Notes: generated by a model from the sequence alone, not told the origin. 37,696 nucleotides of DNA from Opitutia bacterium (GCA_002694035.1 NZKY01000063.1:14259-51954), one strand, 5' to 3'. Shown: positions 1 to 37,696, counted from the stretch's first letter. Translations and numbers: made by a program.

Positions 1-2
1 AA

Positions 3-173
3 AACAATGCACCTCAAACATGGAACGAAGCATGGACCGGTTTTGATCCAAGGAAAGAACCATTGGATGTTGAAATCTTTAAAGAATGTCAAGAAGATGG
101 AGTCGTAATCAGGTTGCTTCGTTACCAAATTAAATATTCTTTGCAGCAACGAGTAGTAGTCTTTCAACTTTAG
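3..173 (+). pseudogene. Remnant of a secreted alpha/beta-hydrolase (acetylxylan-esterase-like), N-terminal part
   Basis: An open frame runs in from the left edge and stops at 171-173. It reads TWNEAWTGFDPRKEPLDVEI and then EDGVVIRLLRYQI. From memory, this resembles the N-terminal segment of exported alpha/beta-hydrolases of the acetylxylan-esterase/dienelactone-hydrolase type that are common in planctomycetes and Verrucomicrobia. In that family a glycine/phenylalanine-rich stretch and the hydrolase fold with its nucleophile elbow should follow. Here the similarity ends after RYQI, the frame reads a few unrelated residues and stops. No continuation is visible in the other frames, so it looks like a decayed or rearranged copy. 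The 5' part is outside the window. Family recognition is by eye and moderately secure. Confidence 0.45.
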
Positions 174-188
174 TCCATCAGACTCTAA

Positions 189-353
189 AAATTTTCAAAT
201 GATTTCCAAAAAGAGTTGGAAGGGTATCAAAGGATTAAAATTGATCAAAGCGAGGCACTCCAACCCAAAAAAGGTACAAAATTGAAACCAATAATTTACA
301 GTGCTAAATGGATAGGTTTACCACCTGAATTTAAATCTCTTCGTTGGATGTAA
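189..353 (+). pseudogene. Open-frame remnant without a start codon, unknown family
   Basis: This 54-codon stretch is open from the stop codon at 186-188 to the TAA at 351-353. It lies in the same frame as the hydrolase remnant before it, from which it is separated by two stop codons (171-173 and 186-188). It ends with the peptide WIGLPPEFKSLRWM, which looks protein-like, but it has no upstream ATG and I do not recognise the family. It may be the tail of the same decayed gene or of a second gene joined by a rearrangement, or simply a chance open frame. Confidence 0.2.
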
Positions 354-389
354 GAAACGAGTTTAATGCTGTTAGCTAAAAGGTGGTGA

Positions 390-767
390 TTAGAATGGAA
401 CATCATCTTCGATTCCATCATCATACTCATCAAAAGTATCATAGGATGATGAATCCGGTTCATTCATTGGAGGCGGGGCATCTTCTGATTGAATCTTATA
501 CCCACTTACAGATGTAAACCATTTGGTTATCCCATCTTTTCCCTGCCATTCCCTACCATTTAAGCGGGCTTCAATTGTCACTTTTTGTCCTTTTTGTAGG
601 TTTTGACTAAGATCAATTGAATCTTTAATAAATTCAACTGGAATGGGGTTTGCCCACTTCCCGTCACCGGTTTCCACCACAACTTGATGTTTTCTGAACC
701 CGTTTGCACCGTATTCCCTTACTTCGTCAACGAAAACCACTTCTCCTTTAATTGTTACTTCGTTCAT
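390..767 (-). CDS. DUF3127 (OB-fold, SSB-like) protein
   Basis: This is a 125-residue protein. Residues about 1-95 match the DUF3127 pattern as I know it: a beta-strand start (EVTIKGEVVFVDE), a GANGFRKHQVVVET segment, then an RLNGREWQGKDGITKWFTS core. The family is predicted to adopt an OB fold like single-stranded-DNA-binding proteins. The tail is acidic and ends DDVPF, close to the DDxPF tip with which SSB recruits partner proteins. That suggests, by inference, a nucleic-acid-binding role in repair or replication. The start is ATG. It is transcribed alone, divergent from the lipoprotein gene at 1043, with a long inverted repeat in the shared upstream region. The biochemical function of the family is not established. 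Confidence 0.85.
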   Translation of the reverse strand: MNEVTIKGEVVFVDEVREYGANGFRKHQVVVETGDGKWANPIPVEFIKDSIDLSQNLQKGQKVTIEARLNGREWQGKDGITKWFTSVSGYKIQSEDAPPPMNEPDSSSYDTFDEYDDGIEDDVPF

Positions 768-890
768 AGATTTTAGAATTTATAATGTGTGATCATATAA
801 TAGGAATGATTAATTTATTGAAATAAAAAAAAGAGTTTCTGCATGAAATTCGAAATTCTTAAAATAACTTAGTTAGAAAATTATCTAGCT

Positions 891-934
891 AAGCTAATTA
901 AACTGGTATGCTTGATTATAAGTTTAATTAGCTT
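891..934. repeat. Perfect 14-bp inverted repeat in a divergent promoter region
   Basis: The arms AAGCTAATTAAACT (891-904) and AGTTTAATTAGCTT (921-934) are exact reverse complements around a 16-base spacer. The repeat lies between the divergent starts at 767 (DUF3127 gene) and 1043 (lipoprotein). Neither side has a T-run suited to intrinsic termination, so an operator or a hairpin in a 5' leader is more likely than a terminator. The arms are AT-rich, but a perfect 14-bp match is unlikely by chance. Confidence 0.7.
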
Positions 935-1042
935 GAGATTATATTTATTAATAAAGGACTCTTAATTTGTTTAAATAGAGTTCATTACTTTAGAGTTTAA
1001 TAATTCTTTTGCTAAAATTAAATTGTCTGTAAGGTTAACATT

Positions 1043-1432
1043 ATGAAATTATCCAAGACTTCCCTCTTTATTGTTTTTTTATTCACTTTCTTTCTTTCTT
1101 CCTGCGGGGTAGATCTTGCAGGAAATTATACGGGATTAGTTGAAGGAAAAAAAGTAAGAATACTTTTTCAAAAAGATGGCCAAGCACAACTATTTGGCTA
1201 TTTCCCAGATGAACTTTCTGGTCAGTGGGTAGAGGAGAAAACATTTAAGGAACCCCAAATTTGGACTACTTTTAATGGACCTAAAGAGAAACCATTTAGG
1301 GTTCGTTTTGAATTGATACAAGAGGGAGAAAATTTAGTGCTTGTTGGGCTCAAAGCCAGACCAATGGGTAAGGGAATGAAGTTAAACACCGTACGATTCC
1401 AGGGGAAACCAATATTTAAACCTGGAGCTTGA
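1043..1432 (+). CDS. Small lipoprotein, unknown function
   Basis: This is a 129-residue protein with a type II signal peptide: MKLSK, a hydrophobic stretch FLFTFFL, then the lipobox LSSC with the acylated cysteine at position 21. The mature part is short and predicted to be beta-rich (GNYTGLVEGKKVRILFQKDG and later strands), consistent with a small beta-barrel or beta-sandwich on a lipid anchor. I do not recognise the family. It ends 31 bases before the stop of the convergent SixA-like gene. The start is ATG after an AT-rich upstream region that includes the 891-934 inverted repeat. It probably faces the periplasm or sits in the outer membrane. Confidence 0.7.
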   Translation: MKLSKTSLFIVFLFTFFLSSCGVDLAGNYTGLVEGKKVRILFQKDGQAQLFGYFPDELSGQWVEEKTFKEPQIWTTFNGPKEKPFRVRFELIQEGENLVLVGLKARPMGKGMKLNTVRFQGKPIFKPGA

Positions 1433-1463
1433 TTGTATGATATTGAATCTGGTAAGTGGGAGT

Positions 1464-1985
1464 TTAGATCAATTCCAAATTTTTTTCAGATTCGTTTTTA
1501 GGGAAGTCAAATTCCGCTACTTTTGGAACCACACTAATTGTTTTTTCCCATTTGATTTTTTCAAATTCCAATATGATCATTCCACAAGTCGGTACATTAT
1601 CAATAGGAAGTCCCCATACTTGATTTACTAAACTTGTGATTCCAGGATTGTGCCCAAAGAGCATGACCGAATTGTAGTCATTATTTAACTTCCCAATGAT
1701 CTCGAGCCATGCAGAAATTGAAGCCAAATAGAGATTTGGATTTTTAATTATACGCTGAAGGGTAAAATTGATTTCCTGACAGATTATTTTCGCTGTAGAA
1801 AATGCCCGAAGGGCCGTGCTTGTTTCAACATAATCGGGTGAAAAACCTTGGTTTTTTAATCTTAGTCCCATTTCTGGGGCATTTTTTAGACCTCTTTGAT
1901 TTAACTGACGATCATGATCATCGACATGTGGTTCGTTCCAACTCGATTTTGCATGACGGACAAGAACTAGTTTTTTGAAACTCAT
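1464..1985 (-). CDS. sixA: SixA-like histidine phosphatase
   Basis: The protein belongs to the histidine phosphatase superfamily. Near its start it has LVLVRHAKSSWN, the RHAxS/RHG catalytic motif whose histidine is phosphorylated. Mid-protein it has TSTALRAFSTA, the usual second arginine region, and it has LFGHNPGITSL, the H-N-P motif typical of SixA. SixA removes phosphate from histidine-containing phosphotransfer proteins in E. coli; the target here is unknown. I chose the ATG at 1985 (MSFKKLVLV), which starts about seven residues before the RHA motif as in other members. A longer frame would need a TTG at 2003. The gene follows the AIM24-family gene by 33 bases on the same strand and may be cotranscribed with it. 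Confidence 0.85.
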   Translation of the reverse strand: MSFKKLVLVRHAKSSWNEPHVDDHDRQLNQRGLKNAPEMGLRLKNQGFSPDYVETSTALRAFSTAKIICQEINFTLQRIIKNPNLYLASISAWLEIIGKLNNDYNSVMLFGHNPGITSLVNQVWGLPIDNVPTCGMIILEFEKIKWEKTISVVPKVAEFDFPKNESEKNLELI

Positions 1986-2018
1986 AGGATTTTCATAAAA
2001 CAACTTTATTTTATTGTG

Positions 2019-2807
2019 TTAATCCCCATCCATCATCCTTCCTAATCCACCTAAAATAGAACCTTCTCCCTGACTTTTTCCTCCTGCAGATGGGGCACAC
2101 TGAATTATCCGATCTGCAAGTCTAGAGAAGGGAAGACTTTGGAGCCATACTGTTCCAAACCCACTTAAACTGGCCAAAAACAAACCTTCCCCTCCAAAGA
2201 ACATAGACTTTAAACCTCCGGCTCTTTCGATGTCGTAATTAATAGATTCTTCGAATGCAACTATACAACCGGTATCCACTTTAATTGTTTCACCATTTAA
2301 TTGCTTCTTAACAACGGTACCTCCCGCGTGAACAAATGTTTTCCCATCTCCACTTAATTTCTGCAGAATGAAACCTTCACCCCCAAAAAATCCAACGCCT
2401 AATTTCTTTTGAAAGGCTATTGATATTTTTGTACCCAGTGCAGCACACAAAAAAGAGTCCTTCTGGCATAAAATGGTTCCCTGATGATTTTGAAGATCTG
2501 CACAGATAATTTTACCGGGGTAGGGAGCAGCAAAACTTACACGTTTTTTGGCCATTTCCATATTTGTAAAATGAGTCATAAAAATGGACTCTCCAGTAAG
2601 TGCTCGTTTACCTACATTGACTAATTTACCGAACAAACCTTCGCTCGGATTTGAGCCATCTCCCATTTTTGTTTCAAATGTTATACCGTCTTCCATGTAA
2701 TTCATGGCACCGGCCTCTGCAATTACAGTCTCACCTGGATCCAGTTCAATTTCAACAATTTGCATATCATCTCCGATGAGTTCGTAATCAATTTCGTGGC
2801 TATTCAT
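2019..2807 (-). CDS. TIGR00266/AIM24 family protein
   Basis: The 262-residue protein has the glycine-rich beta repeat pattern of the TIGR00266/AIM24 family: [18 protein letters not shown] near the N-terminus, a central [13 protein letters not shown], and [17 protein letters not shown] then [17 protein letters not shown] in the second half. Members fold as a trimeric double-stranded beta barrel. In mitochondria the homologue helps organise the inner membrane, but the bacterial role is not defined. The C-terminal 20 residues are a glycine/serine-rich tail. The start is ATG with an upstream region of about 170 bases before tRNA-Thr. It is probably the first gene of a two-gene unit with the SixA-like phosphatase. 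No signal peptide is visible, so it is likely cytoplasmic. Confidence 0.9.
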
Positions 2808-2978
2808 AACTCGTTGATAATGTAATTACCTGTGGTAAGTAAATTATATATCTTAGAAAAGAATTAATTACAGAGCAAAAACCCCTTGAATTCCAGTGTT
2901 TGTAGTCGAATTCTGCTTACTATTAAAATTGGAATTTGCCAAAAAACTTGAATTGCAAGATAAGATTTTGAAAGAAGG

Positions 2979-3054
2979 GCCGACGTAGCTCAGTTGGTAG
3001 AGCATCTCATTCGTAATGAGGGGGTCACCGGTTCGAATCCGGTCGTCGGCTCCA
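2979..3054 (+). tRNA. tRNA-Thr (anticodon CGU)
   Basis: A complete cloverleaf can be folded. The acceptor arms GCCGACG and CGTCGGC pair over seven bases, the D-arm contains AGCTCAGTTGGTAGAGC, the anticodon loop TTCGTAA carries CGT at 3012-3014, and the T-arm is CCGGTTCGAATCCGG. The discriminator is T at 3051 and the CCA end is encoded at 3052-3054. The anticodon reads ACG threonine codons, and the overall sequence resembles bacterial tRNA-Thr. It stands alone, upstream of the AIM24-family gene on the other strand. Confidence 0.97.
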
Positions 3055-3063
3055 TTTTGTAAG

Positions 3064-3240
3064 ATGTTTTTTCGAATTTTTTTTAAGTCTTTTTTATTTG
3101 TCCTTAGTTCTCTTTTTGCCTATTCGCACTTAGCTATTGGAATAAAAGAATCTGATACAATTATGACATTGGGAGGATTACTTGCCTTGGTTTTATCACT
3201 CAGTCTTCTGATATCAATTTTTCTAAGTCTTAAAAAATAA
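3064..3240 (+). CDS. Possible 58-residue small membrane protein next to tRNA-Thr
   Basis: An ATG ten bases after the tRNA CCA end opens a 58-codon frame with two hydrophobic segments, FFKSFLFVLSSLFAY and LGGLLALVLSLSLLISIFL, separated by a short polar link (IKESDT). This would make a two-helix membrane peptide. A longer version of the frame starts inside the tRNA and is not credible. There is no recognisable family and no obvious ribosome-binding site. It ends 16 bases before the stop of the convergent DUF6428 gene, so it fills the available space neatly. It could be real or a chance frame in T-rich DNA. Confidence 0.4.
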   Translation: MFFRIFFKSFLFVLSSLFAYSHLAIGIKESDTIMTLGGLLALVLSLSLLISIFLSLKK

Positions 3241-3256
3241 AAAAATATAAGCAGGA

Positions 3257-3706
3257 TTAACAGCACCCAGAATTTGGGTCGCAACCGGATGAAGTTTCAG
3301 GAATGTTATTACTAGTGATTCCGCATTTTTCCTTAGCCAAGCAATCAGTTTGTGTTACTGAAAGGTGAAATTTATTTTCATAAAATTCTAGGTTGTATTT
3401 ACCAATTGTCTCATTTTGATACTCTACTTCAATTTCCAAATCTTCGAGATTAATCTCTTCTTCAGCTTTTGAAATAATTTCTAAGATTTTTTCTGATTGA
3501 ATACGATGGTCAAAATCCTCAGCGGTCCAAAGTTGGAAGTTTGCAACTTTTTCTTCTCGAACGGTTCCTCCGCAATCAATGTAAGTTTTGGTAATAAAAC
3601 CCACCTCAGTGATGTGATAGTGAGATGGTACATTGCTTCCATTTGGCAGTGAAAAAATAACTTCGCTGACGGTAGATAGGTGATTCTTGAATTCAGAAAT
3701 TCTCAT
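3257..3706 (-). CDS. DUF6428 family protein
   Basis: This 149-residue protein matches DUF6428 as I remember it: a start MRISEFKNHLSTV, then PSHYHITEVGFITKTYIDCG, then EEKVANFQLWTAEDFDHR, a helical EKILEIISKAEE, an EDLEIEVEYQ strand, and a cysteine-rich C-terminus with CLAKEKCG and CDPNSGCC. The paired cysteines at the end suggest metal or metalloid binding. Relatives often sit beside arsenic-resistance genes, but no ars gene is present here, so that link is weak. I use the ATG at 3706; a longer frame begins with TTG at 3730 and adds eight residues. The protein is presumably cytoplasmic. The gene converges on the small membrane ORF. Confidence 0.8.
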   Translation of the reverse strand: MRISEFKNHLSTVSEVIFSLPNGSNVPSHYHITEVGFITKTYIDCGGTVREEKVANFQLWTAEDFDHRIQSEKILEIISKAEEEINLEDLEIEVEYQNETIGKYNLEFYENKFHLSVTQTDCLAKEKCGITSNNIPETSSGCDPNSGCC

Positions 3707-3819
3707 TCGTACTAGATTAGAAAACCTCAAATTTTTTCAAGGTTAAAAATTCAGGATTTTAATTTCAGAACTCGGTAATCCTCTTGCATTTAGTATTGAA
3801 CAGGTTATTGCGTTTTACT

Positions 3820-4329
3820 ATGGGACCTTTCGTTTTTTTTACTAGTATTAGTTGTCTTTGTTTTTTTAGTTGTTCAGAATTTGATTCAATAGAGACTAAT
3901 GACAGTGATATTGAAGGGGGAAAATCAACAATCAATCGAATTCAGAAATTAAAAGAGCAAGAGATGGTGATTGATACACTCAAGTGGGAGAATACAAGAT
4001 TATCCCTAAAGATTAAACAGGTAAACGGAGAGTCTTTGGTAAAAGATAAACAAACAGGTTTGTGGCACTATGATGTTGAGCGCCAACCTTTCACAGGAAG
4101 AGCTTTAGAAGTTTTTCATGATAATTCACCTAGAGGTGAGGCAGACTTTCTAAAAGGAAAAAAAGATGGGATGGAAAGGTTTTGGTGGCCAAATGGAAAA
4201 TTAAAAGAACAGGGTCAATGGTTTGATGGACGTGCACATGGTATTTTCAAGAGTTGGGACCAAAAGGGAAATATGAAAAAAATGAGCCGCTATAAAAATG
4301 GCGAACTAATTGAAATAATTCTCGAATGA
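3820..4329 (+). CDS. MORN-variant (YwqK-like) lipoprotein
   Basis: The 169-residue protein starts MGPFVFFTSISCLCFFSC, a signal peptide with a lipobox-like CFFSC, so it is probably lipid-anchored. A helical linker (RIQKLKEQEMVIDTLKWEN) follows. The second half holds repeats of the MORN variant / YwqK type: GLWHYDVERQPFTGRALEVF, then GKKDGMERFWWPNGKLKEQG, then GRAHGIFKSWDQKGNMKKMS and a final YKNGELIEI. These repeats form beta-hairpin stacks; in YwqK they were annotated as an antitoxin, but that function is not supported here. The ATG at 3820 gives a proper signal peptide; the longer frame needs a TTG at 3784. It converges on the secreted protein at 4346. Confidence 0.75.
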   Translation: MGPFVFFTSISCLCFFSCSEFDSIETNDSDIEGGKSTINRIQKLKEQEMVIDTLKWENTRLSLKIKQVNGESLVKDKQTGLWHYDVERQPFTGRALEVFHDNSPRGEADFLKGKKDGMERFWWPNGKLKEQGQWFDGRAHGIFKSWDQKGNMKKMSRYKNGELIEIILE

Positions 4330-4345
4330 ATGAATTCCTTTAAGA

Positions 4346-5287
4346 TTAGAAAGAAAGTCCTCTTGGAAGGGTAACTTCGCCTATGAAAGAAGGTCGCTGG
4401 GTGAAAATTGGACCTTTGTGACTAAGGACGACTTGTTTGATCATAATTTGAAAGGCTCTTTTTGGTTGATCGAAGGAAAAAGTAAGCAATAGATCCAACC
4501 TTTGATTAGGTTTGCCCTGATCATCGGGATCCTTAACCAAAATCGGACCACCTGCTCCTTTTTGATCAGGACAAAAATAAAAAAGTTTTGATGGTGTTTT
4601 TTCATTGAACTTTAAAATGACATCTCCTTGACCTGATCCATTGCCAATAATTCCAGTGTCGTAGTTTAAGTCTGAATTTTCGGGATCAGTTCCAATCATA
4701 AATGTCCGACCGTAAGTATCTTTACTTAGGGTAAAGCGATAGCTTAGACCACGGTCAATGTATAGAACTCTTTCACTGCTATTGCTTTCGTCGAGGTCTA
4801 AATCGCCTTTAATTTCAAATCTCCCATTCTTCCAGCCTACTGGAAGAAGAACTTCAATCCCTAAAAGCCTAGTGGTTTTCCATTGAATACCATATTCACT
4901 GGCTTCTTTAAGAATTGGTATGAATGATTCTGTTTTGATTTGGCTTGATGAATGGCGAGCTAAATGTCGAATTTGATTCCTCCATTGATGTTCGAAAGCA
5001 ATTTTCCACTTTTCGTTATAACTGGTATCTTCAGGAAAATCTTGCTGGTGAAGATAAATTAACTCATCCCTGATAGATTTATTTCTTATATTGTTGAGAA
5101 ACCATTTGAACTCACTTTCTTTAAGGGAGAAAATTGAGTTTTTTAAAAATAAATCGAAGTTGGATAGACGAAAACTATCGAACATTTCTCTGCCCAAAGC
5201 GTTAACTGGGTGAAGCTGTGCACGAGACTGGTTTATTAATATAAAAATAAAACAAAAAAAATAAACTAACTTTATAGTAACTCGCAT
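4346..5287 (-). CDS. Exported protein of unknown function
   Basis: The 313-residue protein begins with a signal peptide: MRVTIK, a hydrophobic core LVYFFCFIFILI and a likely cleavage after SRA. The mature part has an alpha-helical first half and a beta-rich second half (LGIEVLLPVGWKNGRFEIKG, then GRTFMIGTDPENSDLNYDTG). No family or catalytic motif is recognisable. The start is ATG. It is divergent from the LysR regulator gene at 5421, with about 133 bases between them. Such an arrangement often means the regulator controls the neighbour, although that is only inference. The C-terminus GEVTLPRGLSF ends in phenylalanine, which is common for outer-membrane or exported proteins but not diagnostic. 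Confidence 0.75.
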   Translation of the reverse strand: MRVTIKLVYFFCFIFILINQSRAQLHPVNALGREMFDSFRLSNFDLFLKNSIFSLKESEFKWFLNNIRNKSIRDELIYLHQQDFPEDTSYNEKWKIAFEHQWRNQIRHLARHSSSQIKTESFIPILKEASEYGIQWKTTRLLGIEVLLPVGWKNGRFEIKGDLDLDESNSSERVLYIDRGLSYRFTLSKDTYGRTFMIGTDPENSDLNYDTGIIGNGSGQGDVILKFNEKTPSKLFYFCPDQKGAGGPILVKDPDDQGKPNQRLDLLLTFSFDQPKRAFQIMIKQVVLSHKGPIFTQRPSFIGEVTLPRGLSF

Positions 5288-5420
5288 TCGCGAATGCTAA
5301 GAATTTCTTTTGCCTCAGACAAGCGAGAAGATAAAGTTTTCACCGTGAATGTCTTAAGCAAGAATTATACAAAAAACGAAGACAATCATAATTTGGTTCG
5401 CGATTTGCTGTTGTTTATTA

Positions 5421-6347
5421 ATGAAAAGAATTAGACCTTTCGATACAAGGCAATTGGAAGCTTTTGACATGCTATGTCGAACGGGAAGTTTTACAAAAAC
5501 AGCTAAAAATCTTTTCTTAACTCAGTCCGCAGTTAGCCATTCGATGAAAAACCTTGAAGAAGAAGCTGGTTGTCAACTTTTTAGGAAACAAGGGAAAAAA
5601 GTCACACTAACCGAGGCAGGTGATCGATTGCTAGATTTTGTTCGTCCCTTTTTAGATGAAATGGGAAAAGTCAGAAATGAACTTGATGGCTTTGAAAAAT
5701 TTGGTACCGGAAGAATAAGACTAGGTGCAAGTGCCCAAGCTTGTCGCTTTCTTTTGCCATCCATCATTAAGGAGTTTAATGAAACTCAATCGATTTGCCG
5801 GTTCGAGATTGAGTGTGCGGACACACCCGGTTGTTTAAACCTTTTGATTGATGGCAAAATTGACTTGGCGATCACATTGTCTCCAATGAATGTGGCAGGG
5901 GTCGAATTTGTTCCTTGTTTTAATGATGAATTAAGAATGGTTGTTCCTCCCTCTCATCCTTGGGCAAAGGCTGGAAAGATAAATTTTGAACAGACAAAAA
6001 ACGAGAATTTCATACTTTATAATCGAACAAGTTACACTTTTAGAATCTTGAATGATTATTTAAACAAGTCTGGAGTCCACTTGACTTCATCAATGGAGAT
6101 TAGCAGTCCTGAAGCCAGTAAAGAACTAATTAAGGTAGGTATTGGAATTGGTATTCTTGCAGATTGGGTTGTCGAAGAAGATGTTAATAAAGGGGAGTTA
6201 GTTAGTCTTCAGTTGGGTAAGAAAAAACTGGCAAGAACTTGGGGGATTTCTGTTAAAAAGGGAAGAACTTTGAACAAAGCAGAACGAATGTTTATTAACA
6301 TTGCAGAGGAATCGGGTTGTCATTGGATGCTGAATAAAAAGTTGTAG
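5421..6347 (+). CDS. LysR-family transcriptional regulator
   Basis: The 308-residue protein has the standard LysR layout. Residues about 8-65 form the winged helix-turn-helix (RQLEAFDMLCRTGSFTKTAK, then TQSAVSHSMKNLEEEAGCQL), followed by a linker helix. The periplasmic-binding-protein-like effector domain runs from about residue 95 to the end, with GTGRIRLGASAQ opening it and KVGIGIGILADWVV near the second lobe. LysR proteins are tetramers that bind T-N11-A sites and respond to a small molecule; the effector cannot be told from the sequence. It is divergent from an exported protein gene, its likely but unproven target. The start is ATG and the length is normal for the family. Confidence 0.92.
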   Translation: MKRIRPFDTRQLEAFDMLCRTGSFTKTAKNLFLTQSAVSHSMKNLEEEAGCQLFRKQGKKVTLTEAGDRLLDFVRPFLDEMGKVRNELDGFEKFGTGRIRLGASAQACRFLLPSIIKEFNETQSICRFEIECADTPGCLNLLIDGKIDLAITLSPMNVAGVEFVPCFNDELRMVVPPSHPWAKAGKINFEQTKNENFILYNRTSYTFRILNDYLNKSGVHLTSSMEISSPEASKELIKVGIGIGILADWVVEEDVNKGELVSLQLGKKKLARTWGISVKKGRTLNKAERMFINIAEESGCHWMLNKKL

Positions 6348-6400
6348 TGGTTAAAAGTCGAAGGATTGACTTCTCTTTACAATATTAAATAAGTGAGGAG

Positions 6401-6802
6401 ATGATACGATTCGGCTTTTTTTTAACTTTATTTATTTTTTTGGTTTCTTGTTCCTCAGAAGGAAAATTTTTCAGGCAATCATATCCTGATAAGTTCAAAT
6501 TAAATGCTGAAACGGATGTTATGGAAACATTGAATGGGAACACATTTGTGGCTAATGTGAAAAATATTCATCCAGTTTTTGGTGAAGCCTTGACCATAAA
6601 AGTTAGAGGTTTGAAAGTAGATTCAATTGAAACGGAAGATTCCTCATCTGCCAGTAGAGCTTTTAGGCAGTGGCATAAATTTAGTAATTTGTTGAAAGAG
6701 GCAAGTGACATTGAGTTGAGAAATTTAGAGAGGGGGAGGAATGGTTTTTGGATATGGGCAGATGTATATATTGATGGTGAAATTTTGGGAGATCTTTATT
6801 AA
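6401..6802 (+). CDS. Degenerate staphylococcal-nuclease-like lipoprotein
   Basis: The 133-residue protein has a lipoprotein signal (FLTLFIFLVSC, acylated Cys17) and an SNase-like fold pattern: NGNTFVANV, then GEALTIKVRGLKVDSIE, a helix, then IELRNLERGRNG and WADVYIDGEILGDLY. Compared with staphylococcal nuclease the catalytic Arg35, Asp40 and Glu43 keep their spacing as Arg69, Asp74 and Glu77. The calcium-ligand position Asp21 is Asn47, and the position of Arg87 is Trp117. The chain also stops at Tyr133, before the last helix of the usual domain. It may therefore be inactive, or a binding protein. The start ATG directly follows a GAGGAG, an unusually tight spacing. The next gene starts 38 bases later. 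Confidence 0.6.
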   Translation: MIRFGFFLTLFIFLVSCSSEGKFFRQSYPDKFKLNAETDVMETLNGNTFVANVKNIHPVFGEALTIKVRGLKVDSIETEDSSSASRAFRQWHKFSNLLKEASDIELRNLERGRNGFWIWADVYIDGEILGDLY

Positions 6803-6840
6803 TCAAACTTGCAGGAATCATTTTATTTGATCAGAACATT

Positions 6841-7383
6841 ATGATGACCAAGTTTTCTTCCCCTTTTTTATTCTTTCTTTGCTTCTGTGCATCTGTGTTA
6901 TTTTTGAATAGCCAATCGCGGGACCGAAGTGGTGATTCAAGAAAATTTCGCTTGGCTCCGATTGTCGAAGTGAAATCGAATAAAAACCCGACTATGGATG
7001 CGGGTAGATTAAATGTCAGTTTGCTAATGGACGGTCAATTACCTAAAGATGGTTGGCGTTCGACATGGACAGCATGGTTCAAAGTGGATCCAGTTCTTAC
7101 TTTTGATTTAGGGAGTGATAAAAGAATTGGAGTAATCCGCATATATTTCCAACCCACAGATCGAGCGGATGAACTTGTTGAAGTCAAAGTCGAGGTAAGT
7201 AGAGATGGAAATAATTTTGTTCTTTTTAATGAGTACGAAGAGTTTGTGACCGAAAAAGGCAAAGGAGCGTGGGCTGAATTAGATCTTCGAGCAGTCAATG
7301 CGAGATATTTCAGAATTTCACCAAAATTTCAAGGTTGGGGTCATTTATGGGGAGAGGTCGAGTTTTGGGAAATAACAAATTGA
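6841..7383 (+). CDS. Exported discoidin-like (F5/8 type C) domain protein
   Basis: The 180-residue protein has a signal peptide (FLFFLCFCASVLFLNSQS) followed by a single beta-sandwich of the F5/8 type C / galactose-binding-like class. Clues are LLMDGQLPKDGWRSTWTAWF near the start, a VLTFDLGSDKRIGVIRIYFQ strand pair, VKVEVSRDGNNFVLF, and the closing ARYFRISPK and LWGEVEFWE. Such domains bind carbohydrates or cell-surface ligands; here it is on its own, without a catalytic partner, so it is most likely a small secreted binding protein. The start is ATG-ATG; I keep the first. It lies just behind the SNase-like lipoprotein and may be cotranscribed with it. The exact ligand is unknown. Confidence 0.75.
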   Translation: MMTKFSSPFLFFLCFCASVLFLNSQSRDRSGDSRKFRLAPIVEVKSNKNPTMDAGRLNVSLLMDGQLPKDGWRSTWTAWFKVDPVLTFDLGSDKRIGVIRIYFQPTDRADELVEVKVEVSRDGNNFVLFNEYEEFVTEKGKGAWAELDLRAVNARYFRISPKFQGWGHLWGEVEFWEITN

Positions 7384-7396
7384 ATTTCTAGTTCAG

Positions 7397-7558
7397 TTAG
7401 TCGGAGTTTAGGTTCTTTGTGTTTAATAATTTGTAGATTACATCTTCTTTTTGATTTAATTCGTTTCTGAGCCTAAAAACTTCCCATATTAAAAAAATAT
7501 TAAGTATTATGGATGCTGCGAGAACTAAGGATATTTTAATTTTGAGCTTTGTCTTCAT
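7397..7558 (-). CDS. Possible 53-residue single-span membrane protein
   Basis: On the minus strand an ATG at 7558 opens a 53-codon frame: a lysine-rich start MKTKLKIKI, one hydrophobic segment (SLVLAASIILNIFLIW), then a charged helix (EVFRLRNELNQKEDVIYKLL) and TAA. The design, one transmembrane helix followed by a short coiled-coil-like tail, is plausible for a small inner-membrane protein. It occupies almost the whole gap between the discoidin-like gene and the transporter. Its start lies 29 bases from the ATG of the transporter gene on the other strand. There is no family match that I know of. Confidence 0.5.
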   Translation of the reverse strand: MKTKLKIKISLVLAASIILNIFLIWEVFRLRNELNQKEDVIYKLLNTKNLNSD

Positions 7559-7587
7559 GGCAGGATTTAATTTTCAAATATCTTATC

Positions 7588-8511
7588 ATGCTTGAAAAAA
7601 TTGCCTCTTGGGCAACTCATTATTTCCCACTCTGGTCTCTTTTAATCGCTTTTTTGGCTCTTTATGATCCGTCCCTATTTTTATGGTACGGTAAAGACGC
7701 TATTGGGTATGGATTAGGGATCATCATGCTTGGCATGGGAATGACACTCAAAGTTGAAGATTTCATTCTTGTTTGGAAGAGTCCATTTCTAATCGGTTTG
7801 GGAGTAATACTTCAGTTTTTAATTATGCCAGCGTGGGGTTCTTTTTTGGCATGGTCTTTATCTTTACCAAAAGAAATTGCTGTTGGATTAATTTTGGTGT
7901 CCTGCTGCCCTGGTGGAACAGCATCAAATGTGGTGGTCTTTTTGGCTAGAGCAAATGTGGCCCTTTCTTTGAGTTTAACCCTGATGTCAACTTTGCTTGC
8001 TGTTGTTATAACCCCATGGTTTACAGAATTTTATGCCGGCCATTATGTTCCGGTAGATGCGTGGGCTTTATTAAAAAGCATTGTTTTGATCGTGCTTTTG
8101 CCCCTCCTTTTCGGTTTAGTTTGGAAAAAGTTTTTTAAGAGGTCTGGAAAATATTTTTCTCAATTTTCTCCATTGTTGTCTGTTATTTTTATTTTATTGA
8201 TTGTTGGCTATGTTTTGGCTGCAAAAAAAAATATTATTTTAGAGAATTGGACAATTTTGCTTTGTGCTGTTTGTTCTCTTCATGCCGGTGGTTTTTCCTT
8301 TGGTTATTTATTAAGCAAAATTTTCAAACGAAATAAGATTGAATGTCGAACGCTTGCAATTGAAGTTGGGATGCAAAATTCCGGATTAGGTATGGCATTA
8401 GCAAGTAAGCATTTTCCTCTAATGCCTATGGTTCCTTCACCCTGTGCATTGAGTGCTGTTGTACACTGCTTAATTGGAAGTTTTTTGGCTGTTTTGTGGA
8501 AGAAAAGATAA
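7588..8511 (+). CDS. Bile acid:sodium symporter (BASS) family transporter
   Basis: The 307-residue membrane protein has about nine to ten hydrophobic segments and the BASS-family signatures: GLGIIMLGMGMTL in the second helix, GLILVSCCPGGTASNVVVFLA (the conserved CCPGGxxSN sodium-binding region) and EVGMQNSGLGMALA in the second half, the matching crossover motif. The family couples sodium entry to uptake of organic anions such as bile acids, pantoate or 2-keto acids; the substrate here is unknown. I start at the ATG at 7588 (MLEKIASWA). A TTG at 7549 would add 13 residues and overlap the small minus-strand gene. It is followed by a GC-rich terminator-like hairpin, so it is probably a single-gene transcript. 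Confidence 0.9.
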   Translation: MLEKIASWATHYFPLWSLLIAFLALYDPSLFLWYGKDAIGYGLGIIMLGMGMTLKVEDFILVWKSPFLIGLGVILQFLIMPAWGSFLAWSLSLPKEIAVGLILVSCCPGGTASNVVVFLARANVALSLSLTLMSTLLAVVITPWFTEFYAGHYVPVDAWALLKSIVLIVLLPLLFGLVWKKFFKRSGKYFSQFSPLLSVIFILLIVGYVLAAKKNIILENWTILLCAVCSLHAGGFSFGYLLSKIFKRNKIECRTLAIEVGMQNSGLGMALASKHFPLMPMVPSPCALSAVVHCLIGSFLAVLWKKR

Positions 8512-8551
8512 ATTATTGTTTGACGTAATTAATTTCTACCTTTTTTCTTTA

Positions 8552-8580
8552 CGCATGCGCACGGATGCGCGTGCGGTTTT
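8552..8580 (+). terminator. Intrinsic terminator after the BASS transporter gene
   Basis: The arms CGCATGCGC (8552-8560) and GCGCGTGCG (8567-8575) pair over nine positions with one G-U wobble around a six-base loop, then GTTTTC follows. In this AT-rich DNA the stem is strikingly GC-rich. It lies 40 bases after the transporter stop and before the flagellin genes, so it would insulate the two. The U-tract is short (four). Confidence 0.6.
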
Positions 8581-8624
8581 CAAACCTGCACACTAAATTT
8601 GCATGGAGGCATTTTTCATATCTT

Positions 8625-9416
8625 ATGCTTTCACCAAATTCACCAATCTACAACAATCTTTCCCATGCTACGGGTAAAGCTATGCTTGATTTGCACAGAA
8701 GCATATCAAAGTCACTTAAGGTTAAGTCGACTGAAATCGCAATTGCAGAGGGAAATTCCGGAGACGCCAGTTATTCTGCTAGATTGAGCAGTCTGAGCGA
8801 TCACCGACGGGTGGAGGCAGATAATCTCCAGAATTTAATCAGCTTTGGACAAATGCAGGATGCTGGCTTGGAAAGTGTTTTTTCAGTAATGGATCGAATG
8901 GGAAGGATTGCCGGAACAGCCTCAAGTCCATTAATTAGCTCGACTGAACGAACCATTTTGACTGCAGAATTTGATTCTTTAAAAGCGAAATTGTCGGAAT
9001 TAGAGGATCTTCAATTTCAGGGATATAATCTTTTTAAAGCTAGTGAAGCATCTCTTTCTGTAGACGCTGGTAATCACAAAATTGTATTTGAACCGGCAAG
9101 CTTTGATAATTTATCTGCTTACTCGGTAAGCAGTGAATCAAATGCTAGTCAGGCAGGTGCCAAAATCCTTGATGAATTAGATACGATTACCGAGCAGAGA
9201 GGAAAAATTGGAGCAGTGACCAACCAAATACTATTGTCCACTGATCGTCTCGATTCTTACTTTATCGCAGAGCAGGCACACCTTGCCAAAAAGGAAAAAG
9301 ATTTTGCTTCTTCTTCAATAGATTTAGCAAAAAAAAATCTTCATTCAAGAACGACTACGGCCCTGTTGGTTCAGGCACAAGGTATTAATCAAAATCTTGT
9401 TAATCAGCTAATATAG
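8625..9416 (+). CDS. Flagellin-like protein 1 (minimal core)
   Basis: The 263-residue protein has flagellin-type terminal helices. The N-terminal part holds DNLQNLISFGQMQDAGLESV and FQGYNLFKA, in the positions of the flagellin pattern NAxxGxSxxQxxEGAL and FNGxxLL. The C-terminal part holds RGKIGAVTNQI and TTALLVQAQGINQNLVNQLI, like the canonical GAxQNR and LAQANQxxxxxLxLL. Between them lies only a short linker, so the outer domains are missing. I use the ATG at 8625 because MLSPNSPIYNNLS aligns with MLSVNAPIMGTLA of the next paralogue; a longer GTG/ATG frame begins upstream and its extra residues look non-native. The protein is presumably exported through a flagellar-type apparatus encoded elsewhere. 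It is the first of three tandem paralogues, five bases before the next. Confidence 0.75.
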   Translation: MLSPNSPIYNNLSHATGKAMLDLHRSISKSLKVKSTEIAIAEGNSGDASYSARLSSLSDHRRVEADNLQNLISFGQMQDAGLESVFSVMDRMGRIAGTASSPLISSTERTILTAEFDSLKAKLSELEDLQFQGYNLFKASEASLSVDAGNHKIVFEPASFDNLSAYSVSSESNASQAGAKILDELDTITEQRGKIGAVTNQILLSTDRLDSYFIAEQAHLAKKEKDFASSSIDLAKKNLHSRTTTALLVQAQGINQNLVNQLI

Positions 9417-9421
9417 AAAAA

Positions 9422-10777
9422 ATGCTATCTGTTAATGCACCAATTATGGGAACTCTAGCTGCCTCAAGCAGGCAGTCTCAGATTGGTTTGCATAGAGCGT
9501 TTGCAAGAGTACAAAAAGCGGGTGATAGTTTAGAATCCACTCGGAATAGTGGAGACAGTGGACAATTCGCTTACGCCACAAGATTAAGTGGAAACACACG
9601 ACACCGAAGTGCCCACTTAAATAATTTACAAAATGCGACCACTTATGTCCAAATGCAACAGGCTGGACTTGAAAAAGCTACACAGGTCTTTGAAAGGATT
9701 TCAAAACTAGCCATGCAGGCATCCGATCCATTTTTAAATTATGCTCAAAGACAGAGTTTAAATGAGGAGATGGATGGATTGAAAAAGGAGCTTGAATCAC
9801 TCCGCACACAGGATTTTCAGGGGAAATATCTATACGATGATTTAGCATCTTACACCGCAAAGTCCGTAGATTTTGGGGATGCTTTGGATGAAACTCAACC
9901 ACCAGCTCAGAGTAATTTTGATGGATCTGGGACCAATAGATGGATAAGCACAAAAGATGTTCTCTACAATAGTGGAAGAATTACCTTAGAGGTGAATGGA
10001 GGAACAGCTGGTGAAAGGTATTATGTTAAGCAGGGAAATAATATAATTTTTGATTCTGGAAATAATTGGAGGACTGCAGGAAATGCTTACAAATTTGATT
10101 TTGATAAATTCATTATTGATTTTGCCCCAGGACAGGATACGACTTTCCAGTTTGTTCCCATGGATACAGCGGGAAATGAAGATACAAGGTGGGGAAACAC
10201 TCCAACTCCTAATGGAAATTTTGATAATCAAAGTTTTTATACTTCTCAACTTGGGACTTCAGATTTTTCCGGTTCTTTTACAAGTGCCGGACAAGTTTCA
10301 ACTTCTCGAGCAACCACTGAATCGTCTGAAATTAGCGTTATAGTTGAGTCTACTACCTTGTTTCAAATCTCTGCAAAATATGAGCAGACTGGACCGACAA
10401 ATTTTCAGACAGTTGGGCAGGAAGGTTCTAATGAAGCGGTCACCCTAACACCAGTTGGATTCGGCACCCTTTCAGGAATGGGGATTGGTACAATTGAGGA
10501 TGCAAAAACTACTCTTGATGCAGTGCTGGAGGAAATAAAAGGTGTGGGAATACAAATCGGGAAAATCGGATCCAATTTTTCATTGATTGAACAGTCCTAC
10601 AATTTATCTGGTGAAAAAGTAGCAGCTGGACAGGTTGCCCTTTCCAGAATGAATGAGGGGGAATTTCCTCAATCTTCACTCGAGTTTGCCATGCAAAAAA
10701 TAAAAATGGATAGCAATGTTGCTCTTATGACTCAGGCTAAGGATATGAGTAAAAAGATTTATTCTTTACTTTGGTAG
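9422..10777 (+). CDS. Flagellin-like protein 2 with a central inserted domain
   Basis: The 451-residue protein keeps the flagellin ends. Residues 1-140 show SQIGLHRAFARVQKAGDSL, the N-Q-Y-Q-A-G-L pattern (NATTYVQMQQAGLEK) and FQGKYLYDD. Residues about 350-451 show GVGIQIGKIGSNFSLIEQSY and ALMTQAKDMSKKIYSLL, the hydrophobic tail that packs in the filament core. The middle 200 residues are beta-rich and shared with the third paralogue: VLYNSGRITLEVNGGTAGER, VKQGNNIIFDS, then DFAPGQDTTFQFVP. This insert would form the exposed surface domain. Start and spacing are tight (ATG, five bases after gene 1), indicating an operon. The protein could alternatively be a hook-associated homologue, but the ends fit flagellin better. 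Confidence 0.78.
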   Translation: MLSVNAPIMGTLAASSRQSQIGLHRAFARVQKAGDSLESTRNSGDSGQFAYATRLSGNTRHRSAHLNNLQNATTYVQMQQAGLEKATQVFERISKLAMQASDPFLNYAQRQSLNEEMDGLKKELESLRTQDFQGKYLYDDLASYTAKSVDFGDALDETQPPAQSNFDGSGTNRWISTKDVLYNSGRITLEVNGGTAGERYYVKQGNNIIFDSGNNWRTAGNAYKFDFDKFIIDFAPGQDTTFQFVPMDTAGNEDTRWGNTPTPNGNFDNQSFYTSQLGTSDFSGSFTSAGQVSTSRATTESSEISVIVESTTLFQISAKYEQTGPTNFQTVGQEGSNEAVTLTPVGFGTLSGMGIGTIEDAKTTLDAVLEEIKGVGIQIGKIGSNFSLIEQSYNLSGEKVAAGQVALSRMNEGEFPQSSLEFAMQKIKMDSNVALMTQAKDMSKKIYSLLW

Positions 10778-10790
10778 TAAAATCTTGCCA

Positions 10791-12260
10791 ATGATTGGAA
10801 TTGACACATCTACCCTGAATAAAGCTTCGGTAAGCATGCACCGAAGTACAAATGGTGTTCAGAATGCAGTGGGTCGCTTATTGAACTCCGGAAATTCTTC
10901 CAAAAGTCTCTTAGACGGAGGAGATACCGGTGGTTTAAGCATGGTTTCTCGTTTAGGAGCTGAGAATCGGAGCAAGTCTCAACTTGCGAAAAGTATGCAA
11001 AATGCAGTTACTTATATTCAGATGCAAGAAGCCGGTCTTCGCAAAGCACTGGCAATTTATGAACGAATGAGCGACTTGGCATCCAAGGCGATGGATCCTT
11101 TGTTGAGTGAAAAAGTAAGAGCGGAACTGAATGCTGAATTTACTTCACTTAAAGCAGATAGTCTAAGTATTAGAAAGGATTCTTTCCAAGGCCAAATTTT
11201 ATATGATGATATAGCTGCATATGTTAAGGAAAATATAAGCTTTGGTGAGGGTTTTACTGAATCTTCAGTCACGGATCCTAGCATTGGTTTAACAGTTGGG
11301 ACCATAACTGGGAATCCTGACTATAATAAATACTATGAATTTGAAAAAGATGTTCTATTTACTTCTGGCGACTTTAAAATGGAAGTAAATGGTGGTGGTA
11401 ATGGAGAAAGGTACATTATAAAGCAAGGGAACTCTACTATTTTTGATACTGTGAATAAATGGGCGACTGCAGGAACCGCTTATACATACGACTTTGATCG
11501 TTTTGATATAAAATTTGCACCCGGTTCAACAACAACTTTCACTTTTACACCCCAGAGTAGAGGGAATAATCAGGATGTTAGAGGTGCTAACGGTACGATT
11601 GGAAAGATTGATCCTGACACTTTAGAATCTGATGATCCAGATGATATTGCTCCTCCAATTGATAATGGTATTTATGATAATAAAAGTAAATATCTAGCTA
11701 ATTTAGGATTAAGTGATGATGGTACAAGTTCGGGGATGGGTACAAGAACAGGAGAGAAATTTACAAATCAGGGTCAGATAAATACTGGAGAAGCTAGCGG
11801 CGAGACAACCAGATTAACTTTAAGGGTAGAGGCAAATTCAATTTTTCAAATACGAGCTTCGTATTCGACACCCACAGAACCTTCAAATTATGTGGATGTT
11901 GGTGATTCATCAAATAGTTCTGTTACGCTTGACCCAGTTGGGCTAGGTTTAATGCAAAATGTTTCAATTGATACAGCTAATGATGCAGCAGATGCCGTTT
12001 CAAGCTTGGCGAAGGAGATTGAAGGAATCGGAGTACAACTAGCAACTTTGGGTGCAAATATGACTGAGTTGGAAGTTGCTGAAGAGCGTTTGAATAATCA
12101 GGTATTTCTTACTGAATCAGGTATTTCTCGCCTTACAAGTGATATTTTAGTCGATGAATCGACTCGATTAGCAAAAGAACAAATTCGACTACAAAGTTCA
12201 CAAGCTCTTTTAGCTCAGGCTTTTTCTTTGAGTGAAAATATATTAAATACTCTCCTGTAA
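10791..12260 (+). CDS. Flagellin-like protein 3 with an enlarged central domain
   Basis: This 489-residue paralogue of the preceding gene has the same terminal regions: VTYIQMQEAGLRKALAIYER and FQGQILYDD at the front, GIGVQLATLGANMTELE and SQALLAQAFSLSENILNTLL at the back. The central insert is homologous (DVLFTSGDFKMEVNGGGNGE, IKQGNSTIFD, KFAPGSTTTFTFTP) but carries extra acidic, aspartate-rich loops around residues 275-300 (LESDDPDDIAPPIDNG), which may bind calcium. I start at the ATG at 10791; a TTG two codons earlier is possible. It lies 13 bases after gene 2, completing the tandem trio, and is followed by 51 bases before a TPR gene. Confidence 0.78.
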   Translation: MIGIDTSTLNKASVSMHRSTNGVQNAVGRLLNSGNSSKSLLDGGDTGGLSMVSRLGAENRSKSQLAKSMQNAVTYIQMQEAGLRKALAIYERMSDLASKAMDPLLSEKVRAELNAEFTSLKADSLSIRKDSFQGQILYDDIAAYVKENISFGEGFTESSVTDPSIGLTVGTITGNPDYNKYYEFEKDVLFTSGDFKMEVNGGGNGERYIIKQGNSTIFDTVNKWATAGTAYTYDFDRFDIKFAPGSTTTFTFTPQSRGNNQDVRGANGTIGKIDPDTLESDDPDDIAPPIDNGIYDNKSKYLANLGLSDDGTSSGMGTRTGEKFTNQGQINTGEASGETTRLTLRVEANSIFQIRASYSTPTEPSNYVDVGDSSNSSVTLDPVGLGLMQNVSIDTANDAADAVSSLAKEIEGIGVQLATLGANMTELEVAEERLNNQVFLTESGISRLTSDILVDESTRLAKEQIRLQSSQALLAQAFSLSENILNTLL

Positions 12261-12311
12261 AATTATTCCTTGTCACTTGCGGAAATCATAAATGGTTATT
12301 AATTTTATTTT

Positions 12312-12842
12312 GTGTCTGATTTAAAAGGTTTACCACCACACATTTTAAAACCTCAAACGCATTGGGAACGGGCCAAAGGATATTCAGAGTTATGCATGTA
12401 TGATTTTGCCCTCAGGGAATTACGTGCGATTCCCGAGGATGAAATATGGACAAAAAAGGTCACAATCTTGACTTTGAGTATTTATCAGGAATTAGAAAAT
12501 TGGGCGGAAGCACAAAAATATGCTCGTAATTTAAGATATGAATTTTCAGAAGAAGTTGATTGGTGGATAGCGGATGCATATGCCACTAGAAGGTGCGAAT
12601 CAATAACAGCGGCCCGTTCGATTTTACTGGAAGGTTTAGTTTTGCATTACGAAGATGCTTTAATACGCTACAATTTAGCCTGTTATGCATGCGTTTTAAA
12701 GAGTCCGGGGGAATGTATGGATTTTTTAAAAGAGGCGGTTAGAAGAGATGAAAAGTTTAAACTGATGGCAATTGAGGATGAGGATTTGATCGAGGTTAGA
12801 GATGCCTTAATAAATTTAGGATGGGGAAAAGCATTGGTGTAA
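12312..12842 (+). CDS. TPR-repeat protein
   Basis: The 176-residue protein is nearly all alpha-helical with TPR-like helix pairs: HWERAKGYSELCMYDFALRE, then YQELENWAEAQKYARNLR, ALIRYNLACYACVLKSPGEC and FLKEAVRRDEKFKLMAIEDE. The last part resembles TPR proteins of PVC bacteria that end in a 'D-x-D-L' helix. There is no signal peptide. The start is GTG (12312); no ATG lies earlier in frame. Its last 22 bases overlap the start of the pseudopilin gene, so the two are translationally linked. It probably works as an adaptor or chaperone; its place behind three flagellin genes makes an appendage-related role a reasonable guess, not a demonstrated one. Confidence 0.72.
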   Translation: MSDLKGLPPHILKPQTHWERAKGYSELCMYDFALRELRAIPEDEIWTKKVTILTLSIYQELENWAEAQKYARNLRYEFSEEVDWWIADAYATRRCESITAARSILLEGLVLHYEDALIRYNLACYACVLKSPGECMDFLKEAVRRDEKFKLMAIEDEDLIEVRDALINLGWGKALV

Positions 12843-13396
12843 CTAAGAATTTGAGAGCTTTTACGCTTGTAGAATTGCTCGTAGTCCTGGCAATTTTTGG
12901 GGTTCTTATTGGCATTATGTTTAAAGGTTATTTTTATGTAATTAACCAGCAGGCGTATAAACAAGCCAAAGTAGAAATTGAAGCTTTAAAGCTTTCTGTT
13001 GAGGATTACAGAAGATCATTTGGAGGGTATCCAATTTGTCCACAAAATGTGTGCACACCTGGTGAATGTCTTTTTTTGTCTTTGGCGGGTTTTCACAATG
13101 AGAGGGGAACTTTGGAAATGCCTCCTTACCCCGCGACTATTTCCACCGATTTATTTGGTTATGATCTAAATTCATATGATATTTCTGAAGTGCCTGATAT
13201 TTCTCATAACGATGGGAAATCCTTAATGTTTTGGCTATCCAAGATGCTTGGGAAAGACGTCGCATTTCTAGATCCCTGGGGAAATGAATATATTTACGAA
13301 TATCCACTAGAAGAGGGCGGGCCAGGCTTTCGTCTTTTTTCAGCAGGGCCAGATGGAAAAACTGGGAAAGATTGGAGTGCTGATGATGTTAATTAG
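12821..13396 (+). CDS. Type II secretion/type IV pilus pseudopilin (GspG-like)
   Basis: The 191-residue protein has a class III (prepilin) signal: a short basic leader ending in NLRA, then FTLVELLVVLAIFGVLIGIM with the conserved Glu at position 5 of the mature chain. Cleavage would be after Ala13 rather than the classical glycine, a variant seen in PVC pilins. The globular part resembles GspG-type major pseudopilins: KVEIEALKLSVEDYRRSFGGYP, DPWGNEYIYEYP and FRLFSAGPDGKTGKDWSADD, the last matching the calcium-binding 'DGxxGTxDD' loop of GspG. An unusual cysteine-bearing stretch CPQNVCTPGEC lies in the middle. The ATG lies inside the end of the TPR gene. The other secretion genes are not in this window. 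Confidence 0.85.
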   Translation: MGKSIGVTKNLRAFTLVELLVVLAIFGVLIGIMFKGYFYVINQQAYKQAKVEIEALKLSVEDYRRSFGGYPICPQNVCTPGECLFLSLAGFHNERGTLEMPPYPATISTDLFGYDLNSYDISEVPDISHNDGKSLMFWLSKMLGKDVAFLDPWGNEYIYEYPLEEGGPGFRLFSAGPDGKTGKDWSADDVN

Positions 13397-13410
13397 AGAA
13401 ACAAATATAA

Positions 13411-15669
13411 TTATTTTTGCGACTGAATTTCAAGAAGACGATTCTTGATTTCCCGTAGAGGTTTAATTTCTGGATTTTTTTCGTCTTCAGAAATAAGAAT
13501 GTCAATATCTTCAATTGCTCTGGCATGGTTGCCGTTTCCGTAGTTAAGCATTGCACGCATTGCACGTGTATAACGATCTTCAGGTTCTATGGCTAAAACT
13601 GCATCTATATAAAGAAGTCTGGAATCGGAATTACTATTCTGCTCAGAGACATGTATGAGATTACGGAGCATCCGGGTTATAATATCTTTTTTACTGGATG
13701 GGACTAAGTCCTGTTCACTTAACCTGATTCCGGTTAACTCAGATGCTTCTTTTCTAGAAACGATTTTTCCCCCGAAAGGATCAATTAAGATTTCTGACCC
13801 TTTTTTATCCGGTTTTTCTTTATACATAGCCATAAAATGACCTGGTAAGCCAAGTCCTGAAAGAGGTAAATCAAGCCTGTTTCCTAATTCAATGAAAAGA
13901 ACAGAGAGAGTAATTGGAATTCCTTCTCGGTCGTCCATAACTTCGTTCATAAAACTGTTTGATGGATGGTTGTAATCAATAGTACTTCCATGATAGCCCA
14001 TTTCGATAAATAGTTGTTGTACAAGAATTTTAAGTTTTTGCTCGTCAGTGGCTTTTTCGGGGAAATGAGAGGCAATTTGTTGGGCAAGTCTTTCCGCTTT
14101 ATTCAAATAGACATCCAAGTCGAAGTTTTTGTTTTTTATTCTAGAAATGAGAAGGGCAGAGCGGAGCAAATCGACTGAGTTTTCATCTTCATGTGCAAGT
14201 GACTGGGCAAGTTCGTTGATAGCTTGCCTTTCACTCACTTCTTCTGAAAGAAGATTTAAGATGGATGCTCTTTTTTCCAAAGCAGCAACTTCATCGCTGA
14301 GAGCTTGTGAAACTTTTGGACCAAGTCGAATTAACTTTTGTAGATCCTGCTTGGTGAGTTCTTCATTATTTTGCAGAAAGTTTGAGATTTTTTTTATTTC
14401 CCTTCTTATTTCGGCAGAAATTTCAGATGAAGGAAATTTTCTAGCCTGTTTAAAATTCCTGAATTTAGCAGTGGGGGATCGAAATTTGCAGAGCCCTATT
14501 TTTCCTTCAGTTAAGGATTTATCATTGGCTTCGATTACAATTTTACCGTTAATTAAACAGGTAATATTTCCATCTTCATCGACTTTAACCTTCAAACGAT
14601 TCCATTCTTCTAATTCGTAAGCTGGGGAGTTTACAGTTTCTAGAATCGTCCAGGAATAGACATCCGCTCCCTTAAAACAAGTTAACCGAAGGGATCCGTT
14701 TGTTGGATAAAAACCATAGTGTTTATTTCCTCCGTCAGAATGAAAGGCTAGCCCGGCAGCACCTGATTCATCATCCAGAAGTACTTCGACCTCAAGTTCA
14801 TAGGGAGCTTTTAGAATTCCTTGTTCAGACAAGCATAGCATTCTACCTCCAAACCCATTTCCAAGTCCGGATGCGGTTATGACACCTGCTCTCTGTTTCC
14901 AACTTCCAGCCATAATCGACTCCCACTCTGAATCATCTAATTCGCCAATCGTAAGCCATTTTTTGATAGGTATGGGAGAGGGATTATTAATGAGGTCTTT
15001 TAAACGATTAACAGGAATACCAAAGCCCATAGCTCCACCCGATTTTATAGCCAGAATACAGATAACATTTCCATTCAGATCGAGAGTAGGACTTCCACTA
15101 CTTCCAGGCTCAATTGGAATAGCTACTTGGACTAAAGGACGACCGTCTCCAAATTCAAGTTCACGAATAGCTGAAATAACTCCCCGAGTAACACTGTGAC
15201 TATAACCTAAAGGATTACCTATAGCAAAAACAGGTTGACCGGGGGATAGATCTTTGGAATTCCCTAGAGAAAGAACAGGAAGATTATTCGTATCTATCTT
15301 GATGATTGCTAAATCGTTTTCTCTGTCTATTGCCAGAATTTTTGTTGGACGAAAAGATTTACCATTTGCAAATCTGATAAGAAAATCTCGATGTTCTCCA
15401 ATAACATGAAAATTTGTAGCAATTACCCCGTCTGATCTAACTACAAAACCTGTGCCCCGCCCACCTTTCCGACCAATCCTGTCAACGCTTTCGATCACAA
15501 CAATAGATGGTCTAACAAGAGCGGCAAGTTTTTCGAAATCTTCAGCATTCTTCTTAGCAATTTCGAGTTCAGAAAGATTTGTGGAATTGGAGTCGTGCTT
15601 GGGTTTTGCAGAAGTCCCGCTGACAAAAAGCAGAATTACAAGGATGAAAGTCCAGAGGTTTGTTACCAT
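13411..15669 (-). CDS. Exported trypsin-like protease fused to DUF1080-like and SirB1-like domains
   Basis: The 752-residue protein has a signal peptide (FILVILLFVSGTSA) and three modules. Residues about 45-225 are an S1C/HtrA-type serine protease with the triad His88 (NFHVIG), Asp119 (ENDLAIIKI) and Ser191 (PGSSGSP). Residues about 240-410 are a laminin-like beta sandwich of the DUF1080 / 3-keto-disaccharide-hydrolase type (WKQRAGVITASG, AAGLAFHSDGGNKHYGFY). Residues about 440-750 are helical and SirB1-like, with a transglutaminase-type fold (FMNEVMDDREGIPITLSVLF, GLPGHFMAMY, ILIDPFGGK) ending in TPR helices. The fusion is unusual, and PDZ domains typical of HtrA are absent. It is divergent from the SHD1/transglutaminase gene. 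Substrates are unknown; periplasmic or surface quality control or polysaccharide-linked proteolysis are possible. Confidence 0.82.
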   Translation of the reverse strand: MVTNLWTFILVILLFVSGTSAKPKHDSNSTNLSELEIAKKNAEDFEKLAALVRPSIVVIESVDRIGRKGGRGTGFVVRSDGVIATNFHVIGEHRDFLIRFANGKSFRPTKILAIDRENDLAIIKIDTNNLPVLSLGNSKDLSPGQPVFAIGNPLGYSHSVTRGVISAIRELEFGDGRPLVQVAIPIEPGSSGSPTLDLNGNVICILAIKSGGAMGFGIPVNRLKDLINNPSPIPIKKWLTIGELDDSEWESIMAGSWKQRAGVITASGLGNGFGGRMLCLSEQGILKAPYELEVEVLLDDESGAAGLAFHSDGGNKHYGFYPTNGSLRLTCFKGADVYSWTILETVNSPAYELEEWNRLKVKVDEDGNITCLINGKIVIEANDKSLTEGKIGLCKFRSPTAKFRNFKQARKFPSSEISAEIRREIKKISNFLQNNEELTKQDLQKLIRLGPKVSQALSDEVAALEKRASILNLLSEEVSERQAINELAQSLAHEDENSVDLLRSALLISRIKNKNFDLDVYLNKAERLAQQIASHFPEKATDEQKLKILVQQLFIEMGYHGSTIDYNHPSNSFMNEVMDDREGIPITLSVLFIELGNRLDLPLSGLGLPGHFMAMYKEKPDKKGSEILIDPFGGKIVSRKEASELTGIRLSEQDLVPSSKKDIITRMLRNLIHVSEQNSNSDSRLLYIDAVLAIEPEDRYTRAMRAMLNYGNGNHARAIEDIDILISEDEKNPEIKPLREIKNRLLEIQSQK

Positions 15670-15848
15670 TTTTTAATTTATTAGTCTGAATAATTAAAAG
15701 TCAAGTTTGGCTATGTGCCATAATTTATCAACTTGTAATACGAAAAGCGTTTTTTAAGAGTTCAAGATAAATGAATGTTTTAGGCATATTCGAATAATTG
15801 TTCTTTTTTGTAATGGTATGTACAGACACTATGTTGTAACTTAAGAGG

Positions 15849-17777
15849 ATGGTTATTAGGATTTTGTCCATAATTCTGTATGCGTTCTTTACATTAGAAT
15901 GTTTATCTTCTAATTATCCCTTTCGGACTTGGACTTCCAAAACGGGAGTAAAAATTGAAGCACGTTTTATAGAGACATCAGGAGATCAGTTGACGATTGA
16001 AAGAAGTGATTACAAGAAATTTGTTTTTCCTCTAGCTTTACTCTCTAATGAAGATCAAATTTATGTCAGAGGTACATTAAAAAGCCTTTCTCAAACTCAA
16101 ACATATTCTAAGCAATCTCAAACGCCTTTATCATCATCTGAAGCCCTTCCTATTTGGAGTCCTGCGATTATTTCAAATTGGTGGCAGGAAAATGCACAGA
16201 ACGATTGGTCTAAAGCCTCTGATAGACTAATTGAAAATTTGAGGGATATCTGGGTTAACAAAGAAAAAAGATCTGCAAGAGAAGGTCGTGATTTTTTTTC
16301 CTGGTTTGATCATTGGCGGTGGCTTGATTTGATGAATCAGTTACGGGAAAAAGGAGGGGGTGAGAGTCTAAGTACTGTTTTTGTTAAAATTGGAAGCAAT
16401 CCAGAATTGAGAAAAATTTTCTTAAACGCCTTACACCCTGAAGATAATCAAGTAGCTGCACTATATATTTTTCTTTCAATCGCAAAAGATCATCCGGAGC
16501 TCGTTGAACAATACGGATCCCTTGCAGTCGCATATTCTGTGGTTTTCGATCAACCATTTCCACGAACATGGCCCCATCATCAAGTAGCCAGAAACGATGT
16601 GCCTTTTGATTCTGCTTTACCTAGTTCAAGGTTTGCAGAAATGGTAAATGCTCATAAAAGTAGGCAATTGGAATATGATCCTACTCAGTTATCCGTAACA
16701 GAACTAAAATTTGTGGTTGATCATCGTCTTCCCAAAAGTGAGCTCGACTGGGCTCGCGAAAGTGTAAAGTTGAGGAGAGCAAGCTTTGATAAGATTTTCT
16801 CATCGATAAAATATGACCGGCCAAGACTAGAGGGTGGAATTTTTAGATGGCCATACGGTGATTACTCGCTTGGTTCAATTAAAGAAAAAGGGGGAATTTG
16901 TGTGGATCAGGCTTACTTTAGTTCGATGGCTGGCAAGGCAAAAGGAATACCCACACTTACTTTTGTTGGCCAAGGTAGCGGTGGGGGCCATGCATGGTTT
17001 GGATTTTTAAAAAATCCAGGCCGTTGGGAAACGGATTGCGGAAGATATGAGAATCAAAATTATCCGGTGGGTAATGCAATCGATCCGCAGAGGTGGAAAT
17101 TAATTACGGATGATGAGTTGGGGGCACTGGCCCGTGGAGAAAAAAACCTTACCGGTTTTCGTGGAAAAGCTGTAGATTATTTTGCTTGGGCTCAAGCTAA
17201 TCCAAAAGCAAACTTCTATCGAGAATCTTTGCAACGTGCTCGTACTTTGCATCCTGCTTATATCGAAGTGTGGAAAGAAGAGGCAAATTGGGTGAAAAAC
17301 AACATTTCTGATTTGAGGGAAAAAAGAAATTTCTGGGACGCATGGTTGAAAGCATTTTCAAATACAGTCGATCTCAAGATTGAAGGGCAAAAAAACCTCG
17401 CCGATGTTTATGATGAAATGGGCAATCCAAGACAGGCTGATCGAATTCGTTCTTTGATTGTTAAGCAAAATCGTTCAGGCAGGTTTGATTTAGCGATTAA
17501 AGAGGGTGCTGAACAAGTAATGAATCTTGTATCGGCAAAAAATTGGACAAGTGCAGAAAAAGCCTATGAACGGATGGTAAGAGATTTTGAAAAAACTGCT
17601 GGAGGAGAATTATACTATGGTTTGATTAGACCTTATGTTGAAAAACTTGTAAGTATGGATCAAAAAAAACAAGCTCTTGATGCGATCGAGTACTTGAAAA
17701 AAAGAAAAGTTTTGGATTTAGGTCCGGGAAGTATTATTGCTCTTGAAATGGATAAACTGATCGGGCAGATCAACTAA
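15849..17777 (+). CDS. Exported SHD1-like / transglutaminase-core protein
   Basis: The 642-residue protein starts with a signal peptide (ILSIILYAFFTLECLS). Residues about 25-75 match the SLA1-homology-1-like domain common in PVC exported proteins (FRTWTSKTGVKIEARFIETS, then FVFPLALLSNEDQIYVRGTL). Residues about 330-400 contain a transglutaminase-like core: EKGGICVDQAYFSSMAGKAK with Cys351, GGGHAWFGF with His381, and RWETDCGRY with Asp396, the expected Cys-His-Asp order. The C-terminal third is TPR-like helices. The family may act as a peptidase or peptide cross-linker; the substrate is unknown. ATG follows AAGAGG with no spacer. Its stop overlaps the stop of the WD40-cytochrome gene by four bases. 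It is divergent from the protease fusion gene, about 180 bases away. Confidence 0.82.
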   Translation: MVIRILSIILYAFFTLECLSSNYPFRTWTSKTGVKIEARFIETSGDQLTIERSDYKKFVFPLALLSNEDQIYVRGTLKSLSQTQTYSKQSQTPLSSSEALPIWSPAIISNWWQENAQNDWSKASDRLIENLRDIWVNKEKRSAREGRDFFSWFDHWRWLDLMNQLREKGGGESLSTVFVKIGSNPELRKIFLNALHPEDNQVAALYIFLSIAKDHPELVEQYGSLAVAYSVVFDQPFPRTWPHHQVARNDVPFDSALPSSRFAEMVNAHKSRQLEYDPTQLSVTELKFVVDHRLPKSELDWARESVKLRRASFDKIFSSIKYDRPRLEGGIFRWPYGDYSLGSIKEKGGICVDQAYFSSMAGKAKGIPTLTFVGQGSGGGHAWFGFLKNPGRWETDCGRYENQNYPVGNAIDPQRWKLITDDELGALARGEKNLTGFRGKAVDYFAWAQANPKANFYRESLQRARTLHPAYIEVWKEEANWVKNNISDLREKRNFWDAWLKAFSNTVDLKIEGQKNLADVYDEMGNPRQADRIRSLIVKQNRSGRFDLAIKEGAEQVMNLVSAKNWTSAEKAYERMVRDFEKTAGGELYYGLIRPYVEKLVSMDQKKQALDAIEYLKKRKVLDLGPGSIIALEMDKLIGQIN

Positions 17778-20674
17778 TTGTTAATTGCCAAAAGTTTAGT
17801 GTATTTCGAAAAAAGTTCGTTGGTCAATTTTAACTGCGATTCTATTTTTGCAAGCATTGATCTATGTTCTTTTTCAACATTTAAATATTCTTCAGAGGCT
17901 CTTTTGAATAATTGATTTTTTTCTTCCAACAGTTTGGGGATGGTTTCCTTCAATTTAAGAATTTCCTGATGGCTTTTCTCGGCATTCTGAACTGCTTGTT
18001 TTGCAAGAATTATTTCTTCCTGTTTTGCAGCGAGTTCATTTTGGGTTTCAATAAGATCTTTTTTAAAAAGTTCCAATGATTCAGCCAGTTTTACATTTGC
18101 ATCCTGTAAAGTACTTTCGGGCTTTAGGGTCTCAGAGAATTTTTTTGAAGATTCGGCAATAGAATTAAATTCTGCTATGAAGGATTTTTTTCTTTCTAAT
18201 AATTGAATGACGGAAACATGATTTTTTTCCGCTGTAACAACAGAATTTTTGCTTTGATCTATAACTGTCTTACTTTTGGCAATTTTATTGGGTAGTAGTC
18301 GTAAAGACTCCCGAGTATTATTCAATTCATTAAGGGCTTGAATTTTGGTTTCTTTTGCATCCTGTAAAAGGGTAGTCAAATCTTCCATTTCGTTCTGAAG
18401 GAGATCTAGATTTTTGATCTGAGTATGTCTTTCAACATTAATTAATTCAGCTTTCCATTGTTCTATATCTTTTTGCACTTCTTCAATTTCCCTGCTGGCC
18501 TTTGCTACCAGCATAGAGGGTTGTTTTATTACCTCTTGGCATTGAGCCAAAAGAGTTTTGTTTTTTTCAAAAATGCTTTTGCTTTGATCACGTTTGCTAG
18601 TTATGGAGGATTGTTGATTTTGAAATTGGCTTAAATTTGATTTTGTTTGAGAAAGTAATTTTGTAATGGTGACTAAATCTTCTTGAGCACCATTCAATGC
18701 TTCAGAGGCATTTTCGGATTGTAATTTAAGCGATTTTTTTTCGGCAATTAAATTGTCTGTTTCAGCTTTATGGTTCGCAGAATGTCGGGAGGCATCATCA
18801 GATTTTTTCTTTATTTCATCAAAAGCAAGTTTTGCTTTTTTTGCTGCATCGGCCAAGGAGAGATCACTTTTGTTCTGATCAGAAAGTTGTTTTGCTTTGC
18901 TTAAGGAATCTTTTAACAAGCTCAATTGTTTAGAGTATTTGTTTGATAGATCATTCCACTTTTTGGATTCTTGATTGCTCTTGGCGAAGGAATCTTGGTT
19001 GACAGCAATTTTCGCTAAAATTTTCTGATGGGTCTCGCTCTTTGCTTTTTTAATGTTTGTTTTGTTATTGAAGTCGTTTGTAGTCTTAAGGAGTTCTTGC
19101 TTTGCAGCCATAATCTTGGCTGTCGAATCTTGTAAGTTTTTTTCATCGGCGTCTAGATTTGCCTTACTTAATTCCAAGGCTTTAGTCAGTTTGTCTCTTT
19201 TTTGCTGGAGTGGTAAAAGTGCATTCTGATGTTCTTTTAGGGAGGATTGTATTGTAGCGAGATGATTTTCAGAAAGTAAAATTCTTTTTTCAATGGTGGG
19301 TGGGTTTGCAATTAAATCACCCAAGTGTTTGCCGTCTGATGAATTCCATAAACCGACTTTTCCAGTCCAGTCTCCAGCAATGATTTTGGAGCCATCATGA
19401 GAAAGTCTGGATTCCATAACGATATCGGTAAAACCTGAAATCGTTCGTAGAGCTTTTCCATTACCATCCCAAAATTTTACTGTTTTATCCCTTCCCGCTG
19501 TGACAATGTTTCCGTTTTGAGCAAAATGAGCGGAGAGAGTTCCTCCGCTATGGGCATTCCAAGTTCGTATTTGCTTACCATTTATCATTTCCCAGGTTCT
19601 AACCGCACCTTCCTCGGATGCTGAAAGTAAAACATTTCCATCAGCACGCCAACTTAGACTGGTTATTTCCTGCTTGTGTCCGTCTAACGTGTAAAAAGGG
19701 TTACCTGTGCGAGCTTCCCATACGAAAAGTCCGCCATTTCGATCAGCTGTGGCCAGGAGGATACCGTCAGGAGAAAATGCAACTTGAGTAACCCACTCAG
19801 AGTGTTTTTTAATCTTGTAGAGGATTTCATCAGTAGCTAAGTCAAAAACCTTGATTAATTTGTTGGTTCCTCCAATAACGACAAGGGATTGGTCGGCTGA
19901 TAAGTCAGCAGTAAGTATGCTATCCTGTTCTTCTCCAACGGTTAGGACTCTTTTTCCAGTTTCAATATCCCAACCGGCTACATTTCCACTTTTTCCACCG
20001 CGTCCACCAGAGGCAATCACAAGTTTCCCATTTCGGCTAAATTTCATCGATTCAATAAAACCCTCTTCGTATGGGAGGATTCCAGAAATTTTAAGTGTTT
20101 CTGTGTTGTACAGAATAACTTGTTTTTGACCTGATAACGCAACCAAAGGTGCCCATGGAGATGCCGCCATGGCAGAGGGAGCAAATGCACGTTCTGTAAC
20201 GAGGAAAGGCTCGAGATTCAGGTGCTTGGGCATGGGTGGTGGTCCCGTAGGCTTACCAATGGAAGCTCCGCTTAGAGCAAGATTAACGGATGATTTCTTT
20301 TTCTTCATTGGTTTACCCGAAGCAGTAGGAAGCATACCCTGAGCAATCCAGTTTTTAATCAAAAGAAGTTGAGACTTTTCAATTTTCTCACCCCTTGGCG
20401 GCATATGAGGTTCCTGTAGTCTAGCAGGGAGGAGATAAAGTAAACTGCCATCAGGATCTCCCGGTAGTGAAACTTCGCCCGAACTGCCTCCGGCAATAAT
20501 TCCATTAATGCTAGTAAGATCGAGTCCCCCACGAGATCGATCTGGGTTATGACAGGAATTACACGATTGTTCAAAAATGGGAATAATATCGTCCTGAAAG
20601 TTTGGTTTCTCAGGAGACGCGATTGCAAAAGCACTAAATAGGGCAAAGAACCAAATGTGTTGTAAGAATTTCAT
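17774..20674 (-). CDS. Exported cytochrome c / WD40 / long coiled-coil protein
   Basis: The 966-residue protein has a signal peptide (IWFFALFSAFAIAS), then a planctomycete-type cytochrome domain at about 25-115 (heme motif CNSCH at 38-42, distal ligand region PHMPP with Met91). Residues about 155-455 are WD40 repeats, for example GHKQEITSLSWRADGNVLLS and SAHFAQNGNIVTAGRDKTVK. Residues about 465-960 are almost continuous coiled coil rich in lysine, glutamate and alanine, which is an unusually long rod. The layout, heme domain plus propeller plus rod, is known in PVC exported proteins, but no biochemical role has been shown. It is the last gene of the four-gene unit, following the DUF1549/DUF1553 gene by 49 bases. 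The start is ATG. Confidence 0.88.
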   Translation of the reverse strand: MKFLQHIWFFALFSAFAIASPEKPNFQDDIIPIFEQSCNSCHNPDRSRGGLDLTSINGIIAGGSSGEVSLPGDPDGSLLYLLPARLQEPHMPPRGEKIEKSQLLLIKNWIAQGMLPTASGKPMKKKKSSVNLALSGASIGKPTGPPPMPKHLNLEPFLVTERAFAPSAMAASPWAPLVALSGQKQVILYNTETLKISGILPYEEGFIESMKFSRNGKLVIASGGRGGKSGNVAGWDIETGKRVLTVGEEQDSILTADLSADQSLVVIGGTNKLIKVFDLATDEILYKIKKHSEWVTQVAFSPDGILLATADRNGGLFVWEARTGNPFYTLDGHKQEITSLSWRADGNVLLSASEEGAVRTWEMINGKQIRTWNAHSGGTLSAHFAQNGNIVTAGRDKTVKFWDGNGKALRTISGFTDIVMESRLSHDGSKIIAGDWTGKVGLWNSSDGKHLGDLIANPPTIEKRILLSENHLATIQSSLKEHQNALLPLQQKRDKLTKALELSKANLDADEKNLQDSTAKIMAAKQELLKTTNDFNNKTNIKKAKSETHQKILAKIAVNQDSFAKSNQESKKWNDLSNKYSKQLSLLKDSLSKAKQLSDQNKSDLSLADAAKKAKLAFDEIKKKSDDASRHSANHKAETDNLIAEKKSLKLQSENASEALNGAQEDLVTITKLLSQTKSNLSQFQNQQSSITSKRDQSKSIFEKNKTLLAQCQEVIKQPSMLVAKASREIEEVQKDIEQWKAELINVERHTQIKNLDLLQNEMEDLTTLLQDAKETKIQALNELNNTRESLRLLPNKIAKSKTVIDQSKNSVVTAEKNHVSVIQLLERKKSFIAEFNSIAESSKKFSETLKPESTLQDANVKLAESLELFKKDLIETQNELAAKQEEIILAKQAVQNAEKSHQEILKLKETIPKLLEEKNQLFKRASEEYLNVEKEHRSMLAKIESQLKLTNELFSKYTKLLAINN

Positions 20675-20723
20675 GAATGAAACTACATTTCTAGAAGATT
20701 ATTGGCGTTTCTCAACGCAATGT

Positions 20724-23591
20724 TTAGTGATTGAAAATAAATTCCTTGGAATTCAGTAGAGCCCAAAAAACATCTTCCAAACCTTCTCGTGGATTACTCA
20801 TATCCAAAGATGCCAATAGGTTTGCTTTCTCTGCCTCACGCGGTTTTCGCGAATAACAACGAAGATAGAGCTCGTCGATAATTTGATCTGGCTTTTTCCC
20901 TTCTTTCAGGCTGGTATCCACAACTTTCCCCTGTTTAATCCGGTTGTTTGTGGTGTCACCGTTTAAAAGATGCAAAGCCTGCGACAAACTTGGTTCCATT
21001 ACCACTTCACAGGAGCAAACAGTCTCTCTTTTTGCTCTGCCAAATGTAGTGAGAAAATAATTACTTACACGGCCGTCTGCGATTTGAATTGCTTTGGCAC
21101 CCAGGGGTAATCCCTGAAATTTATTTTTGGTTGAGGTTGCCTGTGAAATAACATCGAGCATGACTTCGGCACGTAAGCGGCGAAGGTGAGATCTTGCGAA
21201 GTTTCGTGTGTCTGATTCATTCGATACATTCGTCTTGGTTGAAAGTTGATAAATTCTTGAATTGCAAACATCTCGAACCAACTTTTTGAAGTCATAATTA
21301 TATTCGGTGAATTTTTTGGATAGTTCATCTAAAAGTTCAGGGTTGGAGGGGGGATTTGAAACCCGAACATCATCAACTGGTTCGATGATTCCTTGTCCGA
21401 AGAAATGTGCCCATACCAAGTTGGCCAAGTTTCTAGCAAAGAATGGATTTTGTGGAGAAGCAAGCCAATCAGCCAGAACTTCTCGGCGATCCGCACCACG
21501 AGGGATTTCTGGGGTGTCATCCCCAAGGAACTTTGGGGGCATGGGTTTTTTGTGTACAGGATGATTAATCTCTCCGCTTCTCCGGTTATAAATAATATTT
21601 TCGCGGGGATCGGCCCCTCTTTTGCGACCTACCTGGCTGAAGAAAGAGGCAAAAGAATAGTATTCATCCTGGGTCCAACGGTCAAACGGGTGATTGTGAC
21701 ACTGTGCACACTGTAGGCGCATTCCCATAAAGACCTGAGCAACATTTTCAGTAATTTTCAGGTTGTCCCTTTCCACTTGGTAGTAATTGGTAGCGGGATT
21801 GGTGAAGGTGCCTCCTTTGGAAGTGAGTAAATCCTTTACGATTTGATCCATAGGAACATTATTAGCAATACGGTCTTTAAGCCAATTGAAGTAGAGTAGG
21901 GTGGCTTTGTAACTCATCCCCTGGTTGTCATCAGTCTGAATTTGGAGAAGTTCGGCAAATTTCATTACCCATAACTCTGTAAATTCTTTCCTCTCCAGTA
22001 ATTGATCAATCAGTTTTGATCTTTTATCTGTTGATGTGTCGGCAAGAAATGCAGCTGATTCTTCGACCGTGGGCAAGAGACCAGTGATATCAAGGTACAG
22101 ACGTCTAACAAACACTTCGTCGGTACAAAGTTCTGATGGAGTCATGCGAAGTTTGTGCAATTTATTGTGCACATGAGTATCAACATAATTGTTGGCAGGT
22201 AGTTGAGGCCGTTCATATTTAAGATCCTCCGGTATGACCACCATGGGGACTCCTACTGTAAAGATGTTAAACCGGGCCATCATGAAAGCCTCACCCCGTG
22301 AGCCCGCAGTAACTAATCCTTTTTCATCGACTGCAGCAGATACATCATTACTGGATTGAAATACAGTCAGAGGAGTAACATCCCTAGTCGTACCATCGGA
22401 GTAGTGTGCGAGCACGCTTAATTGTTGAGTGGCACCTTCACCTTCGAGAAGGGCTGATGGTGGGAAAAGTTCGATCTTTGTTGGCTTTGCTATGTTTTCA
22501 GGATCTTTGTGTGCACCGTCTTTTAACCAATCAACCAAGGTGTGCCAGTGTTTGCTGTGCTTGCTGAATAATTTTCCTCCAGTATGTGGAACCGTTCCAA
22601 TAGCCTTTTCCACGAGCATACTTTCCTCGGGTACTGCAAGATTTATGCGTCGAGTTCCCTGCTCCCTAGTTATGCGATAGTGATCTCCTTCAGGATCATA
22701 TCCAAAAAGGGAAAGCATAAAACGGTCTTGCCCACGGGCGGAACCGTGACATGAACCGGTATTACAACCTGCTTTCATGAAAACCGGCATTACATCAAGC
22801 TTGAAACTTACAGGTCGTGGCGTAGTTGGTTCTGAGACTTGAACGGGTACTTCGACCCTCTTACCCATGAATTCAGCAATAAGTTTGGTTTCACCTTCCT
22901 GCTTCGGATATAGAATGCGGTCCTTAAAATCAACAATAGCTGAGTTTTCAAGCCAAACGGACGACTCAAAAGTAACATCGCGTGTTACATCATCAGAGTA
23001 AGTGGCAGTGAGAACAATGGAATTGAAGTCTTCCTCAGTATTAAGGTTTATGGCGGATGGATAAGCTTCAAGGGAAACAAATTGCTTGTTCCTTGCTTTG
23101 GTGCGAAGAACAAGTTCACGTTCCGTAATTTCTTTAAGTTGTATACCCTTTGGCCAGTTTGCGCCGGTTTCAATCCAGCGATCGAGAATGTCTTTTTGCT
23201 GAGCGGAGAGGGGGCCGTTTTTTGGTGGCATGATTTCATCATCATCTGCCGGAAGGTGAATTCTTTCGAGGAGAATACTTTCAATTTTGTTCCCCGGCAC
23301 CAGGGCAGGTCCGGAATCTCCGCCTTCCTTGGCAAAAGCGAGAGTATCCAATCGTAAGCCTCCTTTTTGATCATCGGTACCGTGACAGCTTATGCAGGTA
23401 CTCTCCAATACTGCCCTGACTTCGGTATGAAAGTCAGGAGCTTTCACTACTGGTTTGGGTGGAGTAGCAGGTGGGCTTGGCTGAGCAGGGGGTGTTGCTG
23501 GGGGAACTGGAGTAACCACGGGGGGAGTCTGTTTATCCTGATTGGCCCAAATGAAGGATGCAGAAAGTAGAATGTAAAAAACAAGTTTCAT
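20724..23591 (-). CDS. Exported cytochrome c-type protein with DUF1549 and DUF1553 (PSD1) domains
   Basis: The 955-residue protein follows the planctomycete 'PSCyt1-PSCyt2-PSD1' order. A signal peptide and proline-rich linker (residues about 20-50) precede a heme motif CISCH at 66-70 with a distal MPP motif. Ig-like segments follow. A second, wider motif CNTGSCHG lies before DUF1549, and CAQCHNHPFD lies at its end. DUF1553 fills the C-terminal quarter (ADWLASPQNPFFARNLANLV, then GRAKRETVCSCEVVMEPSLS). It can therefore hold up to three hemes. Such proteins are exported and usually paired with DUF1501 proteins, as here. Redox or polymer-processing roles are suggested in the literature but not established. 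It starts seven bases after the PPC gene ends, which indicates coupling. Confidence 0.92.
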   Translation of the reverse strand: MKLVFYILLSASFIWANQDKQTPPVVTPVPPATPPAQPSPPATPPKPVVKAPDFHTEVRAVLESTCISCHGTDDQKGGLRLDTLAFAKEGGDSGPALVPGNKIESILLERIHLPADDDEIMPPKNGPLSAQQKDILDRWIETGANWPKGIQLKEITERELVLRTKARNKQFVSLEAYPSAINLNTEEDFNSIVLTATYSDDVTRDVTFESSVWLENSAIVDFKDRILYPKQEGETKLIAEFMGKRVEVPVQVSEPTTPRPVSFKLDVMPVFMKAGCNTGSCHGSARGQDRFMLSLFGYDPEGDHYRITREQGTRRINLAVPEESMLVEKAIGTVPHTGGKLFSKHSKHWHTLVDWLKDGAHKDPENIAKPTKIELFPPSALLEGEGATQQLSVLAHYSDGTTRDVTPLTVFQSSNDVSAAVDEKGLVTAGSRGEAFMMARFNIFTVGVPMVVIPEDLKYERPQLPANNYVDTHVHNKLHKLRMTPSELCTDEVFVRRLYLDITGLLPTVEESAAFLADTSTDKRSKLIDQLLERKEFTELWVMKFAELLQIQTDDNQGMSYKATLLYFNWLKDRIANNVPMDQIVKDLLTSKGGTFTNPATNYYQVERDNLKITENVAQVFMGMRLQCAQCHNHPFDRWTQDEYYSFASFFSQVGRKRGADPRENIIYNRRSGEINHPVHKKPMPPKFLGDDTPEIPRGADRREVLADWLASPQNPFFARNLANLVWAHFFGQGIIEPVDDVRVSNPPSNPELLDELSKKFTEYNYDFKKLVRDVCNSRIYQLSTKTNVSNESDTRNFARSHLRRLRAEVMLDVISQATSTKNKFQGLPLGAKAIQIADGRVSNYFLTTFGRAKRETVCSCEVVMEPSLSQALHLLNGDTTNNRIKQGKVVDTSLKEGKKPDQIIDELYLRCYSRKPREAEKANLLASLDMSNPREGLEDVFWALLNSKEFIFNH

Positions 23592-23598
23592 AACAAGG

Positions 23599-26028
23599 TT
23601 AATTGGTACCTCCTTGAGCAGCTAAGCGCAATTGTTCGAGCCTGCTCAGTGGCTTATCTTTTTTAACGATAGGTTTGGGGGCAGAAGGTTTAGGTTTTGC
23701 TGCAACAGCCTTCGGTTTTGGAGGGGGATTATCCATACGGATTTGTCCACCCTGTCCTACAGTATGCGTAACTAAGTTTTTTGAAAATGGCACCCTGACG
23801 AAACAGAACAAATTCTTGGTCAATCCAGCACGTGCTTTTTCTTCGGTGGTAATGGGGAAACTAATCTGTGAAGTATTTGAATCAAATTCAACCTGTTTGG
23901 TAATAGCAAAAGGAGGAAGACCTTTGAGTTCTGCTTTAGCTAAACCCTTAAAAGGTCGAGTAATATCAAGATCACAAATCATTTCACCTTCTTGTCCTCG
24001 TTGAATAGCCGCCATGTTTATTTTCATTGAAAGGTACGGTTCTTCAACTTTTAACTTAATAAATTCTGAAGCTGCCAGCATATTGCCTCCTCCATTTGCT
24101 GGGGATTCACCTTGTACTCCGATTTCCCATTCACCCAAAGGAGTTCCATTATTGGCGGTAAGAGGATAATAACCAGTAGTATCTTTAGCTAAAATTTTGA
24201 TATTGCTTTTTGCCCCAATTCCAGGAGGACGAGTGAGAATTTTAACGACAACATCCTTGGTGAAATTTGCGTCACGGATAACTTCTACTTTCAGGTTTAT
24301 GGAGCCTCCTTTAACAATGGGAGTTGCGGGAGTGTGCAATTTTACCCTGAATGGGACCGGTTCGACAACCGCCACTGGGAGAACATCGTAGGTACCTTCA
24401 TAGTATGTTCGATTATTTGGAGGACCATAGACTAAATCCACGCGATGCCGATAATTTCCACTGATAGTTACATTACTGTCGGGTTTCTTGTGATTGATGT
24501 CAATTTTGGTTAAGGTTTCACTAAGTGGTGCATCAGGCTTTGCAGAAAATAGGACGGGGACGGAGGTAAAATTGGATGGTGCTTTGGGTGCATGCATGGT
24601 TACACCTTCAGGTAAATTTTGAGCTATAAAATCAAGATCACCTGAGAAGTTACGTCGGGTGATGGTGAAACTGGTGGCGGCAAAGTTTCCGCGGGGGACT
24701 GGAATCATTTGACGGGTCTGGGAGTCACGGTTGCCAAACATCGGAATAGAAGCGGTTATTTCAGGTTCAAGTTTTTCAGTCTCAATGCGGTAGGCATGCA
24801 GGGGGCTCCCTCTTCCAAGGTGGTCTGTTATTCGTAAAATATATTCGCCATCCCTTGGGAAGGTTTGAGTAATTAAACTGTCTGGACCGTTACTGGCATC
24901 ATCATTTCCACGGATCGATTTTCCGTCCCCGTAGTATAGATTAAGGACTGGATCAAGGGGTGAAGCTACAGATCGGGCGTGTGCCTTGATGTAATAACGG
25001 TCTCCTTTTTTTGCCTGAAAACGGAAGCAGTCAATATCGCCGTCTTCCTGAATAACCCCGTCAAATGCGAGTGGAATTGAAAGTTCTGTTTTGGTAGCGA
25101 TACTAGAGCTGTTATTGGGTTCCACTTCCGAAATTGCGGGAAATTTTGAAATCCGGATATTGTTGGGACTAGGGGCACGCAGACCGTTTTCCTCGTGATG
25201 ATAGGCCAAGATTTCCTTTCCATTATTCGGTAAGGTAATCGTCTGTTTGAAAGGCCCTTTGGGATCTCCGAGAAAAGTAAATTCAATTGGCTTGCCTGCC
25301 TCTCCTCCTGCAGGGATTACAACTAATGGTCGTGGGAAGGAACCAATGTGCAACCGGTAGCGATAAGAACCGTTCCCTCGATAAGAAGATTCCCTGACCT
25401 CGATGTAATACTTTCCTGTTTTTGGTGCAATCACACTTGTAGTTGAGTCCTGTAGTAAGAGTTCGGAATCGTCCGATGTCGCAATTTCGAAACGATTTTC
25501 GTCAAGAATTGCTATATAGGGATCGAACAAAGGACCGGAGAGTCGGATTGCCTCGACTTCCGCACTGATACGTTGCCCTTGAGTGGCATTAATTTCGAAA
25601 TAGTCTACATCTTCATTTTGGGCCACCCCGTTAACAGTGACATTCAGAGGAATAATCTGAGCTTCATCTAGGGCAGAATTTGGCTCTGATTCAGATTCAT
25701 TAGGGAATGGACCCACCCAAAAAGTAAAGAGTTTACTGATTCCATTTTTTGTTCGAAGACGTAGTTCATGTTGTCCGATTTTCGCGTCATCAGAAATAAC
25801 AAATTTCGCAGATAGTTTAGTTTCTTTTTCTTCAATTATTTCAATTGCGGAAATTCCCTTGTCATAAAAGAAGATTTCCTCCGCACCCTTTAGACGTTGC
25901 CCGGTAATTACGATCTCTTGGGTTGACCCAAGTTGTCCGCCACGCGGAAGAAGTGAGGAAATTAAAGGTTCTGTAGCACCAACTTGGCTTAAAATAATAA
26001 AAAGAAAAGGGAATAATTTATTAATCAT
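23599..26028 (-). CDS. Exported PPC-domain protein with beta-sandwich repeats
   Basis: The 809-residue protein has a signal peptide (LFPFLFIILSQVGA), an IPT/TIG-like start (SSLLPRGGQLGSTQEIVITG) and two pre-peptidase C-terminal (PPC) modules. The first shows SEPNSALDEAQ, VDYFEINATQGQ and GKYYIEVRESS; the second shows EVEPNNSSSIATKTE, DIDCFRFQAKKGDRY and GEYILRITDH. The C-terminal half is further beta-sandwich, ending in a proline/lysine-rich tail (KPKPSAPKPIVKKDKP). PPC modules are secretion or adhesion helpers in exported hydrolases. No catalytic domain is visible, so this is a surface or periplasmic binding partner. It sits between the DUF1501 gene and the DUF1549/1553 gene, as in similar sets of PVC genomes. 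The start is ATG. Confidence 0.85.
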   Translation of the reverse strand: MINKLFPFLFIILSQVGATEPLISSLLPRGGQLGSTQEIVITGQRLKGAEEIFFYDKGISAIEIIEEKETKLSAKFVISDDAKIGQHELRLRTKNGISKLFTFWVGPFPNESESEPNSALDEAQIIPLNVTVNGVAQNEDVDYFEINATQGQRISAEVEAIRLSGPLFDPYIAILDENRFEIATSDDSELLLQDSTTSVIAPKTGKYYIEVRESSYRGNGSYRYRLHIGSFPRPLVVIPAGGEAGKPIEFTFLGDPKGPFKQTITLPNNGKEILAYHHEENGLRAPSPNNIRISKFPAISEVEPNNSSSIATKTELSIPLAFDGVIQEDGDIDCFRFQAKKGDRYYIKAHARSVASPLDPVLNLYYGDGKSIRGNDDASNGPDSLITQTFPRDGEYILRITDHLGRGSPLHAYRIETEKLEPEITASIPMFGNRDSQTRQMIPVPRGNFAATSFTITRRNFSGDLDFIAQNLPEGVTMHAPKAPSNFTSVPVLFSAKPDAPLSETLTKIDINHKKPDSNVTISGNYRHRVDLVYGPPNNRTYYEGTYDVLPVAVVEPVPFRVKLHTPATPIVKGGSINLKVEVIRDANFTKDVVVKILTRPPGIGAKSNIKILAKDTTGYYPLTANNGTPLGEWEIGVQGESPANGGGNMLAASEFIKLKVEEPYLSMKINMAAIQRGQEGEMICDLDITRPFKGLAKAELKGLPPFAITKQVEFDSNTSQISFPITTEEKARAGLTKNLFCFVRVPFSKNLVTHTVGQGGQIRMDNPPPKPKAVAAKPKPSAPKPIVKKDKPLSRLEQLRLAAQGGTN

Positions 26029-26047
26029 GTTTAAAGTAAATTACATA

Positions 26048-26086
26048 AAAACCTCCCCAAAAGTGTTTTTCTTTTGAGAAGGTTTT
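26048..26086 (-). terminator. Terminator or attenuator between the DUF1501 and PPC genes
   Basis: In the minus-strand RNA a 15-base arm (AAAACCTTCTCAAAA, 26086-26072) pairs with TTTTGGGGAGGTTTT (26062-26048). The stem is complete with two G-U wobbles, the loop has nine bases, and the run of U continues for one more base. Read on the plus strand the two wobbles become mismatches, so the signal points to minus-strand transcription. It lies between the DUF1501 stop and the PPC start, and would lower expression of the three downstream genes or end the first transcript. Confidence 0.65.
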
Positions 26087-26102
26087 AAAAAAAGATTGTT
26101 GA

Positions 26103-27422
26103 TTAAACGCAGAGTTCTTTAATGACTTTACCGCCGTCCACTATTTCCATGGGGCGATCGCCTGGAGCCATTAATTCTTTGTCAGCCACAATTCCGATTC
26201 TGTCGTAAACTGTGGTAGCAAGGTCTTCAACAGAAAGAGGATTATCTTCCGGTGCGGTGGCAAATGCATCAGATGCACCGTAGACCTGACCGCGAGTAAT
26301 TCCGCCTCCAGCAAGGGCCACACTAAAAACGCGAGGGTAGTGGTCTCTACCACTGTCTTTATTGATTTTTGGAGTGCGTCCAAATTCAGAAGAAAGCATA
26401 ACAAGAGTGCTGTCTAGGAGTCCTCTTTCATCAAGATCAGATATCAAAGATGCATATGCTTTATCAAGTTCAGGCCCTTGTCTATTGAAACCAGCCTCAA
26501 TATTTTGGTGCATGTCCCAACCTCCATAAGTTAGAGAAACAAATCGAACACCAGACTCGACAAGGCGACGAGCTAATAGCATGCGCTGACCGGCTTGGTT
26601 CTTGCCGTATCTTTCTTTCACTTTTTCAGGTTCTTTTCTCATGTCGAAGGCTTCACGAGCTTCCTTAGAACTAATTAAAGAATAGGCGTCATTGTAAAAT
26701 TTGTCCATAGCACCCAAGGCATCGGAAGACTCAATTTGACGGAAATGATCATCAACTGTGTCAAGCAAGCTACGGCGTTTTGAAAATCGGTCGTTATCTA
26801 TTTCTTTTGGCAAGGAAAGATCACGAACTTTAAAATTTTCTTGTGCAGGATCTGAACCTAAACCAAAAGGGCCGTATGAAGAACTTAAATATCCGCTTCC
26901 TGCAAATTCATTAGGAACATTTGGAACACAAACATATGGAGGTAAGTTCTTTCTTGATCCATATTCATGAGAAACCACAGATCCAAAACTTGGGAATTTG
27001 ATTGCAGGGCTCGGTTTGTATCCGGTGAACATATTGTGCGTGCCGCGCTCATGTGCAGCTTCGCCATGTGTCATTGACCGACAAACCGTAATTTTGTCTG
27101 CAATTTTCGCAGTCTCCTTAAAGTTTTCGCTGAAATGAACACCAGGTATCTTTGTTTTAATGCTCTTAAAAGGCCCTCTGTATTCTAAAGGAGCATATGG
27201 TTTAGGATCAAAAGACTCCTGATGCGCCATTCCTCCAGGTAAATAGATATGTATTACACTTTTAGCCGGACCCTCTACAGTTTCGTAGTACTTCTGAGCA
27301 CCATGTGCTTTAATTCTCATGAAATCCGCGAGGGTTAGACCTAGTCCCCCAACCAGTCCAACATGCATAAATTCACGACGAGAAAAATGTTTAGGTAATT
27401 CTAGGCATTTCTGTTTGTTCAT
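26103..27422 (-). CDS. DUF1501 protein with a Tat-type signal
   Basis: The 439-residue protein begins with FSRREFMHVGLVGGLGLTLA, a twin-arginine (SRRxFM) signal, so it is probably exported folded. The body is the DUF1501 fold, a relative of alkaline phosphatase/sulfatase: IHIYLPGGMAHQESFDPK, MTHGEAAHERGTHNMFTG, VSLTYGGWDMHQN and SSEFGRTPKINKDSGRDHYP. These supply the histidines and aspartates expected for a metal centre. The reaction is not established. I use the ATG at 27422; a TTG two codons earlier is possible. It is the first gene of the minus-strand unit and is divergent from the RHH-like gene at 27603, with paired palindromes in the control region. Confidence 0.93.
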   Translation of the reverse strand: MNKQKCLELPKHFSRREFMHVGLVGGLGLTLADFMRIKAHGAQKYYETVEGPAKSVIHIYLPGGMAHQESFDPKPYAPLEYRGPFKSIKTKIPGVHFSENFKETAKIADKITVCRSMTHGEAAHERGTHNMFTGYKPSPAIKFPSFGSVVSHEYGSRKNLPPYVCVPNVPNEFAGSGYLSSSYGPFGLGSDPAQENFKVRDLSLPKEIDNDRFSKRRSLLDTVDDHFRQIESSDALGAMDKFYNDAYSLISSKEAREAFDMRKEPEKVKERYGKNQAGQRMLLARRLVESGVRFVSLTYGGWDMHQNIEAGFNRQGPELDKAYASLISDLDERGLLDSTLVMLSSEFGRTPKINKDSGRDHYPRVFSVALAGGGITRGQVYGASDAFATAPEDNPLSVEDLATTVYDRIGIVADKELMAPGDRPMEIVDGGKVIKELCV

Positions 27423-27507
27423 AGGCAATAATGATTATGAAATTTATACTACAATGATTAAATATCCAAACAAGCATGAATTTACCCATAAAAATTAAAA
27501 AAAAATA

Positions 27508-27522
27508 TATTGCAGTGCAATA
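27508..27522. promoter_or_regulatory. Candidate operator 1
   Basis: TATTGCAGTGCAATA is palindromic except for its central base, with arms TATTGCA and TGCAATA around a G. A second copy differing at two positions lies 58 bases further on. Both lie in the divergent control region between the DUF1501 gene and the RHH-like gene. This is the usual arrangement for a self-regulated small DNA-binding protein, but binding is inferred only. Confidence 0.45.
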
Positions 27523-27565
27523 CTTTATATTATAATTATTAAGATAATTTTAAATATACAATTTT

Positions 27566-27580
27566 TATTGCAATGTAATA
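27566..27580. promoter_or_regulatory. Candidate operator 2
   Basis: TATTGCAATGTAATA matches the first site at 13 of 15 positions and contains the perfect palindrome ATTGCAAT. It ends 22 bases before the GTG start of the RHH-like gene, a place where a bound protein would block transcription or translation. Confidence 0.42.
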
Positions 27581-27602
27581 AAAAGCACACACAATTGATC
27601 TC

Positions 27603-27860
27603 GTGCCAAAAGGAAAAACAATCACTATTCGAGTATCGGAGGATACGGTGGAGGAAATTAAAGGAGTTTGTTCGAATTTAGGGGATAGTTACAACTTCAA
27701 CCAATTTGTTAATCAGAGTCTATCAGCAATTTTGGAGGTCATAAATCATGACGGAGAATCAGTGCCGATTCCCAAATTTGCAATGATGGCAAGGTTGATG
27801 AGAAATTACGAGGAGTCAGTTTTTGAAAATGGGGGAATGAATAATGGCGGAAAAGGATAA
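27603..27860 (+). CDS. Small ribbon-helix-helix-like DNA-binding protein
   Basis: The 85-residue protein starts MPKGKTITIRVSEDTVEEIK, a beta strand followed by a helix, then a turn and a second helix (YNFNQFVNQSLSAILEVI), the layout of ribbon-helix-helix (MetJ/Arc/CopG) regulators, whose dimers read the major groove with the strand. The C-terminal half is a short, less ordered extension ending NGGMNNGGKG. The start is GTG; no ATG lies closer. The last 17 bases overlap the start of the channel gene, so the two proteins are translationally coupled. Two near-palindromic sites just upstream fit autoregulation. An alternative reading as a non-DNA-binding small protein cannot be excluded. Confidence 0.65.
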   Translation: MPKGKTITIRVSEDTVEEIKGVCSNLGDSYNFNQFVNQSLSAILEVINHDGESVPIPKFAMMARLMRNYEESVFENGGMNNGGKG

Positions 27861-29403
27861 AGTATCGGTTAAAAACAAAGTTCCAGCAATTTATTTGCTC
27901 TCTAGATTGTGGATTCCGGTTTCGGTATTCTTTTTTTTCCTGGCTTCGATTTTTAGCAGGGATGAACTGATGGTTCATTTTTTAGGAAATGCATCCCAAG
28001 TTATCCATCAGATTATAAATTACGGAAGCCAAATCGGACTTTGGATGTCGTCTGCATTTTTGGTCCAGAGAATGACGACTGTATTTGTATGGGATGGCTT
28101 AATTGCAGGGATTTCTGGTCGATCCGTGCCAAGGTTACCCAAAGATGTTACTGGCTTGTGTATTTTTGGTGTCGCGGTGATAGGAATTGTGGCAACTGTT
28201 TTTGATAAATCTGTAACTGGTATCTGGGCAACTTCCGGGGTAGTCAGTATAGTTATTGGAATAGCCTTAAGAAATGTAATCCTAGATGTTTTTATTGGAT
28301 TGTCGATGCATGTTGAGAAACCGTTCAGGATAGGTGACTGGGTAATGGTCCATCAAAACAGAAGGGAAAATCATATCGTTGGGCAGGTCATTGAAGTCAA
28401 TTGGCGAACAACCCGCTTGAAGACAACCCAGAAAAATATGGTCGTTATTCCAAACAGTAGGATGGGCGAGGCAATTTTAACAAATTACATGGAGCCGAAA
28501 CCTCATTTTAGAATCGAACTGTCTTTCATTCTGGATTACAGCGTTTCCCCGAATCGAGCGATTCGCATTCTTTCATCTGGAGTTAAGTCGCTTGCGGATG
28601 ATAAACACATATTATCAGATCCTGCCCCCGAAATTAGGTTAGATCAAGCCGTTCCCAATGGGCAGAAATATGAAGTACGCTTCTTCATATTACCAATAAA
28701 TATAAGCCCAAAAGAATCAAAGCATATTGTAAATAAAAGTATTTTAGAACACCTAGCACAAGCTGGGTTGAGTCCTTCGATGGAAAAAGAGACAGTATTT
28801 ATAAACAAAAGCGCAAAATTGCCCTTAGTGCCTTCAGTTTTAAGTGAGAACTTTGATGAAGTAATTAACAGTAGTAAACTAATGGATGTTCTTAAAGAAA
28901 ATGAGCTTAAAGGACTTTTTCAGGATTCAAAGATGAGCGAAGTTAAGGCTGGTGAAATTCTTTACAGGCAAGGGAATTTAGGGGATGCATTTTATTTTTT
29001 GGCTGAAGGACTATTATGTTCCTCAATTGATCTACCGAGAGAACCCATGAGCATAAAAATAGAACATTTCGGTCCTGGATCTCATTTTGGGGTAGAAGGT
29101 GTCTTAAGTGAAAAAATCCGATTTTCCACGGTTATGGCAATTACTGACTGTATTATTTTCTTAATTGATAAAAAAATTGTTATCGAGCTTACGAAAAAAA
29201 ATCCGAAATTTTATGATTTCTTAAAAGAAAAAATGATGCTCGGACAAGAGAAAATTATTAAAACGAAGTGGGGGCAGAAACAAAAGCAGCATTCCTTTTC
29301 AAAAGGCAAAAAAAGGAGTAAGATGGGATCAGCTATTCAAACTTTATTTACTGAATTTTTACCTTCTGCCAGCCCAACATCAAATGTTGAAAATTCAAAA
29401 TAA
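27844..29403 (+). CDS. MscS-type channel with a cyclic-nucleotide-binding-like domain (bCNG type)
   Basis: The 519-residue protein has about four membrane segments in residues 18-150. The MscS pore helix and beta domain follow: IGIALRNVILDVFIGLSMHV and EKPFRIGDWVMVHQNRREN, with GQVIEVNWRTTRLKTTQKNM and VVIPNSRMGEAILTNY in the beta domain. Residues about 350-460 form a CRP-like cyclic-nucleotide-binding domain (AGEILYRQGNLGDAFYFLAE), so the protein resembles bCNG channels, MscS relatives with C-terminal cyclic-nucleotide domains. In the binding cassette Arg426 is kept, but the usual glutamate after FG is Val417. Ligand binding is therefore uncertain. The C-terminal tail is lysine-rich. It is the middle gene of a three-gene unit, overlapping the RHH-like gene and six bases before the secretin gene. 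It is predicted to be an inner-membrane protein. Confidence 0.88.
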   Translation: MAEKDKVSVKNKVPAIYLLSRLWIPVSVFFFFLASIFSRDELMVHFLGNASQVIHQIINYGSQIGLWMSSAFLVQRMTTVFVWDGLIAGISGRSVPRLPKDVTGLCIFGVAVIGIVATVFDKSVTGIWATSGVVSIVIGIALRNVILDVFIGLSMHVEKPFRIGDWVMVHQNRRENHIVGQVIEVNWRTTRLKTTQKNMVVIPNSRMGEAILTNYMEPKPHFRIELSFILDYSVSPNRAIRILSSGVKSLADDKHILSDPAPEIRLDQAVPNGQKYEVRFFILPINISPKESKHIVNKSILEHLAQAGLSPSMEKETVFINKSAKLPLVPSVLSENFDEVINSSKLMDVLKENELKGLFQDSKMSEVKAGEILYRQGNLGDAFYFLAEGLLCSSIDLPREPMSIKIEHFGPGSHFGVEGVLSEKIRFSTVMAITDCIIFLIDKKIVIELTKKNPKFYDFLKEKMMLGQEKIIKTKWGQKQKQHSFSKGKKRSKMGSAIQTLFTEFLPSASPTSNVENSK

Positions 29404-29409
29404 AAAATT

Positions 29410-31476
29410 ATGAGTAGTTACAAAAAATTTATTTCTTCATTTTTTTGTTTCCTAATAATCGTTTCAAATCCTTTGGGTAATTTTGGTCAGACTGAAACAG
29501 GTGAAGTTAAAATGGTATCCGAAAGAATTAGGCTTAGTTATGTGGATCCCCTTCGTTGCTCTAAATTACTCAATTTCTATGGTGTGAATATAGGTGAACC
29601 TGAGAAACCTGTAGACATTACAAAACTTCCTGTAGTGGTTGCTTTACCTCAGACAAATTTTCATGAAACAATTCCCGATCATGCTTCCGTTTTTCCTCAA
29701 ACTGAGACGGATCCTATTAATGAGTTGATGCTTTTTTATGACATGAACCATCCGGAAAAGGCTGGGCAGGTTCGTCAGATTATTTCCGAGCAAATTGATC
29801 TTCCTGCCCGTAAAATTATGATCGAAGCAATGGTTTTGGAAATATCTTCTATGGCCTTGGACCAGCTTGGAGTGGAGTGGGACTTTAATAGTGGTGCAGA
29901 GGGGATTTCAGAAAATAATTTTGTGCAAAAAAAATTGGACGGAGCAAATGATAGTTTGGTTTTAGGAAGAATCGCGTACCCGACCCCGGGTTCCGGTCAA
30001 CTTGAAGCTACGGTAACTAATGTATTTCGTGAGTTTAATATTAGATTACAAGCTTTAGTTGAAGATGGATCTGCCCAAGTTCTTTCAAGACCAAGTGTCT
30101 TAACTCTGGATAATCGAATGGCCTACATAAATGTTTCTGAAAAAATTCCCATTGCGAATACAAAATTTGTAAAGGATTATGTGAGTGCCGTTGATTTTCG
30201 TGATGTTGTTGCGGGGATCCAGCTTGCGGTTCGTCCAAGGATAAACAATTCTGGGACCGAGGTTTCTTTGCAAATTAATGCAGCAGTTTCAGCTCGTGTT
30301 CCGGGGAAGGATCAACAGGTTTTAGGCAAAGATTCAGTTGTGCTGGCTACAGCACCAACTCTTTCAATAAGGGAAGTTAAGACATATGCGAGAATTGCTA
30401 ATGAAACTCCATTTATTGTTGGAGGTTTGATCGCAAAAGATTCGGAAGAAAGCGTTAAAAAAGTACCTTTATTGGGTGATATTCCATTTCTTGGTAGTTT
30501 ATTTCGTTCCAAAAATGAAACAGGTCAAAAAAGGGAAGTTATTATTGTTATAACTCCTTCAGTACTTCCCGATGAAAGCCCTGTTCATGCAGGCATGCCA
30601 AAAGATGACGATTTATTCGACCAATTTGGCCATAGATTATTCCGAGATGCCTACAGAATTCGGGCTGAGGATACATTTGATCTAAGGTATTTGACTGAGA
30701 ATAAAGGATTAAAGCAATTACAGGTAGTTGCCGATCGAGTTGTCACGGATCATCCTCATTTATTTGATCAATATCCTTATAATAAATTCGCTAAGCAATC
30801 GGTGCCAGGTGAGGATGCTCTGGTTCGAAGACAAATTTATGAAGTTCTTAAACGTCAGAAAGCCTCGGAAGTACTTGATAATGAGAAGTTAATTTTTTTT
30901 GAACGAAATGAGAAAGTGGGATCGGGCTTTAAGGTTAGATTTTTGGTTGAATATCTGGAAGAAAATGCACCTTTTGTCTTACAAAAGAAAGATAGCGGGA
31001 AAGCATTTGGATTGTGTTTTAGGCTGAAAAGAAATTCGATGGAAATAAAACAACTCTTGGAAGAACCCGTTCCAGAGTTAAAGATCGTTGACTGTCCTGA
31101 TACTAAAACATGGCGCTCTTTACTTTTAGAGTCCAATAAAAATAAGATTGGTGCTTATCCAAAGCAGGTTATTTTTTTAAGAAACTTATCCGATTTAACC
31201 CGGCTTAAAAATGCTATTTTGATGAAGAAAATTATTTCTTTGAATGCATCTGATTATATTTTGAAATTGAAAAATTTTACCCGGGGAAGATTAATTCGAA
31301 TGCCAACAGTTCGGGAAAACGATGTTGAGTTAATTGATGCTGATGTTGCAACTTGTTATTACCATTCAGAACTATATTACTCAGTCTTAGAGCAATCCCT
31401 CGCACATGATTATTCAGCTTTTAAGAAACTTCTGGATGGTACGGTTTACGGTGAGGGGTTAATCCAAGCAAAATAA
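29410..31476 (+). CDS. Secretin-family outer-membrane protein with a long C-terminal extension
   Basis: The 688-residue protein has a signal peptide (FISSFFCFLIIVSNPLGNFG) and a short N-domain. The secretin core runs from about 130 to 388: LPARKIMIEAMVLEISSMAL, LQALVEDGSAQVLSRPSVLT, DFRDVVAGIQLAVRP, TPFIVGGLIAKDSEE and VPLLGDIPFLGSLFR (352-366), the last being the secretin signature. Secretins form 12- to 15-fold outer-membrane gates for type II/III secretion or type IV pili. Beyond residue 390 there are about 300 extra residues, which I do not recognise as a standard S-domain; they open with DQFGHRLFRDAYRIRAEDTF, a segment I associate with PVC secretins. Full N0-N1-N2 domains are missing. 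It is the last gene of the RHH-channel-secretin unit. Confidence 0.85.
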   Translation: MSSYKKFISSFFCFLIIVSNPLGNFGQTETGEVKMVSERIRLSYVDPLRCSKLLNFYGVNIGEPEKPVDITKLPVVVALPQTNFHETIPDHASVFPQTETDPINELMLFYDMNHPEKAGQVRQIISEQIDLPARKIMIEAMVLEISSMALDQLGVEWDFNSGAEGISENNFVQKKLDGANDSLVLGRIAYPTPGSGQLEATVTNVFREFNIRLQALVEDGSAQVLSRPSVLTLDNRMAYINVSEKIPIANTKFVKDYVSAVDFRDVVAGIQLAVRPRINNSGTEVSLQINAAVSARVPGKDQQVLGKDSVVLATAPTLSIREVKTYARIANETPFIVGGLIAKDSEESVKKVPLLGDIPFLGSLFRSKNETGQKREVIIVITPSVLPDESPVHAGMPKDDDLFDQFGHRLFRDAYRIRAEDTFDLRYLTENKGLKQLQVVADRVVTDHPHLFDQYPYNKFAKQSVPGEDALVRRQIYEVLKRQKASEVLDNEKLIFFERNEKVGSGFKVRFLVEYLEENAPFVLQKKDSGKAFGLCFRLKRNSMEIKQLLEEPVPELKIVDCPDTKTWRSLLLESNKNKIGAYPKQVIFLRNLSDLTRLKNAILMKKIISLNASDYILKLKNFTRGRLIRMPTVRENDVELIDADVATCYYHSELYYSVLEQSLAHDYSAFKKLLDGTVYGEGLIQAK

Positions 31477-31550
31477 TTTTGCACGGGTATCATGGGTATC
31501 GAAAATTAAAAACTTGATACAATGTTGGGTTTTAGATTTTACCAATAATT

Positions 31551-33005
31551 ATGAGGTACATTCTTCTTTTACTGCTTTTTTTGTTTCAAAATTTATGTTT
31601 CGGAGAAAAGCGTCCAAACATTCTGTGGATAGTTGGCGAAAACCTGAAACTAGATTTAGGTTGTTATGGAGCAAAAAATGTAAAGACTCCAAATTTAGAC
31701 AAACTTGCGAGAGAGGGTGAGAGATACACTAAGGTTTTTTCGACTTCACCAGTCTGTGCACCCAGTCGAAGTGCCTTTTTTGTTGGAATGTATCAGACAA
31801 CCACGGATACACATAATATGCGTTCCCATCGTGAGGACGAATATCGTTTACCCGAGGGGGTTCGTCCGATTACACACCGGTTGAAAGAAGTTGGATATTA
31901 CAGCTCCAATCTTAAAACTATGAATGGTGAGGAGATTGGTTCGGGAAAGTTGGATTTAAATTTTGTAAATGAGGGCAAACTGTATGATGGGAGCAAGTGG
32001 GAGGATTTGAAAAATAATCAACCATTCTTTGCACAGATGAACACCTTGGAGTGTGAATATGATATTTATGACCGTAATACATGGCGTCAACCGCGTGTTG
32101 AGTGGAAAGGCGAGAAGCAGCATGAACAGATTGCAACTGTTAACAATGTTACTCCTCCCCCGTATTATCCAAATCATCCGATTGTTCGGGCGGAATGGGC
32201 CCGCTATTTGAATTCCGTTTCTGGTATGGACAAGACCATTGGTAAGGTTTTGAACCAACTCAAGAAGGATGGACTGGCTGAAAATACCATTGTTATATTT
32301 TTTGGAGACAATGGACGAATTGAGCCCCGTGGAATTCACTGGTGTTATGACACGGGTTTGCATGTTCCAATGATTATTCGATGGCCGAAATCTTTTCCTG
32401 CTCCCTCAAATTATAAGTCTGGTTCAGTTAAGGAAGAGGTAATAAGCCTTATCGACCTAACACCGACCACACTTGGGTTTGCTGGAATTGAAAAACCATT
32501 CGGTATGCATGGCAGAATTTTTCTTGGTAATCAAGTCGGTCCGCAAAGAACTTATGCATTTTCTGCTCGTGATAGAGTGGATGAAACGGTTAATCGGGTG
32601 CGAAGTGTGCGAGGTAAAAAATATCATTACATAAGGAATTACTTTCCTGATCGTCACTTTACATCCTTAAATCGTTACAAGGAGAAATGTTTCCCGATCA
32701 AACCATTGATGCGGCGGTTGATGATACAAGGAAAACTTTCTGGCCCTCCCGCTGATTTGATGTCACCCACGGTTGCTCCTGAGCAACTTTTCGATACTGA
32801 GGTAGATCCTCACGAGATCAGGAATCTAGCCAATTCTCAAAAACTTGAACATCAAAAAGCTTTAATTGCAATGCGCACTGCTTTGGATACATGGATTCTT
32901 GAGACTCAGGATCGCGGAGAATTTCCTGAACCTGAAGAAATTGTTGCTCCTTTCGAAAAGGAAATGCATGACTGGTTTGGTACTCCTGATTGGTATAAAA
33001 AATAA
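31551..33005 (+). CDS. S1-family sulfatase homologue with substituted active-site positions
   Basis: The 484-residue protein has a signal peptide (YILLLLLFLFQNLCFG) and the S1 sulfatase core. The formylglycine site CAPSR is intact (Cys69). Other positions differ from the neighbouring sulfatase: the first metal motif reads EN (30-31) instead of ED, the conserved histidine after NxxxxH is Glu (CEYDIYD), and the lysine before the (D/E)xG motif is Ile (EPRGIHWCYDTG). FFGDNG keeps the second metal Asp-Asn. The protein may be a subfamily with different chemistry or a non-catalytic homologue. I recall similar proteins across Verrucomicrobia and planctomycetes, so this may be a family trait rather than decay. 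It lies 74 bases after the secretin and may be separate. Confidence 0.85.
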   Translation: MRYILLLLLFLFQNLCFGEKRPNILWIVGENLKLDLGCYGAKNVKTPNLDKLAREGERYTKVFSTSPVCAPSRSAFFVGMYQTTTDTHNMRSHREDEYRLPEGVRPITHRLKEVGYYSSNLKTMNGEEIGSGKLDLNFVNEGKLYDGSKWEDLKNNQPFFAQMNTLECEYDIYDRNTWRQPRVEWKGEKQHEQIATVNNVTPPPYYPNHPIVRAEWARYLNSVSGMDKTIGKVLNQLKKDGLAENTIVIFFGDNGRIEPRGIHWCYDTGLHVPMIIRWPKSFPAPSNYKSGSVKEEVISLIDLTPTTLGFAGIEKPFGMHGRIFLGNQVGPQRTYAFSARDRVDETVNRVRSVRGKKYHYIRNYFPDRHFTSLNRYKEKCFPIKPLMRRLMIQGKLSGPPADLMSPTVAPEQLFDTEVDPHEIRNLANSQKLEHQKALIAMRTALDTWILETQDRGEFPEPEEIVAPFEKEMHDWFGTPDWYKK

Positions 33006-33071
33006 AATTCAAAAGATTTTTTACTTTTTTATATCAGTTAACAATTTTAATTTATGCTTATTGTCCTGATA

Positions 33072-34010
33072 CTAAAAAGTTTCTGGCATGAATGTCGGCA
33101 TTACAACCCCCTTAGATGGTTGGTGCTCTCCGTAGCACTGCGAAAAGTGTATTTCACAATTTCGGCCACCTAATGAATAGACTGTTTTCACCGTTTCTTT
33201 TGCAGTGACAGGTAGAAGGAAAACCGGACTTTTTCCTCGAAACAAGTCAAGCATGCTAGCGAGCATTTGTATAGTAACCTTTTCATTTTTGGCGATTCCT
33301 GGTCCAATCATTTGGCTTGCAGGATGATCAACTGATCCAAGAAATCCAAGTAATTCACCGTTAGTATCGCGACACAATATAGTTTTCCAAATTTCTAGTT
33401 TGTTTTCTATGAAATATCGAAAATCTTTTCCTCGTTCGATTCCGCAGAGTTTTTTTTCCAATTTAACCATGGCTTCCACATCATTTAAGCTCGCCTTTGT
33501 AATTAGGTAATCGTCTGATCTTTCAAAATCTAAGCCGTTTTCTGGAATCTTTAAATATAAATCCTGAAATGTTTGAATCGGTGTAAAGCCTTGGCGGGTA
33601 TATAAAGAGAAAGAGTCAAGGTTTTGGGCACTTGAAACAAGTCGTACTGGAAGACTTTGATCCTTTGCAATTTTAATAATTTTTTTCAATAAATTACCTG
33701 CAATTCCTTGTCCAAAAAAATCTGGGGAGACATTCATTATCCCTAGTGAAATATGTGACTTGCGGGGGTGGTAAAAACAAGAACCAGCAATTCTACCTGA
33801 ATTTAAACATTTCGCAATTAGACAGCATCCTGGATCTAGATCTTCGTAAACCTGACAAAAAAGAATTGCATCTGATGATAATCCCGTGAAAATCAAATCT
33901 TTACCATTACTCTGATACCAGAAGTTCGTTGAATGGTGAATGAGTTCTGCAACTTCATCCCATTCATTCCTTAGCATAGAACGAAAAATAAATCTTTTTT
34001 CTTTGTTCAC
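33072..34010 (-). CDS. Tandem GNAT-type acetyltransferase
   Basis: The 312-residue protein begins with a GNAT domain at about residues 8-150. It has GRIAGSCFYHPRKSHISLGI, the acetyl-CoA pyrophosphate-binding loop PDFFGQGIAGNLL (the Q/RxxGxG/A pattern), and SFSLYTRQGFTP near the end. The second half (about 165-312) looks like a second, more degenerate GNAT domain (LNDVEAMVKLEKKL, LLGFLGSVDHPASQMIGPGI). A tandem layout like this occurs in some GNAT families. The acceptor substrate is unknown. Translation starts at a GTG that overlaps the preceding sulfatase stop in a GTGA, so the gene is coupled to a sulfatase. The protein is presumably cytoplasmic. Confidence 0.82.
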   Translation of the reverse strand: MNKEKRFIFRSMLRNEWDEVAELIHHSTNFWYQSNGKDLIFTGLSSDAILFCQVYEDLDPGCCLIAKCLNSGRIAGSCFYHPRKSHISLGIMNVSPDFFGQGIAGNLLKKIIKIAKDQSLPVRLVSSAQNLDSFSLYTRQGFTPIQTFQDLYLKIPENGLDFERSDDYLITKASLNDVEAMVKLEKKLCGIERGKDFRYFIENKLEIWKTILCRDTNGELLGFLGSVDHPASQMIGPGIAKNEKVTIQMLASMLDLFRGKSPVFLLPVTAKETVKTVYSLGGRNCEIHFSQCYGEHQPSKGVVMPTFMPETF

Positions 34011-35911
34011 TTAACTTTCTTCAAGAATGCATTGCAGGAAAATCCTACGAACATAGCCATATCTTGATCTCCTGCTAGCACGATAACTGGAGAAAGGTCA
34101 GGAGATCTTACCGAATAAGCTCTTTTAAGGCAGGCTTCCATAGCGGGAATAGCTTTCTTAGCCATGTTACCAAGTAATTCTATTGTTCTGGCCGCATGGC
34201 TTACTACAATTAAATTTTCATGATCGAGCTCTTCAATAAGAACGGTAAGAGCAGGTTTTGGGTGTCCATTACGCACAAGAGTATTTGCTGCTTCAATCCG
34301 TACGGATGGAGATGAGTCCATGAGTGCTCCCTTTAGAGCTGAAAGAGCATTGACAGAAAGTCGCTTTTCGAATGCACACAGTCCAATTACTCCCCAGTAT
34401 CGAATCGTTTCATTTTTTGATTTTAAATTTTCTACAAATTTAGATTCTTCTGCCCGACCCACTAATTCGGCAGCATGAATTATACTTTTCCATTGAATAC
34501 TTCCAGTCTTGGCAATTTCCCAGCAACTTGACTTCATTCCCATCTCCCATGCTTCATATTCAGGGATGTAACCCCAGTCATGATTTTCCAATGCATATCG
34601 TAAGTGCTCGTTACGAAGTTTTATTAGGATTTTTTGATGTTTGGGGGAGTTGGTTAAGTTAGAAAGATTAAGTGGATCTCTTTTACAATCGTATAGCTCT
34701 TCAACGGGTCTTCTTGAATTGACAAAATGGGATTGAGGGGGATTCAAATTTTCGGATTCTGCTATTTTGTAAAATTCATGCCTAATTGTTCCGATATCCG
34801 GCCAAGCGGTTGGTTGGTTGTAACCCAGATGAGGCATGTAGTTTCTAATGTATAAATATTTTTCATTACGAACAGATCGAGCAAAATCTCTTACTTCATC
34901 TACTCGGTCGCGATGACCAAAGACATATTTTCTTTTATCTGGAGCCTTGTTTCCGAAAAATAGTTTTCCTTGCATGTGCGAAGGGATCGGTGTTTTGCAA
35001 AGGTTAAGGACAGTAGGAGCAAAATCGACGAATGAAACCAATTGATCGTTTTTAATTCCTGGTTTCTGATGGGCTAGATGCTGCCATTTTTTTGGAAATC
35101 GAACGAGAAGTGGAACATGCATACCACTGTCCAAAAGTGCTCTTTTATGACGTGGCATACCTGAGCCATGATCAGAAAAGAAAAATACAATAGTATTTTC
35201 GTCTAAACCATCTTCCTTCAATTGTTTAAGGATTTGACCAACCTCCTTATCCATTGCACTTACACAGTCATGAAAACGAGCTACGGTTCTGCGAACAACC
35301 GGTGTATCGGGGTAATAGGGGGGGAGTGATATTTTAAGTGGATCATGAATTTGCTTTTTGGAGAGTTTAGATTGGATTTCGTTTTTAAACTTTTCATAAG
35401 TCCAGACCATTGAACGGCTCTGGTGTGATGTCATTAAATTGAACACTGAAAAAAAGGGAATTTTTTGATCAGGCCTTATTCTCCAATGTGCAGTTGCTGA
35501 GCTTTCATTCCACGAAGCTTCAATAATCTCTTTATAATTCCCGGAATTGTAGTCGGTTTTCACATTGTTAGTCGTAAAGTATCCGTTTTTCCGGAGTAGG
35601 GCGGGAAATCCCGTAAAAGCTGTTGGCAATGAGAAACCCGACCGCATGTGCTGGGTTCCCATGCTAACGGGAGAAGTTCCTTGAATAAGACAAGAACGGG
35701 ATGGTGAGCAAACGGGAGCTGATGCAAATGCGTTGGTGAATTTAATGCTATTTTTGGCGAGTTTATCAATGTTAGGCGTTATGGCATCAGTATTGCCATA
35801 ACATCCAATTGCCGGGCTCATGTCCTCTGCAGTTATCCAAAGTATGTTTGGGAGAATCTTTCCCTGAGAGAGTACAGGGATCAAAATCGATAAAGTTAAG
35901 AATAGCTTCAT
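34007..35911 (-). CDS. S1-family sulfatase with C-terminal HEAT-like repeats
   Basis: The 634-residue exported protein has a signal peptide (FLTLSILIPVLSQG) and an intact S1 sulfatase signature. The first metal motif is AED (28-30), the formylglycine site is CSPSR with Cys68, TSHQSR gives the catalytic histidine, and FFSDHGSGMPRHKRALLDSG gives the second metal motif plus the lysine. Substrate is likely a sulfated polysaccharide, as in marine PVC bacteria. The last ~150 residues are HEAT-like helical repeats (IRYWGVIGLCAFEK, PSVRIEAANTLVRNG, LIVVSHAARTIELLG), which often serve as scaffolds. A formylglycine-generating enzyme is not in this window. It is coupled to the GNAT gene by a four-base overlap and starts at an ATG. 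Confidence 0.92.
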   Translation of the reverse strand: MKLFLTLSILIPVLSQGKILPNILWITAEDMSPAIGCYGNTDAITPNIDKLAKNSIKFTNAFASAPVCSPSRSCLIQGTSPVSMGTQHMRSGFSLPTAFTGFPALLRKNGYFTTNNVKTDYNSGNYKEIIEASWNESSATAHWRIRPDQKIPFFSVFNLMTSHQSRSMVWTYEKFKNEIQSKLSKKQIHDPLKISLPPYYPDTPVVRRTVARFHDCVSAMDKEVGQILKQLKEDGLDENTIVFFFSDHGSGMPRHKRALLDSGMHVPLLVRFPKKWQHLAHQKPGIKNDQLVSFVDFAPTVLNLCKTPIPSHMQGKLFFGNKAPDKRKYVFGHRDRVDEVRDFARSVRNEKYLYIRNYMPHLGYNQPTAWPDIGTIRHEFYKIAESENLNPPQSHFVNSRRPVEELYDCKRDPLNLSNLTNSPKHQKILIKLRNEHLRYALENHDWGYIPEYEAWEMGMKSSCWEIAKTGSIQWKSIIHAAELVGRAEESKFVENLKSKNETIRYWGVIGLCAFEKRLSVNALSALKGALMDSSPSVRIEAANTLVRNGHPKPALTVLIEELDHENLIVVSHAARTIELLGNMAKKAIPAMEACLKRAYSVRSPDLSPVIVLAGDQDMAMFVGFSCNAFLKKVK

Positions 35912-36139
35912 GATTTTTAATTAAATATTATCAAATTCCAGAGGCAATGTAGATATCTTCAAAATTCTTTTTTATTTTTCGTAAGAATTTACAGAAATTC
36001 TACATTCGGGTAGCTAGGTCCATAAAAATTAAGGATTAGGTTACTTGGTAGGTATAAAATGCAAAAAAATTTGATTAATAATTTGACTTATTTAATCGTA
36101 TAATGAAATTGTGTAAATATTACGATTTTAAATATAAAA

Positions 36140-36940
36140 ATGAACTTAAATACTCAAACCTATGAATCACTTTCATCTATTTTTAGCCGAGATTTCTCCT
36201 CGCTTTTGTTACTGCCAAAAATAGAAAAACTTATCAATAAGCAGGAACCAACTCTAGAGGATGTGCTTGGTCTTTGCTCACACAATGAATCTCTTCTAAT
36301 AAAGCTTACTAGAAGGGCTGGCTTTGGAAGTAATGAAGATGAATTTGCTAAAGAAATACTATTCAAAAAAGGATTGAGCTTTTTAAAAAGTCTTGCGATT
36401 CGAACAATGAATCAAGAGATTTTCTCTTTACCTCTAAAACTAGAGGGAATGACCGAATACAAAATAAAAAGAAGAGCTGTAGTATTAGCTCGTTTTATTA
36501 AACATTTTTACGAAATATTGGGTGTCAAGCCAGATGATGCTTACCTTTGTGGACTATTCTACAATTTCACCTATGTTTCATTTGAGAAACTTATTGCCGA
36601 TAATCTTATGAGCGTCTGTGATTTTGAGGAAGTTAAGGATGTTTGCATAGATTTGACCTCAACCGCCTTGAAAGAGATTGGGTTTGATACGGTAATTACT
36701 TCTTTCATCGAAGATTCGAACAAGGAACTCCATTCAACCAAATTTCCTTTTGGTCATGCTTTATCTAGAATTGGTAACACTCTTCTAATTAATTCTGAAG
36801 ATACCTTAAGTTCTAATATTGGACGCGGTTCTGGGGTAGATAGACAGTTGCTCGATGCTACGGGTTTAACAACTCGAGAAATTGTAAATGTATTAAAAGA
36901 TTTAACTCGTAATTACAAAGGTGGCTTAGGAAGACAATAA
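36140..36940 (+). CDS. HDOD-like domain protein
   Basis: The 266-residue protein is all-helical and shows the HDOD pattern: LLLLPKIEKLINKQEPTLED near the front, LIKLTRRAGFG (the core helix normally holding hydrophobic residues), LFKKGLSFLKSLAIRTMNQE, and RRAVVLARFIKHFYEILGVK with DDAYLCGLFYNF after it. HDOD domains are metal-free relatives of HD phosphohydrolases used as signalling scaffolds. No HD metal motif is seen. It lacks any attached EAL, GGDEF or receiver domain, so it is likely an adaptor. The start is ATG. It stands alone, with about 230 bases upstream and a long gene-free region behind it. Confidence 0.75.
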   Translation: MNLNTQTYESLSSIFSRDFSSLLLLPKIEKLINKQEPTLEDVLGLCSHNESLLIKLTRRAGFGSNEDEFAKEILFKKGLSFLKSLAIRTMNQEIFSLPLKLEGMTEYKIKRRAVVLARFIKHFYEILGVKPDDAYLCGLFYNFTYVSFEKLIADNLMSVCDFEEVKDVCIDLTSTALKEIGFDTVITSFIEDSNKELHSTKFPFGHALSRIGNTLLINSEDTLSSNIGRGSGVDRQLLDATGLTTREIVNVLKDLTRNYKGGLGRQ

Positions 36941-37627
36941 AAGTATTTTTTTTAATTCATATTTATTTATGCATTTAAATTAAATTTGTGTAATTTTTGT
37001 ATTTTTTATTCAAATAGCCTTCAAGATTGTTGCGAACTTTTTTCCTATTACTGGCAAAATTAGGACTAAGTCGCTATCGAATATATTTAATGTAATAAGG
37101 GTTTTGGGAAAATTATCATTTAATCCAAAAGCCTATTGAATTTTCCTATTTCAAAAAAAGTTCGGTTGAATCTTTCGTAGATATAATAAAAAAAGTTTAA
37201 ATTGATGAATTAAAATTTATTGTAACAAAGAAAATTCAAACTTCTTAATAAATTTACGATTCAGGACTTGGAATTAGGATAGGTTTGATAAAGATTCGAT
37301 GGTTTTTGACTTAAATCAATGGAATCTACCTTGCAAATCGAAGATAAATTAAAATTTATTGAAGTTATTTATCTTGGATTTGCTAACAACTACCACAATG
37401 CAATTGTGAATCATAATGAATATTATTCCCACTTAGTAATTTTGCCTGGCAGGAACCCCCAAGGATTATGTATAGGGTTGTAGCCTTTGAATAGGGAACC
37501 AACACTTACAGGAAGAGGGCAAAAAATAATACAAAAAGGGTAGGGAACAGACCCTTTGGCACCCTGTAAATTGAAAATTCCTTTAATAAAACAGGTTCCA
37601 ATAGTTCTTAAAAGAAGCTTTTGGGAG
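36941..37627. other. Gene-free region between the HDOD-like gene and tRNA-Tyr
   Basis: These 687 bases hold no credible gene. The first two-thirds are AT-rich with small inverted repeats: GGAAAATT at 37107-37114 pairs with AATTTTCC at 37139-37146, CACAAT and ATTGTG are spaced by three bases at 37394-37408, and the 15-mer AATTAAAATTTATTG occurs twice (37208-37222, 37347-37361). The final third, from about 37441, is richer in G and C, as expected for a structured RNA. It includes the terminator at 37535-37557. No origin, phage or mobile element signs were seen. Confidence 0.6.
37535..37557 (-). terminator. Intrinsic terminator of the tRNA-Tyr transcript
   Basis: In the minus-strand direction AAAGGGT (37557-37551) pairs with ACCCTTT (37541-37535) around a nine-base loop, and the run of U continues for two more bases. 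It lies about 70 bases after the 3' end of tRNA-Tyr, a normal position for a tRNA transcript end. Confidence 0.6.
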
Positions 37628-37696
37628 TGGTGGTAGGGGTCGGATTCGAACCGACGAACGCACGAAGCGGGCGGATTTACAGTCCGCATCCTTTAG
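37628..37696 (-). tRNA. tRNA-Tyr (anticodon GUA), cut by the window edge
   Basis: On the minus strand the anticodon stem GCGGA/TCCGC encloses the loop CTGTAAA with anticodon GTA (37680-37678). A long variable arm (about CCGCTTCGTGCG) marks a class II tRNA. The T-arm GTCGGTTCGAATCCGAC and acceptor end CCCTACC follow, with discriminator A at 37631 and the encoded CCA at 37630-37628. The 5' half lies outside the window. Confidence 0.95.

Follow-up and report, generated by a model that had tools for sequence, protein, structure and literature searches.

Secretins are the outer gates of pili, of type II and type III secretion systems and of phage extrusion, and they work with dedicated assembly machinery. 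Type I secretion and the RND tripartite exporters, which likewise place an inner-membrane exporter gene beside an outer-membrane exit gene, combine an ABC or RND pump with a HlyD-type adaptor and TolC. The bCNG channels are members of the MscS superfamily that carry a cNMP domain (Caldwell et al. 2010, cited in PMC4560390). The locus described here lies in a window of 37,696 nucleotides from an Opitutia bacterium (GCA_002694035.1, NZKY01000063.1:14259-51954; the window is the whole stretch analysed, and positions count from its first letter). It holds three genes, all on the + strand: a small RHH-like protein of 85 aa with a GTG start (27603..27860), an MscS-superfamily channel of 519 aa with a C-terminal cyclic-nucleotide-binding domain, recognised by Pfam (27844..29403), and a secretin of 688 aa with a C-terminal extension (29410..31476). 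The ORF coordinates agree with the first-pass annotation, which had described tightly packed genes with a 17-base overlap between the first two and six bases between channel and secretin. Going by names read from the sequence, a DUF1501-like gene on the opposite strand lies upstream and a sulfatase-like gene downstream. We propose that the three genes make up an operon controlled by its own first product and encode a two-membrane unit for export or release, a reading whose chances we judge to be about even.

The third gene had been read as a secretin, and its product matches PF00263 (1.4e-39). The protein opens with a signal-peptide-like N-terminus (residues ~1-27, 29410..29490), read from the sequence without a predictor, and its core (residues ~115-393, 29752..30588) aligns with chains from solved structures of GspD and PilQ, best with T2SS GspD. 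These T2SS and T4P secretins have the core and the signal-peptide-like N-terminus in common with it and are its closest solved structures. However, the trio secretin stays below the curated cut-offs of both models (176.4 of 351 bits for GspD, 133 of 284 for PilQ); Pfam finds no Secretin_N (PF03958) in it, whereas the L060 secretin of the same genome has three; and its N-terminal part is short, with room for one small N-domain at most. The usual tail is replaced by a C-terminal domain (CTD) of ~290 residues beyond the core. The conserved C-terminal region (residues 376-688, 30535..31473), which takes in the end of the secretin core and then the CTD, is supported by two alignments and by AF2: an alignment of 62 diverse sequences, the core end included, has 32 invariant positions, and the AF2 model has a confident fold (pLDDT 85.7, pTM 0.82). 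We rejected the CTD as a known domain because Pfam has no model for it (one of 62 members weakly matches an unrelated family), PDB sequences hold no relative, and fold searches give no clear match (best Foldseek E 0.26; best VIA-align Z 3.6, over residues ~122-222 only), a result that does not by itself prove a new fold.

The gene neighbourhood also sets the trio apart from GspD and PilQ loci, since an inner-membrane transporter gene takes the place of adjoining platform, ATPase and pilin genes; the absence of the latter, remarked on at first pass, agrees with the neighbourhoods of the window and of related loci. The nearest pseudopilin, placed at 14 kb in that annotation, is a T2SSG plus N_methyl gene (Pfam) at 12821-13396, 14.2 kb away. 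Elsewhere the genome encodes two further secretins, one beside a PilM gene and one beside T2SSK, together with two strong T2SSE/PilB-type ATPases and one shorter ATPase match on other contigs (C21 and C136), so the trio secretin is not the sole candidate for a pilus or T2SS. The core also matches phrog_1012 (3.9e-34), a secretin core that it shares with pIV of filamentous phages. A prophage or inovirus remnant was rejected, because this match reflects the generic core and no phage genes are recognised nearby; inovirus genes (the pI ATPase, coat genes) were recognised neither in the window nor in related loci. Unlike pIV, the trio secretin belongs to a chromosomal operon, kept with different flanks and without recognised phage genes or an assembly ATPase.

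How far does the pairing of channel and secretin extend? A scan of genome contigs with the CTD as bait returned 80 loci, and CTD-secretin relatives occur in Verrucomicrobiota, Kiritimatiellota, Lentisphaerota and Planctomycetota. Their distribution is sparse and uneven, with 13 of 384 genomes in the class sample and 8 of 388 in the phylum sample. We analysed the neighbourhoods of 93 distinct CTD-secretin loci, which are related to one another and hence do not amount to 93 separate events; 81 were assessable and 12 were cut by contig ends. An inner-membrane transporter adjoins the secretin or is fused to it in 78 of the 81, namely an MscS channel in 47 (upstream in 38, downstream in 9) and an ABC exporter in 31 (as an upstream gene in 12, in the same frame in 19), which leaves three loci without a transporter neighbour (L140, L160, L165). 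Among other secretin loci, 0 of 23 have an MscS or ABC-exporter neighbour within the fetched flanks of ~1.5 kb a side. Gene order thus differs, with the channel on either side and the exporter upstream or fused, while adjacency is kept; where the channel lies upstream, its spacing from the secretin is mostly a short overlap, often of 4 bases, or a few bases. The trio is retained within the genus (G001, G027, G097, G121) and, with different flanks, in another family (G037, G018), where the pair stays together. The arrangement that the first-pass annotation had named as counting against a functional unit, a secretin beside pilus genes with the channel elsewhere, is not what these genomes have. 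The trio order is far beyond chance and recurs across genera and families, as expected of the three-gene unit first described, and the pairing of an inner-membrane channel with an outer-membrane secretin proves wider than that description had it, as an ABC exporter can replace the channel. Two loci called for correction: L127 is not channel-less, its channel ORF having been masked, and the long N-terminal fusion at L161 (a 1300-aa ORF) looks like a start over-run in GC-rich DNA.

In the fused members scanned with Pfam, ABC_membrane, ABC_tran and Secretin occupy a single open frame of 1269-1533 aa. The complete genomes of Planctomycetes bacterium syqfu and strain ZRK32 carry such fused genes, at L117 and L132. 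The exporter is MsbA-like yet below curated cut-offs, and 31 of 32 ABC matches have both the Walker A and the Walker B motif. Between the nucleotide-binding domain and the secretin, each of the 19 fused frames encodes a hydrophobic segment and, after it, an AxA-type site or a lipobox, and because of this internal signal-peptide-like segment one frame probably gives two proteins, an inner-membrane exporter and a periplasmic or outer-membrane secretin, which signal peptidase would split apart. Compared with type I and RND exporters, the CTD-secretin loci use a secretin rather than TolC, an adaptor gene is not seen in most of them, and their exporter is MsbA-like without a recognised peptidase domain and often shares the secretin's frame. 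Neither a TolC-family exit protein nor a HlyD-type adaptor is recognised among the window's neighbours. Three Verrucomicrobiales loci have an RND pump gene before channel and secretin (HlyD and AcrB by Pfam in L089, by cluster in L088 and L090); in this small sample, channel and secretin thus follow the pump at a place where one could look for an exit gene of TolC type, which fits a secretin acting as the exit pore.

A quick, midpoint-rooted tree of 75 secretin sequences, a set to which the four further channel-downstream loci L161-L164 with the longer channel type do not belong, makes the exporter-partnered secretins paraphyletic. Secretins with an upstream channel branch from within the fused-exporter set, and the channel-downstream group of Sedimentisphaerales, whose channel is a different MscS type without a cNMP domain, is separate and fully supported beside a fused set. 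Because the two channel groups arise separately within a paraphyletic exporter set, the tree suggests that a channel replaced the exporter at least twice independently, a direction that depends on the rooting.

The product of the second gene has Pfam matches to MS_channel_2nd (2.4e-15) and cNMP_binding (3e-13), with an MscS beta-domain at residues 144-215 (28273..28488, PF00924) and a cNMP-binding domain at residues 366-452 (28939..29199, PF00027), and these domains uphold its initial naming as an MscS/cyclic-nucleotide channel. It shares the MscS pore and beta domains and the C-terminal cNMP domain with bCNG channels, but differs from them in its strict pairing with a secretin and in lacking the ribose-site Glu. 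In its pocket the phosphate-site Arg426 is present and the ribose-site Glu has become Val; across 41 family channels the phosphate-binding Arg is invariant, and 34 of them have the ribose Glu. With the Glu absent, nucleotide gating may have been lost in the window channel.

The first gene had been taken to encode an RHH-like, DNA-binding protein. The RHH assignment is only partly supported: an alignment of 19 family sequences has an invariant KTxTIRV...NFNQFVN pattern, and a low-confidence AF2 model (pLDDT 70.7) has an extended N-terminus, two helices and then a third, but the window protein has no Pfam match. Its top fold match, the plasmid regulator Reg576, which we take to be an RHH protein, is insignificant (E 2.3). 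In favour of DNA binding, a conserved operator-like palindrome, TATTGCANTGCAATA, precedes the RHH-like gene. In the window this occurs as O1, TATTGCAGTGCAATA (27508..27522, 0 mismatches), and O2, TATTGCAATGTAATA (27566..27580, 1 mismatch), 58 bases apart and both ahead of the gene, and they are the sole sites in the 2.88-Mb genome at up to one mismatch. Allowing up to three mismatches within 220 bases upstream, 20 of 22 RHH loci have at least one site, and the 22 together have 32, against a shuffled mean of 0.6 and maximum of 3; loci that lack an RHH-like gene yielded no such palindrome ahead of the channel. The evidence supports the palindrome pair as a predicted operator at the gene's own promoter, and the RHH-like protein is likely to be an autoregulator of the trio operon.

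How might such a unit work? The RHH-like protein would control the operon by binding O1 and O2 ahead of its own gene. The channel, by analogy with its family, may open in response to membrane tension and/or cyclic nucleotide, so that solute passes from the cytoplasm to the periplasm. The secretin, its CTD taking the place of the usual pilotin-binding tail, would then let out through the outer membrane whatever its partner hands over. In relatives, an MsbA-like ABC exporter would serve the same type of secretin in place of the channel, and the common design would then be a CTD-secretin with an inner-membrane transporter that is either passive (MscS) or ATP-driven (ABC). An inner-membrane transporter beside a CTD-secretin is what the arrangements have in common, and we take an export or release unit with an exchangeable inner-membrane half as the simplest reading. 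Transfer may pass through the periplasm, with no need of a sealed conduit.

A different division of labour, in which the partner in the inner membrane serves the secretin as gate, energy source or sensor (through tension, cyclic nucleotide or ATP) and the cargo arrives by another path, seems to us unlikely. The partners are indeed switchable, being MscS channels, cNMP-bearing channels or ABC proteins; a class I cyclic-nucleotide phosphodiesterase comes after the paralogous secretins in two genomes, G027 and G131; and the Opitutia genome itself has five class III cyclase domains. Cyclic nucleotides may be part of the system's control, which we treat as a lead only. However, no signalling domain faces the periplasm, the Sedimentisphaerales channels do without a cNMP domain, and the ABC and non-cNMP MscS partners have only transport activity in common.

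The first-pass annotation had suggested a trans-envelope conduit, and in its strongest form this would have channel or exporter dock with the secretin, through the CTD or an adaptor, in a continuous pore. Strict adjacency, a conserved CTD and the 19 in-frame exporter-secretin fusions, in which the secretin would stay anchored at the inner membrane if no cleavage took place, speak for such a pore, but the signal-peptidase motifs inside the fusions point to their being split. Moreover, hydrophobic segments are few in the channel, which lacks a large periplasmic domain, and the channel-type secretins are short in their N-terminal part, so direct contact between the two is doubtful and a sealed conduit is not supported. 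The other suggestion of that annotation, a role in solute release or sensing, is plausible. MscS channels are heptamers, ABC exporters dimers and secretins 12-15-mers, subunit numbers that do not match. We consider the docked pore distinctly unlikely.

Mislocalised secretins leak at the inner membrane, and the partner might relieve that damage or help the secretin to insert. The Verrucomicrobiales loci, in which the pair is followed by a pilotin-like Sel1/TPR protein whose N-terminus resembles that of a lipoprotein, lend this some colour, yet the other secretins in our set manage without such neighbours and secretin-fused ABC exporters misfit a relief valve, and we think a protective or assembly role quite improbable. 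A chance meeting of an ordinary pilus or T2SS secretin with an osmotic channel, to which the core's best alignment to GspD might point, is rejected as extremely improbable, given a pair conserved in 47 loci of several families with different flanks, the 0 of 23 among other secretin loci and the separate T4P/T2SS secretins of this genome.

Export or release through a transporter and a CTD-secretin is the reading that we carry forward. More broadly, the loci may stand for an undescribed class of transport system across two membranes in PVC bacteria, a dedicated CTD-secretin family with an interchangeable inner-membrane transporter (an MscS channel gated by tension or ligand, or an MsbA-like ABC exporter produced from the secretin's own frame) and without pilus or secretion ATPase machinery; we place this proposal slightly short of an even chance. 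In the open-licence PMC literature we found no description of the combination, of the in-frame exporter-secretin gene or of the CTD. The single parts belong to known superfamilies, and there is a fair chance that the combination deserves a class of its own.

If this is right, a secretin family whose regular companion is a channel or an ABC exporter, the latter at times in one frame with it, would be a new kind of outer-membrane exit, and its members would amount to a natural experiment in which a channel and a pump are set on the same pore. The system raises the question of how solute released by a mechanosensitive channel leaves the periplasm, and the two-site operator, unique in the genome, would offer a simple handle on when the system switches on.

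Within the window, three tandem flagellin-like genes, a short gene without a Pfam match and a T2SSG pseudopilin gene follow one another at close spacing (8565-13396), and no flagellar genes beyond the three flagellin-like ones were recognised there. A minus-strand cluster of large cytochrome/PSD-type and DUF1501-like genes (17774-27428) retains synteny across the genus and adjoins the trio of RHH-like, channel and secretin genes in most Opitutia loci.

Among loci whose secretin has the conserved C-terminal domain (CTD; L-numbers, with coordinates within each locus), class I cyclic-nucleotide phosphodiesterase genes lie immediately 3' of paralogous CTD-secretins in L054 (1527-2774) and L053 (2030-3394). 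In the Verrucomicrobiales loci L084-L102, a Sel1/TPR protein (neighbour cluster c7) is encoded downstream of the secretin; its N-terminus is lipoprotein-like in L088, and the protein could be a pilotin. An RND pump gene immediately precedes the channel, and then the secretin, in L088, L089 and L090, with Pfam identifying an HlyD-type adaptor and AcrB in L089 and cluster-mates in the other two. Close to the Sedimentisphaerales pair of secretin and cNMP-lacking MscS channel, one protein (L139:4284-6482; homologues in L127, L137 and L141) combines two domains, a solute-binding one of TAXI/NMT1-like type and a TrkA/RCK domain, separated by hydrophobic segments.

In planctomycetes, Lentisphaeria and part of Verrucomicrobiota, an MsbA-like ABC exporter and a secretin share one unbroken frame with an internal signal-peptide-like segment (L052, L104-L108, L113, L115, L117, L118, L121, L123, L124, L130-L133, L138 and L157). 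Large glycosyltransferase-methyltransferase proteins (clusters c41-c43) are encoded downstream of exporter and secretin in L110, L114 and L122, hinting at a glycan cargo in that lineage.
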